Shown here: positions 1-64,000 of the stretch, in pieces
How positions within the stretch are numbered: the stretch's first letter is position 1
How the letters are laid out: every line of letters starts with the position of its first letter
Assembly (NCBI GenBank): GCA_900314795.1
Contig: OMWP01000003.1
Location: 1 to 64,000, forward strand
Length of the DNA: 64,000 nt
Source of the DNA: an uncultured Eubacteriales bacterium
GTDB taxonomy: Bacteria > Bacillota > Clostridia > Oscillospirales > Acutalibacteraceae
Direction: 5' to 3'
Position numbers and translations under genes: made by a program
Notes under the pieces: generated by a model
What the model was told of the DNA's origin: nothing
Databases searched by the model: none
The model's input: only the letters and a program-made list of their open reading frames with translations

Positions 1-63
1 TTTGGGGAAAGGACGAGCGGCGAAGTGATACGGTAACGGTCATACCTGACCGTTACCAATAAG
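1..63. repeat. Hairpin-bearing intergenic repeat, copy 1
   Basis: This stretch resembles the sequence after fusA (17570-17640): both share TTGGGGAAAGG, a purine-rich spacer with GATACGG, then a hairpin followed by CAATAAGCG. Here the hairpin arms are GGTAACGGTCA and TGACCGTTACC. In the other copy they are AAATGATC and GATCATTT. The stem sequence differs but pairing is kept, which supports a structured element. It may continue left of the window. Confidence 0.55.
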
Positions 64-85
64 CGCAGCCCGCGAGGACGCGCTG

Positions 86-165
86 GCGCCTGCCAAGATC
101 GATAAGCCGAAAATTGCTGAAATATTGCCATTTTCAGCAGGTTCGAATTATTCCTGTCACCCTAA
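86..165. mobile_element. MITE right half, copy 1
   Basis: About 80 bp nearly identical to 4553-4633, ending in the terminal inverted repeat ...TTCCTGTCACCCTAA. Its left terminus would fall before base 1 if it has the length of copy 2. No transposase is encoded. Confidence 0.65.
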
Positions 166-262
166 GCGTGCGCGGGAAGCCGCTCCCACCTTGCAACTTG
201 CCGAATAGTATGGTAAAATCATAGCCAAGAAACCAACATCATAACAAACAACAGGTGATTTG

Positions 263-350
263 ATGAAAGTGCTAAAAAGCTGTTTGGCGAACTGAACACG
301 ACGTGATAAAAGCTGATAATGCTCACGGCGGTCGCCTGTTACGGCTGTGA
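263..350 (+). pseudogene. Truncated 5' copy of the 2476 membrane-protein gene
   Basis: The stretch matches the ribosome-binding site and first ~30 codons of the gene at 2476: GGTGATT, then ATGAAAGTGCT and the Lys-Leu-Phe-Gly-type codons, GCTGAT and further matches. Indels and stop codons destroy the frame, and similarity fades after about 350. It is a decayed duplicate of the downstream gene's start, and the protease gene lies between the two copies. Confidence 0.6.
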
Positions 351-500
351 ACCTTGTGATACTAAGTAGCAATAAAACACTTTAATATCTATTGCGCAGA
401 ATTCCGCATAACTGCGTTGTCAGTCTTGACAGGCGCCAGCCTGCCTGCGCCCTCCGCCTTGTTCTGCGAAATTCTCCGCTAATATCTTTTTAAAGCTCTC

Positions 501-2417
501 ATGCTTTTCGGTGTCGCGGGACCCTTAGCGGCATATGCCGCCGAAAAGCCCTATGAGATCAAAGAACTGACCGCATATCTGTTTGATATGGATCATACCG
601 CCGGCTATGACTGTCTGTTCAGTAACATTCTCCCCGACATGCCCTATATGGACGCTGCGGAGTATCTGAACAATATATATGCCGTCGATTTTGTCGAGAG
701 TGAGAATTCCGAAGGCACCTTTACCGTATCGAGCGCAGGCGGAACGATGACGATCGACCCCGTCAATGATACGGTGCGCTTTGATACCTATGAATCCTTT
801 GTGTTTCAGAACCCAAACAGCAGCGGCTCCGCGTTGGATTCGACGATCGCCCGCGGCGTCGGCGTAGCGATTGAAGGAGAGGAAAAGTCCCTTGAGCTGG
901 ATATGGGCGCGTATCAGATCGACCTGATTGCGGATGACGGCAGGATCTATCTGCCGCTGGCGACGCTTGCCGATTTATTTATTCCGACCTATAACGCCGC
1001 CGAGTATGTGGACGGTAATATCTACTTTTTGCACACGGTGGACGACATAGAGAAGGACGGGTATTTTGACAGAAGCTCCGTATACGAGACACTCGACCGC
1101 CCTGCGTCGCTCGCGGCGTTTACTTATCACGAGCTGTGCTTCTTTATGGATCATTTCTACGGCAAGCCTTCTAAGGCTCAGATCGCCGCAAGCATCGCGG
1201 ACAAGGGCTTTGATAAAACCTTGGATGAATTCAGCGACGATACCAGAAAAGCCAAGGAACTGCTCCTGTCCGATCAGCTGGTCGATTTTATGATAGGACT
1301 CGTGTATTTGGATAAATTGTTTGATGACGGCGGTCATACCTCTCTGTTTTATGAGATGTTTTCGATTGAATTTGATGATACGAACCCGGTCACACAAGCG
1401 GTCAAGCAAAGCCGGTATTACGCAAAGGTGACTGAAAGAACGATGGAAATGATGTTCGGCGGGGATAGGGTGAACGTCGCGCAGGTTCGCAAAGAGGCTT
1501 ATGCCGCGTATGAATCAGTCAAAAGCTGGGACGAAAAAGCGAAACTGATCATCGACGGCGATACCGCTGTGTTTGTATTCGATTCGTTCCAAGAAGAGAT
1601 CGCGCCGATGTTCAAGTGGTCGCTGGACTATGCGGAAGAGCACGGTATCAAAAACTTTGTTGTCGACCTCACGAATAACGGCGGCGGTACGGATACCGTG
1701 TTGCTGTATCTATATAACATCATCTGCAACAAAGAGCAGCATACCAATGTAGCCGCCCTGCGTTATTTATCTGTGCCGTCCGGCAATATTGTTTTGGAGC
1801 AGAGTCAGCTGGATCTGAATCTTGACGGCGAATATGACGACAAGGACAAGGAAGTCTACTATGACTTTAATTTTGCTGTTCTGACAACAAAATCCGCGTT
1901 CTCCTGCGGCAATCTGCTGCCCTGCATGCTGCAGGATCAGGGCGTTGCGATCCTCGGCGAGACCTCGGGCGGCGGCGCGTGCATGTTGTCAAAGGCATAT
2001 ACGGAGAACGCGCATTTCTACTTTATCTCGGGCGTCAAGAAGTTCATCCGAGCGGACGGCTCCGACTCGGATCTGGGCGCAAAGGTGGACTATGATCTGA
2101 CAAAGCCCGATGGGGATAAGAAGGATTACAGCGGACTGTTCGACCTAAAGGATGTAGGCGAGAAGATCCACGATTTTTACGGTGACTGGAAGCCGGGCGA
2201 CGCGAACCTTGACGGCAATGTTGATATCACCGACGTGTCGACGATACAGCGATATGATGTGAATATGATCTCGCTGTCCGACACCGCGATGAAACTGGCG
2301 GATGTTGATCGTGACGGTGCGGTTACGATCCTTGACGCGACTTGGTTACAGCGCCGGGAGCTGAAGATGAAAGCGTCTGACGGGATCGGAGCTTATCCCA
2401 CTGTGTATCTGCCGTGA
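501..2417 (+). CDS. S41-family peptidase with C-terminal dockerin
   Basis: Secreted serine protease of the tail-specific (S41) type carrying a cellulosome-style dockerin. The protease core shows LTNNGGG near residue 390, a candidate nucleophile region TTKSAFSCGN (Ser465 or Ser468) and GETSGGG. Residues ~566-625 hold two Ca-binding dockerin repeats (GDANLDGNVDITD and ADVDRDGAVTILD). A dockerin docks an enzyme on a cohesin scaffold, so this protease is probably displayed in a cellulosome- or amylosome-like complex. The start is uncertain: residues 1-13 look like only the end of a signal peptide (..AGPLAAYA-A), an in-frame stop lies at 480-482, and no Shine-Dalgarno is visible before 501. The 5' end may therefore have been lost beside the repeat-rich upstream DNA. 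Confidence 0.8.
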   Translation: MLFGVAGPLAAYAAEKPYEIKELTAYLFDMDHTAGYDCLFSNILPDMPYMDAAEYLNNIYAVDFVESENSEGTFTVSSAGGTMTIDPVNDTVRFDTYESFVFQNPNSSGSALDSTIARGVGVAIEGEEKSLELDMGAYQIDLIADDGRIYLPLATLADLFIPTYNAAEYVDGNIYFLHTVDDIEKDGYFDRSSVYETLDRPASLAAFTYHELCFFMDHFYGKPSKAQIAASIADKGFDKTLDEFSDDTRKAKELLLSDQLVDFMIGLVYLDKLFDDGGHTSLFYEMFSIEFDDTNPVTQAVKQSRYYAKVTERTMEMMFGGDRVNVAQVRKEAYAAYESVKSWDEKAKLIIDGDTAVFVFDSFQEEIAPMFKWSLDYAEEHGIKNFVVDLTNNGGGTDTVLLYLYNIICNKEQHTNVAALRYLSVPSGNIVLEQSQLDLNLDGEYDDKDKEVYYDFNFAVLTTKSAFSCGNLLPCMLQDQGVAILGETSGGGACMLSKAYTENAHFYFISGVKKFIRADGSDSDLGAKVDYDLTKPDGDKKDYSGLFDLKDVGEKIHDFYGDWKPGDANLDGNVDITDVSTIQRYDVNMISLSDTAMKLADVDRDGAVTILDATWLQRRELKMKASDGIGAYPTVYLP

Positions 2418-2475
2418 AAAATGATAGATCATTTGACCGATCCCGGAATGTGCATCAAAACAAAAAGGTGATTCT

Positions 2476-3354
2476 ATGAAAGTGCTCAAAAAACTGTTCG
2501 GCGGGTTGAACATGACATGGCCGAAGCTGATTATGTTCGCGGTGATCGCGGGCGTGTATACGGGACTGATCAATCAGGTACCGTTTTTGCACGATACCTC
2601 GCTGACCGACCCTGCGATCTACTTTGACCGCTGGGTGCTGTGCGGCATTCTGATCATCATGAACGCGAAAAGCAATCTTGACTCCGCGCTGAAATGCTTT
2701 GTGTTCTTTTTGATCAGCCAGCCGCTGATCTATCTGGTCGAGGTGCCGTTCCTCGGGTGGTCGGTCATGGGCTATTACCGCAACTGGATCCTCTGGACGA
2801 TTCTGACCTTCCCGATGGGCTTTGTCGGTTATTTTATGAAGAAGGACAAGTGGTGGGGGTTGCTGATCCTTATGCCGATGCTGGTGCTGCTTGCGTTCCA
2901 CTACGGGGGTTATCTCGGGCAAACGGTCTTTTCGTTCCCGCGCCATTTGTACAGTGCGATCTTCTGCGCGGTGACCATGCTGATCTACTCCGTCTCCATC
3001 TTCAGCGAGAAGCGCGTCCGTATCGCGGGCGTTATCATCAGCGCGGTGCTGATCGCGGCGATGACGATCTGGGTGATTATCAAGCCGCCTGTCTACAGCA
3101 CGGAAATCCTGTACAGCGGCGGTGAGCAGGGCGCGGTGTTCGACGATACCTATCAGGCGAGCTTCACCGATCCGTCCTTTGGCACGCTGTCGATCCGCTA
3201 TGAAGAGGCGATCGAATCCTATATGGTACATGCCGAGATGCGCAAAGCGGGTCAAACAGAGGTCGTATTGAAAGCGCCCGACGGCACAGAGAAGCATTAT
3301 GACATAGAGATCCGTCGCGATACTTATGAGCTCACGCCCAAGCAGGCAAAATAG
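2476..3354 (+). CDS. Conserved polytopic membrane protein, unknown function
   Basis: 292 aa. About six or seven hydrophobic segments fill residues ~15-205, including WILWTILTFPMGFVGYF and LIYSVSIFSEKRVRIAGVII. A soluble C-terminal domain (~210-292) ends in a Lys-rich tail. GGTGATT upstream gives a modest ribosome-binding site. It lies 58 nt after the peptidase and may be cotranscribed with it. A broken copy of its 5' end lies at 263-350, on the other side of the peptidase, so the locus has undergone a local duplication. I do not recognise the family. Confidence 0.75.
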   Translation: MKVLKKLFGGLNMTWPKLIMFAVIAGVYTGLINQVPFLHDTSLTDPAIYFDRWVLCGILIIMNAKSNLDSALKCFVFFLISQPLIYLVEVPFLGWSVMGYYRNWILWTILTFPMGFVGYFMKKDKWWGLLILMPMLVLLAFHYGGYLGQTVFSFPRHLYSAIFCAVTMLIYSVSIFSEKRVRIAGVIISAVLIAAMTIWVIIKPPVYSTEILYSGGEQGAVFDDTYQASFTDPSFGTLSIRYEEAIESYMVHAEMRKAGQTEVVLKAPDGTEKHYDIEIRRDTYELTPKQAK

Positions 3355-3383
3355 CGGTATACATGAAAAATTGAAACGACCTA

Positions 3384-3412
3384 TTGCAATAGCAAACCGT
3401 TGATGATACAAT
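3384..3412 (+). promoter_or_regulatory. Promoter TTGCAA-17-TACAAT
   Basis: -35 TTGCAA at 3384-3389 and -10 TACAAT at 3407-3412 with a 17-nt spacer, upstream of the nucleosidase lipoprotein. The sequence just before and across the -35 (AAAATTGAAA...CTATTGCAAT) is almost the same as upstream of tuf at 17885. Confidence 0.7.
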
Positions 3413-3451
3413 AACAACATACGATCTAGTTTGTAAAGTGAGGAAATGAAG

Positions 3452-4252
3452 ATGAAAAAAAGAATCATCGCCGTGATCGGCGTAATGGCAATCATGATGG
3501 GCGCGACGCTCGCAGGATGCAACAAGGCTGAAAACAAGGATAAGGAAGAAAAGAAAGAGGTCATCGGTATCATCGGCGCGATGGATGTCGAGGTGAATTC
3601 GCTTAAGGATTCCGCTAAGATCTCCGAGACAAAGAAGATCGCCGAGATGGAGTTCTGCAAGGGTCAGATCGGTGAAAAAGATGTTGTCATCGTCAAGTGC
3701 GGCATGGGCAAGGTCAACGCCGGTATCTGTGCGAACACCCTGATCAATGAATTCGGCTGTACCAAGGTCATCAACACCGGTGTGGCGGGATCCTTAGACA
3801 GCAAGATCGATATCGGCGATATCGTGGTGTCCACCGACGCGGTACAGCACGATTATGACGTTGAGGCGATCGGCTTCAAAAAGGGCGAGGTTCCCTATAC
3901 CGGCAAGGTCGCTTTTGAGGCGGATGAAGCGATGCGCAAGGCGGCTGTCGAAGCGGTTGAGAAATCCGCGCCCGATATCCATGTGTTCGAGGGCAGGGTC
4001 TGCTCGGGCGACCAGTTTATCTCTAAGAAGGAGCAGAAAGAAAAGATCATCTCCGATTTCGGCGGTATGTGCTGTGAGATGGAGGGCGCCGCGATCGCGC
4101 AGGCATGCTATCTGAACGGTACCCCCTTTGTCGTGATGCGTGCGATCTCCGATAAGCCCGATGAGACCGAGATCGTCGAGTACAAGGTCTTTGAGGAAAA
4201 GGCGGCGCAGCGCTGTGCCAAGATCGTCCGCTATATGGTCGAGAACGGCTGA
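3452..4252 (+). CDS. MTA/SAH nucleosidase-like lipoprotein
   Basis: Purine nucleoside phosphorylase/MTAN-fold enzyme predicted to hydrolyse 5'-methylthioadenosine or S-adenosylhomocysteine to adenine plus a thioribose derivative. The catalytic set is present: GIIGAMDVE (Glu equivalent to E. coli Glu12), MEGAA (Glu174) and RAISD (Asp197). Unlike the usual cytosolic enzyme it begins with a lipoprotein signal peptide (MKKR..., lipobox LAGC, Cys23) and a Lys/Glu-rich linker, so it should be anchored outside the membrane. I chose ATG 3452 because GTGAGG at 3438-3443 lies 8 nt away; ATG 3446 is too close. It has its own promoter and terminator. The inferred role is salvage or removal of extracellular MTA/SAH or adenosyl compounds. 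Confidence 0.85.
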   Translation: MKKRIIAVIGVMAIMMGATLAGCNKAENKDKEEKKEVIGIIGAMDVEVNSLKDSAKISETKKIAEMEFCKGQIGEKDVVIVKCGMGKVNAGICANTLINEFGCTKVINTGVAGSLDSKIDIGDIVVSTDAVQHDYDVEAIGFKKGEVPYTGKVAFEADEAMRKAAVEAVEKSAPDIHVFEGRVCSGDQFISKKEQKEKIISDFGGMCCEMEGAAIAQACYLNGTPFVVMRAISDKPDETEIVEYKVFEEKAAQRCAKIVRYMVENG

Positions 4253-4302
4253 GCATTTGCGCTCGGCACTGTATTCTGAATGTTGAATCATAATAGAAAA
4301 AC

Positions 4303-4343
4303 ACCCTGTCTTTTCACAAGCGGAGAAGACAGGGTATTTTTTT
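4303..4343 (+). terminator. Rho-independent terminator
   Basis: 10-bp stem ACCCTGTCTT/AAGACAGGGT followed by a T tract, directly after the lipoprotein gene. Confidence 0.85.
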
Positions 4344-4410
4344 CAGTGGAAAGTTGACAGTGGAAAGTGGACAGTAGACAGTGGTCAGTGATTAGTTATA
4401 TTAGTGATCG
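4344..4410. repeat. GTGGAAAGTGGACAGT-type simple repeat
   Basis: Degenerate tandem 7-10-mers (AGTGGAAAGT, GTGGACAGT, TGGTCAGTGATTAG). The same style recurs at 13134-13168, 15286-15310 and 22688-22812, always intergenic. Confidence 0.5.
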
Positions 4411-4436
4411 GCGGTTGGTCTTGAAGGGAGCAGTCG

Positions 4437-4633
4437 TTAGGGTGACAGGAAGAATCCGAACCGTGGTTTTGACGGGCATATTTCCGCCTGCCCATTGTTA
4501 AAATCCTCGCGAACCCGTCAGGGTTCGCTGTGGTTTTGCCGCGGTCAGACATGGCGCCTGCCAAGATTGATAAGCCGAAAATTGCCGAAATATTGCCATT
4601 TTCAGCAGGTTCGGATTATTCCTGTCACCCTAA
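4437..4633. mobile_element. Complete MITE with 26-bp terminal inverted repeats
   Basis: A 197-bp element bounded by TTAGGGTGACAGGAA... (4437-4462) and its inverse ending TTCCTGTCACCCTAA (4608-4633), with one mismatch in 26. The edges read T-TA-GGG and CCC-TA-A, consistent with a TA target as in IS630/mariner elements, though this is inferred from one copy. The interior has the hairpin GCGAACCC/GGGTTCGC (4510-4530) and no ORF. Right halves recur at 86-165 and 53829-53909. Confidence 0.75.
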
Positions 4634-4720
4634 GGCTGAGGTTGCCGCGCCGTAACAAAGTTCCTCCTCACAAAGCCATTTTGCAATGTGCTCTATGGCA
4701 GGAGCGATCGATCAATCGGA

Positions 4721-6136
4721 TCACTCCCAGTGGTGCAGCTCCTTGGGGTCAAGCCCGATATCCTTCGCGTGGAAGACAGGATTGAGCTTTTGCTTTCTTT
4801 GACGCTCAAAGTCCTTGAGCGCCTTGATCGCGATACCCGACAGGATGATACAGCACGGGATGTTGATCAGCGTCATTCCGCCCATGGTGATATCCGCCAG
4901 CGCCCACGCCAGATCCATCGGCGCCAACGCGCCTAAGAAGATCACTGCGACACAGCAGATGTAGAACACGGTCATGAATTTTTTGGAGGGCATTTTCTTC
5001 TTGTTGAGATACGCCAAGGCGTTATCGACATAATAGAGGTTGCCGATCAGGGTGGTGAACGCAAATAGCACCATCGCAATGGTGATGAAGATCGGCCCGA
5101 AGCCGCCGAATATGGTGGATACCGCCTGCTGTACATACGGCGCGCCGGAAACATCGGTGCCGCGCGCAACGCCCGAGGTCAGGCACATCAGCGCCGTAGC
5201 GGTGCACAGCAGCATGGTGTCGATGTAGACGGATACAGTCTGAACAAGACCCTGCTTGACGGGATGGGTGACGTCGGCGGATGCCGAGGCGTTCGGCGCG
5301 GAGCCTACGCCTGCTTCGTTTGAGAACAGACCGCGCTTGATGCCCAGGATCATGCACGAGCCGGTGATCCCGCCGAAGATCGCGCGGAAGTTGAACGCGT
5401 CTGTAAAGATCGCCTTGAAGGTGCCGGGGATGTTGGGGATATGGGTGAAGATGATGATCAGCGAGATCAGCACATACGCGATGCTCATCGCCGGGACGAT
5501 CTTCTCGGTGAGCTTGACGATGCGCTTGCCGCCGCCCATCACGCAGAATCCGACGAGCAGCGCCAGGATGCCGCCCACGATGACGGGCGTCCATGTTTGA
5601 TCGTAAAAGTCGTAGATCGCAAAGGATGACTGCAAATTGTAGGAGCACAGCAGATTGAAGCCGAAGGCGTAGGTTGCGATCAGAAAAACGGCGAAAACAC
5701 CCGCAATCAGCGGCTTCTTGAGCGCCTTTTCTATGTAGTACGCAGGGCCGCCGAAGAAATGGCCGTTCTTGTCCTTCTGCTTGAAGATCTGCGCTAAGGT
5801 GCTTTCGATGAATGCCGACGACGCGCCGATAATGCACATCAGCCACATCCAGAAGCACGCGCCGGGGCCGCCCAGACAGATCGCGGTCGATACGCCGACG
5901 ATGTTGCCGGTGCCCACGCGTGACGCGGTCGATACCATCAATGCCTGAAAGGATGAAACCTTCTGATTGTTGGCGGGCTTTTCGACGATCAGCTTGCATG
6001 CCGTACCGAACAGGCGGATCTGTACGCCCTTGGTGCGGATGGTGAAGTACAGTCCTGCCGCCGCCAGTACGATGACAAGGATTGGGAAGTACATAAAGTC
6101 GTCGATCTTGTTGAAAACATTGGTGATAAAGTCCAT
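4721..6136 (-). CDS. Sodium:alanine symporter (AGCS family)
   Basis: 471-aa inner-membrane transporter of the alanine-or-glycine:cation symporter family, moving alanine or glycine with Na+ or H+. About 11 hydrophobic helices are present. Family motifs include GTGNIVGVSTAI with GGPGACFWMW (~75-100) and GLFSNEAGVGSAPNASA (~265-285). The length is normal. It is transcribed alone on the minus strand, with its 3' end 88 nt from the MITE at 4437-4633. Substrate specificity cannot be fixed from sequence. Confidence 0.9.
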   Translation of the reverse strand: MDFITNVFNKIDDFMYFPILVIVLAAAGLYFTIRTKGVQIRLFGTACKLIVEKPANNQKVSSFQALMVSTASRVGTGNIVGVSTAICLGGPGACFWMWLMCIIGASSAFIESTLAQIFKQKDKNGHFFGGPAYYIEKALKKPLIAGVFAVFLIATYAFGFNLLCSYNLQSSFAIYDFYDQTWTPVIVGGILALLVGFCVMGGGKRIVKLTEKIVPAMSIAYVLISLIIIFTHIPNIPGTFKAIFTDAFNFRAIFGGITGSCMILGIKRGLFSNEAGVGSAPNASASADVTHPVKQGLVQTVSVYIDTMLLCTATALMCLTSGVARGTDVSGAPYVQQAVSTIFGGFGPIFITIAMVLFAFTTLIGNLYYVDNALAYLNKKKMPSKKFMTVFYICCVAVIFLGALAPMDLAWALADITMGGMTLINIPCCIILSGIAIKALKDFERQRKQKLNPVFHAKDIGLDPKELHHWE

Positions 6137-6264
6137 GGTCGCCTCCGAATGGTTTGTTGAAATAAGTATACCATAGGCAGTGGGCTTAGCACAAGTGATT
6201 TAAGTGGATTGATGACAGCTTTTTCTTTGATCCGACAAATTGGGTCGTATCCAATAAACGTCGG

Positions 6265-6293
6265 TTGACACAGAGCGCAAAAGCCATTATATT
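6265..6293 (+). promoter_or_regulatory. Promoter TTGACA-17-TATATT
   Basis: TTGACA at 6265-6270 and TATATT at 6288-6293 with 17-nt spacing, upstream of rsmJ. The transcript would carry the hairpin repeat at 6307-6357 in its leader. Confidence 0.6.
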
Positions 6294-6306
6294 TTATATA
6301 TCAAAA

Positions 6307-6357
6307 TGTCATTGCGAGGCTTTGAACATATGTGTTCAAAGCCGTGGCGATCTCACC
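6307..6357. repeat. GTCATTGCGAGG-type repeat with palindromic tip
   Basis: TGTCATTGCGAGGC ... GTGGCGATCTC encloses TTTGAACATATGTGTTCAAA, a perfect palindrome. Related copies lie at 7149-7196, 8038-8076, 17701-17805 and 33610-33740. Confidence 0.6.
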
Positions 6358-6408
6358 CGAATAAGCAATATTAAACAGCGGCGTTTTCGCCGGACTCAAC
6401 CATAATAC

Positions 6409-7146
6409 ATGATGAACGACTGGAACAATATCACAATATACTTAGAAGAAAACGGCGACCGCAAAGCGGCAGAAACGCTCTCGCGGCAGCTCGGTGTGCC
6501 GATCGCGAACAGCATAGGGGAGGCGCTGACCCTCGTGTTCGACGGCACGGGACTGTCACTGGTCGGCTACGGCATGCGGTATCAGGGCGATTTTGCCCGT
6601 ATGCTCAACCGCGTGACCAAGGGGCGGCTCCATCATGAAATGCTCGTCAAGATCGCCAAGACGAAAACCGATCATCCCGTAGCGGTCGACGCCGCCGCGG
6701 GGATGGGGGAGGACAGCTTTTTGCTTGCCGCCGCAGGTTACGAGGTATATCTCTTTGAACAAGACGCGGTCATCGCCGCCCTGCTCAGGGATGCTTTGCG
6801 CCGCGCCGAGGATGAACGCCTGCAAGAAATCGTCGGCAGGATGCACCTGCAAGAGGGCAACAGCATTGCGCTGATGCCGCAGCTCACTATCTCACCCGAG
6901 ATCGTCTATCTCGACCCGATGTTCCCGCCGCGCAAAAAGAGCGGCTTGATCCAAAAGAAGCTGCAATTGATCCAGAAGCTCGAACAGCCCTGCGCGAATG
7001 AACAGGAGCTCTATGACGCCGCCGCGGCGCTCCACCCGAAGAAGATCATCATCAAGCGACCGCTCAACGGCGCCCTGCTCGCCGACAAAAAGCCGAGCTA
7101 TACCGTCAAGGGTAAGGCGATCCGCTATGATGTGGTGGTGCTTTAA
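6409..7146 (+). CDS. rsmJ: RsmJ-type rRNA (guanine-N2) methyltransferase
   Basis: 245 aa, the size of E. coli RsmJ (YhiQ), the SAM-dependent enzyme that methylates G1516 of 16S rRNA. The SAM-binding motif is VDAAAGMGEDSFLLAAAG (~95-112), followed by an acidic residue in the EQDAVIAALL segment. The family motif VYLDPMFPPRKKSG (~172-185) is complete. No good Shine-Dalgarno precedes ATG 6409 (or ATG 6412), so translation may be weak. RsmJ is best known from gammaproteobacteria; the assignment to this subfamily is strong, but the exact target nucleotide here is inferred. Confidence 0.8.
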   Translation: MMNDWNNITIYLEENGDRKAAETLSRQLGVPIANSIGEALTLVFDGTGLSLVGYGMRYQGDFARMLNRVTKGRLHHEMLVKIAKTKTDHPVAVDAAAGMGEDSFLLAAAGYEVYLFEQDAVIAALLRDALRRAEDERLQEIVGRMHLQEGNSIALMPQLTISPEIVYLDPMFPPRKKSGLIQKKLQLIQKLEQPCANEQELYDAAAALHPKKIIIKRPLNGALLADKKPSYTVKGKAIRYDVVVL

Positions 7147-7214
7147 AAACCGTCATTCTGAGGGAGCGTATGCGACCGTTAGAATCTCAACCGATTAACC
7201 AACGAGGTGTAATA

Positions 7215-7955
7215 ATGGAATACCAACCGATCGCATATATCCACAACGATTTCCCGACCAAGTTCGGACTGCCGCGCCAGAGCGGTCTGTCCGAGCATTT
7301 GATCTCGCAAATCGTGATGGAAAAAGAATACCGCAATCCCGACGCTTTTCGCGGGATCGAAGAATTTGAGTATCTCTGGCTGATCTGGTGCTTCGCGCCG
7401 ATGGGGAAGCGCGCTTTATCCGAGGACGCTTCAACCAAGCACGCTTCAACCAAGCACGCTTCATCCATGCGCGCATGGTCGCCGACCGTTCGACCGCCCA
7501 AGCTCGGCGGCAACAAGCGCATGGGCGTATTCGCGACCCGCTCGCCCAACCGCCCGAACCCAATCGGACTGACCCGCGTCAAGCTGCTGCGCACGGAGTT
7601 GACCGCCGATCAGGGCGTTGTCCTCACGGTAGCGGGCGCCGATCTGATGGACGGCACCGTGATCCTGGACATCAAACCCTATCTGCCGTATGCCGACAGC
7701 GTGCCCGACGCGGCGACAGGAGATTACGGCCCCGAGCACCAGCAGATCATGGCGGTGGATATCCCCTCTGATATCGCCGACTTGTTTAGCGAAGAACAGC
7801 TCAAAACGCTCAAAGAGGTGTTGTCGTTCGATCCGCGCCCCGGGTATCAGCATGACCCCGACCGCGTGTACGGCTTTGCCTACGGCGGCTATGATGTGCG
7901 CTTTAAGGCGGATGATCACACCATCAAAGTGCTGGAAGCGGTATCGTTCGAATGA
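7215..7955 (+). CDS. trmO: TrmO-type tRNA (adenine-N6) methyltransferase
   Basis: 246-aa TsaA/YaeB/TrmO-family enzyme, which methylates N6 of t6A37 in ANN-decoding tRNAs using SAM. Family motifs: PIAYIHNDFPTKFGLPRQSG at the N terminus, FEYLWLIW, VRPPKLGGNKRMGVFATRSP and RPNPIGL. ATG 7215 follows GAGGTG at a good distance; longer versions without a ribosome-binding site are unlikely. An in-frame insert of three 15-bp tandem repeats (7426-7470, encoding ASTKH units) sits just before the conserved VRPP motif, where relatives have a short loop. It probably follows rsmJ in the same transcript, making a small RNA-modification pair. Confidence 0.85.
   Translation: MEYQPIAYIHNDFPTKFGLPRQSGLSEHLISQIVMEKEYRNPDAFRGIEEFEYLWLIWCFAPMGKRALSEDASTKHASTKHASSMRAWSPTVRPPKLGGNKRMGVFATRSPNRPNPIGLTRVKLLRTELTADQGVVLTVAGADLMDGTVILDIKPYLPYADSVPDAATGDYGPEHQQIMAVDIPSDIADLFSEEQLKTLKEVLSFDPRPGYQHDPDRVYGFAYGGYDVRFKADDHTIKVLEAVSFE
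7426..7470 (+). repeat. 15-bp tandem repeat x3 inside trmO
   Basis: ACGCTTCAACCAAGC occurs twice exactly, then once with two changes (TCATCCATGC). The third unit runs into the palindrome CCATGCGCGCATGG. The reading frame is kept. Confidence 0.85.
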
Positions 7956-7974
7956 TTCTTGTACATTTTGACGT

Positions 7975-8002
7975 TTGACTTTTTACGCGGATCGTATATA
8001 AT
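7975..8002 (+). promoter_or_regulatory. Promoter TTGACT-16-TATAAT
   Basis: TTGACT at 7975-7980 and TATAAT at 7997-8002, upstream of the zinc-ribbon gene. A GTCATTGTGAGG-type repeat with GACGCGCGCGTC follows in the leader (8038-8076). Confidence 0.65.
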
Positions 8003-8099
8003 ATTACGAAAAGAGAAACGCCGCAGGCGTAACCCACTGTCATTGTGAGGAAAGACGCGCGCGTCTTATCTCAACCTAAATTGACGAAAGGATGATACC

Positions 8100-8924
8100 A
8101 TGATTTGTCCACAATGCGGAAAAACCATTCCCGACGGCGCGAGCCGCTGTACCTTCTGCGGCGCTCTCGTTGATGAGCCTGCTCCGCGTCACGCGCGCGG
8201 GGATGACGAGCTCTATTCCTATTCCGACCGTCATATATCCGATGAGCGTGACAGCACACGGGTGTATGATCCCGAGCGTGAATCTATAGACGATACAAAG
8301 GTATATAATTTTGCGGCATTTGAGGGTCAGGGCAACGGCTATGATCCGAATCGTGATCCGGGTTACGATCCTCGTTATGACCCGAATTATGATCCGAACT
8401 ACGATCCCAATTATGATCCCAACTACGATCCGCGTTACCCCGACGGCCCTGTGCCCATCGGTGATGATTACGAGAATTATCAGGACGGTCAAAGCGACGA
8501 TACCTTCATGGATAGGGTGGATCAGCGTTTTCGCCGCGACGATTACGACGACTATGACGACCCCCGCCGTCCCCGCAGAAAGAAGAGTAAGGCGTGGATC
8601 TGGATCATCGTCATCATCCTTATCATAGCGGCTGTTGTGATCGGATTTTTCGCGCTCAAGGATAAGCTCTTCGGCAAGAATGACAGGACGCCTACCGCAC
8701 CCACGGCTGTTGCCGCGACCGCTAAGCCTACGCAGGCGCCCGCGGTACAGGCGCCGCAGGCGACCCAGGCTCCTGTGGAGGAATATGAGCCCGCGCCATA
8801 TGTGCCCGCGCCTACCGAAGCGCCTGTGATCGTGACCGAAACGCCCCGACCCGAGACCCAGGCTCCCGCGCCTACCGATCCGCCGGAACCTATGGTATCC
8901 GCGACAGAGACTGTACAGGAATGA
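8100..8924 (+). CDS. Zinc-ribbon, single-pass membrane protein with YDPN repeats
   Basis: 274 aa. An N-terminal zinc ribbon (CPQCG...CTFCG, Cys pairs at residues 4/7 and 18/21) leads into a low-complexity acidic region with six or seven consecutive YDPN/YDPR tetrapeptides (~80-110). A basic stop-transfer stretch (RRPRRKKSK) precedes one membrane helix (~165-185), then a Pro/Thr/Ala-rich external tail (TQAPA repeats). The layout implies a cytosolic zinc ribbon and an extracellular PT-rich stalk. Proteins with this plan are frequent in Firmicutes without a settled role. It has its own promoter and a strong terminator. Confidence 0.75.
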   Translation: MICPQCGKTIPDGASRCTFCGALVDEPAPRHARGDDELYSYSDRHISDERDSTRVYDPERESIDDTKVYNFAAFEGQGNGYDPNRDPGYDPRYDPNYDPNYDPNYDPNYDPRYPDGPVPIGDDYENYQDGQSDDTFMDRVDQRFRRDDYDDYDDPRRPRRKKSKAWIWIIVIILIIAAVVIGFFALKDKLFGKNDRTPTAPTAVAATAKPTQAPAVQAPQATQAPVEEYEPAPYVPAPTEAPVIVTETPRPETQAPAPTDPPEPMVSATETVQE

Positions 8925-8956
8925 TCTGCCTTACGATGATCATAATATGAATGATG

Positions 8957-8989
8957 GAAAAGCCGGCTTTTTGCCGGCTTTTCTTTTTT
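8957..8989 (+). terminator. Rho-independent terminator
   Basis: 11-bp stem GAAAAGCCGGC/GCCGGCTTTTC with a TTTTT loop and a following T run. Confidence 0.9.
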
Positions 8990-8992
8990 GTG

Positions 8993-9021
8993 TTTACAAA
9001 ACCCGACAAATATGGTATCAT
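8993..9021 (+). promoter_or_regulatory. Promoter TTTACA-17-TATCAT
   Basis: TTTACA at 8993-8998 and TATCAT at 9016-9021, 85 nt before the FAD oxidoreductase start. Confidence 0.6.
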
Positions 9022-9105
9022 ACTGATGTATGAGCTTTTTACGCTGATTTCCGATAAAGCTATCATCTGAAACCGGTATTACTACTTTTCTACAGGAGGA
9101 TCAGA

Positions 9106-10668
9106 ATGAAAAAAGTTTTGATCATCGGCGCGGGTCCCGCGGGACTGACTGCCGCTTACGAATTACTCGACAGAAGTAAAGATTATGAAGTCACCGTTCT
9201 CGAAGAGAGCGATGTGTTCGGCGGTATCTCGCGTACCGTCAACTATAAAGGCAACCGCATGGATATGGGCGGACACCGCTTTTTCTCCAAGGTGCCCGAG
9301 GTCAATGAGTGGTGGGAGAAGATGCTCCCCACCCAGGGCGCGATGCCGTTCGACGACCGTGAGCTGGGTCGTACCTCGACCGTGAAGGAAGGCGGCCCCG
9401 ATCCCGAAAAGACCGACCGCGTCATGCTCCGCAGAAACCGCCTGTCACGAATCTTCTTCAACTCTAAATTCTTCGATTATCCTGTGTCGCTGAAATACGC
9501 GACCATCAAGAACATGGGTCTGGGCACCACCATCGTGGTCGGTTTTTCCTACCTCAAGACTGTGTTCCATAAGCGTGAGGAAAAATCCCTCGAGGATTTC
9601 TATATCAACCGCTTCGGCAAGAAGCTCTATTCCATGTTCTTTGAGAACTACACCGAGAACCTCTGGGGCAGACATCCGTCCGAGATCTCTCCCGAGTGGG
9701 GTGCGCAGCGTGTCAAGGGTCTGTCGATCCGCGCGGTGCTCAAGGATATTTTCGGTAAAGCATTCAACAAGAAGAACCGCAAGGTCGAGACCTCACTGAT
9801 CGAGGAATTCGCTTATCCCAAGCTCGGTCCCGGTGAACTGTGGGAGATCACCGCCGCAGATTTTGAGAAGATGGGCGGCACCATCATCAAGAACGCCAAG
9901 GTCACCAAGATCATAAAGAATGATGACAACACCTTGAAGGGACTCGTCTACGTCAAGGATGGCAAAGAGATCGAGATCGACGGCGATTATGTCATCTCCT
10001 CCATGCCTGTCAAGGATCTGGTCGAGGGCATGAACGATGTGCCTAAGGATATTGCCGCGATCGCGACAGGGCTGCCGTACCGCGACTACATGACCGTCGG
10101 CGTGCTGATCCCGCACCTGAACTTGAAGAATGAAACAAAGACAAAGACGATGGGCGACATCGTGCCCGACAACTGGGTCTATGTCCACGATAAGAGCGTC
10201 CACATGGGTCGTTTCCAGATCTACAACAACTGGTCGCCGTACATGGTCGAGATGATCCGTGACACCGTTTGGATGGGTCTTGAATACTTCTGCAACGAGG
10301 GTGACTGGATGTGGAGCATGTCCGACGACGAGTTCGGTCATATGGGCATCAAGGAGATGGTCAAGATGGGGCTCATCGACAAAGAGTCCGACGTTATCGA
10401 CTTCCATGTGGAGCGCGTCAAGAAGGCGTACCCTGCCTACTTCGATACCTACGAGCATATGGATGACCTACGTGAATACCTCGACACCATCCCGAACCTG
10501 TTCTGTGTCGGCAGAAACGGTCAGCACCGCTACAACAACATTGACCACAGCATGTGCACCTCCTTTGAGACGGTCAACGCGATCCTGTCGGGCAGCACCG
10601 ATAAATCCGCGATCTGGAACGTCAACACCGAGAAGGAATACCACGAAGAGGGCAAAGAGAATTCATAA
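9106..10668 (+). CDS. NAD(P)/FAD-dependent oxidoreductase
   Basis: 520-aa flavoprotein of the amine-oxidase/UDP-galactopyranose-mutase-like superfamily. The N-terminal dinucleotide-binding motif is [15 protein letters not shown] (5-19), with an acidic ribose-binding residue in VTVLEE and then GG at ~46 and MGGHRFFSK (~60). The C-terminal FAD motif region reads [24 protein letters not shown] lies 7 nt before ATG. The gene directly precedes a GT39 glycosyltransferase, so a role in modifying a nucleotide sugar or lipid-linked sugar for surface polysaccharide is plausible. The substrate is not determined. Confidence 0.75.
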
Positions 10669-10678
10669 GAAATACAGC

Positions 10679-10716
10679 GCAAACACCGATGAAAAACGAT
10701 CGGTGTTTGCTTTGTT
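10679..10716 (+). terminator. Intercistronic hairpin (partial terminator)
   Basis: 12-bp stem GCAAACACCGAT/ATCGGTGTTTGC followed by TTTGTT. It lies between the oxidoreductase and GT39 genes and could attenuate rather than end transcription. Confidence 0.6.
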
Positions 10717-10727
10717 AAGGACAGATT

Positions 10728-12449
10728 ATGAGAAGTGAAACAAAAAGCTCCTTGGAGCGTATCTTTCATCAGCTTGCCAAACACCCGTTTTTGTCGGTGA
10801 CAGTCGCATGCGTGCTGGCATATTTCTTCAGCTTTAGCCGCAGAGAGAGCATGACCGCCGGTAATTATATCTATGCGTGTATCCTGGCGCTGATCGCCTA
10901 CACCCTGCTGTTCTTCATCGGCAGGGTCGGCAGTACGAAAAAAGAAACGCTGATCATCACCCTGACTGCCGCGATCTTCACCGCGGGCGGTCTGTTCTTG
11001 ATGAGAAGCTATCAGAACAGCCCCGCGCTGTTCATGTGGATGTCGCTGTTTGTTATCGCGGCGTTATGCGCTTTGATGCACGTGACCGATACGCTCTCTG
11101 ACCGCAACTTCATCATCCTGTTGGTCGCGGCGGGTATCATCATGCGGTTGAGCTATGATCTGTATACCTCGACCTTTGACCGGCAATATGACGTAGGCGG
11201 CTTCAACTGGAACTACGGCCACGCCAATTATATCGAGCACTGGTACAAAAACGGCTTAAAGCTGCCCGATAAGGATCAGATCATGATCTGGCAGTATTAC
11301 CATCCGCCGCTGCATCACTGGCTGATGGCGCTGTTGCTGCGGATCTTGACCGTGTGCGGCATGGAGTATGACAAGGCGTGTCAGTCGCTGCAGATCCTGC
11401 CGATGCTCTATTCCTCGCTGATTATGGTGGTGTGCTACCGCATTTTCCGATTTGTCAATCTCAGACGCCTACCGCTGGTGATCGCGATGACGATCATCTG
11501 TTTCCATCCGGCATTTCTGCATTTGGGCAGTTCGTTTAACAATGATGTGCTGAGCGTACTGTTCATGATGTTGTCGGTCATGTTTGCCCTGCGGTGGTAC
11601 CGTGAACCGACCCTCAAGCGTATCCTCCCGATCGCGCTGTGCATCGGTCTGGGCATGATGACAAAGCTCTCCGCGTGGATGGTCGCGCCCGCGATCGCGG
11701 TGCTGTTCCTCTATGTATTCGTCAAGAACATCAAATCATGGGCAAAGTTCCTCGGACAGTTCACGCTGTTCGGCTTGATCTGCGCGCCGATGGGACTGTG
11801 GTGGCAGATCCGCAGCCTGATCGCCTTTGATATGCCGATCACCTATGTGCCGTACGGCAACGTCGCCTCAGCACAGTACTGCGGTGATATGACCGCGGCA
11901 GAGCGTCTGTTTGACTTCGGCAACGGACAGTTATCCTTTGTCTACGTCGCGTACTCCGATCCCGCGTTCAACGCAAAATTTTGCGATTATAACCCAACGA
12001 TCGGATTGTTCAAAACGGCGATGTTCTCAGAAGGCGTCAACAATATTTCCGATATCCATTTTCCACAGATCGCGAAAACCGGCCCGATCCTGTTCTGGAT
12101 CGGCGTGGTGCTGGGACTCTTGTGCTTTGTGTCCTTTATCGTGATGATGCTCAGCAAAAAGAGCGGGCTCGACGGGATGACACGCGTGTTTTTCTCCGTG
12201 ATGGCACTCACGTTCCTCGGCTCCTACTACGCGTTCTGCTTCCAATTCCCCTTTACCTGCACGATGAATATCCGCTATTGCGTGCCGCTGATCCCGTTGT
12301 TTGTGATGGGGCTGGGGCTTATGCTGAAACGCTTTGGCGGTGCCGGCAGGGGAGAGAAGCTGTTCCGAGGCGCCGTCTGCGTTTTGACAGTGGCATTCGT
12401 GGTGATGACCTGTCTGGTCTATGCACAGGTTTCATTCCCCAAGGCATGA
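10728..12449 (+). CDS. GT39-like membrane glycosyltransferase
   Basis: 573-aa polytopic protein of the dolichyl-phosphate-mannose mannosyltransferase/ArnT type (GT-C fold), which transfers sugar from a polyprenyl-phosphate donor on the outer membrane face. About 12 hydrophobic helices are present. The large first external loop holds DVGGFNWNYGHANYIEHWY, with candidate catalytic acidic residues, and the conserved YHPPLHHW (~190). AAGGACAG gives the ribosome-binding site for ATG 10728. It pairs with the preceding oxidoreductase across a weak terminator. Donor and acceptor are unknown. Confidence 0.75.
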   Translation: MRSETKSSLERIFHQLAKHPFLSVTVACVLAYFFSFSRRESMTAGNYIYACILALIAYTLLFFIGRVGSTKKETLIITLTAAIFTAGGLFLMRSYQNSPALFMWMSLFVIAALCALMHVTDTLSDRNFIILLVAAGIIMRLSYDLYTSTFDRQYDVGGFNWNYGHANYIEHWYKNGLKLPDKDQIMIWQYYHPPLHHWLMALLLRILTVCGMEYDKACQSLQILPMLYSSLIMVVCYRIFRFVNLRRLPLVIAMTIICFHPAFLHLGSSFNNDVLSVLFMMLSVMFALRWYREPTLKRILPIALCIGLGMMTKLSAWMVAPAIAVLFLYVFVKNIKSWAKFLGQFTLFGLICAPMGLWWQIRSLIAFDMPITYVPYGNVASAQYCGDMTAAERLFDFGNGQLSFVYVAYSDPAFNAKFCDYNPTIGLFKTAMFSEGVNNISDIHFPQIAKTGPILFWIGVVLGLLCFVSFIVMMLSKKSGLDGMTRVFFSVMALTFLGSYYAFCFQFPFTCTMNIRYCVPLIPLFVMGLGLMLKRFGGAGRGEKLFRGAVCVLTVAFVVMTCLVYAQVSFPKA

Positions 12450-12489
12450 TAGGTGATGCAAGATTTACTGATAAAGAAAAGGTGTTCTT

Positions 12490-12840
12490 ATGTTATTTGT
12501 ATGTTATCCGCGCTGTTCTACTTGCAAGAAGGCGCAAAAATGGCTGGATGAAAAAGGAATCAGCTATACCCTTCGTGATATTAAGGAAGAAAATCCTTCT
12601 TATGATGAGCTGAGGGAGTGGTACGAGAGGAGCGGTCTTGACATCAAGCGCTTTTTCAACACCTCGGGTCTGCTCTATAAGAGCATGGCGTTAAAGGATC
12701 AACTTCCCTCGATGAGCGTGGAAGAAAAGCTCACCCTGCTCAGCACGGATGGTATGCTCGTCAAGCGTCCGATCCTGATCGACGGCGATACTGTGCTGGT
12801 CGGCTTCAAGGAGCAGGAATGGGCTGAAAAGCTCTTGTAA
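12490..12840 (+). CDS. ArsC/Spx-family thioredoxin-fold protein
   Basis: 116 aa with the redox or metal motif CSTCKK at residues 9-14 and the family's RDIKEENPS and VKRPILIDG segments (cis-Pro region). It belongs with YffB/Spx/arsenate reductase-like proteins. No ars genes are nearby, and the CxxC suggests a redox-regulated Spx-like protein or a glutaredoxin-type reductase rather than a dedicated arsenate reductase. AAAGGTG precedes ATG 12490. Confidence 0.8.
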   Translation: MLFVCYPRCSTCKKAQKWLDEKGISYTLRDIKEENPSYDELREWYERSGLDIKRFFNTSGLLYKSMALKDQLPSMSVEEKLTLLSTDGMLVKRPILIDGDTVLVGFKEQEWAEKLL

Positions 12841-12857
12841 TCGATAAGAAGAACGAC

Positions 12858-12884
12858 AAAGGCGCTTCGAGATGAAGCGCCTTT
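12858..12884. terminator. Bidirectional terminator
   Basis: 8-bp GC-rich stem GGCGCTTC/GAAGCGCC flanked by AAA and TTT. It serves the plus-strand ArsC-like gene and the converging minus-strand Cys-rich gene. Confidence 0.75.
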
Positions 12885-12904
12885 GCTTTCGTTATGCTCA
12901 GCTT

Positions 12905-13042
12905 TTAGCAGCCGCAGTCGTTGCCGCAGCCGCAGCCACAGCCGTTGTTATTGTTGTTGCCGCAGCAAGCCCACAGAACGATCAGCAGAATGATGATACC
13001 GCAGCAGCTGTTGCCGCCGAATAAACCGTTGTTGTTACACAT
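12905..13042 (-). CDS. 45-aa Cys/Gly/Asn-rich small membrane protein
   Basis: Short minus-strand gene with an excellent ribosome-binding site (AGGAGG, 8 nt before ATG at 13042). The product begins MCNNNGLFGGNSCCG, has one hydrophobic helix (residues 16-25, IIILLIVLWA), then CCGNNNNN and a CGCGCGNDCGC tail; 9 of 45 residues are Cys. It resembles small Cys-rich clostridial proteins often labelled chorion-class high-cysteine protein. It may bind metal or be cross-linked in a spore layer, but no function is established. It shares a bidirectional terminator with the ArsC-like gene. Confidence 0.75.
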   Translation of the reverse strand: MCNNNGLFGGNSCCGIIILLIVLWACCGNNNNNGCGCGCGNDCGC

Positions 13043-13168
13043 ATGTGTTGCCTCCTATATTTATCTTGATTAGCGACCGTGTTTTCGTTCGCTACACCTT
13101 ATACTATGCAAGAAGAGCAGGATGGTGAGGGGGAAATTGAAAGTTGAAAATGGAAAGTGGAAAGTGGT

Positions 13169-13800
13169 GTAGGGGAGGGGCTTGCTCCTCCCGCCGCAGG
13201 GCGTTGGATCATAAGGAACGTCGGTCGAGAAGATATGCGCTTTGTAGGGGTCGGCGCCTCGACGACCCGCGGCAGGGCGTTACAGAGTGTTGTAGGGTAC
13301 GGCGCTTGAACACGCGTGTTCGACGTACCGCACGTTTGGTTGCAATGACGTGCAAACGCGAAGCAAATGAAACTTATTGTAGGGGAGGGGCTTGCTCCTC
13401 CCGCCGCAGGGCGTTGGATCATAAGGAGCGTCGGTCGAGAAGATATGCGCTTTGTAGGGGTCGGCGCCTCGACGACCCGCGGCAGGACATTACAGAGTGT
13501 TGTAGGGTACGGCGCTTGAACACGCGTGTTCGACGTACCGCACGTTTGGTTGCAATGACGTGCAAACGCGAAGCAAACGAAACGTATATTGTAGGGGAGG
13601 GGCTTGCTCCTCCCGCCGCAGGGCGTTGGATCATAAGGAGCATCGGTCGAGGAGATGTGTGCTTTGTAGGGGTCGGCGCCTCGACGACCCGCGGCAGGAC
13701 ATTACAGAGTGTTGTAGGGTACGGCGCCTCGACGACCCGCGGCAGGGCGCTACAGAGTGTTGTAGGGTACAGCGCTGACACGCGTGTCCAATGGTCATCC
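13169..13800. repeat. ~210-bp tandem repeat, three copies, made of REP hairpins
   Basis: Units begin with GTAGGGGAGGGGCTTGCTCC at 13169, 13379 and 13591. Each unit has a GGGAGG/CCTCCC hairpin, then GTAGGGGTCGGCGCCTCGAC with CGACCC, then GTAGGGTACGGCGC...CGTACC. The third unit diverges near its end. ORFs across it only reflect the repeat. Confidence 0.9.
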
Positions 13801-13906
13801 CTACGGCAAAATTGATGTGCTTCGCATTTGGATGACTGCTCAACTAAACATACGGTACGTCATGAATGCCGTACCCTACACTTCCATCATCCCCGTGAAA
13901 AAAAGA
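13801..13906. repeat. REP remnant and inverted REP end
   Basis: After the tandem copies lies CGGTACGTCATGAATGCCGTACCCTAC (13852-13878), the reverse orientation of the GTAGGGTACGGC...CGTACC unit. The cluster therefore ends in opposite orientation, as REPIN-type pairs do. Confidence 0.6.
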
Positions 13907-13936
13907 TTGACAAAACGACCCTTTTTATGGTATGAT
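13907..13936 (+). promoter_or_regulatory. str operon promoter TTGACA-18-TATGAT
   Basis: TTGACA at 13907-13912 and TATGAT at 13931-13936, leaving a leader of roughly 240 nt before rpsL. Confidence 0.75.
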
Positions 13937-13944
13937 ACCTAATT

Positions 13945-14170
13945 GTGGAAGACTGCGTCCATAGCGCAGGCATCTACCGTCAAAATGTGTGAAAAGGATA
14001 GATTTTATCGGGACTTTTCGTGTGTTTTGACCATCACTGCTTTAGTGTGTTAAACATTTTGTCAAATTGGAGTCGTGAGGGCTTGTCCCGAATGATGCGA
14101 CCGACGAGGTGTTTTTCATAAACGTAACGCGGCTTTTGCGTTACAGCTCAATTCTTTATTATTCTTTGAA
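13945..14170 (+). other. Long untranslated leader of rpsL
   Basis: No gene is seen. The leader contains a short hairpin GTAACGC/GCGTTAC (14124-14144) and no obvious terminator. Such leaders may carry regulatory RNA, but I do not recognise a known class. Confidence 0.45.
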
Positions 14171-14182
14171 AGGAGGAAAAAC

Positions 14183-14599
14183 ATGCCAACCTTTAATCAG
14201 TTAGTCCGCAAGGGCAGACAGGTATCCGAGAAGAAGGCGAAGGCTCCCGCACTCTTGAAGGGCTGGAACTCTCAGAAGAATCGCGCGATCGATCAGACTT
14301 CTCCTCAGAAGCGCGGTGTTTGCACCGCTGTCAAGACTGCGACTCCTAAGAAGCCTAACTCGGCGCTGCGTAAGATCGCCAGAGTTCGTCTTTCTAACGG
14401 TATCGAAGTCAGTTCCTATATCCCGGGCGTCGGCCACAATCTGCAGGAGCACTCCGTTGTTCTGATTCGCGGCGGTCGTGTTAAGGACTTACCTGGTGTA
14501 CGTTACCATATCATCCGCGGTACGCTGGATACTCAGGGTGTCACCGGTCGTATGCAGGCCAGATCAAAGTACGGCGCTAAGCGTCCGAAGAAAAAGTAA
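14183..14599 (+). CDS. rpsL: 30S ribosomal protein S12
   Basis: 138 aa. Complete S12 with [11 protein letters not shown] and [15 protein letters not shown]; the lysines and aspartate linked to streptomycin response are wild type. A perfect AAAGGAGG precedes ATG. It includes the ~14-residue N-terminal insertion typical of Firmicutes S12. First gene of the str operon. Confidence 0.98.
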
Positions 14600-14779
14600 G
14601 GAATTGACAACTCAAAGAATCTTTTGATTTTTGTTCTGTTTTGTTGCAGAGGTTTATATAGAAGCGCTGAGCACCAAAGCTCGTGCGTGACGGATATGAT
14701 CTTTCTCTGCGGCATAACGGGAGTTCGTCACTTTCGAGTACCAATGATTTCTCAATGATTGTGAAGGAGGGAAGTAAAG

Positions 14780-15250
14780 ATGCCCAGAAGAGGTCAGATC
14801 GCAAAACGTGATGTTTTGCCGGATCCGGTTTATAACTCCAAGCTCGTTACCCGTCTGATCAACAATATCATGCTCGACGGCAAGAAGGGTGTAGCCCAGA
14901 AGATCGTTTACGGTGCATTTGATATTATCGCTGATAAGACCGGTAAGGACGCTCTCGAGGTTTTTGAGCAGGCTATGGACAACTGTATGCCTGAGCTGGA
15001 GGTCAAGGCTCGCCGTGTCGGCGGTGCGACCTACCAGGTACCGATCAAGGTCAGAGAAGCCAGAAAGCAGACTCTCGGCCTTCGTTGGATCACCACTTAC
15101 TCAAGAGCTCGTTCCGAGAGAACCATGAAGGAGAGACTCGCCGCTGAGATCCTTGACGCAGTGAACGGCGCCGGCGGCGCGTTCAAGAAGCGTGAGGATA
15201 CCCATAAGATGGCTGAGGCTAACAAGGCGTTCGCTCACTATTCATGGTAA
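14780..15250 (+). CDS. rpsG: 30S ribosomal protein S7
   Basis: 156 aa, the standard length for the primary 16S rRNA-binding head protein. It begins [16 protein letters not shown] and contains [12 protein letters not shown] and ALRWI-type helices ([12 protein letters not shown]). GGAGGG precedes ATG. The 180-nt gap after rpsL shows no terminator. Confidence 0.98.
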
Positions 15251-15285
15251 TCGGCGATTCCGCCGATCAGATAACAGAGAAAAGA

Positions 15286-15400
15286 GAATAGTGAATAGTG
15301 ATAGGCGGGACGCCCGCACCCGATATATGATGAATATATTCAAAAAAAGCGAAAGCGTTCCCATCAACTGTTATCTATTATCTGTTATCTAAGAAAAGGT
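15286..15400. repeat. GTGAATAGTGATAGGCGGG-type intergenic repeat
   Basis: GTGAATAGTGATAGGCGGGACGCCCGCACCCGATAT... resembles 22688-22775 (GTGATTGGCGGGGAATCCGCACCCGAT). Both have a GGCGGG...CCGC arm, CACCCGAT and then GATATATTC. Confidence 0.6.
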
Positions 15401-15462
15401 ATATGAGATATTAAGATGAAGGTGTAATCTTTTGATTACGCATACGCACTAAGGAGGATATT

Positions 15463-17541
15463 ATGCCCAGGCAGGTATCACTTGAAAAGACAAGAAATAT
15501 CGGCATCATGGCTCATATCGATGCCGGTAAAACCACGACTACGGAGCGTATCCTTTACTATACAGGTATCAACCACAAAATCGGTGAGACGCACGACGGC
15601 GCCTCCACCATGGACTGGATGGATCAGGAGAAGGAGAGAGGTATCACCATCACCTCCGCTGCTACCACCTGTTTCTGGAAGGATAACCGTATCAATATCA
15701 TCGACACCCCCGGACACGTTGACTTCACCGTTGAGGTCGAGCGTTCTCTGCGTGTACTCGACGGTTCCGTAACCGTTCTGTGCGCGAAGGGCGGCGTCGA
15801 GCCCCAGTCCGAGACTGTTTGGCGCCAGGCGGATAACTATCATGTTCCCCGCATGGTCTACGTCAACAAGATGGACATCACGGGCGCAGACTTCTACCAT
15901 GTTCTGCAGATGATGAAGGACAGACTCAAATGTAACGCTGTTCCGATCCAGCTGCCCATCGGCTTTGAGGATACCTTCACCGGTATCATCGACCTGGTTG
16001 AGATGACCGCCGAGACCTACTCCGGTCCTAACGGCGAGAAGCGCGAGACCATCCCGATCCCCGATGACATGAAGGACAAGGCTCAGGAGTATCATGACGC
16101 TCTGATCGAGTCCGTTGCTGAGACCAGCGACGAGCTCATGGAAAAATATTTTGCGGGCGAGGAGCTGACGATCGACGAGATCAAGGCTGCGATCCGTAAG
16201 GCTACCATCGCGAACGAAATGGTTCCCGTATGCTGCGGTACTTCCTACCGTAACAAGGGCGTACAGAAGCTGCTCGACGCGATCGTTGATTACATGCCCG
16301 CTCCCACTGACATCCCTGCTATCAAGGGTGAGGATGTCAACACAGGCGAAGAGGTTGACCGTCACGCAAGCGACGATGAGCCGTTCTCCGCTCTCGCGTT
16401 CAAGATCGCGACAGACCCCTATGTCGGTAAGCTCTGCTTCTTCCGCGTTTATTCCGGTAAGGTAGAGAAGGGTACGTCCGTTTTCAACTCCACCAAGGGT
16501 AAGAACGAGCGTATCGGCCGTATCCTGCAGATGCACGCGAATGACCGTAAGGACATCGACGTTTGCTACGCGGGTGATATCGCCGCCGCAGTCGGCCTGA
16601 AGAACACCACCACCGGTGACACCCTGTGTGACGAGGATCATCCTGTTATCCTCGAGTCCATGGAGTTCCCGGAGCCGGTTATCAAGGTTGCGATCGAGCC
16701 CAAGACGAAGGCAGGCCAGGAGAAGATGGGTATCGCTCTCGCGAAGCTCGCAGAGGAAGACCCCACCTTCAAGGCTTACACCGATGAAGAGACCGGTCAG
16801 ACCATCATCGCCGGTATGGGTGAGCTTCACCTGGAGATCATCGTAGACAGACTGCTGCGTGAGTTCAAGGTCGAGGCGAACATCGGTAAGCCTCAGGTTG
16901 CTTATAAAGAGACGATCCGTCGCGAGGCGGACGTTGACCAGAAGTACGCTCGTCAGTCGGGTGGTAAGGGTCAGTACGGTCACGTTAAGTTGCGTATCTC
17001 TCCCAATCCCGGTAAGGGCTACGAGTTCGTTAACTCCGTTGTCGGCGGTGCGATTCCGAAGGAATACATCCCCGCTGTTGATCAGGGTATCCAGGGCGCT
17101 ATGCTCGCCGGTGTACTCGCAGGCTACAACGTAGTTGACGTCAAGTGCGAAGTTTATGACGGTTCTTATCACGAGGTCGACTCCTCTGAGATGGCGTTCA
17201 AGATCGCCGGTTCCATGGCGTTCAAGGAAGCGATGAAGAAGGCTGATCCCGTTCTGCTCGAACCGATCATGAAGGTCAGCGTTACCGTTCCCGAGGAGTA
17301 CGCAGGTACCGTATTCGGTGACTTCAACGCTCGCCGCGGCGCGGTAAGAGATCAGGAGATCGCTGACGGCGTTGCCCGTATCGTCGCTGACGTTCCGCTC
17401 TCCAACATGTTCGGTTACGCGACCGACCTGCGTTCTAAGACCCAGGGTCGCGGTAACTACGTCATGGAGCCCTCGCATCACGCTGAGGTTCCGAAGAACG
17501 TCGGTGAGGAGATCATGTCCGAGCGTGCTAAGAAGGACTAA
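15463..17541 (+). CDS. fusA: Translation elongation factor G
   Basis: 692-aa GTPase catalysing ribosomal translocation. G1 [15 protein letters not shown] (17-31), the switch-I/II motifs [11 protein letters not shown] and [12 protein letters not shown] at G4, and complete domains II-V ending in SERAKKD. AAGGAGG precedes ATG. Third str operon gene. A 40-nt near-copy of its last codons lies at 17653-17692, separated from it by a repeat. Confidence 0.98.
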
Positions 17542-17652
17542 TTAAGGCACGGGGTCCCCAAAACGCCTGCGTTTTGGGGAAAGGCGGAGCAACGGAGCGA
17601 TACGGAAATGATCATAACGATCATTTTCAATAAGCGAAGTTTGTGACGCCGC
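17542..17652. repeat. Hairpin-bearing intergenic repeat, copy 2
   Basis: Contains CCCCAAAACGC/GCGTTTTGGGG (17557-17580), which could also terminate or attenuate str transcription, followed by a sequence homologous to 1-63 with hairpin AAATGATC/GATCATTT. It is bracketed by the two copies of the fusA 3' end. Confidence 0.65.
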
Positions 17653-17692
17653 CGGTGAAGAGATCATGTCCGAGCGCGCTAAGAAGGACTGA
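17653..17692 (+). pseudogene. Duplicated 3' tail of fusA
   Basis: 37 of 40 bases match the last 40 bases of fusA (17502-17541), including a stop codon (TGA instead of TAA). The three differences are transitions, two of them synonymous in the fusA frame and one changing the stop codon. It has no start and cannot be translated alone. Confidence 0.85.
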
Positions 17693-17700
17693 TTTCTATA

Positions 17701-17805
17701 AAATGTCATTCCGAGGAGCGGACGCAGTTCGCGACGTGGGAATCTCAACCGATTAATTGAAGAGATTGCCACGGCTGATGGTATCATCCTTGCAATGACG
17801 ATCAT
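17701..17805. repeat. GTCATTCCGAGG-type repeat
   Basis: TGTCATTCCGAGGAGCG ... CGTGGGAATCTCAACCG followed by a second half reading in reverse (GATTGCCACGG ... TGCAATGACGATCATT). Same family as 6307-6357. Confidence 0.55.
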
Positions 17806-17884
17806 TAGTGACATCAATCGACACGACAACTTGGGTTTTCATGAAATAAAACCACTATTTGTTGTGAAAAATTGAAAAAAGCTA

Positions 17885-17913
17885 TTGCAATTCTTCGACG
17901 GAATTGTTACAAT
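17885..17913 (+). promoter_or_regulatory. tuf promoter TTGCAA-17-TACAAT
   Basis: TTGCAA at 17885-17890 and TACAAT at 17908-17913 with a 17-nt spacer. EF-Tu is therefore probably also transcribed independently of fusA. Confidence 0.75.
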
Positions 17914-17962
17914 AACCATAATCGGTAATTTAACTACCTATATTAAAGGAGGAAATTTTCCA

Positions 17963-19165
17963 ATGGCAAGAGAAAAGTTTAACAGAACTAAACCGCATGT
18001 AAACATCGGTACTATCGGCCACGTTGACCATGGTAAGACCACTCTGACCGCAGCTATCACCAAGGTTCTGAACTTTGGCGGCGACGCTGATTTCGTTGAT
18101 TACGCTAACATCGATAAGGCTCCCGAAGAGAGAGAGCGTGGTATCACCATCAACACCGCTCACGTTGAGTACGAGACCGCTAAGCGTCACTATGCTCACG
18201 TTGACTGCCCCGGACATGCTGACTACGTCAAGAACATGATCACCGGTGCTGCTCAGATGGACGGCGCTATCCTCGTTGTTTCCGCTGCAGACGGTCCTAT
18301 GCCCCAGACTCGTGAGCACATCCTGCTCTCTCGTCAGGTTGGCGTTCCCTATATCGTAGTATTCATGAACAAGACCGATCAGGTTGACGATCCCGAGCTG
18401 CTCGAGCTCGTTGAGATGGAGATCCGTGACCTGCTGAACGAGTATGAGTTCCCGGGCGACGATACCCCCATCATCAAGGGTTCCGCTTATCTTGCTCTTA
18501 CTTCTACTTCTACCGACCCCAACGCTCCCGAGTATCAGTGCATCCATGAGCTCATGGACGCTGTTGACGAGTTCATCCCGACTCCCGAGCGTAAGGCTGA
18601 CCTGCCCTTCCTGATGCCCGTAGAGGACGTCTTCACCATCACCGGTCGTGGTACTGTTGCTACCGGTCGTGTTGAGAGAGGTCAGATCCGTACTTCTGAG
18701 GAAGTTGAGATCGTTGGTCTTACCGACGAGAAGCGCAAGGTTGTTGTTACCGGTCTTGAGATGTTCAGAAAGACTCTGGACTATGCTGAGGCTGGTGATA
18801 ATGTTGGTGTTCTGCTCCGTGGTGTTCAGAGAAACGAGATCGAAAGAGGTCAGGTTCTGGCTAAGCCCGGCACCATTCATCCGCACACCAAGTTCCGCGG
18901 CCAGGTTTACGTTCTGACCAAGGACGAGGGCGGCCGTCACACTCCGTTCTTCAACAACTATCGTCCCCAGTTCTATTTCAGAACCACTGACGTTACCGGT
19001 ACCATTTCTCTGCCCGAGGGCACTGAGATGTGCATGCCCGGCGATAACGTAGAGATGGATGTTGAGCTGATCACTCCTATCGCTATCGAAGTTGGTCTGC
19101 GTTTCGCTATCCGTGAGGGTGGCCGTACCGTAGGTTCCGGCGCTGTTATCGCTATCAACGAATAA
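17963..19165 (+). CDS. tuf: Translation elongation factor Tu
   Basis: 400-aa GTPase delivering aminoacyl-tRNA to the ribosome. [30 protein letters not shown] and [14 protein letters not shown] are all present. The start is ATG 17963 ([20 protein letters not shown]) behind AAAGGAGG; an in-frame upstream extension overlaps the promoter and is not coding. It is separated from fusA by 420 nt of repeats and has its own promoter and terminator. Confidence 0.98.
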
Positions 19166-19195
19166 TTTCTAAATTTGAATTATTAATTGATGTAC

Positions 19196-19230
19196 AAGCT
19201 CCCGATGCTTTTCGCGTCGGGAGCTTTTTG
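19196..19230 (+). terminator. tuf terminator
   Basis: Stem AGCTCCCGA/TCGGGAGCT with T5 immediately after it. Confidence 0.9.
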
Positions 19231-19410
19231 CGTGGTGTAGGGGAGGGGCATTGGAGCACGCGTGATCGGTACCCCGAATCGTTTTCGATATATCTCATCT
19301 GTATGATAAACGAAAACTGAAGACTGAAAAATGAATAATGAATAATAAAAAGCATCCCGATCCATGAGGATCGGGTACTTTTAGTAGGGGAGGGGCTTGC
19401 TCCTCCCGAA
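19231..19410. repeat. Intergenic REP-like repeats
   Basis: GTAGGGGAGGGGCATTGGAGCACGCGTGATCGG at 19236, a terminator-like hairpin CCCGATCC/GGATCGGG followed by TACTTTT (19354-19380), and GTAGGGGAGGGGCTTGCTCCTCCC at 19384. No gene is seen. Confidence 0.65.
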
Positions 19411-19507
19411 ACGTCGCCGATCACTACTGATTCGTTGTAACGTCATTGTTGAGGAAGGGATTGTTCCTATCGAAACCAAATCATTTTGTAACAAAACCGT
19501 ATTATGC

Positions 19508-19536
19508 TTGCATTTTTTTCTGTTTCATAGTACAAT
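19508..19536 (+). promoter_or_regulatory. Promoter TTGCAT-17-TACAAT
   Basis: TTGCAT at 19508-19513 and TACAAT at 19531-19536 upstream of the DUF1292 gene. Confidence 0.65.
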
Positions 19537-19567
19537 CAACAAAGAAAGATTATTATGGAGGAAGAAC

Positions 19568-19873
19568 ATGGCTAATAAAGAAGAATTAACCAATGAAGAG
19601 TATCAGGCGGAGATCATCACCTTAGAGGATGACCTCGGCAATGAACAGGATTTCGAGTTCCTTGACGTCGTTGAGTATAATCACGACGAGTATATTATCC
19701 TGCTGCCCGTAGAGGGTGAGGAAGAGGAAAAGAACGAGGTCATGATTCTCAGGATCGAGTCCATCGATGACGAGACCGAGAATTACGTCGGCATCGACGA
19801 TGAAGAGACCCTGCAGAAGGTGTTCGATATCTTTAAAAAGCGTTACGAGGATCAATACGATTTTGAGGAATGA
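19568..19873 (+). CDS. DUF1292 domain protein (YrzB-like)
   Basis: 101-aa acidic cytosolic protein matching the DUF1292 pattern: ITLEDDLGNEQDFEFLDVVE, YIILLPVEGEEEE and VMILRIE. The family is widespread in Firmicutes, often near ruvX (yrrK), but here it stands alone beside a transposase. GGAGGAAG lies just before ATG 19568; a longer in-frame version from 19397 would start upstream of the promoter. Function unknown. Confidence 0.85.
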   Translation: MANKEELTNEEYQAEIITLEDDLGNEQDFEFLDVVEYNHDEYIILLPVEGEEEEKNEVMILRIESIDDETENYVGIDDEETLQKVFDIFKKRYEDQYDFEE

Positions 19874-19899
19874 GTGCGCATATACGCAAAAAACAATTT

Positions 19900-19925
19900 G
19901 TAGGGGACGGCGCCTCGACGTCCCG
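19900..19925. repeat. REP element beside the transposase gene
   Basis: GTAGGGGACGGCGCCTCGAC plus GTCCCG. Stem GGGACG/CGTCCC; compared with GGGTCG/CGACCC in other copies, both arms change together. Confidence 0.8.
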
Positions 19926-19942
19926 TATCACAGACATATGTT

Positions 19943-20452
19943 ATGAATGATAATCGTCGACCATATCGCAAGTCGATGCGAATGAGCGGATATGATTATA
20001 ATACCAATAATCGTTATTTTTTGACGTTTTGTACAGAGAGAAGACGATGTATTTTATCAACGATCAAACCGGGCGATGTTTTTAACCCGGCGATATTGAC
20101 GCTGACGGAGATCGGAACAATCGTGGATTCGTATATTAAATCCTCTGAGAATGTACAGGGTATAACCATCGATCATTATGTGATTATGCCTAATCATGTG
20201 CATATTTTATTGACATTGATACATGATGAAACGTATAACGGGTCGTCGAGGGCGCCGACCCCTACAAATTCGGTGATCGCGCGCTACATCTCCGGATTAA
20301 AACGTCTTATCAACCGCGAAATCGGTCACAATATCTGGCAACGCGGGTACTACGACCACATCATCCGCAACGAAGATGATTATCGCAACACGTGGTTTTA
20401 CATCAGCAACAACCCCGCTCATTGGGCGGAGGATCAATATTTTCAAACATAG
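19943..20452 (+). CDS. REP-associated tyrosine transposase (RAYT)
   Basis: 169-aa Y1-type single-strand transposase related to IS200/IS605 TnpA. The metal-binding motif HVHIL is at ~86-90, and the presumed catalytic Tyr lies in the RGYYDHIIRNEDDY helix (~133-146). RAYTs are domesticated, usually single-copy enzymes tied to REP/REPIN hairpins. One REP lies 18 nt upstream (19900-19925), and an inverted REP is embedded in the gene at 20239-20265, encoding part of NGSSRAPTPTNS (residues ~99-110). No Shine-Dalgarno is visible before ATG 19943, so expression is probably low. The gene appears whole. Confidence 0.85.
   Translation: MNDNRRPYRKSMRMSGYDYNTNNRYFLTFCTERRRCILSTIKPGDVFNPAILTLTEIGTIVDSYIKSSENVQGITIDHYVIMPNHVHILLTLIHDETYNGSSRAPTPTNSVIARYISGLKRLINREIGHNIWQRGYYDHIIRNEDDYRNTWFYISNNPAHWAEDQYFQT
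20239..20265 (-). repeat. REP hairpin inside the RAYT coding sequence
   Basis: The minus strand reads GTAGGGGTCGGCGCCCTCGA then CGACCCG, a normal REP unit inside the ORF. Its 27 bp keep the reading frame. Confidence 0.85.
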
Positions 20453-20469
20453 GTTTTGAGGAGGAAATT

Positions 20470-21147
20470 ATGTCTACATTTAAACGCTTATTACCCATTA
20501 TCATCCTGTGTATCCTCGAGGCTGTGGCAGGTATTCTTATCCTGACCAACGGCGAAGGATTCTTCAGTGTGCTCTTTATGATCGTCGGCATTTTCCTGCT
20601 GGTTGTCGGTCTGATCACCTTGATCAAAAGCCTTCTCGCCGGCAGAAAAGGCGGTTCTATCCCGGGACTCCCGATGGTCGCTTCTCTGTTCATGATCGGC
20701 TTCGGTGCGTTCTTCACCGCTGCTTCCGGCGCTGTGATCCCTTTCATGGTTGCGTTCACGATGGTCGCAGGCTGCTTCATGCTGGTCAACGGTATCTTCA
20801 AGCTGATCCAGGCATTTGCGCTGCGCGGTGAAGGTGTTCCCTTCGGCTTCCTGATCTTTGACGCGATCCTGACCATCCTGCTCGGTATTGTAATGGCGTT
20901 CTATCCGTTCGGCGCGACCGTTGCTAAGTGGACCATCATCGGTGTGATGATGATCGTCTCTGCAGTCATCGACCTGATCTCCATGATCGTTTTGGCGAAC
21001 AAGCTGAAGAACACGACCGTTACCGTCGTAGAGGTCAAAGCAAAAGCAGTCGATAACGGCGCGAAAGAAACCGTAGCCGCTGAAGGTAAGGAAGTTCAGA
21101 CCGAGAGCACAGAAGCTCCCGCTGAAAATAAGGATAATCAGAAATAA
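20470..21147 (+). CDS. DUF308/HdeD-like membrane protein
   Basis: 225 aa. Six hydrophobic helices as three hairpins (GILILTNGEGFFSVLFMIVG, then repeats ending near residue 185), followed by a charged cytosolic tail rich in Glu, Lys and Ala. The repeated two-helix pattern fits DUF308, the family of HdeD, an acid-stress membrane protein in E. coli; the function in Firmicutes is unknown. GAGGAGG precedes ATG 20470, which lies only 17 nt after the RAYT stop. Confidence 0.75.
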   Translation: MSTFKRLLPIIILCILEAVAGILILTNGEGFFSVLFMIVGIFLLVVGLITLIKSLLAGRKGGSIPGLPMVASLFMIGFGAFFTAASGAVIPFMVAFTMVAGCFMLVNGIFKLIQAFALRGEGVPFGFLIFDAILTILLGIVMAFYPFGATVAKWTIIGVMMIVSAVIDLISMIVLANKLKNTTVTVVEVKAKAVDNGAKETVAAEGKEVQTESTEAPAENKDNQK

Positions 21148-21166
21148 TAGAGTTGTTGCAATTAAG

Positions 21167-21203
21167 AACAGCGCTGTAGTGTTGAGCTACGGCGCTGTTT
21201 TTA
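21167..21203 (+). terminator. Rho-independent terminator
   Basis: AACAGCGC...GTAG and CTAC...GCGCTGTT stem followed by TTTTA, after the DUF308 gene. Confidence 0.8.
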
Positions 21204-21271
21204 TGTGGGGAGTGCTCGAAAACCGATACGTTGGTTGTGCCGATCCCTATAAGATATCTTAAAGATAAAAC

Positions 21272-21295
21272 CCCCAGTTTTCACTGAGGGTTATT
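21272..21295 (-). terminator. Probable terminator for lysC
   Basis: On the minus strand AACCCTCA/TGGGGGTT with an 8-nt loop, then TTTATC. It lies about 150 nt past the lysC stop; the intervening DNA includes a CGCACGCGTCGACGCGCGCG palindromic cluster. Confidence 0.5.
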
Positions 21296-21414
21296 TCTAT
21301 AATAGAAATATAGTTATTTATTCTGCATTGTAAAGAGTGAAATCATTTACCAATGTTTGACCCGCCGTTGATGAAGCTTTATCGTTTCATTAGGCGTTTC
21401 ATTAGGCGGAACTA

Positions 21415-21456
21415 AGACGCACGCGTCGACGCGCGCGTCGACACGCGTGTCTTAGT
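21415..21456. repeat. Nested CGCGCG/ACGCGT palindromes at the lysC 3' end
   Basis: AAGACGCACGCGTCGACGCG followed by CGCGTCGACACGCGTGTCTT. The outer arms AAGAC/GTCTT pair, and the inner part holds overlapping ACGCGT and GTCGAC palindromes. It reaches the last codons of lysC. Confidence 0.6.
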
Positions 21457-22666
21457 TTTCTTTGGGGAAGAATTTCTCGTGGATCGCGGAGACCGCTCTG
21501 TCGGCGTCATCCTTGTCGATGATGACGGAGACCTTGATCTCAGAGGTCGAGATCATGCGGATGTTGATCTGCTTGTCATACAGCGCCTCAAACATCTTGC
21601 TTGCCACGCCGGCATGGCTCTCCATGCCCGCGCCTACGATGGATACCTTGGCGATATCATCCTCATAGTCAACGCCGCCGGCGCCGATATTGTCGGCGAA
21701 CTTCTCGCAGATCTCCTTTGCCTCAGCACCCTTGTTCTTCGCTACTGTAAAGGCGATATCCTTGGTGCCGTCTCTCCCAACGCTCTGCAGGATGACATCG
21801 ACGTTGATGTTTCTGGAAGCGAGCTTCGAGAACAGCTTGAATACCATCCCGGGTCTGTCGGGAATACAGGTGATCGATAAGCGGGCTACGTCAGTGTCCT
21901 TCGCGACACCGCTGATAAGCATTTTTTCCATTTTTACCTTCTCCTTTACGATAGTACCGGGGACCTTTGTGTAGGATGAGAGGACCTCGAGTTCAATATT
22001 ATACTTTTTCGCCATTTCTACGGAACGGTTGTTGAGTACCTGCGCGCCCAGTGTCGCCAGCTCGAGCATCTCGTCGTACGAGATCTCCTTGAGCTTCATG
22101 GCTTCGGGCACCTTGCGCGGATCGGCGGTGAATACGCCCTCTACGTCGGTGTAGATCTGACACAGGTCGGCGTGCATTGCCGCCGCGATCGCGACAGCGC
22201 TGGTGTCGGAGCCGCCGCGTCCGAGTGTGGTGATGTCGTCATAGCGGGACACACCCTGGAATCCGCAGACGACTACGATCTTCTTTTGATCGATCTCACG
22301 CTTGATGCGGTCGGGATAGACCTGACGGATACGCGCCGCGGTATGCGCGGACGAGGTCAAGAAGCCTGCCTGCCAGCCGGTCAGGGAGATCGCGGGATAT
22401 CCCATATCCTGGATGCACATCGCAAGCAGCGAAGCGGAGATCTGCTCGCCCGAGGTGAGGAGCATATCCATCTCGCGGTTGCTCGGATTCGCGGTGATCT
22501 CAGCCGCCTTTTCGATCAGGTCGTCTGTGGTATCGCCCTGAGCGGATACGACAACGACAACACTGTTGCCCTGTTTGTAGCTGTCGGTAACGATACCGGC
22601 TACATTACGTACGCGTTCGGCGTCCTTGACGGATGTACCGCCGAACTTCATTACGATCAAACTCAT
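21452..22666 (-). CDS. lysC: Aspartate kinase
   Basis: 404 aa, monofunctional, phosphorylating aspartate as the first step to lysine, threonine, methionine and diaminopimelate. Kinase motifs VMKFGGTSVKD at the N terminus and FTADPR (~210); two C-terminal ACT domains (VARLSITCIPDRPGMVFKLF; KVSIVGAGMESHAGVASKMF), implying allosteric feedback by an end-product amino acid. I prefer ATG 22666 (MSLIVMKFGG) because GGGGG is well spaced for it; ATG 22675 adds three residues but lies too close. It is downstream of hom on the same strand, separated by 148 nt of repeat. Confidence 0.93.
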   Translation of the reverse strand: MSLIVMKFGGTSVKDAERVRNVAGIVTDSYKQGNSVVVVVSAQGDTTDDLIEKAAEITANPSNREMDMLLTSGEQISASLLAMCIQDMGYPAISLTGWQAGFLTSSAHTAARIRQVYPDRIKREIDQKKIVVVCGFQGVSRYDDITTLGRGGSDTSAVAIAAAMHADLCQIYTDVEGVFTADPRKVPEAMKLKEISYDEMLELATLGAQVLNNRSVEMAKKYNIELEVLSSYTKVPGTIVKEKVKMEKMLISGVAKDTDVARLSITCIPDRPGMVFKLFSKLASRNINVDVILQSVGRDGTKDIAFTVAKNKGAEAKEICEKFADNIGAGGVDYEDDIAKVSIVGAGMESHAGVASKMFEALYDKQINIRMISTSEIKVSVIIDKDDADRAVSAIHEKFFPKEN

Positions 22667-22687
22667 GTTTTTCATTACCCCCAGTAT

Positions 22688-22812
22688 TAGTGAATAGTGA
22701 TTAGTGATTAGTGAACAGTGATTGGCGGGGAATCCGCACCCGATTGTTGTCGCTTTACACTAATGCTATTCCGATATATTCAACTGGTCACTGATCACTG
22801 ACCACTGACCAC
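22688..22812. repeat. GTGATTAGTGA-type repeat between hom and lysC
   Basis: AGTGAATAGTGATTAGTGAT at the left, GGCGGGGAATCCGCACCCGAT in the middle and GGTCACTGATCACTGACCAC at the right. The right part is roughly the inverse of the left, so the whole could fold into a long imperfect hairpin. Confidence 0.65.
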
Positions 22813-22814
22813 TT

Positions 22815-24053
22815 TTATAGGTCTCCGATGCGGATGACGGACTCGACGGTCATGCCGTCGAGCGTTGCTTTCTTTGCTTCAAAGTCGCTGAGCGCCATCG
22901 GCTCAGTGATCAAGGCGAATTCGTTTGCTGGAGCATTGTCCTTGGTCAGAACATGGATCTCGCCGAACACAGCCTTTGCCTTATCATATGCGGCATTCTT
23001 GTCATCTGCGACGCCGCGGAGATACATTGCGCGGACGCTCTCCTGATAGGGGAGGACGGAGCTGTTGTCCGAATCCGCCCATGAGAGGTACTTGCGGGAT
23101 TTGAGATGCTTGATGCTGTCCACGATGTCCGCAACTACCGCAGAGGCGGTGGGCAGCTTGCCGGCGCCCTTGCCGTAGAATACGACGTCGCCGGTGCAGT
23201 CGCCGCGCACCATGATGCCGTTGAATACGTCATCGATGTTGGCGAGCTGGCTTTCATTCGGAACAAACATCGGCGCGACGATGATGTCGATGGTGTCTTT
23301 GTCGAGCTTTTTGACGGAGCCGATCAGCTTGATCACACCGCCCCAGGCTTCCGCGTATTCCACATCGGCTGCTTTGATCTTGGAGATACCCTCGGTATGT
23401 ACTGCGTCGGGGTAGATGTGCTTGCCGAACGCGAGGGAGGCAAGGATACAGATCTTGCGGCATGCGTCATGACCCTCGACGTCCGCCTCGGGATTGCGCT
23501 CCGCATAGCCCAGCTCCTGTGCGAGCTTGAGCGCTTCATCAAAGCCCATACCCTCGTGGATCATCTTGGTGAGGATGAAGTTGGTGGTGCCGTTGAGGAT
23601 GCCCGCGATCTCGCTGACGTTGTTCGCGACCAGACACTGGTTGATCGGACGGATGATCGGGATGCCGCCGCCGACAGCCGCCTCAAACATGAAGTTGGCG
23701 TTCTGCTCGGACGCGATCGCCAAGAGCTCCGCGCCGTAGGCGGCGACCAGCTCTTTGTTGGAGGTGACGACGCTCTTGCCGTTGCTCAGACATTCCTTGA
23801 CGAACTCATAGGCGGGATGTAAGCCGCCCATGGTCTCGACGACGACGCGCACCTCGATATCGTTGACGATATCGTTGAAATCCTTGGTGAATCGATCCGC
23901 GTAGGGAGAATCCGGAAATTCTCTGAGATCGAGGATGTGCTTGACATTGATCTCTTCACCGATCGCGGCAAAGAGCTTTTGTTTATGTGTATACAGGATC
24001 TCGGCAACGCCGCCTCCGACGACGCCGTGACCCATGATCGCTACAGATATCAT
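22815..24053 (-). CDS. hom: Homoserine dehydrogenase
   Basis: 412 aa. Reduces aspartate semialdehyde to homoserine with NAD(P)H. NAD-binding GHGVVGGGVAEIL (8-20), SNKELVAAYG (~105), catalytic-domain signature GILNGTTNFILTKM, E-rich YAERNPEADVEGHDACRKI, and a C-terminal ACT-like region. AAGGAG lies about 13 nt before ATG 24053. It lies upstream of lysC on the same strand, forming the aspartate-family amino-acid branch. Confidence 0.93.
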   Translation of the reverse strand: MISVAIMGHGVVGGGVAEILYTHKQKLFAAIGEEINVKHILDLREFPDSPYADRFTKDFNDIVNDIEVRVVVETMGGLHPAYEFVKECLSNGKSVVTSNKELVAAYGAELLAIASEQNANFMFEAAVGGGIPIIRPINQCLVANNVSEIAGILNGTTNFILTKMIHEGMGFDEALKLAQELGYAERNPEADVEGHDACRKICILASLAFGKHIYPDAVHTEGISKIKAADVEYAEAWGGVIKLIGSVKKLDKDTIDIIVAPMFVPNESQLANIDDVFNGIMVRGDCTGDVVFYGKGAGKLPTASAVVADIVDSIKHLKSRKYLSWADSDNSSVLPYQESVRAMYLRGVADDKNAAYDKAKAVFGEIHVLTKDNAPANEFALITEPMALSDFEAKKATLDGMTVESVIRIGDL

Positions 24054-24089
24054 GATATTCAGATTTCTCCTTATCGTATTATTCCTTTA

Positions 24090-26519
24090 TTACGGTGTGT
24101 CGTTTGCCGGTCCCGGATCGGGTGTGCCGCTTGCCGGTCCCGGATCGGGTGTGCCGCTTGCCGGTCCCGAATCGGATGAGCCGCTTGCCGGCCCCGAATC
24201 GGATGAGCCGCTGTCCACGCCGGATGCTGCGCTGTCCGCTCCTGACGCTGCGCCGCTGTTGATGCCGGAATCCGCTCCGCTGTAGGAGGATGATCCGCCG
24301 CCTGCGTAGGTCTCACCGCTGTCATAAGCCGCCGAGGGATTATACGCTCCCGTAGCGCCGTCTGCTACGAGTCCGCCCGCGGTATGCACACCGTTACAGT
24401 AGGCCGGCATATCGTCTTCCGTATAATAGCCGGTCGCGGTATCGGTACAGTACGAAGCCGCCAAGAGTCCCGAGCCCTTACAGTAGGTCGCGGTCACGAT
24501 GGTATCCGGCATCGTAAATTCTTTGTATTGCTTATTCTTCAGATAATTCGCCATGACCTTTTGCCAGACGATGGTGGACAAACCGTAGTAGTTGACGCTG
24601 TCGGGCTGGTCGTATCCCATCCAGCACGCGAGGGTGCAGTAGGGTGACGCGCCGACGAACCACAGGTCGCGGTCATAGTCCGTGGTACCGGTCTTGCCCG
24701 CGATATCCCAGCCCTGGATCTGGGCATAGGAGGACGCGGTGTGGGTCGACGTCATGACGTTGTATTTCAAGAGACGGTTCATCTTATAAGCCGTCTCGGG
24801 TGTATACGCTTCGTTAGGCAGGTTGTTACGGTTGTCGAGGATGACCTTATCATTCTGGTCGGTGACATAGTAGTAGGTGTACGGCTCATAGAACAGACCG
24901 TTGTTGCCGACATACTGCATGGCGGCTGCCATCTCGCGCACCGTGACGCCGCCTTCCATACCGCCCAGAGAGAGGGAACCGACGTTGGTCTTGTCCGCTT
25001 CTCCGAGATTCTTGAAGCCGAGGTTATTGACCGCCTGTTCATAGGCGTCGTTGATGCCGACCAGCTCGAGCGTCTGTACTGCCGCGGCATTGGATGACCA
25101 CGAAAGCGCCTCGGGTACGGTCATAAATCTGTGATAGCCGTTATAGGAGTTCGGAGGACCGGCGATAAAGTTACCGTAGCCGTCCACCTTCCATTTTTCG
25201 ATGGGTTGGTCTTTTGCGAGAGAGGAATAGCAGTAGATATCCTTATCGATCGCCATGGGGTAGGGGATGATCGCCTTGATCGAGGAACCGGGCTGGAGCT
25301 TGGAGTGTGACGCGCGATCCCATTCGAGGTTGCCTTCCTTTTCTCTGGAAGAACCGACCGTCGCGATGACCCGTCCGTCATAGCCGACCATCGTCATGGC
25401 TGTCTGTAGGTCGTAGTCGTAATCGACTGCGGATTTGAGCGCTTCTTTTTCCATCATCTCCTGTGCTTCTGTATCCATCGCACAGTAGATCTTCAGACCC
25501 TCGGAATAGAGCTTGAGGGAAGCGGCGTCTTCACTGATGTCATAGTATTTTGCGAGATCACGGCAGAGATCCCAGTACATCTGGTCGATATACCAGTTCT
25601 GGATCTTGGTGTTCTCTTCATCTTCATTTTCGCTCTCATCACTGTTGTTGAATCCGACAAAGGTCATGTTAGCGGATTCCTCCATCGCGGTATTAAACTC
25701 CGCTTTGGTGAGCTTGCCCTGTTCGTACATCTGGTCGAGTACGGTCTCGCGGCGCTCTTTATTGTTCTCAGGGTAGAGCAGCGGATTCCAGCGCGAAGGG
25801 TTCTGGGTGATGCCGGCGATCGCCGCACATTCCGCAACGGTACATTCGCTGATGGATTTATCAAAATACAGCTGTGCGGCAGATTCAACGCCCTGACAGT
25901 TGTTACCGAAGTTAACGACGTTCAGGTATGCCTCGATGATATCGTCCTTGCTGTATTCACGTTCGATGTTCAGCGCGCGGAAGATCTCTCTGAGCTTACG
26001 GGTGAGCGAGACCTCACTGTCGTCGGTGATGTTTTTGACGAGCTGCTGGGTCAGGGTGGAGCCGCCGTAGTTGTCCCTGCCGGTCATCAGTGACAGGATC
26101 GCCGAGCCGGTACGGAACCAGTCAACGCCGTTGTGCTCGTAAAAACGCTTGTCCTCAATGGCGACGATCGCCTCGGGCATCGCTTTCGGCATGTCCTTGA
26201 GATTGACCCAGATACGGTTTTCCGTGCCGTAGAGCTTTTGGTATTCTTCAAAGTCGCCGGTTTTGCTGTTCTCGACGTAGATAAAAGAACTCAGGTTCAG
26301 TGAACGGGCGTTCAGGTCGATACCGGTAGGCTCGTTGGCGATCTTGATCACATACGCGCCTATGGAGATACCGACGATGATACCCGCGATCACCAGCACC
26401 AGCACGATCGTCAAAAGCGCTCTTCCGATCACGGACAGCACCTTCTTGGCGCCGCTCTGGTTCTTCGGCGGTTGAACGTCGATTTTGTCAGTATACTTGC
26501 TTATATCGGTCTTCCTCAT
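24090..26519 (-). CDS. Class A penicillin-binding protein (PBP1A-like)
   Basis: 809-aa bifunctional cell-wall synthase. One N-terminal TM helix (~28-55); GT51 transglycosylase with IVAIEDKRFYEHNGVDWFRT (catalytic Glu) and GGSTLTQQLVKN; transpeptidase with SSIK (active-site Ser), SSN (in WSSNAAA) and KTGTT. The C terminus has a Ser/Gly/Pro/Asp-rich tail of 27-bp repeats (SGPASGTPDP units, 24100-24220). AGGAGGAAAAAC precedes ATG 26519; the longer in-frame start has no ribosome-binding site. Confidence 0.93.
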   Translation of the reverse strand: MRKTDISKYTDKIDVQPPKNQSGAKKVLSVIGRALLTIVLVLVIAGIIVGISIGAYVIKIANEPTGIDLNARSLNLSSFIYVENSKTGDFEEYQKLYGTENRIWVNLKDMPKAMPEAIVAIEDKRFYEHNGVDWFRTGSAILSLMTGRDNYGGSTLTQQLVKNITDDSEVSLTRKLREIFRALNIEREYSKDDIIEAYLNVVNFGNNCQGVESAAQLYFDKSISECTVAECAAIAGITQNPSRWNPLLYPENNKERRETVLDQMYEQGKLTKAEFNTAMEESANMTFVGFNNSDESENEDEENTKIQNWYIDQMYWDLCRDLAKYYDISEDAASLKLYSEGLKIYCAMDTEAQEMMEKEALKSAVDYDYDLQTAMTMVGYDGRVIATVGSSREKEGNLEWDRASHSKLQPGSSIKAIIPYPMAIDKDIYCYSSLAKDQPIEKWKVDGYGNFIAGPPNSYNGYHRFMTVPEALSWSSNAAAVQTLELVGINDAYEQAVNNLGFKNLGEADKTNVGSLSLGGMEGGVTVREMAAAMQYVGNNGLFYEPYTYYYVTDQNDKVILDNRNNLPNEAYTPETAYKMNRLLKYNVMTSTHTASSYAQIQGWDIAGKTGTTDYDRDLWFVGASPYCTLACWMGYDQPDSVNYYGLSTIVWQKVMANYLKNKQYKEFTMPDTIVTATYCKGSGLLAASYCTDTATGYYTEDDMPAYCNGVHTAGGLVADGATGAYNPSAAYDSGETYAGGGSSSYSGADSGINSGAASGADSAASGVDSGSSDSGPASGSSDSGPASGTPDPGPASGTPDPGPANDTP
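24100..24220 (-). repeat. 27-bp repeats encoding the PBP tail
   Basis: Four adjacent units of GCCGGTCCCGGATCGGGTGT-like sequence (plus strand); the two left units and the two right units are near-identical pairs. Confidence 0.8.
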
Positions 26520-26757
26520 GTTTTTCCTCCTGCAATCTGTGAGATGAACTGAGAAATCATAGACGCGGTGCACGCGCAGCGGTGCATAACGCCTATATGG
26601 ATATTATCGAATACGATATATACTGCAATTATACCACTTTGCGGCGAAAAAATAAATAGATTTTTATAAAATAACAGAGATTTTTAATCATAAACAAAGG
26701 GCAAAAATAGGAATAATATATAAAAGTATAGGGAAAACTACCAAAGAGGTGAGTGAT

Positions 26758-27066
26758 GTGAAAAAGCTGATAATGATCACGGGAGCGGTTTTGATCGCGT
26801 ATCTGATCCTGGTGACGATGATCGCGGCGCCGGAGTCTGCGCCCTCCGCTACAACCGTCACCGCACAGGAGAGCACCGCTGACAGCGGCTATATCATCGG
26901 GATATCAGAGGGCAGAGTGGCGGTGTTCAGGGACGGACAAACGGTGATCCGGACGGACACACAGCTTTCCGATCTGCCGAAATCCGACCGTGCCAAGCTG
27001 GAAGAGGGCATTCATATTGATTCTCTAAAAGAATTAAAAGAGCGCTTGGAAGATTATTGTTCATGA
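26758..27066 (+). CDS. BofC-like C-terminal-domain membrane protein
   Basis: 102 aa. A single N-terminal TM helix or uncleaved signal (residues 4-22) is followed by an extracytoplasmic domain with YIIGISEGRVAVFRDGQ, SDLPKSDRAKLEEGI and LKELKERLEDY. This matches the C-terminal domain of BofC, a forespore protein influencing SpoIVB signalling in Bacillus. GTG 26758 is chosen because AGAGG lies 8 nt upstream; GTG 26749 is too close. It diverges from the PBP gene and ends in a terminator. Confidence 0.65.
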   Translation: MKKLIMITGAVLIAYLILVTMIAAPESAPSATTVTAQESTADSGYIIGISEGRVAVFRDGQTVIRTDTQLSDLPKSDRAKLEEGIHIDSLKELKERLEDYCS

Positions 27067-27072
27067 ACACAG

Positions 27073-27103
27073 GGTGAGGCGGCATATCGACCTCGCCTTT
27101 TTT
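27073..27103 (+). terminator. Rho-independent terminator
   Basis: GGTGAGG/CCTCGCC stem (one G-U pair) followed by T6. It separates the BofC-like gene from the STAS/NRPS transcript. Confidence 0.8.
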
Positions 27104-27169
27104 GCGTGTCACTCGGGATCAAGGATGTGAAAAATAGTAGAATTTTTCGCGTTTTTGTACAGAAAAGTG

Positions 27170-27198
27170 TTGCATGTTGAACGAAAAAGCGATATAAT
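27170..27198 (+). promoter_or_regulatory. STAS-NRPS promoter TTGCAT-17-TATAAT
   Basis: TTGCAT at 27170-27175, perfect TATAAT at 27193-27198, 17-nt spacer, 39 nt before the STAS start codon. No other promoter is evident before the NRPS. Confidence 0.75.
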
Positions 27199-27236
27199 TA
27201 ATCTGTATATTTGTGTAAAAACATAGGAGGCACATT

Positions 27237-27530
27237 ATGACTTTAAACACAACTTTCGAAGAAAAGACATGCACGATCATGATCGAAGGCAGTATCGATA
27301 CCCTGACGGCTCGCGACTTGGAACAGGCGGTCAACGAAGCCGCGCCCAAATGTGAGAAGATGGTGCTCGATATGGAGAAGGTCGATTACATCTCCTCGGG
27401 CGGTCTGAGAGTGGTCGTCGGCGCGAATCGTACCGTCGGCAAGGGCAATCTGACACTGAAGAACTTAGCGCCCAATGTGCTGGAGATCTTCCGCCTGACC
27501 GGCTTTACCAAGGTGCTCAACATCGAATAA
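27237..27530 (+). CDS. STAS anti-sigma-factor antagonist upstream of the NRPS
   Basis: 97-aa single-domain STAS protein of the SpoIIAA/RsbV type. In partner switching such a protein is inactivated by Ser phosphorylation from an HATPase kinase, reactivated by a PP2C phosphatase, and binds the kinase when unphosphorylated. The phospho-site region is VDYISSGGLR (Ser53/Ser54), fully conserved. GGAGG precedes ATG. The NRPS follows after 69 nt with no terminator, so the two are probably cotranscribed. No kinase or phosphatase adjoins it; the nearest are in the module starting at 33832. Confidence 0.88.
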   Translation: MTLNTTFEEKTCTIMIEGSIDTLTARDLEQAVNEAAPKCEKMVLDMEKVDYISSGGLRVVVGANRTVGKGNLTLKNLAPNVLEIFRLTGFTKVLNIE

Positions 27531-27599
27531 GATCTAGTCGCCGCTGTTTGATTGACATATGATGCGGCGAAAAGCTAAATACACTCAAGGAGGTTATGT

Positions 27600-30500
27600 A
27601 TGAGTGAATTGATCCGTCGAATCCGCCAAAATATCAAGAACGACCCTGTTTTTACTGTTATCGTGGATCAGGGGGAGAATAACAGCTTTACATATGCACA
27701 GCTTGATGCCTACGCGCGTAAGATCGCGGGTAAGCTGAGCGAGCTGGGCGTCAGCCCGCGTGATTTTGTCACCATCGAGCTGCCCCGTAACAAGGAATAC
27801 ATCGCCGCGATGTACGCGACATGGCTGGTGGGCGCGGCATTCGCGCCGTTGTCGCCGACCTATCCCGCAGAGCGACTGGAATATATCCGCTCCGACTGTC
27901 ACGCCAAGGCAGTCATCAACGAGAAGTTTTTGAAGCGTCTGGGCGATATCACACCCTTTGAGGGCGCTGTCGAGACAGAGGACGAAGACCCGTCCCTCTT
28001 GATCTACACCTCGGGCTCCACAGGTAAGCCCAAGGGTGTGCTGCACTCGCATCAGAGCATCAGCGATTCCGTGATCCGCTATATCGAATATGCCAACGCG
28101 CCGAAGGGCTATCGTGCCGCTTTGGGCGCGCCGTTCACCTTTGTCGCGTCGGTGCAGGGCGTATTCGCGCCGCTGTGCGGTGTGATGACCTCCTACCTGA
28201 TGCCGTATGAGGCGATGCGCGATCCGGTGCTGCTCGCCGATTATATCGAAGAGAATCAGATCAACCGTACCTTTATCAGCCCGAAGATGCTCAAGGTATT
28301 CAAGCCTAAGGGCGACTCGCTGAAAACGGTCTACACGGGCAGTGAACGTGTGTCGGGCACCTACAGCGAGGATTTCGATATCTTCGTCATGTACGGACAG
28401 ACGGAGTCTGCCTCCGCCGTGTTCGGCTTCAAAATAGACAAGCCCTATGACAATACGCCCATCGGTCAGCCGATCGGTAACGAAAAGGCGTATATCTTTG
28501 ATGATGACGGCAACCTCGCGGACGAGGGCGAGCTCTGCCTATCGGGTCACTTCGCGACAGGCTATCTCAACCTGCCCGAGCAGACCGCCAAGACCTTTGT
28601 CGACAATCCCTTTGCCGATAAGGACGGCTATCCTAAGATGCTCAAGACCGGCGACATCGTGCGCCGATCTGAGGACGGCAACATCATCTATCTCAACCGC
28701 AAGGACTGGATGGTCAAGATCAACGGTCAGCGTGTCGAGCCGGGCGAGATCGAGAACGTCATCAAGAATGCCGAGGGCGTGCATGACGCCGCGATCAAGG
28801 ACTTCAAGAACCAGTACGGGCAGGTTTATCTGGTCGCGTATTATGTTGAGAACGAGCCTGTCGACGCGGACGATCTCAAAGAGGCAATCGCCGAAAAGCT
28901 GCCGTCGTATATGATCCCCGCGTTCTTTGTCAAGCTCGACAAACTCCCTGTCAACGCCAACGGCAAGCTCGACAGAAATGCCTTACAAGCGCCCGAAGCA
29001 GGCGCGTTCAAGAGCGACTACACCGCGCCCGAGACCGATATGCAAAAGGCGCTGTGCGATGCGTTCGAGAAGATCCTTTCCATCGAGAACGTCGGTATCG
29101 ACGACGACTTCTTTGCTTTGGGCGGCGACTCCATCAAGTGCGCCATGATCGCCGAGGAATGCAAGGTCTATCACATCGCGACGGCGGATATCTTCGCGGG
29201 CAAGACCCCGCGCATGATCGAGCGCTTGCTGATCGAGAAGGCGACCGCAAAGAAGGTGGGTAAGAAGAAAAAGAAGGTCAAGGTCTATCCGTTGACTCCC
29301 AGCGAGCGCGGCATGTACCTTGAGCAGAAGATGGATCCCGACTCCTCGGTATATAATTTGAACATCGCCGCGATCATCAAGGGCGCGTCCCTCGAGGATA
29401 TCAAGCGTTCGCTCAACGCCGTATTCGCGGCGCATGAGGCGTTCCATTCCTTCTACGCGGAGGAAAGCGGTTTGCCGGTACGCGTGCTGACCGAAAAACT
29501 GCCCACCATTATCGAGAAGACGGCAAAGTCGCGTGAGGAGGTCATCGCGCAGGTCGACAGCTACCTGACTCCCTTCGACCTCAACGCCGATATCCCCGTG
29601 ATCCCGACCCTGTACACAGTCGCCGACGGCAGTATCATCCTGCATCTGGCGATCCATCATATCGCGTTCGACGGCGGCTCCGCCGGCACCTTTGTCAAGG
29701 AGCTGATCGCAGGCTTGAACGGCAAGGAGATCGAAGCGGACGCCATCGATCTGAGCGATCTGTATGATGACAGCCTGAACGAAAAATACGAGAGCGGTAT
29801 GCAGTTCTATCACAAGCTGTTCGAGGACGGCGTACCCGTCAGCGAGATGCCGCTCAAGGGCAAGCGACCGAAGGTGCACCCGCTGTCCGACAGAGAGATC
29901 GTCTTTGACTATGACAACGAGGCGCTCAAAGCCATTGATAATACCGCGCGCCGCTATACGGTCACCGAGTTTGAGCTGATCTTCTCGGCGATCGCTATGG
30001 CGCTGGGCAAATATACCGCGTCCGAGGATCTTGTCCTCGGCATTCCCACCAACACCCGTCCCAACGGCGCCGACAATGTGATCGGTATGTTCGTCAATAC
30101 CGCGCCTGTCCGCGTCAAGCCGCAGAGAGCTGCTGCATTGACTGACTATCTCGGCTCCGTGAGCGAGGCGGTGCGTAACGCTACCTACGGCGCATTCCTG
30201 CCGTTCGAGGACGTGGTGCGTGAATTCGTCAAACAGCGTGACGAAAGCCGCAACCCGATGTTCGACGTGAGCGTCAACTTCATGTGGAATCCGCCCGCGT
30301 ATGACAAAGACGGCCTGAGCATAGAGATGTACGCGCCGCTGCAGAAGATGAGCCGCGATATCGGCATCGTCATCCGCAAGGGTATGAAGGGTCTGCACTT
30401 CATGGTGCAGTATTCGTCCGAGCTGTTCGAGGACAAGGTCGTAGAGGGCTTTATCGAGCAGATCAGACATACCCTCGACCTGCTCTCCGACACCGCGGTC

Positions 30501-33500
30501 ACTACCGTGCGCGAAGCCTCCGCACTGCCTGAGGATCAGGTGAAGGTGATGGAGGAGAAGAGCGTGGTCGAGACCGCTGACACACCCGTCGTCCTCTTAC
30601 ATCAACTCTTTGAGAAGAGCGCCGCCGAGAACTCCGGTAAGACCGCTGTCATCGCGCAGGACGCGACTCTGACATACCAAGAACTCAACGAAAAAGCCAA
30701 TACCGTCGCCGCGAATCTGATCAAGCGCGGCGTCAAGGTCGGCGACAGCGTCGCCCTGCTTCTGCCCCGACAGAGCAGTTATTTCTGCTGTATGTTCGGC
30801 GTGAACAAGGCAGGCGCGGCGTTCATCCCCTGCGATCCGCAGTATCCCGCCGACCGTATCAACCATATCATCACCGACTCCGAGGCGAGCTATATCATCA
30901 CCACCGCCGACAAGCTCGCGGATTACCCCGCCGAGAAGGCGATCGACGTCGATGATATCCTCAAGGGCGATCCCGCCGAGAATCCCGATCTGCAGATGAC
31001 CGGCGACGAGCTGAGTTACATGATCTATACCTCCGGCTCGACCGGCAAGCCCAAGGGCGTTATGCTCCGCCACAAGGGTATCTGTAACTATCTTACCCCG
31101 CATAAGGGGAATACCATCATGTATAACGTCAAAGAGCGCGTGTCCAATTACCTCTCCGTCACGACCGTTTCCTTCGATATGTCCTTTAAGGAGCATACCG
31201 CCGCGCTGTGCAACGGCAAGACCCTGATCTTTGCCGCAGAGGACGAGATGAACGATCCGCGCGCGCTTGCCGAATTGATGGCAAAGCACCACGTTGATTG
31301 TATCAACGCCACTCCGTCGCGTTTACAGCAGTACATGGAGTACGCGCCGTTCAAGGAGCGCCTCGCCGACTGTAAGATCATCATGTCGGGCGGTGAAGCC
31401 TATCCGCTGTCCCTGCGCGACAGCCTGAAGGTCGTCGCGCCCGACGCGCTGATCATCAATACCTACGGCCCGACCGAGATCACCGTCTCCTCCAACGCCG
31501 CGGTGCTCAATGACGCCAAGGCGATCAATATCGGCAGACCGCTGACCAACTACACCGAGTATATCGTGGACAAGTTCGGCGACATGGCGCCCTACGGCGT
31601 GATCGGCGAGCTGTATATTGGCGGCGTAGGCGTTGCCGAGGGCTACCGCAACCTGCCCGAGAAAACCGCTCAGTCGTTTGTCGAATACCGCGGACAGCGC
31701 ATGTACCGCTCGGGCGACTACGCCAAGTACGATGAGGACTTCAACGTCATCATCCTCGGCAGACTGGATAACCAGGTCAAGCTGCGCGGACTGCGCATCG
31801 AGCTGGGTGAGATCGAGGGTCTGATCGCGGTACAGCCGCACATTAAGAAGGTCGCCGTCGTCATCCGCAAGCTCAACGGTCAGGATAACCTCTGCGCTTA
31901 CTTCACCGCGGACGAGCAGATCGATATCGATGCGCTGCGTGATGAGCTGAAAAAGCATCTGACCCATTACATGGTGCCGACCGCTTATCTGCAGATGGTC
32001 GAGATGCCGATGACCGCCAACGGCAAGACGGATATCCGCCGTCTGCCCGAGCCGGTGCCCGTATCGATGGGTGAATTTGTCGCCCCCGCCAACAAGACCG
32101 AGGAGTTCTTCTGCGAGTCCTTCAAAAAGGCGCTCAACCTCGATAAGGTCGGCGCGACAGACGATTTCTTTGAGATCGGCGGCACCTCGCTGGTGGTCAC
32201 CGCGGTGGTGCTGGACGCTTCCGAAAACGGCTTCCCGATCACCTACGGCGACGTGTTCAAGTACACCACGCCCAGAGCGCTTGCCGAGCTGTTCAAGGAC
32301 GGCGACGTCGCAACGGATAACGGTACCTTCGACTTTGACGATTATGATTACACCAAGATCGATAATCTTCTTTTAAAGAATAATATAGAATCCTTCCGCA
32401 ACGGTGAGCAATATGATCTGGGCAACGTGCTGATCACGGGCGCGACCGGCTTCATGGGCGCTCATCTGGTCGCGGAATACCTCGATACAGAGGACGGTTA
32501 TGTCTACTGTATGCTGCGTAAGGGCAAGTTCCACTCTGCCGCCGAGCGTATGCACAATATGCTGTTCTACTACTTTGGCACACGCTTTGAGGACGTCTTT
32601 GCATCGCGTGTACGCGTGGTCGAGGGCGATGTGACCGATTACAAATATTTCGAGCCGCTCGAGGGCGAATCCATCCAAACCGTCTTCAACTGTGCCGCGA
32701 ACGTCAAGCATTTCTCTAACGGCACTGATATCGAGGACATCAACGTCGGCGGCGTTGTCAACTGTATCAAGCTTTGTGAGAAGCTCGACGCGCGACTGGT
32801 ACATTTCTCTACCGTTTCCGTCGCGGGTACGACAGAGGATGTCACAAAGCTGAGCCGTCGCTCACTGGATGAGCAGAGCTTCTACTACGGACAGACGCTC
32901 GATAACAAGTATACTTCCTCCAAGCTCATGGGCGAGAGGATGGTGCTCGAGGCTGTCGCCGAGCGCGGACTGGACGGCAAGGTCATCCGCGTCGGTACCC
33001 TCGCGGCGCGTGAATCCGACGGCGAGTTCCAGATCAACTTTTTGACCAACAACTTCATGGGCAGACTGCGTTCCTATGAGCTGCTCGGCTGCTTCCCGTA
33101 CCAGATGATCGAGAACCAGGTCTGCATGGGTCCGATCGACACCTCCTGCAACGCGTTCTTAAAGCTCGCAAAGACCCCCAAGGATTGCACCGTGTTCAAC
33201 GCGGTCAACAACCATACCCTGCCCTTGGGCGATATCATCCGCAGGATGAACGAAGCGGGCATCCCGATCAACTTTGTCGAGTATGAGGAGTTTGCCGACG
33301 CGCTGAACGAGGCGCAGAAGGATCCCGACAAGGCGGCGATCCTGTCGAGTATGACCGCCTACATGAACACCGCTCACGGCAAGAAGGTCACGGCGCTGCC
33401 GTTTGAATCCCACTACACGACCCAGATCTTGGCGCGTATGGGCTTCTTCTGGAACGCGAGCAACGAGCGCTATGTCAACGACTTTATCAACGTACTGATG

Positions 33501-33539
33501 GGCTTCCGCTTCTTTGACAGCGACAACCTGACAAGATAA
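27600..33539 (+). CDS. NRPS: A-PCP-C-A-PCP-thioester reductase
   Basis: 1979-aa complete two-module synthetase. A1 (1-~490) with YTSGSTGKPKGV and NANGKLDR; PCP1 GGDSIK (Ser511); C (~560-990) with HHIAFDG (686-692); A2 (~1000-1480) with a second YTSGSTGKPKGV, NTYGPTE and TANGKTD; PCP2 GGTSL (Ser1530); reductase (~1608-1979) with VLITGATGFMGAHL and YTSSK. Reductive release gives an aldehyde, so a dipeptide aldehyde (or a cyclised pyrazinone when a free amine exists) is expected, as known for gut clostridial NRPSs. A1 lacks the Asp that binds the substrate alpha-amine (Val182 in FVAS; A2 keeps Asp1193 in FDMS), so A1 may load an acid without an alpha-amino group. No Sfp-type PPTase is in the window. 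AAGGAGG precedes ATG; an intercistronic hairpin TCGCCGC/GCGGCGA (27538-27570) precedes it. Confidence 0.93.
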   Translation: MSELIRRIRQNIKNDPVFTVIVDQGENNSFTYAQLDAYARKIAGKLSELGVSPRDFVTIELPRNKEYIAAMYATWLVGAAFAPLSPTYPAERLEYIRSDCHAKAVINEKFLKRLGDITPFEGAVETEDEDPSLLIYTSGSTGKPKGVLHSHQSISDSVIRYIEYANAPKGYRAALGAPFTFVASVQGVFAPLCGVMTSYLMPYEAMRDPVLLADYIEENQINRTFISPKMLKVFKPKGDSLKTVYTGSERVSGTYSEDFDIFVMYGQTESASAVFGFKIDKPYDNTPIGQPIGNEKAYIFDDDGNLADEGELCLSGHFATGYLNLPEQTAKTFVDNPFADKDGYPKMLKTGDIVRRSEDGNIIYLNRKDWMVKINGQRVEPGEIENVIKNAEGVHDAAIKDFKNQYGQVYLVAYYVENEPVDADDLKEAIAEKLPSYMIPAFFVKLDKLPVNANGKLDRNALQAPEAGAFKSDYTAPETDMQKALCDAFEKILSIENVGIDDDFFALGGDSIKCAMIAEECKVYHIATADIFAGKTPRMIERLLIEKATAKKVGKKKKKVKVYPLTPSERGMYLEQKMDPDSSVYNLNIAAIIKGASLEDIKRSLNAVFAAHEAFHSFYAEESGLPVRVLTEKLPTIIEKTAKSREEVIAQVDSYLTPFDLNADIPVIPTLYTVADGSIILHLAIHHIAFDGGSAGTFVKELIAGLNGKEIEADAIDLSDLYDDSLNEKYESGMQFYHKLFEDGVPVSEMPLKGKRPKVHPLSDREIVFDYDNEALKAIDNTARRYTVTEFELIFSAIAMALGKYTASEDLVLGIPTNTRPNGADNVIGMFVNTAPVRVKPQRAAALTDYLGSVSEAVRNATYGAFLPFEDVVREFVKQRDESRNPMFDVSVNFMWNPPAYDKDGLSIEMYAPLQKMSRDIGIVIRKGMKGLHFMVQYSSELFEDKVVEGFIEQIRHTLDLLSDTAVTTVREASALPEDQVKVMEEKSVVETADTPVVLLHQLFEKSAAENSGKTAVIAQDATLTYQELNEKANTVAANLIKRGVKVGDSVALLLPRQSSYFCCMFGVNKAGAAFIPCDPQYPADRINHIITDSEASYIITTADKLADYPAEKAIDVDDILKGDPAENPDLQMTGDELSYMIYTSGSTGKPKGVMLRHKGICNYLTPHKGNTIMYNVKERVSNYLSVTTVSFDMSFKEHTAALCNGKTLIFAAEDEMNDPRALAELMAKHHVDCINATPSRLQQYMEYAPFKERLADCKIIMSGGEAYPLSLRDSLKVVAPDALIINTYGPTEITVSSNAAVLNDAKAINIGRPLTNYTEYIVDKFGDMAPYGVIGELYIGGVGVAEGYRNLPEKTAQSFVEYRGQRMYRSGDYAKYDEDFNVIILGRLDNQVKLRGLRIELGEIEGLIAVQPHIKKVAVVIRKLNGQDNLCAYFTADEQIDIDALRDELKKHLTHYMVPTAYLQMVEMPMTANGKTDIRRLPEPVPVSMGEFVAPANKTEEFFCESFKKALNLDKVGATDDFFEIGGTSLVVTAVVLDASENGFPITYGDVFKYTTPRALAELFKDGDVATDNGTFDFDDYDYTKIDNLLLKNNIESFRNGEQYDLGNVLITGATGFMGAHLVAEYLDTEDGYVYCMLRKGKFHSAAERMHNMLFYYFGTRFEDVFASRVRVVEGDVTDYKYFEPLEGESIQTVFNCAANVKHFSNGTDIEDINVGGVVNCIKLCEKLDARLVHFSTVSVAGTTEDVTKLSRRSLDEQSFYYGQTLDNKYTSSKLMGERMVLEAVAERGLDGKVIRVGTLAARESDGEFQINFLTNNFMGRLRSYELLGCFPYQMIENQVCMGPIDTSCNAFLKLAKTPKDCTVFNAVNNHTLPLGDIIRRMNEAGIPINFVEYEEFADALNEAQKDPDKAAILSSMTAYMNTAHGKKVTALPFESHYTTQILARMGFFWNASNERYVNDFINVLMGFRFFDSDNLTR

Positions 33540-33831
33540 TGTTGTTTTGATAAAAATAAAAAGTCTTTCCTTCGGATAAATGCCGATTCAATCGACGTTA
33601 CAATAACGGTGTCATTGCGAGGGCTTGACACACATGTGAAGCCCTCGCAATCCCCTTGTCGTTAATGGCTTAAACAGTGAGCTCAAGCGCCTATCAGGGG
33701 GATTCCCACGTCGGAGCGTTGCTCCTCCTCGGAATGACAACGAATACGAAAACCGCATTAATCGACGTCTGCTCGGGGGAAGGCTAACAATCATCCGCGC
33801 TGTATGACGCGGACGAAATTTGGAGATATCT
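33540..33831. repeat. GTCATTGCGAGG-type repeats between NRPS and MATE genes
   Basis: GTCATTGCGAGGGCTTGACACACATGTG with GAAGCCCTCGCAAT at 33610-33650, then GGGATTCCCACG ... GCTCCTCCTCGGAATGACAA (33699-33741), the inverse end of the same family. No terminator or convincing promoter is seen, so readthrough from the NRPS into the MATE operon is possible. Confidence 0.55.
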
Positions 33832-35565
33832 ATGAAACGATCCGGTAAACTGATCAATACAACCTACCGCAATCTGTTGGTATCCACGCTGGCGATGACG
33901 GCTTCGATGTACCTGTCGAGTATCGTTGACGGCATTCTGGTCGGACAGATCCTCGGCACGCTCGAGCTGTCCGCCATCAACCTGACCTATTCGATCAGCT
34001 TTCTCAAAAACATCCTGATCGCGATGTTCACCTTCGGCGGCAACACGCTGGCGATCATGTACAAGGGCAAGCGTGAGAATGAAAAAGCGGATATCGTGTT
34101 CACTCTCTCGTTCTGGGCAGGGATCCTGTCCAGTATGTTGATCGCTGTGATCGGTCTTATGGTAGTCACCCCGACTGCCGGTCTGCTCGGACAGCATAAG
34201 CCTGAGCTCGAGGGGCTGATCGCCGCTTATCTGGTGCCCTTGTGGGTGCTCACACCGCTCACGGCGCTGAACAACCAGACCGCCGCCTTTGCGCGTACCG
34301 ACGGGATGAAGAACTTAGCGACCGCCCTGCCGATCGTGTCCAATGTCATCAACCTGTTCTGCGACTGGCTGTTTATGGCGATGTTCGGATGGGGTATCGC
34401 GGGCGCCGGTTGGGCGACCGTAACGGGCTATGCGCTCGGCTCTCTGCTCGTGATCGGCTATTTCAAGGCAAAAGAGCGTACCGTGCACTTTACCCGCAAG
34501 GCGTTGGCGCATCTCAAGATGATGGGCAAGATCCTGAGCACGGGTATGCCGTCCGCGCTGATCTATGTGTGCAACTTCCTCAGACTCTTCTTTACCAACG
34601 CGATCATCCTCTCCGCGACCGGTACCGCCGGCACCCAGATCGCGTCCGTCTCCTTCTCGCTGAACAGCCTGTGCTTTATCTTTATCGAGGGTGCGACGAT
34701 GACACTGCTGCCGATCCTCGGCGCGCTGTACGGCGAGCGCGATATCAAGGGTCAAAAGCTCGCTTTGCGCTATGGCATGTGGGTGACGCTGGGCATGTCG
34801 ATCGTGATCCTGATCCTCTCCGAGCTGTTCCCGCTGCCGCTGGCGGCGCTGTACGGCTTGACCGATCCGGCGCTGACCGAGGTGTTCGCGGTGACCTTCC
34901 GCATCATGTCCATCAATATCCCGATCCTTGCGGTGATCTACGTCATGCGCACCTTCTATCAGGCGACCAGGCAAAAGTGGCTGGCGAACATCCTCGTCGT
35001 ACTCGACGGCTTTGCCACCATCGTGCCGCTGATGTATATCTTCTCTAAGATCGACATCTATTGGCTGTGGGCTTCGTTCCCGTTCTCAAAGCTGGCGACC
35101 GTTCTCATCACGGTGCTGATCGTCGTGATCTACAAGAACGTCAAGCATAAGGATAATTATCTGCTGATCGATGAGGAAGAGGGCAAAGCGCTCGACTTCT
35201 CCATCCGTAATAATAAGGAGGAGGCTACCGACGCGGCGCATCAGGCGGTCGCCTTCTGTGAGGAAAACGGCGTGGAAGCAAATCTCGCTCATAATATCGG
35301 CGTAGCGGTCGAGGAGCTGTGCGTCAACAGCGCGACCTATGCCGCCAAGGGGCAGACGGACAGCGTTGACGTCTATATCAAGGTGTCGGATCAGTGCGTC
35401 GTGCTCCGACTCAGAGATAACGGCAAAATCTTTAACCCCACCGAATATGTGGATGACAGCGGACGAGAGGTGACCGGTCTCAAGCTGGTACGCTCGCTGA
35501 CGTCCTCGATCGAATATAACCGAGTGTTGGATTTTAACGTCACAGTCGTGACCGTTAACAGGTAA
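33832..35565 (+). CDS. MATE transporter fused to HATPase (anti-sigma-like) domain
   Basis: 577 aa. Residues 1-~440 are a MATE-type multidrug/metabolite exporter with 12 hydrophobic helices (SIVDGILVGQILGTLELSAI is typical of the family). Residues ~450-577 form a GHKL ATPase of the RsbW/SpoIIAB class: N box VAVEELCVNSATYA with the Mg-binding Asn, RLRDNGKIFNP, then GLKLVRSL. Start ATG 33832 has GGAG 7 nt upstream. It lies 290 nt after the NRPS and 4 nt before the phosphatase. The inferred role is export of the NRPS product or a precursor, with the ATPase domain either binding and phosphorylating a STAS protein or gating the transporter. I know of no characterised member with this architecture. 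Confidence 0.88.
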   Translation: MKRSGKLINTTYRNLLVSTLAMTASMYLSSIVDGILVGQILGTLELSAINLTYSISFLKNILIAMFTFGGNTLAIMYKGKRENEKADIVFTLSFWAGILSSMLIAVIGLMVVTPTAGLLGQHKPELEGLIAAYLVPLWVLTPLTALNNQTAAFARTDGMKNLATALPIVSNVINLFCDWLFMAMFGWGIAGAGWATVTGYALGSLLVIGYFKAKERTVHFTRKALAHLKMMGKILSTGMPSALIYVCNFLRLFFTNAIILSATGTAGTQIASVSFSLNSLCFIFIEGATMTLLPILGALYGERDIKGQKLALRYGMWVTLGMSIVILILSELFPLPLAALYGLTDPALTEVFAVTFRIMSINIPILAVIYVMRTFYQATRQKWLANILVVLDGFATIVPLMYIFSKIDIYWLWASFPFSKLATVLITVLIVVIYKNVKHKDNYLLIDEEEGKALDFSIRNNKEEATDAAHQAVAFCEENGVEANLAHNIGVAVEELCVNSATYAAKGQTDSVDVYIKVSDQCVVLRLRDNGKIFNPTEYVDDSGREVTGLKLVRSLTSSIEYNRVLDFNVTVVTVNR

Positions 35566-35569
35566 GAAT

Positions 35570-37630
35570 ATGAAGAAAGATCAAACATCTTCCGACAACA
35601 ATATAAAAGATAAGAAGCCGAAGGAGAAAAAGACGTACTCGCTCTTTGTGCGGATCGGTCTTTTGATGCTGTTGATCATCCTGATCCTTGACGGCGTGGT
35701 GCTGATGCTGACCTACAGGATCTCTTATGAGAACAATCTGAAGATCTTTGAGGATCAGCTGCGAGGCGCGGCAAAGGCGACAGTGCATTACTGCGAGACG
35801 TATAATCTCTATGATGATGAGGTCAACGCGGAGAAGATCGACCCGCTGTTTGACAATATCTGCGAGCTGTTCAACGTCACCTATATTTATGTGGTGGAGC
35901 CAAACATCGAGACGCGTTCCGAGACCTATCTGGAGATCGCGTTCGGCGACGACGCGTCCGAGGAGGCGAAAAGAGCCCGATTCAGAGGCGTGACCGTGAC
36001 CGGCAAGCTCAATGATTCCGAGATCGAAGCCTACAACGGCAACACCGAGGGTGTGATCCTGCACGAAGTGACCTATTTCGATGATGCGCTGATCTGCTAT
36101 ATGCCGTGCACACGGTATTTTGATGAAAAAAAGGACGCTTATGTGAACTACAAAAAGCCCCTGATCGTTGGTGCGGAGATTTCCGTTCAGCAGGTCAACG
36201 CCCGATTTGAGCATCAGTTTTTACAAATCGTGATCCTGACCTTATCGGTCACGCTGGTGATCGCCGGCGCGTTCGCGCTGTTGCTGTATTTCAAGGTTTC
36301 CAAGCCGATCCGTATGATCAGTAACCGTATGAGCGGCTTTGTCACCGACCGCAAGAAGGGCATCCAAAAGCTGGAGGAGAAGGGCAGCAGCGAATTTGCG
36401 CAGATGTCACATTCCTTCAACACGATGACCGATGAGATCAATACCTATATCGACGATATCAAGGAGCTGCACCGCGTCAGGCATATGCAGGAGGCGGAGC
36501 TGGATATCGCGCGTCAGATCCAGAAGGGACTGCTCAAGCCCGAGCGCTCCGATATCGCTACCGCTGAGATCCGCGGCCATATGCATCCTGCCAGAAACGT
36601 CGGCGGCGATCTGTACGACTACTGCCAGCTCGATGACGGCAGAACCTTTGTCGCGATCGCCGATGTATCGGGCAAGGGAATCTCAGCGTCGCTGTTCATG
36701 TCGCGCGCGATCACTTTGCTCCATCTGTACGCGCAGATGAACTATACACCCGCCAAGATCCTAGAGGAGTATAACAATACCCTCGCGTCCCAGAACCCCA
36801 ACGGCATGTTCATCACGACCTTCATCGCGATCTGGGATCCCGCAAAGGGTGAGATGATTTACTCGAACGCGGGTCACAATATCCCGTACGTTCTGTCCGA
36901 CAAGCTGATCCCGCTGGATCAGGCGCACGGCGTAGCGGCAGGTCTGTTCGAGGGCGAGACCTATGAGGACGCGCTGATCACGCTCAAAGCGGGGGATACC
37001 CTGTTCCTCTACACCGACGGCGTGAATGAGGCAAAGAACGTCGAGGGCGCGTTCTATTCGACCGAGCGTCTGGAAGAGAAGCTCACCGATTGTATCGAAG
37101 CTAACGCTCCCGATACCATGCATGTGATCCTCAGCGATCTGCGCGACTTTGTGCAGGAAGCGGAGCAGAATGACGATATCACCATGCTGACGATGAAGAT
37201 CAAGGAGCCTCCGAAAGAAACCGTTCTCGATCTGAGATCTAACGTCGAACAGCTCCCGACCGTCAAGCAGACGATCTTTGCACTGCCTCTCGGTGAGGAC
37301 TTCAAGCGGACGATCTATCTTGCCGCGGAGGAGATCTTTGTCAACATTTGCTCATACGCGTACGAGACGCCCGGGGATGTGACGATGAAGCTGCTGTGCG
37401 CCGACAACGCCGTGGAGCTGACCTTCATCGACGGCGGCAAGCCCTTTGATCCGACCCGTGACGTGCTCGATATCGACGACTACGATCATGAGCACGCGAT
37501 CGGCGGACTGGGGCGCTACCTGGCGTTTTCGATCGCCGAGAGCTATCATTATGAATATACCGACGAAAAGAATATCTTATCGCTGACTTTCAGCAGGGAG
37601 GGACAAGATGACGATCAAAAAGACGCTTGA
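35570..37630 (+). CDS. Membrane sensor with SpoIIE/PP2C and C-terminal HATPase
   Basis: 686 aa. TM1 ~25-47, extracytoplasmic sensor ~48-222, TM2 ~223-246, HAMP (KPIRMISNRMSGF), SpoIIE-type PP2C ~335-540 (VGGDLYDY, IADVSGKGISASLFM, NDDITMLTM), then an RsbW-like HATPase ~555-680 (AAEEIFVNICSYAY, FIDGGKPFDP, GGLGRYLAFSIA). One polypeptide thus carries both the phosphatase that would dephosphorylate a STAS protein and a kinase that could phosphorylate it, under one sensor. The start is 4 nt after the MATE stop, and its 3' end overlaps the STAS gene by 23 nt, which points to tight coupling. Confidence 0.9.
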   Translation: MKKDQTSSDNNIKDKKPKEKKTYSLFVRIGLLMLLIILILDGVVLMLTYRISYENNLKIFEDQLRGAAKATVHYCETYNLYDDEVNAEKIDPLFDNICELFNVTYIYVVEPNIETRSETYLEIAFGDDASEEAKRARFRGVTVTGKLNDSEIEAYNGNTEGVILHEVTYFDDALICYMPCTRYFDEKKDAYVNYKKPLIVGAEISVQQVNARFEHQFLQIVILTLSVTLVIAGAFALLLYFKVSKPIRMISNRMSGFVTDRKKGIQKLEEKGSSEFAQMSHSFNTMTDEINTYIDDIKELHRVRHMQEAELDIARQIQKGLLKPERSDIATAEIRGHMHPARNVGGDLYDYCQLDDGRTFVAIADVSGKGISASLFMSRAITLLHLYAQMNYTPAKILEEYNNTLASQNPNGMFITTFIAIWDPAKGEMIYSNAGHNIPYVLSDKLIPLDQAHGVAAGLFEGETYEDALITLKAGDTLFLYTDGVNEAKNVEGAFYSTERLEEKLTDCIEANAPDTMHVILSDLRDFVQEAEQNDDITMLTMKIKEPPKETVLDLRSNVEQLPTVKQTIFALPLGEDFKRTIYLAAEEIFVNICSYAYETPGDVTMKLLCADNAVELTFIDGGKPFDPTRDVLDIDDYDHEHAIGGLGRYLAFSIAESYHYEYTDEKNILSLTFSREGQDDDQKDA

Positions 37631-37910
37631 CGCAGATACCCTGACCGTAACGGTGGAGGGCTGGCTCGATACCATGACCTCGCCCGAGTTCCATCATGAG
37701 GTTGCCGATCTGGAGGGCGCAAGGAATGTTGTTCTCGATTTTGAGAAGGTGGAGTATATCTCTTCAGCGGGACTCAGAGAGACGGTCGCCTTGTACCGTA
37801 CCGTTTCCGCGAACGGGGGCAGCTTCTCTGTTCGAAAGGTCGCGCCCAAGGTCATGGATGTTTTTACCCTGACAGGCTTTGATAAAAAATTTGAGATTCG
37901 CGCCGACTGA
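37608..37910 (+). CDS. STAS antagonist of module A
   Basis: 100-aa single-domain STAS protein. Phospho-acceptor region VEYISSAGLR (Ser52/Ser53). The start lies inside the end of the phosphatase-kinase gene (23-nt overlap, AGGGAGG upstream), so the two are translationally linked and it is the obvious substrate of that bifunctional enzyme. It closes the operon MATE-HATPase, PP2C-HATPase, STAS. Confidence 0.9.
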   Translation: MTIKKTLDADTLTVTVEGWLDTMTSPEFHHEVADLEGARNVVLDFEKVEYISSAGLRETVALYRTVSANGGSFSVRKVAPKVMDVFTLTGFDKKFEIRAD

Positions 37911-37991
37911 TGATCCAGATAGGGGAGAGTCGGAGCGCAATTGCATAATTTCCGCTTTGCGTGGAAATATAAAGATAATGGAGGAATGACG

Positions 37992-38528
37992 ATGTCGAAA
38001 TACGCAGGAACACAAACCGAAAAGAATCTGGAAGCCGCCTTCGCGGGTGAATCCCAGGCACGCAATAAATATACCTACTTTGCTTCCGTGGCAAAGAAAG
38101 AGGGCTATGAGCAGATCGCTTCGCTCTTCTTAAAGACCGCGGATAACGAGAAGGAACACGCCAAAATGTGGTTCAAGGAGCTCGAGGGCATCGGCTCGAC
38201 CGCCGATAATCTGAAGGCTGCCGCCGAGGGTGAGAACTACGAGTGGACGGATATGTATGAGGGCTTTGCCAAAACCGCCGAGGAAGAGGGCTTTGCGGAA
38301 TTAGCGGCAAAGTTCCGACTGGTCGCCGCGATCGAAAAGCACCATGAGGAGCGCTACCGCGCCCTGCTGAACAACGTCGAGACCGCGCAGGTATTCGAGA
38401 AGAGCGAGGTCAAGGTATGGGAGTGCCGCAACTGCGGACACATCGTCGTCGGCACCAAGGCGCCCGATGTATGCCCCACCTGCAACCACCCGCAGAGCTA
38501 CTTTGAGATCCACGCTGAAAATTATTGA
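37992..38528 (+). CDS. Rubrerythrin
   Basis: 178-aa non-haem di-iron peroxidase that protects anaerobes from peroxide. Ferritin-like diiron domain with [21 protein letters not shown] and [11 protein letters not shown] (Glu and His ligands), then a C-terminal rubredoxin-type FeS4 site [10 protein letters not shown]...CPTCNHP. I chose ATG 37992, 7 nt after GGAGG; ATG 37986 is too close and longer versions lack a ribosome-binding site. A terminator follows. It is unrelated to the signalling genes around it. Confidence 0.95.
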
Positions 38529-38552
38529 TTTTCAATTACTGATACACCACAA

Positions 38553-38590
38553 AACACCTGAGCGGTTTTCGGATCGTTCAGGTGTTTTTT
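38553..38590 (+). terminator. Rho-independent terminator
   Basis: AACACCTGA/TCAGGTGTT stem plus T6 after rubrerythrin. Confidence 0.88.
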
Positions 38591-38698
38591 GATGAATAAG
38601 GTTTGATGTTCGGGTGCATACGGAACCTATGAGAAACGAGCTCGGGGGAGTCACAGCTTTACGAATGAGAAATAATCAATAAAAACAGTGATTTGATA

Positions 38699-38727
38699 TT
38701 GACATTTTTATAACAGTATTGTAATAT
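38699..38727 (+). promoter_or_regulatory. Strong promoter TTGACA-17-TAATAT
   Basis: Consensus TTGACA at 38699-38704, 17-nt spacer, TAATAT at 38722-38727; drives the 60-aa peptide gene with a ~65-nt leader. Confidence 0.8.
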
Positions 38728-38800
38728 TAGAGTACTGAGTGTATTATGTGAGAAGTATAGTCGTTAGACAGCCTGCGATACATCTTTAGGAGAATGTTAA

Positions 38801-38983
38801 ATGAAATCTGTATATGAGCGTACAACACTGATAATTACAGAATTTAATACAGAAGATGTCATCACTACATCCGAAACTCCGGAGCCGCCCGCTCCGACTG
38901 TTTTGAAAAAAAAGGAGCATGAGAATCGTTATTTTACGTTTGATGCTCTCGATCTCGATCCTCCGACAGGCGGTTGGTTTTGA
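38801..38983 (+). CDS. 60-aa peptide with own promoter and terminator
   Basis: Begins MKSVYERTTLIITEFNTEDV, continues ITTSETPEPPAPT, a basic KKKEHENR stretch, and ends DALDLDPPTGGWF. TAGGAG precedes ATG at good distance. There is no signal peptide or TM helix and no modifying enzyme adjacent. The N-terminal pattern (Tyr, spaced hydrophobics, then E-D-V-I-T-T-S) resembles small uncharacterised peptides common in gut clostridia. The dedicated promoter and terminator argue for a real, well-expressed gene. A RiPP-type precursor or a small regulator are possibilities; neither is shown. Confidence 0.65.
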   Translation: MKSVYERTTLIITEFNTEDVITTSETPEPPAPTVLKKKEHENRYFTFDALDLDPPTGGWF

Positions 38984-38992
38984 TGTTTGTAA

Positions 38993-39026
38993 AAGGACGG
39001 AATTTTATGTTCCGTCCTTCTTTTAT
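38993..39026 (+). terminator. Rho-independent terminator
   Basis: AAGGACGGAA/TTCCGTCCTT stem then CTTTTA, directly after the 60-aa peptide gene. Confidence 0.85.
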
Positions 39027-39067
39027 ATGCTCGGTAGCTTATGCATCGATCGTTAGGGGAGAGGATT

Positions 39068-39730
39068 ATGAAACAGACTTTCACGCCGCGGTGGCTGATC
39101 GTCATACTGACGGGATTTTTATTTGCCGCATATTCCGCGTACAATATATTTGTTCTATTCAGAGACATTCCCCGCGGGCTTCCCACGGTGGGGATCGTCA
39201 TCACTGCTGTCGTCGCGCTGATGTTTGCCGTGCTCGCGATGTATATGTGGACAGCCGGTATTAAGGGCAAAAAGCATATCATGTTCATGATCGTTCGCAG
39301 AACCACGTTCATCATCGCGATGCTCGTGATCATCGGGCTCAAGCTGCGGTTGATCGTTCGGGTGATCAATTACGTTGATGAGACCAAAATCTATACCATA
39401 GTGTATGATGTTGCGTATTTTATGATGCTGATGGGCTTGATCATCCTATTCGTCTATTATGCGTTCATTCTCAACCGACTGCCGCTCTTCCCGCGCGCGG
39501 GCGTGATCCTGCCGCGGACTGCGATCCTATTGTTCCTGCTCGGTCTGATTGCGGAGATGATCCTTTTGTTTGTGTACGGGATCGGCTTAGAGGCGAGTGC
39601 TCTCAGGTCGATGGTGATGCAACCGGTATTCTATCTGGGTTTCATCGGGTTATCACTGCACTTTTTGTACCCGATCGAGATCGTTCCAAAACAAACAAAT
39701 GATAAAACAACCGACGCTCCGTCTGATTGA
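39068..39730 (+). CDS. Membrane protein, six predicted helices, unknown
   Basis: 220 aa, nearly all hydrophobic: six helices between residues ~10 and 205, short Arg/Lys-rich cytosolic loops (e.g. IKGKKHIMFMIVRR, ILNRLPLFPRAG), and a hydrophilic tail (KQTNDKTTDAPSD). GGGGAGAGG lies before ATG 39068. It lies between the peptide gene's terminator and its own terminator, which overlaps its stop codon. I do not recognise the family. Its position beside module B suggests, but does not show, a link. Confidence 0.7.
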   Translation: MKQTFTPRWLIVILTGFLFAAYSAYNIFVLFRDIPRGLPTVGIVITAVVALMFAVLAMYMWTAGIKGKKHIMFMIVRRTTFIIAMLVIIGLKLRLIVRVINYVDETKIYTIVYDVAYFMMLMGLIILFVYYAFILNRLPLFPRAGVILPRTAILLFLLGLIAEMILLFVYGIGLEASALRSMVMQPVFYLGFIGLSLHFLYPIEIVPKQTNDKTTDAPSD

Positions 39731-39742
39731 CGGGGCGTTTTT
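39714..39742 (+). terminator. Terminator overlapping the stop codon
   Basis: ACGCTCCGTC/GACGGGGCGT stem (with G-U pairs) followed by T4-5. The stop codon lies in the loop and right arm. Confidence 0.75.
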
Positions 39743-39794
39743 GGCGTTTTATGAGTATAGTAATTATTGTGAGGTGCATATTCAAGGGCGATAT

Positions 39795-40080
39795 GATGAA
39801 AGCAAATGCATTTAGAAGAATAAAAAGAGGTTTACTTCACTGCTGCCGGTACTTTCGGTGATGGTGGGGCTGCTCGTGCCGTTCGATCTGACGGCTGTTC
39901 GCGGTGGATCCCGCGACGGGCAGTGATATCTTTAATATATTGACCCTTCTAAAGTCAGCGGTGGTAAGAATCAAACCTCCAAAAATGCAGAGCCGTTTTT
40001 TCAGCGAGGCGGCGAAGTGGATACTGCCGGAACCGTTGTAAAACACCGGAAGGACGGCACAGTCAAGGATTGTATATAGA
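39795..40080 (+). pseudogene. Probable decayed secreted-protein gene fragment
   Basis: ATGAAAGCAAATGCATTTAG starts a basic N terminus (MKANAFRRIKRG). After one frameshift the frame reads LLPVLSVMVGLLVPFDLTAV, a convincing signal-peptide core, and after another VDPATGSDIFNILTLLKSAV. Stops end every frame. This suggests the 5' remnant of an exported protein. The rest of 39743-40200 holds no gene I can support. Confidence 0.45.
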
Positions 40081-40202
40081 CTGATTTTTCGGATAGGGCT
40101 TGCAAGCTCTCTCTGCCATGGCACGCTGCCGGACATCATGATTCAGCTGCAGGTCATATCAATTCCATTTAAAAACTATTCGAAAAACACAGATTTCGAG
40201 TG

Positions 40203-40231
40203 TTGCAAAGGGTCGATTAATATGGTATGAT
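40203..40231 (+). promoter_or_regulatory. Module B promoter TTGCAA-17-TATGAT
   Basis: TTGCAA at 40203-40208, TATGAT at 40226-40231, 17-nt spacer, 51 nt before the first STAS gene of the five-gene operon. Confidence 0.75.
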
Positions 40232-40281
40232 ATATTTTGAATATAAATAAACAATTATTTAATTCTTAGGAGGAATATTTG

Positions 40282-40578
40282 ATGACGATCACAAAAACAC
40301 AGGAAGGCACCAAGCTTACGGTTGCCATCGAAGGCGAACTGAACACCAACACCGCTCCCGAACTGGAAAAGGAATTTGAAACCTGTCTGAACGGGATCAC
40401 CTCGCTGGTGATCGACGCGCAAAAAATGGACTACATCTCCAGCGCAGGTCTGCGCGCGCTGTTCGGCGCCGCCGAGGTCATGCAGGAGAACGGTGACATG
40501 TGCGTCATCAACGCAAATGATGAAGTCAAGAACATTTTTGAAGTCACCGGCTTCGTCGATATTATCGACGTAAAATGA
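40282..40578 (+). CDS. STAS antagonist of module B
   Basis: 98-aa STAS protein, phospho-site MDYISSAGLR (Ser53/Ser54). AGGAGG sits 8 nt before ATG 40282. Its stop overlaps the next start (ATGA, 40575-40578), coupling it to the HATPase. First gene of the operon STAS, HATPase, PP2C, GAF-ABC ATPase, permease. Confidence 0.92.
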   Translation: MTITKTQEGTKLTVAIEGELNTNTAPELEKEFETCLNGITSLVIDAQKMDYISSAGLRALFGAAEVMQENGDMCVINANDEVKNIFEVTGFVDIIDVK

Positions 40579-41003
40579 AACGCTTAGAGATACCTGCCGA
40601 AAAAGCAAGGCTGAGCGAGGTGCTCGACTTTGTCCTCGGTTTTGCGGAGGAACTCGGATTTGGGAAAGCAGTGCTTTTTCAGCTGAAGGTCTGTACCGAA
40701 GAGATCTTTGTCAATGTCGCGAGCTACGCGTATGCGCCCGATACAGGCATGATCACCGTCACCGCGGACGGAAGCGCTGATCCGCTGTCGGTCACGTTAT
40801 CGTTCATCGACAGCGGCACACCCTTTGACCCTCTCTCAAAGCCCGATCCCGCAAAGTTCCGTCCCTTCTCGCAAGCGAAAAAGGGCGGACTCGGGATTTT
40901 TATCACCAAGAAACTGATGGACGAGGTCAACTACGCGTATCAGGACGGCAGAAATATCCTGACGATCAGGAAAACCATTGCTGGCAACGGAGAGAAGTCA
41001 TGA
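40575..41003 (+). CDS. RsbW-like serine kinase/anti-sigma HATPase
   Basis: 142-aa GHKL ATPase. N box CTEEIFVNVASYAY with Mg-binding Asn, G1 FIDSGTPFDPL, G2 KKGGLGIFITKKLMDEV. In partner switching it phosphorylates its STAS partner and sequesters a target protein. The start overlaps the STAS stop and its stop overlaps the phosphatase start (ATGA both times), so the three are made in fixed ratio. No sigma factor is nearby, so its target is unknown. Confidence 0.9.
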   Translation: MKRLEIPAEKARLSEVLDFVLGFAEELGFGKAVLFQLKVCTEEIFVNVASYAYAPDTGMITVTADGSADPLSVTLSFIDSGTPFDPLSKPDPAKFRPFSQAKKGGLGIFITKKLMDEVNYAYQDGRNILTIRKTIAGNGEKS

Positions 41004-42619
41004 GTAATGCACCGAAGAAAAAAAGAAGAAAGCTGACGACCAAGGCAATACTCGGGTTGATTTTTGTTCTCGCGTTCATCGTCGTTTTCGTCTGTATCGG
41101 TATCACTGCGCGCTACATCCACGACTTTGACGACAGCCACTACGGCACCGCCTTTACCCTGACGCACACAGCGTCCGAGTCTATCGACGGCGACAAGGTG
41201 CTCGCGTATTACGAGAACAGAGAAACGGATGAATACTATGAGCAGGTACAGCGCTTTTTAAAGCTGCTGCAATCGGAGGGCAAATTAGATCGCCTGTATG
41301 TGTTCGTACCGTCAGAGAACGAGCGCGTCACCATTTGGGACGCCGACAGTGACGACGGGGTCGCGTTAGGCGTTCGTCAGCCCTTTGAGGGTGAATTCAA
41401 GGACAGCGCGATGCGCTCCTTTTCCGGCAAATCCGAGGAGGTCCCTCACATAAACGATCATAACGGCAACAGGCTGGTCATCACCGCGTTTGCACCCATC
41501 TGTGACAAAAGCGGTCAACCGGTCGCGTTGGTCGCCGCCGAGTTCAAGGGCGAGAGCATCATCATCAAGATCGTGGAGTTCAACCTCGCCACGCTGGGGA
41601 TCGTCCTTATCTCCAGTATCATCCCGATCATTATCTTCTTCAACAAGACCAAGAAAGGCGTGCTGCAGCCGATCAAGCGGCTGAATTCCGCCGCCAAGCA
41701 AATGGTGAATGATCTGGAGACGGAGAAGGCCGTTTCACCCGATATCCATACCAACGACGAGATCGAGGAGCTCTCCGATTCATTTGAGCAAATGAACGTG
41801 GAGCTGCGCGATTATATCCGACAGCTCAGGCTTGCGACCGCTGAAAAAGAGCGGATCGGCGCGGAGCTGAATATGGCAAAGGAGATCCAGGCGGCTCAGC
41901 TCCCGAGCGATTTCCCCGCCTTCCCCGACAGGAAGGAATTTGACATCTACGCGTCGATGACGCCGGCTAAGGAGGTCGGCGGAGATTTCTATGATTTCTT
42001 CCTCGTCGATGACGATCATCTCGCGATGGTGATCGCTGATGTCTCGGGCAAGGGCATCCCCGCGTCGCTGTTCATGATGATCTCAAAGATCCTGCTCAAA
42101 AACCGCCTCAAGGCGGGGGACAGCCCCTCAGCGGCACTCGAGCGGGTCAACAATCAGCTGATCGAAAATAACATCAAGCCCAAGCAGTTCGTCACCGTAT
42201 GGATGGCGGTGCTGGAGCTTTCTACGGGCAAGGGCACGGCAGCCAACGCGGGTCATGAGCACCCCGTTCTCAAGCGTGCCGACGGGAGCTACGAGCTCGT
42301 CGAGTACCGTCACGCACCGCCCGTATCGCTGGTCAAAAAGATGCGGTTCCGTGAGCATGATTTTGAGATGCACGCGGGCGACAGGCTGTTCGTCTATACG
42401 GACGGCGTCGCCGAGGCGATGAATCTTGATCGCGAGCTGTACGGCACCGAGCGCTTGCTCACTGTTTTGAACAGCGATCCGAACGCTTCTCCGCAGCAGG
42501 TGCTGGAGAATGTTACAGGCGGTATCAACACCTTTGTCGGAGACGCCGAGCAGTTCGATGATATCACGATGCTCAGCTTCGTATACAACGGCTCCGACGG
42601 CAACGCCGATCAAGCATAA
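41000..42619 (+). CDS. Membrane SpoIIE/PP2C phosphatase with HAMP
   Basis: 539 aa. TM1 ~17-37, extracytoplasmic sensor ~38-192 (Cache-like size, with an RLVITAFAPICDKSGQPVAL strand typical of Cache sensors), TM2 ~197-217, HAMP ~218-275, and PP2C ~300-530 (VGGDFYDFF, IADVSGKGIPASLFM, FDDITMLSF; metal-binding Asp residues all present). It should dephosphorylate the STAS protein 40282 in response to an external ligand. Confidence 0.9.
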   Translation: MSNAPKKKRRKLTTKAILGLIFVLAFIVVFVCIGITARYIHDFDDSHYGTAFTLTHTASESIDGDKVLAYYENRETDEYYEQVQRFLKLLQSEGKLDRLYVFVPSENERVTIWDADSDDGVALGVRQPFEGEFKDSAMRSFSGKSEEVPHINDHNGNRLVITAFAPICDKSGQPVALVAAEFKGESIIIKIVEFNLATLGIVLISSIIPIIIFFNKTKKGVLQPIKRLNSAAKQMVNDLETEKAVSPDIHTNDEIEELSDSFEQMNVELRDYIRQLRLATAEKERIGAELNMAKEIQAAQLPSDFPAFPDRKEFDIYASMTPAKEVGGDFYDFFLVDDDHLAMVIADVSGKGIPASLFMMISKILLKNRLKAGDSPSAALERVNNQLIENNIKPKQFVTVWMAVLELSTGKGTAANAGHEHPVLKRADGSYELVEYRHAPPVSLVKKMRFREHDFEMHAGDRLFVYTDGVAEAMNLDRELYGTERLLTVLNSDPNASPQQVLENVTGGINTFVGDAEQFDDITMLSFVYNGSDGNADQA

Positions 42620-42657
42620 CATACTATACACATAAAACTTCCGGGAGGATAGAGAAA

Positions 42658-43878
42658 ATGGCAGAAAACAAACGATTCGCAAAAGCGTCATGGGCGATCA
42701 TGGCGCAGCTGCTCAAGGTGGAAAACCTGGAGGAGGCGCTGTCGGGCAGCTTGGAGATCATCGTCAAGACGCTCAACAGTGAGGCGGGAGCGATCTGGCT
42801 CCTCGATAAAAAGACCGACCGACTCTCACCTGTGTTCCACATCGGACCCGCCGATATCTCCAATATCAGCGTGGAGAACGGTCTGGGCATCGAGGGTATC
42901 GTGACCCAGACGGGTAAGTCGATGTTCGTAGAGGACGCCGCGTCGGATCCCCGCTTTGACGGCACGGTCTTTGACGACAACGATCTGATCACCAAGACCA
43001 TGATCTGCGTACCGCTCAACAACACCCACGATGTCATCGGCTGCGTGCAGATCGTCAACAAGCTCGACGGCACGCTCTATGATGAGGAGGAAATGCAGCT
43101 GTGCGAGCGCATGGCGTCTCTCGCGGCGATCACGATCGATGAAAAAGGACTGATCGTGGATCTCGAGGAGAAGAAAGAGATCCTCGCGACCCTGCGCAAT
43201 ATCACCAAGGAATTCCAGACCGGCGACACCACCCTCAAGGTGTTGAAGGGCATTAATCTCGATATTTACAAAAACGAGTTTATCGTTGTGCTCGGTGAAT
43301 CCGGCTGCGGTAAATCCACGATGATGAACATCGTCGGCGGCATGGACTTTTTGACCACAGGCGAGCTGACGATCGAGGGCAAGGACTTCTCCCATCCCTC
43401 CGATGATGAGCTGACCAAATACCGCCGCGACTACATCGGCTTTATCTTCCAGTCCTATAACCTGATGCCCAACTTAACGGCGCTCGAGAATGTTGAATTC
43501 ATCGCCGAGCTGGCGGAGGATCCGATGTCCTCTAAGGATGCGCTCGCCAAGGTCAATATGTCCCAGCGTGAGAACAACTATCCCGGACAGATGTCCGGCG
43601 GTCAGCAGCAGCGCGTCTCCATCGCCCGCGCGATCGTGAAAAAGCCTAAGCTGATCCTTGCCGACGAGCCTACCGCGGCGCTGGACTATACCACCAGCAT
43701 CGAGGTGCTCCATACCATCGAGGATATCGTCAAGACGCAGGGCACGACCGTCATGATGATCACGCATAACGTCGAGATCGCCAAGATGGCGGATCGTGTT
43801 GTCAAAGTGCGTAACGGCAAGATCGCTTCCATCAAGAAAAATATGCACCCGCTTCACGCCGAAGATCTGATCTGGTAA
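42658..43878 (+). CDS. GAF domain fused to ABC ATPase (MacB/LolD type)
   Basis: 406 aa. N-terminal GAF domain (~10-165; GLGIEGIVTQTGKSMFVED, MICVPLNN) followed by an ABC nucleotide-binding domain with Walker A GESGCGKST, Q-loop FIFQSYNLMP, signature MSGGQQQRVSIARA, Walker B LILADEP and H-loop MITHN. ABC ATPases of this class energise FtsX/MacB-type permeases; an N-terminal GAF sensor is unusual and implies control by a small ligand or redox cue. GGAGG precedes ATG. It sits between the phosphatase and the permease. Confidence 0.9.
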   Translation: MAENKRFAKASWAIMAQLLKVENLEEALSGSLEIIVKTLNSEAGAIWLLDKKTDRLSPVFHIGPADISNISVENGLGIEGIVTQTGKSMFVEDAASDPRFDGTVFDDNDLITKTMICVPLNNTHDVIGCVQIVNKLDGTLYDEEEMQLCERMASLAAITIDEKGLIVDLEEKKEILATLRNITKEFQTGDTTLKVLKGINLDIYKNEFIVVLGESGCGKSTMMNIVGGMDFLTTGELTIEGKDFSHPSDDELTKYRRDYIGFIFQSYNLMPNLTALENVEFIAELAEDPMSSKDALAKVNMSQRENNYPGQMSGGQQQRVSIARAIVKKPKLILADEPTAALDYTTSIEVLHTIEDIVKTQGTTVMMITHNVEIAKMADRVVKVRNGKIASIKKNMHPLHAEDLIW

Positions 43879-43897
43879 GGCGAGAAAGGGGTTCATC

Positions 43898-46800
43898 ATG
43901 AAAAAAACACAGATTAAGGACGCAACGCGCAATATCAAAAAGAACCTGCTCTCGTGGATCTCCGTGGTCTTTATCGCGGCAATGGCGGCGTCGTCCTATC
44001 TCGGTATCTGTTACTCCGCCGCGTCGATGCGCAACGCGGGTGACAGCTTTTACCAAAGAACGTCCTTTAGGGATTTTGAGATCACCTCGTCACTGCTCAT
44101 GACCGGCGCGGATATCGACGCGCTGAAGGCGGATGAGGACGTCAAGGATGTCGAGGGGATCTATTTTGCGAACGCAAAGGTCAGCAGCGGCGATGTTCAC
44201 GAGAATGTCAACATCGTTTCCGTCAGCGAGAGGATCAACGTCCCTGAGATCGCCGAGGGAAGTCTGCCGCAAAAGGACAATGAATGTGCGGTCGAGCAGA
44301 CCATCGCGGACAAGCTCGGATACGCAGTCGGAGATACACTCACCGCCGTTGACGACAGCGGTGACACACCGAAGTTTATGAAGGGGAAGGAATATACCGT
44401 CACAGGTATCGTCCAGCACCCCGATCATCTGGCAAAGCCCGATTTCGCTCCCGGTAACCGCTATATCCTGGTCACGCCCGGCGCTTTTGACGATGAACAG
44501 CTCGACGGCTGTTTCATGAGAGCCGAGGTCGTGCTCAAATCCACCGAGGGTATGAGCCGTTTCAGCGATGAGTATAAGAAGAAAACGGATACAGCGAAAG
44601 AGCGTTTGAATACGCTCGCCGACGAGAGAGCAGCGCTGCGCACCACAGAGGTCAAGAATAAATATCAGAAAGAGATCAACGACGGTCAGCAAAAGCTCGA
44701 TGAAGCAAAGGAAAAGCTGACTGACGGTAAAACAGCGCTTGACGAGGGTAAGGACAAGATCAGCGAGAATGACGCAAAGCTCAAAAGCGCGAAGACCGAG
44801 CTCGACAACGGTAAGCGGACATTGGACAACTCGAAATCTCAGTTGGACAGCGCTCAGGGCACGCTGAGCAATTCCAAGGATCAGCTCGACGCAGCGAGCG
44901 ACGAGTTGTACAGCTCCAATCAAACACTGACCTCCGGCAAGGCTGAGCTCGACAAAAACAAGAAGGTGCTCGACGCGGCAAAAGCCGAGCTCGACGCCAA
45001 TAAGACGAAGCTCGATGAAGCCGAAGCGGAGCTCAGCGACGCGAAGGAAACGCTCGACGCCGCCGAACAGGCGCTGAAAGAAGCAAAGAGCCTCACTCCC
45101 GAAGAGATCGCCGAGCTCACGCCCGAGGAGCTTGAAATTTATGAAGCGGTCGTAGCAGCCGCAGAGGAGCTGTATCAAGAGGGCTTAGCCGCATACAACG
45201 AAGGAAAAAAGCAGTTCGACGCAGGCAAGGCAAAGTACGACAGCGCCTTGGCACAGTACAACAGCGGCAAGGCTAAGTATGACAGCGCTTTGGAGCAGTA
45301 CAACAGCGGCAAAGCGCAGTATGACGCCGGAGAGGCTGCGTATTACGAGGGACTTTCGCAGTATGAGTCGGGGCTTTCGGAGTATAACAGCGGCAAGGCG
45401 CAGTACGATCAAGGCGTTGCAACCTACAACACGAACAAGCAGAAATATGACGACGGCGTCAAGGCGCTCGAGGAGGGCAAAACAACTCTTGCCGACAAAG
45501 AGGAAGAGTACAACGACGGTGTAAAAGAATATCAGAAGAATGTCAAAAAGCTGGACGACGCCAAAAAGGCGCTCGCCGAGCTCAAGGACTGCAGCTGGTT
45601 TGTCTTTGACGTAGGCTCTAACGGCGGCTATATGCACCTTTCGCTTTCGGCAAAGAGCATCTCCAATTTGAGCGTTACCTTCTCACTGTTCTTTGTTGTC
45701 ATCGCGGCGCTCGTCATCTACACGACGATCAAGCGTATCGTGGATGAACAGAGAAAGCTGGTCGGCGCGACAAAGGCGCTCGGCTTCTATAACGGCGAGA
45801 TCCTCGGAAAATATCTGGTCTTCGGCGTCAGTGCGACCATCGTCGGCGCTTTGATCGGTATCGTCGCCGGCTACTTTGTGATCCAGGGCGTGGTGCTCAA
45901 ATCCTACAGCAACATGTATGTGATCGGAGCGATCCCTCCGGGCATCCTGGCGGCTACCTCTGCGATCGCCGTCGGTCTGGCGGTCGTGCTTGCCATCGTG
46001 GCGGTCACGATCTCCTGTATGAGCCTGATGCGCTCCACCGCTATGGATCTGATGAGAGAAAAACAGCCCAAGGCATGGAAGAGCTCCAAGACTTCCAAGA
46101 GCGGCGCCAGCCTGTATTCCAGGCTGATCCTGCGCAATATGCGCTCTGATCTGGCGCGCGTCATCGTGACGACCGTCAGTGTCGCGGGATGCTGCGCGCT
46201 GTTGGTGATCGGCTTCACCCTGCGCGGCAGTGTCAGCAGCGTCGCCGACAAGCAGTACGGCGAGATCGTGAAATACGATGAAAAGCTGACCTTTAATTCC
46301 GCCACATCCGAAAATGCCGAGCAAGAGATCGAGGCGATCCTGGATGACGCAGGCGTTACCTACGTCAAGGCGCAATCCGGTCTGCGCGCGTTCAAGGCAG
46401 GCAGCGACGTGGAGTACACCGACCTGATCTGCGGCGATATGGAAGCGCTGTCCGAGTTCTACAACTTCAAGCTGTGGAAGAAGGACACGGGGCTTCCGAC
46501 CGATGCGGACGGCGTGTTCATCCAGTGCAGAACCACCGAGACCTCGGGTAAGAACGAGGGCGACGATATCGTCATCTACGACGGCACCATGGCGCCCAAT
46601 GAGGTGAAGGTCGCGGGCGTGTTCAACAACTATATGGGACGCAACATGATCATGAACGAAGCGTCCTATGAAAAGTACTTTGGCGAAAAGCCCGAGATGA
46701 ACACCTATTACCTGTTCCTCAACGGCGCCGACAAGGAGAAGCTGGTCGAAAAGCTCGGTCAGGTCAAGGGCTATGAGAATCTCACTCCCTCTACCGAGGA

Positions 46801-47221
46801 CAAGGATAAGCTGGAGCTGGTGACAAACGTATTCAACAGGGTCGCGATCCTGCTGCTGGTCATCGCGGGTCTGATGGCGTATTTCATCCTCCTCAACATC
46901 ACGAAGATGTATGTCAATCAAAAGACGCGCGAGCTGACCATCATGCGTATCAACGGCTTCACCGTCAAGGAGGTCAAACGGTATCTGAACACCGAAACGA
47001 TCATCACCTCGGTGATCGGCATCCTGCTCGGTATCGGCGTGGGCGCCTTGATGGGCTATATCGTCATCCGATTTATCGAGATGCCGCACGCACAGTTCGT
47101 CAGAGATCCGTATCTGCTGGGATGGCTGATCAGTACCGCGATCACGGCGGCGTTCACCATCGCAATCACCGCGTTCGGAACGAGAAAGGTCAAGGATCTC
47201 AAGCTCACCGACGCGACATAA
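43898..47221 (+). CDS. FtsX-type ABC permease with long extracytoplasmic coiled coil
   Basis: 1107 aa. TM1 ~20-40, then an extracytoplasmic region whose residues ~235-560 are a repetitive coiled coil (units such as LDEAEAEL, YDSALAQYNSGKA, 11-residue periodicity at DNA level too). FtsX core helices follow (~580-720: three TMs), a second extracytoplasmic domain (~760-960), and three final TMs (~980-1100). Such permeases do mechanotransmission (FtsX, MacB) rather than classical transport. It forms a pair with the GAF-ABC ATPase and ends at a terminator. The substrate or the envelope protein it acts on is unknown. Confidence 0.88.
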   Translation: MKKTQIKDATRNIKKNLLSWISVVFIAAMAASSYLGICYSAASMRNAGDSFYQRTSFRDFEITSSLLMTGADIDALKADEDVKDVEGIYFANAKVSSGDVHENVNIVSVSERINVPEIAEGSLPQKDNECAVEQTIADKLGYAVGDTLTAVDDSGDTPKFMKGKEYTVTGIVQHPDHLAKPDFAPGNRYILVTPGAFDDEQLDGCFMRAEVVLKSTEGMSRFSDEYKKKTDTAKERLNTLADERAALRTTEVKNKYQKEINDGQQKLDEAKEKLTDGKTALDEGKDKISENDAKLKSAKTELDNGKRTLDNSKSQLDSAQGTLSNSKDQLDAASDELYSSNQTLTSGKAELDKNKKVLDAAKAELDANKTKLDEAEAELSDAKETLDAAEQALKEAKSLTPEEIAELTPEELEIYEAVVAAAEELYQEGLAAYNEGKKQFDAGKAKYDSALAQYNSGKAKYDSALEQYNSGKAQYDAGEAAYYEGLSQYESGLSEYNSGKAQYDQGVATYNTNKQKYDDGVKALEEGKTTLADKEEEYNDGVKEYQKNVKKLDDAKKALAELKDCSWFVFDVGSNGGYMHLSLSAKSISNLSVTFSLFFVVIAALVIYTTIKRIVDEQRKLVGATKALGFYNGEILGKYLVFGVSATIVGALIGIVAGYFVIQGVVLKSYSNMYVIGAIPPGILAATSAIAVGLAVVLAIVAVTISCMSLMRSTAMDLMREKQPKAWKSSKTSKSGASLYSRLILRNMRSDLARVIVTTVSVAGCCALLVIGFTLRGSVSSVADKQYGEIVKYDEKLTFNSATSENAEQEIEAILDDAGVTYVKAQSGLRAFKAGSDVEYTDLICGDMEALSEFYNFKLWKKDTGLPTDADGVFIQCRTTETSGKNEGDDIVIYDGTMAPNEVKVAGVFNNYMGRNMIMNEASYEKYFGEKPEMNTYYLFLNGADKEKLVEKLGQVKGYENLTPSTEDKDKLELVTNVFNRVAILLLVIAGLMAYFILLNITKMYVNQKTRELTIMRINGFTVKEVKRYLNTETIITSVIGILLGIGVGALMGYIVIRFIEMPHAQFVRDPYLLGWLISTAITAAFTIAITAFGTRKVKDLKLTDAT

Positions 47222-47240
47222 TCAATCAAAATACGCATAT

Positions 47241-47274
47241 GAGGCTGTGATTCATCAAAGTCACAGCCTCTTTT
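47241..47274 (+). terminator. Terminator of the module B operon
   Basis: GAGGCTGTGA/TCACAGCCTC stem plus T4. Confidence 0.88.
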
Positions 47275-47363
47275 GTATGCGTGGAACGATCGGCTTTCGA
47301 CAGTGCGGAGACACAGCCATTTGACAGGCGGTCGGAAAGGTACCGAGAAATACGACCGAACAC

Positions 47364-47392
47364 TTGCTTTTTTTGATGTGAGTGTGTAAAAT
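47364..47392 (+). promoter_or_regulatory. Promoter TTGCTT-17-TAAAAT
   Basis: TTGCTT at 47364-47369 and TAAAAT at 47387-47392 with a 17-nt spacer, before the channel gene. Confidence 0.6.
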
Positions 47393-47450
47393 ATACTATG
47401 GTTCAATCATGAAATATCCTTGTGATTTACGAAAACAGCAGGAGGTTGGT

Positions 47451-49535
47451 ATGAATAAGTTCAAAGAATGGGTAAGCATCCAGGTTGCGAAGCACCCCAA
47501 ACGCGTGGTGTTGATCTTGATTATCCTGTTCAACATCCTTTTTATCTCGCTATCCGCCGCACTGATCAGCTCTCTTTCGCTGAGCGGAACCGAGAAGATG
47601 AATTTCTTCCACGCCGCGTATTATACGATCACGATGATCCTTGACGCGGGCTGTATCGAGTCGGTCATCAAGGATATCGGCACCACGGGCGTGGCGCTGA
47701 CGATCACCTGTTTGGCGGTCATCATCATCGGCATGATCACGTTCTCCGGCGCGGTGATCGGTTATTTGACCAACATTCTCAACGATTTTATCGAAAAAGC
47801 GAACGCGGGCAACACGCGGCTTTATCTGTCCGATCACACCGTCATCCTGAACTGGAACACCAGAGCGCCCGAGATCGTTAATGACCTGCTTTACAGCGAT
47901 AATAAAGAGACGGTTGTGGCGCTGGTCAAATCGGGCAGTGATGAGATCAAAAAGGAGATCGAAGAACGGCTCCAGCTCACCATCGAAAAAGAGAATGCCG
48001 TTGTCTATCAAAAAGCAGATACCATGGGCTTCTTTGCCCGCTGGCGGTATCTCAAAAACAACAAGCTCGGCAACAATGTTACTTTTATCGTCATTGAGGG
48101 AAACATCTTCTCTCAAAAACAGCTCAAGGATATCAGGATCGACCTGGCAAAAGCGGTCATGATACTGAGCAACGATCCGTCGGATCCGGATGCCGATGAC
48201 GGCAGACATGCGGAGGAGGGCAACCCTCAGGCTATCAAGGCGCTGATGCAGACCGCGGATATCGTCTCGGCGGGCAAAGCCGCTCGTCATCAGAACATCA
48301 TCATCGAGATCACCGATTTTTGGACGTATGATATCGTGCAGAGGATCATCAGCGGGAAAGAGCTCGGCGATCAATGTAATATCGTCATGTTCCATGTTGA
48401 AAAATTCCTCGGTCAGCTGCTGGCTCAATTATCCATCTCACCCGAGATGACGCCGGTATACGACGATCTGTTCTCCAACAAGGGAGCGGCGTTCTATACC
48501 AAGCCCGTGCAGACGGACGATGAGATCGGCTATATGCGGGATTACCTCTCCACCCACAAGCACGCCATTCCTCTCACATTGCTGACCCATAACGAAGAGC
48601 GCTGTTTTTGCTTTGCGGCAGACAGTCAGAAGGATATCAGCATAAAGCATGCGGCAAAAAACACGGATTACCGTGTTGCGCTGAACCGTACACCGGGCGA
48701 ATGTAAGAGGGTGATCATGCTCGGTCACAACAGCATGGTGGAAGAGATCATGAACTGCTACGAAGCCTACATAGCCTGTGAGACCGGTGATCCGCAGCAC
48801 AGCGGGCTGAAGGTCTCTGTGATCGATGACGCCGACAGCATCGAGAGGATGGATCATTACCGTCGCTATCCGTTTGTGGAAGAAGTGGCGGAGATGGATA
48901 TGTATCATATCGATAAAACCGTCGATACCATTCATCACCTGCTGTTTAACACGGAGGAGGAAACCAGCGTCCTGATCCTCTCCGATGACACGGAGCTGGA
49001 TGAAAACACCGACTCTACTGCCCTGATGTATTTGATTTATATTCAGGACTTCATCAAGGAAATGGTTCACAAAAATCCCGGCTATGACCGGAAAAAGATC
49101 AAAACGATCGTTGAGATCACCGACCCGAGGCATTATGATATCGTCAAGGGCTACGATATGGTCGACGCCGTGATCAGTAACCGTTTTTCGGGCAATATCA
49201 TCACGCAAATAGGGGAGAAGGAGTCGATCTATGAGTTTTATAAGGACTTGCTGAGCTATGCGCCGCAGGGCGGTCAAAGCAAGAAGCCGCAGCTCAAAAA
49301 GGTCTCGTCCTTCTTCAAAGAAACACCTGCTCCGTGTACGGCTTATGATCTGGTGCGCGCCGTGTTTGAAGCGTCTGTCTCATCAGCCGACGCCTCACAA
49401 AGGCCGCATCCCGCGCTGGTGCTCGGCGTTGTCAAAGCGAGCGGCGAAACCGTCATCTTCAGCGGCGATCTGTCCGAGATCAAGGTCTCGCTTGAGGCGG
49501 AAGATAAGCTGATCGTCTATACGGATTTTACCTGA
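47451..49535 (+). CDS. CASTOR/POLLUX-like ion channel with RCK-type domains
   Basis: 694 aa. Two TM helices (~17-40 and ~82-108) flank a pore-helix segment (NFFHAAYYTITMILDAGC). The remainder is two Rossmann-like regulatory units (VILNWNTRAPEIVNDLL near 128, RVIMLGHNSMVEEIMNCY near 425), the plan of CASTOR/POLLUX/DMI1 and bacterial relatives that conduct cations under ligand control. AGGAGG precedes ATG 47451; the upstream in-frame extension overlaps the promoter. Ion selectivity is unknown, since no GYG filter is visible. Confidence 0.78.
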   Translation: MNKFKEWVSIQVAKHPKRVVLILIILFNILFISLSAALISSLSLSGTEKMNFFHAAYYTITMILDAGCIESVIKDIGTTGVALTITCLAVIIIGMITFSGAVIGYLTNILNDFIEKANAGNTRLYLSDHTVILNWNTRAPEIVNDLLYSDNKETVVALVKSGSDEIKKEIEERLQLTIEKENAVVYQKADTMGFFARWRYLKNNKLGNNVTFIVIEGNIFSQKQLKDIRIDLAKAVMILSNDPSDPDADDGRHAEEGNPQAIKALMQTADIVSAGKAARHQNIIIEITDFWTYDIVQRIISGKELGDQCNIVMFHVEKFLGQLLAQLSISPEMTPVYDDLFSNKGAAFYTKPVQTDDEIGYMRDYLSTHKHAIPLTLLTHNEERCFCFAADSQKDISIKHAAKNTDYRVALNRTPGECKRVIMLGHNSMVEEIMNCYEAYIACETGDPQHSGLKVSVIDDADSIERMDHYRRYPFVEEVAEMDMYHIDKTVDTIHHLLFNTEEETSVLILSDDTELDENTDSTALMYLIYIQDFIKEMVHKNPGYDRKKIKTIVEITDPRHYDIVKGYDMVDAVISNRFSGNIITQIGEKESIYEFYKDLLSYAPQGGQSKKPQLKKVSSFFKETPAPCTAYDLVRAVFEASVSSADASQRPHPALVLGVVKASGETVIFSGDLSEIKVSLEAEDKLIVYTDFT

Positions 49536-49561
49536 CGCCCTTTATCGGAATCGGTCATAAG

Positions 49562-49592
49562 AGCGCGGCGGTTTGATGGCTGCCGCGCTTTT
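49562..49592 (+). terminator. Rho-independent terminator
   Basis: AGCGCGGC/GCCGCGCT stem followed by TTTT after the channel gene. Confidence 0.8.
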
Positions 49593-49739
49593 GCAATATC
49601 GAATAATTCTGCTGCAGAATATGACTGAATGTTTCCTTAATACAACCTGAAACGTGTATGGCAGGGGTTTTGCTCCCGCCGCACCGTTTATTACAAAAGA
49701 GGATGGAGACGATCTTCATCCTCTTTTTATTAATGTCTT

Positions 49740-50045
49740 TAGACAGTGCCGCTCCTAAGAGCGGTACAAAGAACCACCCGCTATGCGGGTGCGCATCGAT
49801 AGTTATACTACTAAAAATGATTCTCCAATCTGTTACAAAAAGGTGTATTAGATTTTATTGTAAGCATGATAGGAGAATTATTATAAAGATTAACTCTGTC
49901 CAAGATAATGTTTCACTTGGGCCTGCAATCCATATATAACACAAAGATTTTACGAAGTAAAATCAGCGCCTTGAGACGCGAGTTTAGTAACAGGGGCTTA
50001 TAGCCCCAGAGCAAACCACCCGTTTGACGGGTGGTCATGATTGAT
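49740..50045. mobile_element. IS200/IS605-derived remnant (PATE-like)
   Basis: A ~300-bp segment with two subterminal hairpins: CACCCG/CGGGTG at 49775-49791 and ACCACCCG/CGGGTGGT at 50015-50035, plus GGGGCTTATAGCCCC just inside the right hairpin. This is the end layout of IS200/IS605 elements. The interior is AT-rich with no tnpA or tnpB left. The right part corresponds to the place where TnpB guide (omega) RNA arises in full elements. Confidence 0.6.
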
Positions 50046-50072
50046 ATGAAAATTCCCGTGATGAACCTAATA

Positions 50073-50120
50073 AAATACCCGCCCTGCACGGAAAGCAAAT
50101 CCGGCATGGCGGGTATTTTT
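50073..50120. terminator. Bidirectional terminator-like hairpin
   Basis: AATACCCGCC/GGCGGGTATT with flanking A and T runs, between the IS remnant and the histidine kinase 3' end. The rest of 50121-50266 shows nothing recognisable. Confidence 0.7.
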
Positions 50121-50266
50121 GATAGAATATCAAGATGATTTTACGATAGATGCCGGAGCTGATTGACAGACAAGGATCATCAGCTATGTTAACCGTTGCT
50201 GATTTTCAAGATTTGATTGCGCCTTGCTCTGTTTAACGGCAACAGGCTTTGCGCGTGTTTTCGTCG

Positions 50267-53200
50267 TCATTCTTGAATCAGCTTTTCCAGTGTTGCGAAC
50301 AGCTCCTCGGGCTGTACCGGCTTGGAGAGATGCGCGTTGAGACCCGCCTGCAGGCTGCGCTGTACGTCCTCGTCAAAGGCGTTCGCTGTCAGGGCGATGA
50401 TCGGAAGCGTCTTTGAGTCGGAGCGGTCGAGGGCGCGGATCCGCCGCGTCGCTTCCAGACCGTCCATTTCGGGCATGCGCATATCCATCAGGATCGCGTC
50501 GTAATACCCCGACGGACGGGAGGCAAACATATCGAGCGCTTCTTTTCCGTTCACGGCGCGCTCGGACTCGATCCCGCGCGTTTGCAGGAGCATTTTTATG
50601 ATCTCGGCGTTGATCTCTATATCCTCGGCAAGCAGGATCCTCTTGCCCTTGAGGTCGATCTTCTTTTCGGCGCTGTCGGCGCAGAGGCCCTTCCTTTTTG
50701 CGACCGATTCAAATTCTTCCAGAACATTGGCGGCGAACAGAGGCTTAGCGATAAAGCTGTCGACGCCCGCGCCGGTCGCGTCCTCCAGAACGTCGTCCCA
50801 TTTGTACGCCGTGAGAATGATGATGGCGGATTCACTGCCGACGAGCTTGCGAATGCGTCTTGTCGTTTCCACACCGTCCATGCCCGGCATTTTCCAGTCA
50901 ACGAGGATCAGGTTGTACGGCGCCATGCGCGCGTGGCGCAGCCGCACCATTTCGATAGCCTGCTCGCCCGAGGAGGCGATATCGACGGCAATGCCGGCTT
51001 TTTCAAGAACAAGCTTCGCGTGCTCGCAGGCGATGGGATCGTCGTCCGCGACGAGAACGGACAGCTCCCGCGGATCGATGACGCGATCAATATGGTCGGA
51101 GTCGCGATCCTTCGCGTCAAACAGGGTGACGGCGACGGTAAAGGTCGTTCCGACGCCCTTTTCACTCTCGACCTTGATGCTGCCGTTCATCAGCTCTACG
51201 ATATTTTTCGTAATCGCCAGTCCGAGTCCCGTGCTGCCGTATTTGTTGGTTGACGAGGTGTTCTCCTGCGCGAAGGCGTCGAAAATATGCGGCAGGAATT
51301 CCTCGCTCATGCCGATACCGTTATCGGATATCTTGAAGGAAAGCGTGGATTTTGCGTCGAACCGCGCCGTTCGCTCGACCTCGAAGCCGACCCTGCCACC
51401 CTGTGGGGTGAACTTGACGGCATTGCCGAGAATGTTGATCAGCACCTGACGGAGCTTCACGGCGTCGCCGATGTAGTGATCGTCGATGTGTCCTTTGATG
51501 CGGCAGTTGTATTCAAGCCCCTTGTCCTGACACTGTCCGCTGATCATGGTGTTGATATATTCGAGCATTTTAGAGAAGGAGAATTCCTCGTTTTTGACGA
51601 TCATGCGCCCCGATTCGATACGCGACATATCCAAGATATCATTGATCAGATTCAGAAGGTGCTCGGCGGAGGTGCCGATCTTTGTAAGATATTCCTTCGT
51701 CTTTTCCGGCGTGTCGGGATCGTTGAGCGCGATATTGTCAAGTCCGATAATGGCGTTCATCGGCGTGCGAATCTCGTGGCTCATATTAGACAGGAATACC
51801 GTTTTTGCCTTGTTTGCCTGCTCCGCCGCGGCGAGAGCGTTGTTCAGCGCTTCATTCTGCGCGATGGAGGCTCTTGTCTCTTCGTCCACGTTGGTGATAC
51901 AGGCGCCTACCGCGTGAACCAGTTGATCGTCTCTGTCCTCGGGGTGTCTTACGCCCGCGAAGCGTATCATCTCGTAGGATTCTTTTCCATGGCGGAAAAC
52001 GCTGTACCTGTATGAGATCACCCGATTGGCTTTCAAACCTTCGCGGATATGCTCGGGCTGAATGAACGCGAGGAATTCTTCACGGTTCTTTTCGGTCACA
52101 TATTTATTGGCGTAGCCGGTGACCGCTTCCAGGTACCGGAACCGCTCTCCGACCTTGAGACCGTCGTCGAGATCGGCATGCGACTGATAGCATACGCCCT
52201 CATCCCTGTCAAGCTCTAAATAATACACGCTCCAATAATCAGAGGATAAAGCGGTGATGAGCTTGTCCTGCTGTGTCCTTTGCTTTTCCTCGTTCAGCAG
52301 CTTTTCCTGCAGGGAGAGGCGCTGCTCCATCTCGCGTTGCTTGACGCGGCTCTCGGCGTCAGTCGTTTCTTTTTCAAGGGTAAGCCTCGCGTTTTTGCGC
52401 ATTTGTTTCACGATGAAAATGAATATCGCGACGAGCACCAGCGCCGTGAGCGCGGATTGCAGCACGCTGCGCATCAGGATCCCGTTTGATACGCTGCCGA
52501 TCTTTTCGACGATCACGCTCTCACGGATCAGATAGGTGAGAAGCCAGTCGGTGCCCTCGACCGGGACATAGCTCAGCGTTTCGCGGGTGCCGTTGTATGT
52601 AAAGGACGCGATCCCGCTTTTCCCGGACTTAAAGTCGCTTTTGACCTGCTCATAGGAATAGCCGTCCTCGTATTCCGCCTGAGACAGCGCTTCCAAAAGG
52701 TTGTCCTCAACCGCAAGACCGCCGAGAACGGTATTGCTCAGGGCAATTCCGTCGGCAGTGTAGATATTGGTAAAGGTGGAGCCGCTCTCCTGCGTCTGCA
52801 TGGAAACGCCGGCGAGCATATCCTTCATGTCGATCTCCATGAAGCAGACCGTCAGCTTTTTGCCCTGAAACGGGATATGATCCACAGGCAGGGCGATGAT
52901 GACCGTTTTATCCGGTTGATCCAGGTTTTTGATCGAAATATCGGGATCCTGCAGAGAGCGGTAATCAAATCCGTATTCGTCGATATTGGACTGAGTGCCG
53001 AGCGAGGTATAGATCAGCCCGTTCTCGTCGATGAAGGCAAACTTTTGCAGGGTGAACAGCCGCTTCATTTTAGCCTGATATGCCTGAAGATGCTCCATGT
53101 CGCTCAGATCTTCCTCTGTCATCAGCTCGAGGGCTGCCCGCATATCGGCAACGCGGCTTTGCAAATTGTCCGCCACGACCTGCTCCCGCCGCCCGGCGAG

Positions 53201-53362
53201 CTCGTCAAGGTACAAAAGGCTGACGGAGCGCACGGCTTCTTCGGTTCCCTTTTTCGCGGATTGTCCCATCAGAAGGGTACTGATGATGAGCGCCAGCGCC
53301 ACGATGACGCCGCCGATGACCGCGATCAGAATGGAATGACTGCTTTTGCTTTTTGTTTTCAT
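50267..53362 (-). CDS. Hybrid sensor histidine kinase with two receiver domains
   Basis: 1031 aa. TM1 ~10-32, large extracytoplasmic Cache-type sensor (~35-290), TM2 ~300-320, coiled-coil linker, a PAS-like region (~370-500), HisKA with FLSNMSHEIRTPM (His529), HATPase with NGIGMSEEF and GSTGLGLAITKNIVEL, REC1 (~770-890; LVDWKMPGMDG) and REC2 (~910-1028; LMDMRMPEMDG). No HPt domain or DNA-binding output is fused, so the phosphoryl group must pass to proteins elsewhere. It is transcribed alone from the promoter at 53494-53522. Confidence 0.93.
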   Translation of the reverse strand: MKTKSKSSHSILIAVIGGVIVALALIISTLLMGQSAKKGTEEAVRSVSLLYLDELAGRREQVVADNLQSRVADMRAALELMTEEDLSDMEHLQAYQAKMKRLFTLQKFAFIDENGLIYTSLGTQSNIDEYGFDYRSLQDPDISIKNLDQPDKTVIIALPVDHIPFQGKKLTVCFMEIDMKDMLAGVSMQTQESGSTFTNIYTADGIALSNTVLGGLAVEDNLLEALSQAEYEDGYSYEQVKSDFKSGKSGIASFTYNGTRETLSYVPVEGTDWLLTYLIRESVIVEKIGSVSNGILMRSVLQSALTALVLVAIFIFIVKQMRKNARLTLEKETTDAESRVKQREMEQRLSLQEKLLNEEKQRTQQDKLITALSSDYWSVYYLELDRDEGVCYQSHADLDDGLKVGERFRYLEAVTGYANKYVTEKNREEFLAFIQPEHIREGLKANRVISYRYSVFRHGKESYEMIRFAGVRHPEDRDDQLVHAVGACITNVDEETRASIAQNEALNNALAAAEQANKAKTVFLSNMSHEIRTPMNAIIGLDNIALNDPDTPEKTKEYLTKIGTSAEHLLNLINDILDMSRIESGRMIVKNEEFSFSKMLEYINTMISGQCQDKGLEYNCRIKGHIDDHYIGDAVKLRQVLINILGNAVKFTPQGGRVGFEVERTARFDAKSTLSFKISDNGIGMSEEFLPHIFDAFAQENTSSTNKYGSTGLGLAITKNIVELMNGSIKVESEKGVGTTFTVAVTLFDAKDRDSDHIDRVIDPRELSVLVADDDPIACEHAKLVLEKAGIAVDIASSGEQAIEMVRLRHARMAPYNLILVDWKMPGMDGVETTRRIRKLVGSESAIIILTAYKWDDVLEDATGAGVDSFIAKPLFAANVLEEFESVAKRKGLCADSAEKKIDLKGKRILLAEDIEINAEIIKMLLQTRGIESERAVNGKEALDMFASRPSGYYDAILMDMRMPEMDGLEATRRIRALDRSDSKTLPIIALTANAFDEDVQRSLQAGLNAHLSKPVQPEELFATLEKLIQE

Positions 53363-53493
53363 ATATCCTCTCTTCCGTTTGTACGGTTACTGTACGGATC
53401 GTCGTTATATCCTCTCGTCATAAAGAACGCCCCCAAGCGTATGGTTCGCTTTCGTTCGGAAAGTAACATGGACTTGGGGGAGAAGATAAGTAA

Positions 53494-53522
53494 ATTATAC
53501 TCAAAACAGGCGAGCTCGTCAA
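53494..53522 (-). promoter_or_regulatory. Histidine-kinase promoter TTGACG-17-TATAAT
   Basis: On the minus strand TTGACG (53522-53517), 17-nt spacer, perfect TATAAT (53499-53494). Confidence 0.75.
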
Positions 53523-53633
53523 CAAAAAACGACAGGAAACCTTAATTAGTGATAAAAACCGCGGCTTTTCCGTAAGGACTTTGTGCGCGGGCACGATAAG
53601 ATCCTTCGCAAAAGCTCAGGATGACATGCTAAG

Positions 53634-53665
53634 AGGCTGTCGCAAATATATTGCGACAGCCCCCT
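53634..53665. repeat. Perfect hairpin GGCTGTCGCAA/TTGCGACAGCC
   Basis: 11-bp perfect stem with a 5-nt loop and no T run on either side. It lies in the 270-bp gap between the kinase promoter and the MITE copy, which otherwise holds no gene. Confidence 0.6.
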
Positions 53666-53828
53666 GAATTTAGTGGATATTATTTTGATGTTCGGTATTA
53701 CGGTCACTGAATGTAGAGAGTGTAGTTGTGCAGGCTGCCTCTCTCAATACCTCTGCCTTTTGCGGTATGATTGAAGAACGCTGAGAAAAGGTTTTTTGAT
53801 CGGTATCCTCGTGGATATCAATCGCGCC

Positions 53829-53909
53829 GGCGACTGCCAAGATTGATAAGCCGAAAAATGCCGAAATATTGCCATTCTCAGCAGATTCGGATATCTACAG
53901 TCACCCTAA
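53829..53909. mobile_element. MITE right half, copy 3
   Basis: Matches 4553-4633 over ~80 bp with some changes and ends ...CAGTCACCCTAA. Its last bases supply the TAG stop codon (53908-53906, minus strand) of the neighbouring HATPase gene. Confidence 0.7.
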
Positions 53910-54316
53910 AGCTGTTTTTTCAGCGTTAGCTGATTGCAGCCGTCGCGATACTCGTATTCCACTTCGTCTACCATGCTTTTCACCATGTAGATTCCCAGAC
54001 CGCCTATACCTCGTTCTTCTCCGGAAAGAAGAATGTCGGGATCCGGCTTTGCCAAGGGATCAAAGGGTGTTCCGCCGTCGATCAGACAGAAGGTTGCCAC
54101 GCCGTCCTCAATGCTGCCCCGTATCTCCGCCCATCCTTCTCCCGATGGGTACGCGTATAGCGTCACGTTCACGTACAGCTCTTCTACCGCCATTCGCAGC
54201 TGTGTGCGCGCCTTCGGCGTACAGCCGTGCGTGTCCAGCAGGTAACTGACAAAGGCAAGAATGACATCCATTCCCTCCAGCTTTGCGGGGATGCGCAGTA
54301 CGTTTTCCTCTTTCAT
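53906..54316 (-). CDS. RsbW-like HATPase kinase of module C
   Basis: 136-aa GHKL ATPase. N box MAVEELYVNVTLYAY (Asn present), G1 LIDGGTPFDPL, G2 GGLGIYMVKSMVDEVEY. Last gene of the minus-strand operon EamA, MATE-HATPase, PP2C, STAS, HATPase. It is closely similar in layout to the module B kinase. The stop codon is formed by the terminus of a MITE, so the C-terminal end may have been trimmed or replaced by the insertion. Confidence 0.9.
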   Translation of the reverse strand: MKEENVLRIPAKLEGMDVILAFVSYLLDTHGCTPKARTQLRMAVEELYVNVTLYAYPSGEGWAEIRGSIEDGVATFCLIDGGTPFDPLAKPDPDILLSGEERGIGGLGIYMVKSMVDEVEYEYRDGCNQLTLKKQL

Positions 54317-54349
54317 AGCGACTCGCTCCTTTCAAAAGGAAAGTCGGCG

Positions 54350-54649
54350 TTACTGTATGTCAAACACGGCGTCCAGACCTGTGTTTGACAGTACGTCCAT
54401 AAAGTTTTCTCCTACGTTGGAAAGTACCATGGAACCCTTTGACGCCTTCATCTTCTTGAAAGTAGCCAGCAAAATACGCAAGCCGGCAGAGGAGACATAG
54501 TCGCACTCAGCAAAATTCAGCGTCAATTCCTGCACGCCGCCCAGCTCCTTGTCCAGAAGTGCGGACAGCTCCGGCGCGGTCAGGGTGTTGAGTTCACCGG
54601 ACAAGTGAACGGTTAATGCGGTTCCGTTTTTTTCAGCGGTCAATTTCAT
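54350..54649 (-). CDS. STAS antagonist of module C
   Basis: 99-aa STAS protein, phospho-site CDYVSSAGLR (Ser53/Ser54). GGAGGTAATAAAA precedes ATG. It is 15 nt from the phosphatase and 33 nt from the kinase, so it is the likely substrate of both. Confidence 0.92.
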   Translation of the reverse strand: MKLTAEKNGTALTVHLSGELNTLTAPELSALLDKELGGVQELTLNFAECDYVSSAGLRILLATFKKMKASKGSMVLSNVGENFMDVLSNTGLDAVFDIQ

Positions 54650-54664
54650 TTTTATTACCTCCTA

Positions 54665-56113
54665 TTATTCTTTGATAGTTAAAATAACCATTGTCATATC
54701 GTCGAATTGGGGAACGCCCTGAGCAAAGCGGTTAACGTCCTCAAGAATATGCTCAAGCACCTGTTCGCCCGTCAGATCTTTCGTGTCTTCCATTACTTTT
54801 ATCAGCCGATCGTCGCCGTACAGCTCGCTCTTGGTGTTATGCGCCTCTGTGACGCCGTCGGTATACAACAGCAGACGGTCGCCCGGATCGAGCCGGATCT
54901 CGCCTTGCTTATAATGTGTAAACTCCATACCAGCAAGGAAAAGACCGTGATTCTTGGTTATCATTTCACTGGGCTGACCCTTGCGGAGGAAGATCGGGTA
55001 ATTGTGTCCGGCGTTGGTATATTGCAGCGTCATTGTCTGAATATCCAAAATACCGATCCACGCCGTCGCGAACATACCCTCGTCGTTGTTCTCGCAAAGC
55101 CGCACGTTGACTTCGTTAAAGATCTCCGATGTACTGTCTTTTGTCAGGGCGTAGTCCTTGATCATGGTCTTAGCCGTCATCATAAACAGAGCGGCAGGTG
55201 TTCCTTTGCCGGATACATCGGCGATCAAAAAGCAGATGCGGTGGTCGTCGATAGGGAAGTAGTCATAGAAATCACCGCCCACTTCCTTGGCAGTGTTCAT
55301 GCTGCCGCGCAGATTCAAGTCGAGATGCTCGGCAAACTCGGGCGCCACAGGGGGCAGGGCGTCTGTCTGGATCTTCGACGCGATGCGCAGATCCGTTTCT
55401 ACCGCTTCTAAATTGGCTCTGGCTTTCAATGCGGTGTGGGTACTGACGTTGGTGACAAGATACACAAGCGCCAGCGCAACGGGTAAGGACGTGGTCTCAA
55501 AAACCTCGCCTCCTTCGCCGAGAATCATCACCTGCGCCCAGTAAAGGATAGGCGCCGTAATGCCGAAGATAAACATACTTGCGGGGATCTCACAGTCGGC
55601 GGGTCTCCTCTTTTTACCCAGCGTCAGGAAGTAGAGCGCGATTAGCAGGGGAGAGAAAATATACAGATAAACGATCCCGTGGAAGAAGACGTCGAAGAAC
55701 TCCATCGTCCGCACGACACCGCTTTCATCTACCCGGAACATCAGGTGGGTCCACGGTGTTACGGCGCAGAGCGCAACGGTCGCCGCAGTGGGCAGCATAT
55801 AGAAGATGATCAGCGCGATCTTTCCCGGACGTATGCCGAGCCGATCAAGTAAGTATAGGTTCAAAAAACCGGCAAAAATGATGAAAGCGATACTGTAGCC
55901 GCATGCTGCGATATAGGCAGGCACTCTCAAAGTCGAATGTCCGTCAATAAGCGCCCAAGAAATCTCGAGAGCGCACATGACGATTCCCGAAATCAACATA
56001 AGAGAGATAAGGTCTGTGATCTTCTGCTTGTAAAGGAAAATGTTGTTGATGAGCAAAACGCTCAGAAGGATCGCCGCAACAGCCAGAAGCTCCAGAAATA
56101 ATCGGTTAGCCAT
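54665..56113 (-). CDS. 7TM sensor fused to SpoIIE/PP2C phosphatase
   Basis: 482 aa. Residues 1-~235 contain seven hydrophobic helices of the 7TM-histidine-kinase-like type, a different sensor from the Cache/HAMP proteins in modules A and B. PP2C ~262-482 has VGGDFYDYF, IADVSGKGTPAALFM, YTNAGHNYP, LYTDGVTEA and FDDMTMVIL. It should dephosphorylate the STAS protein 54350 in response to a membrane or small-molecule cue. Confidence 0.9.
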   Translation of the reverse strand: MANRLFLELLAVAAILLSVLLINNIFLYKQKITDLISLMLISGIVMCALEISWALIDGHSTLRVPAYIAACGYSIAFIIFAGFLNLYLLDRLGIRPGKIALIIFYMLPTAATVALCAVTPWTHLMFRVDESGVVRTMEFFDVFFHGIVYLYIFSPLLIALYFLTLGKKRRPADCEIPASMFIFGITAPILYWAQVMILGEGGEVFETTSLPVALALVYLVTNVSTHTALKARANLEAVETDLRIASKIQTDALPPVAPEFAEHLDLNLRGSMNTAKEVGGDFYDYFPIDDHRICFLIADVSGKGTPAALFMMTAKTMIKDYALTKDSTSEIFNEVNVRLCENNDEGMFATAWIGILDIQTMTLQYTNAGHNYPIFLRKGQPSEMITKNHGLFLAGMEFTHYKQGEIRLDPGDRLLLYTDGVTEAHNTKSELYGDDRLIKVMEDTKDLTGEQVLEHILEDVNRFAQGVPQFDDMTMVILTIKE

Positions 56114-56130
56114 AGCTCAGGTTCCTTTCA

Positions 56131-57870
56131 TCAAGATGATATTTTGATAGAGAATGCGCTTCGGTTAAAGCTCATGGTGGTCAGATGGTGCCTGTTGTCA
56201 CCCAGCTTTTCCATATAGGCGGAAACCGCGAAGGAAGCAAGGGAAGTAACGCTCACATCTTCTTCCGAGATATCGAAGAGAATGCCGTCATCCTTAGTGA
56301 TGATCTTGATCTGATCGGGATGCAAAAAGATCGTAAACTCGCTGAGAACCTTTTTATCCTCGTTTTTCTCGCGAATGAGGATATACAGCTCTTCGACCAG
56401 CAATTTGATTTTTCCTATCGTGCGCTTGTCATACTCATGCTTCTGCAACAGCGCTTCCACGTCCTTTTGCAGAGCGATGATCTGCTCCGGTTCTACGGAA
56501 AGATGGAACAGGTAGGAGTTTTCGTCTCCGGGTACCTTAGAGAGCAGCAGCGGACAGTCCTTTTTGCCGTAACGCACGACCAGATAGAGCAGCAGCAGCG
56601 CGTAGGCGACAGCCGGAGCCGCGGCAATACCGATGAACATACCGGTTATACCGAATATTTTTCCGATGATCACAGCCAGACCGACGCTGAAAATGACGTC
56701 TCTCAGCGCGCATACCGCCAGCCCCAGTCCGATCCTCTCTATGACCAGATAATAAGAGGTGAGCAGATACAGGATACTGATAAAGGTGGAGCCAAACGCT
56801 GTTATCCTTACGCCGGTCACGACCCAGCCGGCAAGCATGGGATCCGCTATGTTCAAAAATTGCGGGACAAACGGCGCGACGATCAACAGAACCACTGTGA
56901 CGATAATGCCTTCGATAACGGCGGTCTTGTTCGCCAGGGAGAAGCTGGAACGAAGTCCTTTATGATTCTGTTCTCCGACGTAAACGCTGAAGATGGGGCC
57001 GACAGCCTGACCGATGCCGTCAAAGAGCAGCTGGAATTCGCGGCACAGGGTAACGGCGGATGCCAGTATCAGGTACTCGGGGCCGAACTGCGCGCTGATA
57101 AAAGCGTTGAGCGCGGCAGTGAAGATCGCCAGGAAAAGATAGGAGCTCGAGTCGATGATGCTGTAGCGGATAACATCCTTCATGATACCGAAGGAGAAAT
57201 ACAGATTCCATCGCAGGGAATTGCTTTTTTTAGCGAAATGAATCAGCAGGATCAGGATAGAAACAGCATTGAACAGGAACGACGCCAGTCCGATACCGCG
57301 GATTCCCATGATAGGACTGAGGATGATAGAAAGCGCAATGTTTCCCAGACCCTGCGCCGCGGTAGCGATCGTGGAGATAGCCTCGTCGCCGTCGCTGTAC
57401 ACCATATTGGCGATGAGCATTTGGAAGGGCAGGATCAGGATCGTAAAACGCATCCAGAACAGATAACCGAGGGCTTGCTCCAGAACCGATTGGGGAGGGG
57501 AGTAGCTGCGCAGATAAAGCTCTCCGAAAAAGGTGAACACCAGGAACAGGAGAACCCCTACGATAACAGACATCAGCACACCAAAGCCAAATGCCTGATC
57601 CGCTCGATCCTTATTGAATTTACCCATCTCCTTAGCGTACAGCAGGGGGATACCGATGGAGATGACGGAGCCGAAAAAGACAGCGAGCGAGTAGAGCGGC
57701 GTCACCAGCGTGATCCCCGCCACAGCGTCGGAGCCGATGGCGGCGCCCGCGATGACAGAATCGGACATCAATAGGATCGACGCTACCATCATGGTCAGCG
57801 TACCGCCTAAAAGCATTGAGAAATATTTTTTTGACATCAGCGTCGACTGACGTTTAGCGTTTTTTTGCAT
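56131..57870 (-). CDS. MATE transporter fused to degenerate HATPase-like domain
   Basis: 579 aa. Residues 1-~440 form a MATE exporter (SDSVIAGAAIGSDAVAGITL at the family's N-terminal motif). Residues ~445-579 resemble the RsbW-type ATPase, but the N box reads LLVEELYILIREKN: the Mg-binding Asn after EEL is replaced, whereas KDDGILFD keeps the G1 Asp-x-Gly. The domain probably binds a partner without kinase activity. ATG 57870 lies 13 nt after AAGGAG; the GTG at 57882 is too close. It is the counterpart of the fusion at 33832 and lies between the EamA and phosphatase genes. Confidence 0.85.
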   Translation of the reverse strand: MQKNAKRQSTLMSKKYFSMLLGGTLTMMVASILLMSDSVIAGAAIGSDAVAGITLVTPLYSLAVFFGSVISIGIPLLYAKEMGKFNKDRADQAFGFGVLMSVIVGVLLFLVFTFFGELYLRSYSPPQSVLEQALGYLFWMRFTILILPFQMLIANMVYSDGDEAISTIATAAQGLGNIALSIILSPIMGIRGIGLASFLFNAVSILILLIHFAKKSNSLRWNLYFSFGIMKDVIRYSIIDSSSYLFLAIFTAALNAFISAQFGPEYLILASAVTLCREFQLLFDGIGQAVGPIFSVYVGEQNHKGLRSSFSLANKTAVIEGIIVTVVLLIVAPFVPQFLNIADPMLAGWVVTGVRITAFGSTFISILYLLTSYYLVIERIGLGLAVCALRDVIFSVGLAVIIGKIFGITGMFIGIAAAPAVAYALLLLYLVVRYGKKDCPLLLSKVPGDENSYLFHLSVEPEQIIALQKDVEALLQKHEYDKRTIGKIKLLVEELYILIREKNEDKKVLSEFTIFLHPDQIKIITKDDGILFDISEEDVSVTSLASFAVSAYMEKLGDNRHHLTTMSFNRSAFSIKISS

Positions 57871-57945
57871 TGGATGTATCACTCCTTTTTAAGCGACGAT
57901 ACGGTTGCTTTTATCATGATATCGGTCTGCTGATGCTGCTGACGA

Positions 57946-58935
57946 TCAGAATACGGTGTCCACAACGACCATCACGCTTCCTGCTACGATCCCGAGCAGG
58001 AAAAGATACTGGGTTTTGCTGACCTTTTCTTTCATGAAAACGCGGCCTCCGATCATGACAAAGATCGGGTATACAGCCAGCAACGGATCGGTAGAAACGG
58101 AATTGATCGCCATTGCGTAGCTGTAAAAGACGACTCCGATGTTATCTGTCAGCGCCCCGAGGATGCGGGGAGCGCTTTTCTTGGTGAACGGATTGTACGC
58201 CTTCTTTTCCTTGATGAGGATATAGATCCAGAACCCGAGGGCAAACGCCGCGTATTCCATGCCGACGATGATGATGCTGTCGCCCTCGGGCATAGCGTAG
58301 CCATAGGTGGTGTCCAGACAAACCCCCGTGACGATCGTCTCCAAAGCGTCTGCGATCGAGAAGACGACCGGAAAAATCAGCGTCCCCAGACCGCGGCTCA
58401 TCCACTTGGCTTTTTGATACTGCGGGTTGCTTCGGTGAGCCTTATTACGAACGATCGATAGCAGGATAATGCTGATCAAAATCACCAGTATGCCCAATGA
58501 TCGTAACGGCGTTAACAGCTTTGCGACGGAATCGACCCTTCCGAGTATCAGATAAACGATGATCAGCAATACGGTAGATGTGCCGCCGCTGATACCCTCT
58601 ACGGGGGACTGCACCGTCGCCTCGTTGTAGACGTAGCCTTTGTACGAGATGGTGTTGACGACGGCGTATACAATGCCGAAAAGCGTCATGGGCCAGTACC
58701 TGACGGCGCTTTCCCAGATAGTAAACGGTTCGTCCCGTATGATCAGATAGACAAGAGCGATCACAAAAAACACGAGCCCGACGCAGACCGAGAATTTTAA
58801 GCAGATATGCTTTTCCTTCTCATCGTGCACACCGGCTTTATACAGTAAGCAGGATGCCGACCACATCAGTATCGCCGCGACAACGAATATTAACCAAACG
58901 ATATTATTCAATGAATAATAAACCTCCTGAGCCAA
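57946..58935 (-). CDS. EamA/DMT-family transporter
   Basis: 329 aa, ten hydrophobic helices in two five-helix repeats (SCLLYKAG; GYVYNEATVQSPVEGISGGT; AINSVSTDPLLAVYPIFVMI), the plan of drug/metabolite transporters. First gene of the module C operon, 75 nt before the MATE fusion. GGAGG precedes the start. Substrate unknown. Confidence 0.82.
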   Translation of the reverse strand: MAQEVYYSLNNIVWLIFVVAAILMWSASCLLYKAGVHDEKEKHICLKFSVCVGLVFFVIALVYLIIRDEPFTIWESAVRYWPMTLFGIVYAVVNTISYKGYVYNEATVQSPVEGISGGTSTVLLIIVYLILGRVDSVAKLLTPLRSLGILVILISIILLSIVRNKAHRSNPQYQKAKWMSRGLGTLIFPVVFSIADALETIVTGVCLDTTYGYAMPEGDSIIIVGMEYAAFALGFWIYILIKEKKAYNPFTKKSAPRILGALTDNIGVVFYSYAMAINSVSTDPLLAVYPIFVMIGGRVFMKEKVSKTQYLFLLGIVAGSVMVVVDTVF

Positions 58936-59199
58936 AGCCTGAGAATGATTTCAGGCTGACGCATTTTGATAAAAAAGTATAGAGTTACGAGAAAAACTTA
59001 CCAATATTCATATTTTATCATATCTTATGACAAGCTACAATCCAAAAAAGCGCTCCATTTTTGGTGAATATGCACATATAATTCCTTTTGCGAAGCAGAT
59101 TTTCGGGTGTTTCTTCTTGCTTTGCTACGACTTGTCATCGTCATTGCTCCTGTTTTGTATGCCGTCGCAGAACTCCCCGACAAACGCGAACAGCGGGGG

Positions 59200-59627
59200 A
59201 GAAGGAGCGGATCAGATACGCACTCCACCGTTTCTTAGGGAGCGAGGAGAGCGAATATAACTATCAGGCTTTAAAACTGTTTATGCTCGGGGCAATCCAC
59301 CGAGCCTTCCATCCCGGATGTAAATTTGAAACTATGCTCTGCTTGGTGGGCGGTCAGGGCGCGGGCAAAAGTACGTTCTTCCGCTTCATGGCAGTCCGGG
59401 ATGAGTGGTTCTCCGACGATCTTCGTAATCTTGACGACGAGAACGTCTACCGCAAGCTGCAGGGTCACTGGATCATCGAGATGATCGCTTCACTATACAG
59501 TATGGCGGAAAAGGGCACGCGTGCCGTTGACATCTCGGTTGACGTTTGGTTGACATCTCGGTTGACAGCAGAAAGCCTGATAAACAGTGGCTTTTCAGCA
59601 TTTGTAAACCATGTAAACCAATATTAG
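59200..59627 (+). pseudogene. VapE/VirE-family ATPase fragment
   Basis: The middle of a virulence-associated-E-type primase/helicase: FLGSEESEYNYQALKLFML, then Walker A VGGQGAGKSTFFRF and DLRNLDDENVYRKLQGHWI. The N-terminal ~half is absent, and after EMIA the sequence departs from the family and ends. Such genes belong to prophages and integrative elements. No ribosome-binding site or intact start is seen. Confidence 0.7.
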
Positions 59628-59986
59628 TAAGAGAATAATAATATAGCGAATGGGGACAAGCTGTGTTGATTAAAAAAGTTTTTGCCCTCGGTTGACAGTT
59701 GACGGTTGACAGGCGCGTGCGCCTTATAGACTTCCTACGCTTGATTGGCTGACAATGAAAAAGCTTCACTGTCAAAATTTACTTATGATATTTTCGAGCT
59801 TGCGGACAACAATAGTATTGCGGCGTGATTCTCCGATGATGAATCGGTTCAGTTTGATCGCGCTGACAAAGGGCTGTATTGTGGTCTGACAGTTTCTCCT
59901 GACACGGTATCGCGGCAGGGGGGATAGGGGAGAAAGTCCCCGCTGTCTGCCGCGGTACTGCCCCAAATCTGAAAAGGAGAAATACC
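59628..59986. other. Intergenic, island left part
   Basis: Contains GGTTGACAGTTGACGGTTGA (59693-59712), a simple repeat in the style of 4344-4410, and a GGGGAGAAAGTCCCC hairpin (59929-59943) just before the spore-protein gene. No gene is supported. Confidence 0.4.
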
Positions 59987-60241
59987 ATGTCCAAGAGCAA
60001 TATCGTTGTTCCCGAGGCAAAGGACGCGCTGGAGCGCTTCAAGATGGAAGCCGCTAACGAAGTCGGCGTCAACCTCAAGCAGGGCTATAACGGTGACCTG
60101 ACCTCCAAGCAGGCAGGCTCCATCGGCGGTCAGATGGTCAACGTCATGTGTCCTGTACGACAAGCAGTAATACTCAGGAATAATCAGACTTGTTATGATC
60201 ATCTGGAGAAGGTTACATACACCTACGGGCTGGTGGTATAA
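59987..60241 (+). CDS. Alpha/beta-type small acid-soluble spore protein, altered tail
   Basis: 84 aa. VVPEAKDALERFKMEAANEV, GVNLKQGYNGDLTSKQAGSI and GGQMV match the SASP family, which coats and protects spore DNA. After GGQMV the usual second DNA-binding helix (basic, MVKKMI-like) is replaced by NVMCPVRQAVILRNNQ and an unrelated tail, suggesting a frameshift or junction near 60140. AAAGGAG precedes ATG 59987. It supports a spore-forming host; DNA binding of this copy may be impaired. Confidence 0.7.
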   Translation: MSKSNIVVPEAKDALERFKMEAANEVGVNLKQGYNGDLTSKQAGSIGGQMVNVMCPVRQAVILRNNQTCYDHLEKVTYTYGLVV

Positions 60242-60295
60242 CCCCTTGAAATCCCCATAAATAAGTCGTTATTAAGCAATTGCATACAATGAATT

Positions 60296-60332
60296 CAGGG
60301 AGCAGTCATCTCGAACTGCTCCCTGTGCTTTT
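60296..60332 (+). terminator. Rho-independent terminator
   Basis: 11-bp stem CAGGGAGCAGT/ACTGCTCCCTG then TGCTTTTC. The rest of 60333-60584 is AT-rich with nothing recognised. Confidence 0.8.
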
Positions 60333-60584
60333 CTGTTATTCAATTCCTATAGTAACGATTGCAGATCACCTTTTCTCTGCAGAAATATCAATTCCAATAT
60401 TTAGTTTTGCATATCATCAACTATAAGAAACCGTCTCTGTTTCGATATAATTCCAATCTCGAAAAATAGATCCTAAAATGAGCAGTTTTATTTGTCACTT
60501 GTACTCCTAAATGGTATTATTTCCATTCGTAGGTAGTCAGGTCAAATGAAAGCATCTATGATCGATTCCCACGAGAAAATCGAA

Positions 60585-62240
60585 CTAATTCCATCTCCAT
60601 GAGTACTCGGGTTTCAATTCTTTTTTGTCGCTGTTGTCTTCGTGATTTCTCTTTCCCAACAAAACATCTTCACGAGATACTGTGGGATCGAACCAATCGG
60701 CTTTCTCGAGCGCCCATTCTATCCATTCCTTTTCTTGTTCATTTAGATCGGGTTTTGACGCTACTTCATTGACATAAGCACGGATTTTGCGGGCTTTGTC
60801 ATAATCATCCGCAGCGTTGCATAAACCGTTCACTCTTTTGATTTCTTCGTTTTTCAGTTCTCTGCGCTGTTCACGTAAACGCTTTTCTTCCTCTTCTTTT
60901 CGAATTCGCTCTTCACGTTTCAGCCTCTCCTGGCGATTAACCTCTGATTTCTCGTAAAGGGAAATCAGGATGTTTCCAAGTTGGTTTTCCAGCACGTTCT
61001 TATCAGAATCCTTGTAAACCTGCTTATCAAATACCGATAAACGCAGCTTTCCGTTGAAGAGATAGTCGTACTTCCTAATTTGAGGTTTAGATGCCCAGTT
61101 ATGTAAGCGTATATTTTTCTCGTACTTCTCGATCTCCTTCAATTCATCCGGTGTCTTGACATGAATGACCTGTGTTTCATCCTCATAGATTTTGAATGTT
61201 ACGCGTTCGCCCAGAATCATTACGGAGAAATCATCGTTGACCTTGCCTCCTAACTGCTCGATCGCATAGAAAAGATCATTAAACAGCGCATATACACGAG
61301 GGCGTGTTTCATTTGAAATATCCCTGAACAACGGCGGTTCACCTTCCGGAATAGAATTGTAATAGGGATCTCTTTTTCGTGTCCGCTTTTCTTCTCTTGA
61401 GTGGCTTTTCGCCCAACGATTGATATCAGTCTGATTCTTTTTGATTGCTGGATGCGTTTTAGAGGAACTGTTCAGAATACCGGCGGCTACGGTTATGATT
61501 TGATCTCTTGTTATATCGGAGAGAGAAGACAAAAGAGGCTTCTCATGCAATTCTTCACTGATTGCTCCGACCGAGCGAAATGCTGTCAGACACTCTGGTG
61601 CATCGCTGTCTTGCAGGGGGAGCTTTGGAGGATTCTGACCGGCAAAGAAAGGTTTCCAATAGCTCATAGCGGGCTTGGAAATATCCATGAGTTTATACGC
61701 TTGCCGTATGGTGTTTTCACTCAATCCGTAATTCTTAGCAATGTTGACGATGTAATCGGACCATAATTCTTCGTATAGTTTCTTGCGTTTGATCGTGACT
61801 AATATTGAATCCAGCTTGATTTCTTGTCCTGTCGGAGGATATTCATTGGCACTCTCAATAGCATTAGATTTAGTTAGACTTGATGCTTTGATTGGGGAGA
61901 AGGTTTTCGATGCACTGCTGTTTTGATTCTTTACTGATTTCTTTTCTTTTTTCGATTTCGCGGTAATTTCCTTTGCTGTTTGGGTTGCCTCTTCATCAAT
62001 TACCGGAAGCATAATCTCTTTCGAAACTGAATCGGGTAATGGTGTTCTCTGCACATCCTTACCTGCCGCAAGACTGCCCCAATAAGAGTTGGTCGGCAAC
62101 GGAATACCGGCATCTTCTTATGCTTTCTTTAACTTATCGTAAGGAACATTATATTTTTTGGCGGTTTTTCCCGCCGCATTTGTCCATATCTCATCATACA
62201 ATTCCTGTGCCGCAAAAGGCGTCATTTTGTATACGTTCAT
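60585..62240 (-). pseudogene. DNA-binding-like protein gene broken by one in-frame stop
   Basis: One reading frame runs from ATG 62240 (strong AAGGAGG upstream) to 60585 except for a TAA at 62120-62118. Both sides belong together: LYDEIWTNAAGKTAKKYNVP before the stop, then EDAGIPLPTNSYWGSLAAGK after it, matching a family pattern (YEEVW...AKKYGVS...PPRGYWAKLAAGK). A second such unit follows at ELWSDYIVNIAKNYGLS...MSYWKPFFAGQ, so it has two HTH-like repeats. The C-terminal part has a charged coiled coil (RLKREERIRKEEEEKRLREQ) and ends KPEYSWRWN. A single-base change from Tyr, Glu, Gln or Lys would explain the stop. The 3' segment alone could encode 504 aa from TTG 62099, without a ribosome-binding site. 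An alternative longer start is GTG 62357. Confidence 0.7.
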
Positions 62241-62353
62241 AATGCTTTCCTCCTTCCTTGCTAAAATGATTCTTTCTTCCAGCCACAGCTTCCCGGCGTG
62301 AAGCTGTTCCATTTCTCTTTCATATTGTGCTTTGCTTTGAGTCACCTCTTTCA

Positions 62354-62677
62354 TCACTTGTCGCCACGTAATAAAAAACTCAAGTCCTTCTTCATGGATG
62401 TAAACTCGCTGATAATCGTTTCGAGATTATGCTCGATACCCTGCACCTGTACTTCGTTGATCTTACCATGCTTATACGCAATCAGTCGCTCAGGAACAAT
62501 TGCATAGCTCCAGCTGTCCGTATACCGATCTTCGTTGTGGACAGCAAACCCGATCGGAAGCTTTTCCTCACGCATACCTCGGCTCAGTATAATGGGAGAG
62601 ATACCCAAATAATCAGCTGCGATCTTGCAGGTTATCTTATCCATGCTTCTGATATCATCATCCGTATATTTCGTCAA
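62354..62677 (-). CDS. Excisionase-like HTH protein of a mobile element
   Basis: 107 aa. The N-terminal part (DKITCKIAADYLGISPIILS) is a winged/MerR-like helix-turn-helix, followed by an AIVPERLIAYKHG segment common in small DNA-binding proteins of clostridial plasmids and integrative elements. A C-terminal helix follows. AGGTG precedes ATG 62677. Its stop abuts an upstream start of the broken gene at 62357, so the two may be coupled. Confidence 0.65.
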   Translation of the reverse strand: MTKYTDDDIRSMDKITCKIAADYLGISPIILSRGMREEKLPIGFAVHNEDRYTDSWSYAIVPERLIAYKHGKINEVQVQGIEHNLETIISEFTSMKKDLSFLLRGDK

Positions 62678-62735
62678 ACCGTTTCACCTCTTTTCATTTA
62701 GAATAGTATTATATCCAGTCGAGTAATACAATAAT

Positions 62736-64000
62736 CTATTCGTCAGTTTGGTTATACATATTCATTGCTTGCAAATATGCTTCTAGTAACTCTTTGCTTT
62801 CTTCATCCTCTTCATTAAAACCAAAAGGACACTTTTCGCATTTTGACATATAGTCACTTTTTCCTGTGTTTTTAAATTCTCTAATTATAGCTCCGTTTTC
62901 AATTTGATAGTGATTATCGCAGGCATTTGAAAAACCAGAATGTGGGATAAATCTTTCTGAAAATGCAAAGTATTTGAGATAATACTTATTCTTTAGTTGG
63001 TCCAATTCATGTTTTCGTATCATTGTGATACTTTGAATATCCGAACGATAAATGTTTGATTTATTATTATCACAAATAATAACCGTTTCACCATTTAGAT
63101 TAAGCCACTCGCACTTTGCGTAATCAAATGTAAGGTCTAATTCTTTAATAACGATAGGAGGCGGAAGAATTAATCTTGATTGAGATTGTGAATCATGATT
63201 AGCAACAAAACAGTCAACATAATAGCATCTGGTATTAGTAGGAAGCTCAGCATAATCATCCAAGTTAATTTTAGCTGTATCTATTTCGATAGTATAATAC
63301 CTGTTTCTTCCGGTATCATCTAAGTTATAGCTTTCATTGAATGTTGCATATATGTTGCAATCGTCAGAATTCAGCAAATCATCGTTCGCAGTTCTTTCAG
63401 ACACCTTTGTAACAACAGCAATCGGACACCATTCAATTCCTTGATATAAAACTGGTTCATTGATTATTCTTAATAAGTGTTCTCTGACTGCGGTAATATC
63501 ATTTGCCCAACTCTCATTCTTCTCTCCTTCATAATCGAATACTTTATGAATTCGATTTTTCAGATCATATGAAGCCTTGCTGAAACTACTTATGGGTGAG
63601 ATGATATCATAATCTATATATTCAAGAGGATCATATGTTCTTAGTCCAACATAATCCGACTTAGAAGAGTAGTTGATTAATTCGTTGAGATAATAATTAC
63701 ACATAAGGCTTCCTAAGAATCTTTGTGAAGTTATCTTCAGAACTTTTGATAAATAAGTACTTGTAAAGCGTCGTAGATCCGAGTGATTATTTTCATCTTC
63801 AACAAATTGATATTCTTGAACAACTTCATTATATACACCTTGGATTATTGAAAATAATTCATTGGGACTAAAACACTTTTCTGTATCAAAATCCGGTGTC
63901 ACTACACCGTATACTTTATCCTCAAATCCGCTGTAACCGCTACACTCTCCATTAATCATACAATGGAATTTTGCGTCAGCTTTTTCATTCCAGTCTTTAA
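62736..64000 (-). CDS. Unknown protein, 5' end beyond the window
   Basis: At least 407 aa from Met at 63959, but the frame stays open to base 64000 (upstream codons read WNEKADAKFHC), so the true start lies outside. It contains CYYVDCFV, YYLKYFAFSERFIPHSGFSN and a C-terminal Cys pair (KCEKCPFGF) that could bind zinc with other cysteines. Acidic, no TM helix. Codon use is markedly more AT-rich than the core genes, in keeping with acquired DNA. I do not recognise the family; the neighbourhood would allow a defence or cargo gene, but nothing shows it. Confidence 0.6.
   Translation of the reverse strand, partial: KDWNEKADAKFHCMINGECSGYSGFEDKVYGVVTPDFDTEKCFSPNELFSIIQGVYNEVVQEYQFVEDENNHSDLRRFTSTYLSKVLKITSQRFLGSLMCNYYLNELINYSSKSDYVGLRTYDPLEYIDYDIISPISSFSKASYDLKNRIHKVFDYEGEKNESWANDITAVREHLLRIINEPVLYQGIEWCPIAVVTKVSERTANDDLLNSDDCNIYATFNESYNLDDTGRNRYYTIEIDTAKINLDDYAELPTNTRCYYVDCFVANHDSQSQSRLILPPPIVIKELDLTFDYAKCEWLNLNGETVIICDNNKSNIYRSDIQSITMIRKHELDQLKNKYYLKYFAFSERFIPHSGFSNACDNHYQIENGAIIREFKNTGKSDYMSKCEKCPFGFNEEDEESKELLEAYLQAMNMYNQTDE

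Follow-up and report, generated by a model that had tools for sequence, protein, structure and literature searches.

Partner switches of the SpoIIA/Rsb type are normally known from the control of gene expression. In the stretch of DNA analysed here, 64,000 nucleotides from an uncultured Eubacteriales bacterium (the window), genes of this kind lie beside an NRPS gene: open reading frames and Pfam place at 27237-37910 a STAS protein, the NRPS, a MATE exporter with a fused GHKL ATPase, a membrane protein joining PP2C and ATPase, and another STAS protein. A preliminary description of the locus had named these parts at these places, and the ORF listing and Pfam bear it out.

Locus layout

Table 1. 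Features of the NRPS and switch locus (positions in the window)
Feature	Position	Strand	Basis or remark
Promoter-like element TTGCAT-17 nt-TATAAT	27170-27198	+	About 40 nt 5' of STAS protein 1, by reading
STAS protein 1, 97 aa, YISSGGL motif, putative phosphosite Ser54	27237-27530	+	Pfam STAS 3.4e-14; NCBIfam ant_ant_sig over cut-off
NRPS, 1979 aa, A-T-C-A-T-R, reductive release	27600-33539	+	Pfam
Stretch with repeated DNA in the NRPS-MATE gap	33560-33830	not assigned	Own-genome matches
MATE exporter with C-terminal HATPase_c_2, N-box EE..N and DxG	33832-35565	+	Pfam, motifs
Membrane-anchored sensor with SpoIIE-type PP2C and HATPase_c_2	35570-37630	+	Pfam, AlphaFold2
STAS protein 2, 100 aa, YISSAGL motif, Ser53	37608-37910	+	Pfam, PDB alignments

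The gene of STAS protein 1 is separated from the NRPS gene by 69 nt, and the consensus scan of the + strand listed no terminator-like site between them, in agreement with what had been read there before. The TATAAT of the promoter-like element lines up across the window's clade in every locus but L148 (7 of 8); the element is absent from the listing of the consensus promoter scan, and its -35 fits at only 3/6 positions. The MATE ORF covers 33820-35565 when read from a TTG, and the ATG at 33832, 3' of a GGAG, is the likelier start. The ORFs of the PP2C protein and STAS protein 2 overlap by 23 nt.

Searches and samples

Domain labels were assigned with our own iterated HMMs and checked with Pfam on samples, and trees were built with FastTree only. 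The NRPS-first search scored at most 7 candidates per genome and the further searches of this kind 2, and weaker NRPSs were missed. One further search listed 83 places besides the two of the own genome; the 40 regions retrieved were picked mostly because they extend to the reductase domain and not for their neighbours. The NRPS-first counts are those of the 33 genus rows, the STAS counts of the class sample and the class-level count of GHKL neighbours. An alignment of NRPS-linked MATE-ATPases served to retrieve the 80 named loci, the best 80 of 211 confirmed matches, and this biases their NRPS linkage; they enter the A-T-C-A-T-R row counts, the STAS-NRPS spacings, the MATE tree and the tables of STAS changes and gaps.

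The NRPS and its predicted product

Pfam found two AMP-binding stretches, two PP-binding domains, one Condensation domain and one NAD_binding_4 domain in the NRPS. A C-terminal reductase is present (NAD_binding_4, 7.8e-35), and the NRPS chain 6vtj matched query positions 1492-1973. The domain order A-T-C-A-T-R is that of the aureusimine synthetase AusA, and the AusA model NF047350 was the best NCBIfam match; its score of 1004.8 bits, however, is far under the family cut-off of 2500. An Asp in the FDxS motif belongs to an A domain taking an alpha-amino acid and is found in AusA, whereas the first A domain of the window NRPS has Val, as have 28/28 first A domains of A-T-C-A-T-R enzymes. Because the first A domain is without this Asp, a pyrazinone is unlikely, and with the low score as well an AusA-type product was set aside. 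The locus is predicted to make an acylated amino aldehyde or peptide aldehyde.

According to the available part of PMC8518294, peptide aldehydes of gut bacteria inhibit proteases and proteasomes, and ruminopeptin of Ruminococcus bromii is an example of a gut dipeptide-aldehyde NRPS product (available parts of PMC12327764 and PMC8518294). As described there, the ruminopeptin-type NRPSs would resemble the window enzyme in dipeptide-aldehyde chemistry in Ruminococcus and in the predicted acylated product; unlike them, the window NRPS starts with an A-T pair that lacks the Asp of FDxS. Nothing was found on the control of such NRPSs in the available parts of these two sources.

Components of the switch

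The putative phosphosite serine was kept in 97/97 STAS proteins examined, and in PDB alignments Ser53 of STAS protein 2 falls in the SpoIIAA column occupied by Ser in 1th8 and by Ala in 1tid. The PP2C domain of the 35570-37630 protein matched the SpoIIE-type family of Pfam at 2e-46, and its GGD motif was found in 69/71 proteins, the remaining two being gapped there. Both HATPase_c_2 domains of the window passed the Pfam cut-off. Since the serine, its SpoIIAA column and the GGD motif all agree, a partner-switch reading is supported, and the STAS serine very probably passes through a cycle of phosphorylation.

The best PDB match of the PP2C protein was 3ke6, the RsbU-RsbW domains of Rv1364c (E 8.8e-20). 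Like Rv1364c it joins PP2C and HATPase in one chain; unlike Rv1364c it is predicted to carry a membrane anchor and an outer domain, and its STAS partners are separate genes. The locus shares with SpoIIAA-SpoIIAB-SpoIIE and RsbV-RsbW-RsbU a STAS protein with a phosphosite serine, HATPase_c_2 domains and a SpoIIE-type PP2C, but one of its HATPases is joined to a MATE exporter and the other to the PP2C, the module is tied to an NRPS, and no sigma70_r2 match occurs on its contig (C33, 103,603 bases). The view that a SpoIIA/Rsb-type switch is complete here except for the sigma factor was thus upheld. Elsewhere in the own genome there were 14 sigma70_r2 matches, one of which adjoins a SpoIIA-like pair.

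The exporter fusion

The MatE domain scored 78.3 bits against a Pfam cut-off of 24.9, and TIGR00797 scored 112.1, under its 147.4; the 50 matches listed by Foldseek for the whole fusion were all MATE or flippase structures. The AlphaFold2 model (pLDDT 85.2) has an alpha/beta domain beyond residue 450. Against PDB sequences the fused domain alone gave weak matches only (best E 0.17), and its assignment as GHKL is drawn from Pfam (HATPase_c_2, 2e-12, past cut-off), the motifs EEN and DG and the predicted secondary structure. Glu and Asn of the N-box were kept in 55/75 fused domains of relatives; one whole clade is without the Asn (His in 12/75), so the fused GHKL domain need not be a kinase.

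The MATE-ATPase accompanied NRPSs of several architectures, and the NRPS-linked forms stood in at least two clades, in two separate regions of the MATE tree. On this tree, which includes the biased loci, STAS presence changed 15 times, counting losses possibly due to cut contigs, and 17 of 107 rows had neither STAS nor PP2C within 6 kb, some of them at cut contigs.

Linkage of NRPS and switch genes

In the NRPS-first survey of the same genus, a STAS gene lay within 6 kb in 30/33 NRPS rows, which share ancestry and are not independent; the three others were all on cut contigs. The 33 rows represent 31 loci, two loci giving two rows each (in L081, two rows of one interrupted gene). PP2C was found in 19 of these rows, HATPase in 26 and the MATE-ATPase in 21. 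The order of the genes was shuffled among the rows and the link between NRPS and switch was retained.

Among 28 non-redundant A-T-C-A-T-R rows, most of them fetched by MATE-ATPase similarity, 27 had a MATE-ATPase within 6 kb, 26 a STAS gene and 25 a PP2C gene. NRPS orthologues in relatives free of all these genes would have refuted the preliminary description, and this comparison did not refute it. L189 shows none of these genes on a contig that breaks off within the MATE gene, and L178 (Pseudobutyrivibrio sp. ACV-2) only the MATE-ATPase. The NRPS-first search gave five full-length matches of at least 76% identity (the window and L072-L075), all with STAS and MATE-ATPase. The distance between STAS and NRPS genes was -3 to +30 nt in 16/21 A-T-C rows. 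Four C-A-T-R rows that belong to other families (L119, L121, L087 and L218) carry a STAS-NRPS-PP2C-HATPase unit; as no MATE-ATPase adjoins it, the NRPS is the one constant non-switch protein there.

The gap 5' of the MATE gene measures 280-292 nt in the window, close to the 290 nt first given, and the repeat-bearing stretch within it is peculiar to the window's nearest kin. In 25/27 non-redundant A-T-C-A-T-R loci, a set that includes the biased ones, the gap is 9-24 nt, and therefore nearly every relative has the NRPS and MATE genes side by side; separate units, as the long gap might suggest, are not favoured. Long gaps among A-T-C-A-T-R enzymes (window 280 nt, L185 349, L192 348, L072 and L186 69) occur only in the nearest kin.

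In other genera of the order, STAS genes were near 7/28 NRPS rows, and in the class sample near 3/32 R-terminated and 1/4 A-T-C rows. At class level, 28/34 rows of R-terminated NRPSs had a GHKL-domain membrane protein as neighbour, namely 10 MATE-ATPases and 18 histidine kinases (9 with a 7TM sensor); Pfam found HATPase_c in all of the 12/18 class-set and 3 order-set kinases scanned. Thus the comparison of NRPS neighbourhoods in Clostridia confirmed the switch linkage within the genus, while the STAS pairing is not general and the GHKL neighbour is often a histidine kinase.

Proposed mechanism and alternatives

Linkage of the NRPS with switch genes is well supported, and the interpretation in the preliminary description is supported in part. 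Module and NRPS are almost certainly linked in function in some way. We give an even chance to the locus being a sigma-less partner-switching module dedicated to the peptide-aldehyde pathway, which would act at the protein level on synthesis and export. In its favour, the gene order was reshuffled with the link retained, STAS and NRPS genes lie close in many loci, and the NRPS-linked MATE-ATPases come from two tree regions. In this scheme the STAS proteins would be bound by the GHKL domains of the exporter and the PP2C protein and receive a phosphate on the conserved serine, which the membrane PP2C would remove once its outer domain senses a signal. Unphosphorylated STAS would be the currency: by attaching to the NRPS, to the exporter's GHKL domain or to both, it would turn the pathway on or off, and synthesis of the reactive aldehyde would be matched to export. 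Whether pathway proteins rather than transcription are the site of action seems to us evenly balanced. The scarcity of STAS genes in other genera of the order and across the class, the 17/107 MATE rows without STAS or PP2C, the clade of fused GHKL domains that lacks the N-box Asn and a possible sigma target in trans speak against the mechanism.

A more specific and more doubtful form would make the MATE-ATPase a product-gated exporter-kinase: passage of the aldehyde through the MATE part would set the GHKL kinase, this would phosphorylate STAS, and STAS would directly start or stop the NRPS. If true, natural-product synthesis would be coupled to export in a closed protein-level loop, corresponding to the pairing of NRPSs with histidine kinases elsewhere in Clostridia.

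Alternatively, sensing of the NRPS product may be the main role of the MATE-ATPase, as a receptor or transporter-sensor that corresponds to the histidine kinases beside related NRPSs; its GHKL domain would report product flux to STAS, and STAS would feed back on expression or synthesis. The 28/34 GHKL neighbours, the HATPase_c domains of the scanned kinases and the MATE-ATPases that still adjoin NRPSs without local STAS are all in its favour, but fold and family make MATE proteins exporters, the domain fused here is a HATPase_c_2 and not a His-kinase core, and the Asn was lost in one clade; we regard this explanation as doubtful. It is unlikely that STAS relieves a HATPase anti-sigma factor whose target, a sigma factor or a regulator, lies elsewhere, the NRPS genes being merely members of the regulon. 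Contig C62 carries a SpoIIAA-SpoIIAB-SigF-like set, so this cell probably does use sigma switching, and the 14 sigma70_r2 matches and the sigma-A-like promoter 5' of STAS protein 1 are consistent with such a target, yet contig C33 has no sigma match, no sigma factor was among the subset of neighbour proteins scanned with Pfam (a neighbour in L119 is a response regulator), and the GHKL domain sits on an exporter. Chance or hitch-hiking in genomes rich in switch modules, suggested by the three switch modules in the window and by 11 STAS matches in the own genome, is very improbable, as these 11 in 2.53 Mb give an estimated ~0.08 expected within 6 kb per gene against 30/33 genus rows observed, and the link survives shuffled orders at spacings of a few nt.

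Comparison with known systems and significance

STAS or STAS-like proteins that regulate enzymes are described in the available part of PMC8457831: HsbA-HsbD, BgrV-BgrR and SiaC-SiaD. In these systems, SiaABCD included, an enzyme is controlled by such a protein and the phosphorylation state matters, as proposed here; their target is a diguanylate cyclase and SiaC is a DUF1987 protein (same part of PMC8457831), whereas the putative target in the window is the NRPS or the exporter. The window is not of SiaABCD type, its small proteins being Pfam STAS and its partner genes NRPS and MATE. Searches of the open literature found no description of such a switch controlling peptide-aldehyde synthesis, as the preliminary description had supposed.

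Peptide-aldehyde genes in rumen and gut Clostridia repeatedly adjoin an exporter with a kinase-like domain and parts of a phospho-switch, which suggests joint control of production and export. As a conserved phospho-switch that lacks a sigma factor and includes a transporter-ATPase fusion, the module would offer a concrete control circuit open to testing, and the reach of partner switching would grow to include assembly-line enzymes and exporters. An NRPS followed by a GHKL membrane protein may also serve as a genomic marker for finding such pathways.

Additional observations

Three switch modules were found in the window, inside a span of 31 kb; the MATE-HATP label of the third, from our own HMMs, was backed by Pfam in its MATE part only. 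Viral carriage of the MATE-ATPase was rejected, as a scan of viral contigs confirmed no relative. The repeat in the NRPS-MATE gap had 12 matches in the own genome, of which two are the repeat itself, one is a further long copy (142 nt, 86%) and the rest are 37-48 nt long.

Results

The linkage between an NRPS, a MATE exporter and partner-switching genes, which a preliminary description had read from the window, is correct and is conserved in relatives. The described genes and domains were reproduced by ORF calling and Pfam (Table). The window NRPS (1979 aa) has the domain order A-T-C-A-T-R (A, AMP-binding; T, PP-binding; C, condensation; R, NAD_binding_4 reductase), the MATE transporter carries a C-terminal HATPase_c_2 domain of the GHKL type (MATE-ATPase), and a SpoIIE-type PP2C and HATPase_c_2 are joined in one membrane protein (PP2C-ATPase). 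STAS1 and the NRPS gene are separated by 69 nt and the MATE and PP2C genes by 4 nt, while PP2C and STAS2 overlap by 23 nt. A TTGCAT-17-TATAAT element was read upstream of STAS1; of the 8 loci in the window's own clade, 7 have TATAAT aligned at this place. Since the gap between NRPS and MATE is 9–24 nt in 25 of the 27 non-redundant loci with an A-T-C-A-T-R NRPS and longer only in the window and its closest kin (280 nt in the window, 349 nt in L185, 348 nt in L192, 69 nt in L072 and L186), the two genes are contiguous in nearly all relatives. Repeated DNA lies within this 280–292 nt gap; among its 12 matches in the own genome, 2 are the stretch itself, 1 is another long copy and the rest are short.

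Locations of the switch-linked genes and neighbouring features
Feature	Location	Strand	Content
Whole locus	window 27237-37910	+	STAS, NRPS, MATE-HATPase_c_2, PP2C-HATPase_c_2, STAS
STAS1	window 27237-27530	+	STAS
NRPS	window 27600-33539	+	A-T-C-A-T-R
MATE-ATPase	window 33832-35565	+	MATE, HATPase_c_2
PP2C-ATPase	window 35570-37630	+	SpoIIE-type PP2C, HATPase_c_2
STAS2	window 37608-37910	+	STAS
Second module	window 40279-47221	+	STAS, HATPase_c_2, HAMP-PP2C, then ABC ATPase and FtsX-like permease
Third module	window 53906-57882	-	MATE with C-terminal GHKL-like region, SpoIIE PP2C, STAS, HATPase_c_2
Symporter	L087:3635-5209		Na+/dicarboxylate symporter
Symporter	L194:903-2537		Na+/dicarboxylate symporter
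CapA-like protein	L074:17660-18847		PGA_cap, ~396 aa
Triosephosphate-isomerase-like protein	L077:1805-2557		~250 aa
Fused ORF	L110:9812-11404	-	STAS, APH-like phosphotransferase, HATPase_c_2 (Pfam)

Three transporter-linked switch modules thus lie in a 31-kb part of the window. The STAS-HATPase-PP2C part of the second is also found 3' of the NRPS locus in L185 and is absent from the L186 stretch; the GHKL-like region of the third was matched by our own HMM only, with no HATPase by Pfam.

Relatives were surveyed with the NRPS as the only key (59 relatives plus 394 genomes sampled from the order, mapped by our own HMMs). The genus gave 33 NRPS rows from 31 loci; within 6 kb of these, STAS was present in 30, PP2C in 19, HATPase in 26 and MATE-ATPase in 21, and the 3 rows without STAS were all on cut contigs. 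The own genome holds 11 STAS matches in 2.53 Mb, from which we estimate about 0.08 STAS per NRPS neighbourhood by chance. In the 28 rows from the order's other genera, STAS was present within the same distance in 7, PP2C in 4, HATPase in 7 and MATE-ATPase in 2; most misses there had a flank shorter than 6 kb on one side, and four loci with full flanks (L132, L133, L135 and L136) had none of the four genes within 6 kb. Because the rows are related by descent, the counts of 33 and 28 rows carry no p-value. Gene order and strand are shuffled among the loci and the link is retained, which is a stronger argument against chance than the row counts.

The second survey was keyed on NRPS-linked MATE-ATPases and is hence biased toward NRPS linkage; its 80 named loci are the best 80 of 211 confirmed matches. 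Carriers were mostly rumen Ruminococcus or unnamed Clostridia assemblies, together with Ruminococcus sp. FC2018, Pseudobutyrivibrio sp. ACV-2, Petralouisia muris, other Lachnospiraceae and Acetobacterium assemblies. An NRPS or NRPS fragment lay within 1 kb of the MATE gene in 75 of these best 80 loci and was not found at that distance in L144, L171, L181, L196 and L215, the last having no NRPS in spite of full flanks. With both surveys mixed (113 NRPS rows, 108 loci), STAS and MATE-ATPase were each present within 6 kb in 73 rows. STAS presence changed at least 15 times across the tree of last C domains (107 rows), some changes perhaps reflecting cut contigs. In the MATE-ATPase tree (106 rows), the main branch (support 91) held 81 rows, with an NRPS next door in 78 and absent in 3; a separate branch of 7 rows, 5 of them with an NRPS of the A-T-C type, was surrounded by NRPS-less MATE-ATPases. 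These trees were made by FastTree only and several branches are long; the two separate branches make more than one origin of the pairing probable.

The linked NRPSs were of the types A-T-C-A-T-R, A-T-C-A-T-C-A-T-R, C-A-T-C-A-T-R, C-A-T-R and A-T-C (~997 aa). The reductase domain found by Pfam at the end of the window NRPS bears out the described aldehyde release that far, the product itself being a prediction. In A domains, the FDxS Asp holds the alpha-amino group. At this position, A-T-C-A-T-R enzymes have Val in the first A domain (28/28) and Asp in the second (28/28), A-T-C enzymes have Val or Ile (25/25), and none of 22 A-T-C-A-T-C-A-T-R enzymes has Asp in its first A domain, one being gapped there. 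The starter is therefore probably an acyl acid without alpha-amine, and the predicted product would be an N-acyl aminoaldehyde, resembling the acylated dipeptide aldehydes described from gut bacteria (PMC8518294, PMC12327764). A pyrazinone of the AusA type was rejected, as AusA, the best NCBIfam match of the window NRPS, scored far below the cut-off and the first A domain has Val for the FDxS Asp; a starter without alpha-amine would block the ring closure. Dimodular NRPSs able to produce pyrazinones are given for 13 of 981 rumen genomes in PMC9540692.

The A-T-C enzyme with STAS is a second switch-linked pathway of the same genus. In L088–L105 STAS lies closely upstream of this enzyme; a gene of one cluster, whose tested member is a carboxylesterase (Pfam), is nearby in 15 loci of this type, including most of L088–L105. 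The pathway is also present in the window's own genome (L095, contig C27), where STAS was seen and no PP2C, HATPase or MATE-ATPase was seen nearby.

The second Ser of the Y-x-S-S motif, presumably corresponding to the SpoIIAA phosphosite Ser58, is kept in 97 of 97 STAS proteins, taken from near NRPSs and from MATE-ATPase loci without NRPS. In SpoIIAA chains of known structure aligned from the PDB, the position is occupied by Ser in 1th8 and by Ala in 1tid. Of 71 PP2C proteins, 69 keep the GGD motif and 2 are gapped at it. Among 75 NRPS-linked MATE-ATPases, the N-box Glu and Asn of the fused GHKL domain are kept in 55, including the window, and His replaces Asn in 12, at loci with a three-module NRPS; a few others are more degenerate. 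Ten A-T-C-A-T-C-A-T-R loci have a degenerate fused domain and a nearby STAS: 7 encode a separate intact HATPase, 1 encodes a separate HATPase not intact by our test, and 2 (L219 and L077, with contig ends near) have none. This speaks against a simple model with the exporter as the kinase, and hints that the fused domain could act as a docking site instead of a kinase.

The AlphaFold2 model of the MATE-ATPase (pLDDT 85.2) has a helical transporter followed by an alpha/beta domain past residue 450. As the 50 PDB matches listed were MATE and related flippases, this search by itself is no demonstration of a GHKL fold. The PP2C-ATPase model (pLDDT 80.8, pTM 0.45) starts with an N-terminal helix, which is followed by an outer mixed domain, a second long helix, PP2C and, last, the ATPase domain; its best PDB match was the RsbU-RsbW part of Rv1364c.

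Discussion

We favour a local switch acting at the protein level on the pathway proteins. A STAS-NRPS-PP2C-HATPase unit occurs in four C-A-T-R rows (L087; L119; L121, with a small ORF between STAS and NRPS; L218, with the MATE-ATPase of another NRPS upstream), and 16 of 21 A-T-C rows have STAS at −3 to +30 nt from the NRPS. Both point to the NRPS as a target on which STAS would act; the GHKL domain fused to the exporter suggests the latter as a further partner. Such a mechanism would resemble switches of this kind that are described as acting on enzymes (PMC8457831). As the preliminary description had noted for the locus, no sigma factor was matched on the window's contig (103,603 bases) in the profile search of the genome; action on one in trans is conceivable.

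The class sample (391 genomes, matches in 62, 40 regions fetched) placed this switch in a wider frame. Of 34 reductase-ended NRPS rows, 10 had a MATE-ATPase within 1.5 kb, 18 a histidine kinase (including 9 with a 7TM sensor domain), 1 a PP2C and 5 none of these; the kinase or MATE-ATPase genes adjoin the NRPS on the same strand at −46 to +128 nt. The 13 order-level rows had kinase in 3, MATE-ATPase in 2, PP2C with STAS in 4 and none in 4. HATPase_c was present in all kinases given to Pfam (12 of the 18 class-level and 3 order-level, L122, L133 and L124), the remaining 6 being identified by our own HMM only. STAS was rare (3 of 32 R-terminated and 1 of 4 A-T-C rows), so the common feature across the class sample is a GHKL membrane protein adjoining the NRPS, not STAS, and the partner switch is the form of this neighbour mainly in the window's genus and its kin. 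In other clostridial families (L236–L260, L122, L124, L133), reductase-ended NRPSs often directly adjoin a histidine kinase with a 7TM or HAMP domain, a possible sensor of the product.

The preliminary description knew of no such system, and full-text searches of open-licence papers, judged from listings and opening lines, likewise found none; as far as searched, the linkage is undescribed in that literature. Term counts in a review of STAS-only proteins gave no match for nonribosomal, efflux or secondary metabol. Indigoidine is a product of an NRPS. Work on its production discusses a regulator that has an RsbW-like domain, in a bacterium without RsbV homologue (PMC12826045).

Several further neighbours were observed. 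The symporters near the NRPS loci of L087 and L194 match our own HATPase model and are symporter only by Pfam; they may represent another type of transporter-ATPase fusion. The CapA-like protein occurs in 19 loci, usually upstream of STAS, and the triosephosphate-isomerase-like protein in 10, with one member of each tested by Pfam (for the latter, on L076). The fused ORF of L110 adjoins a MATE-ATPase gene and another STAS.
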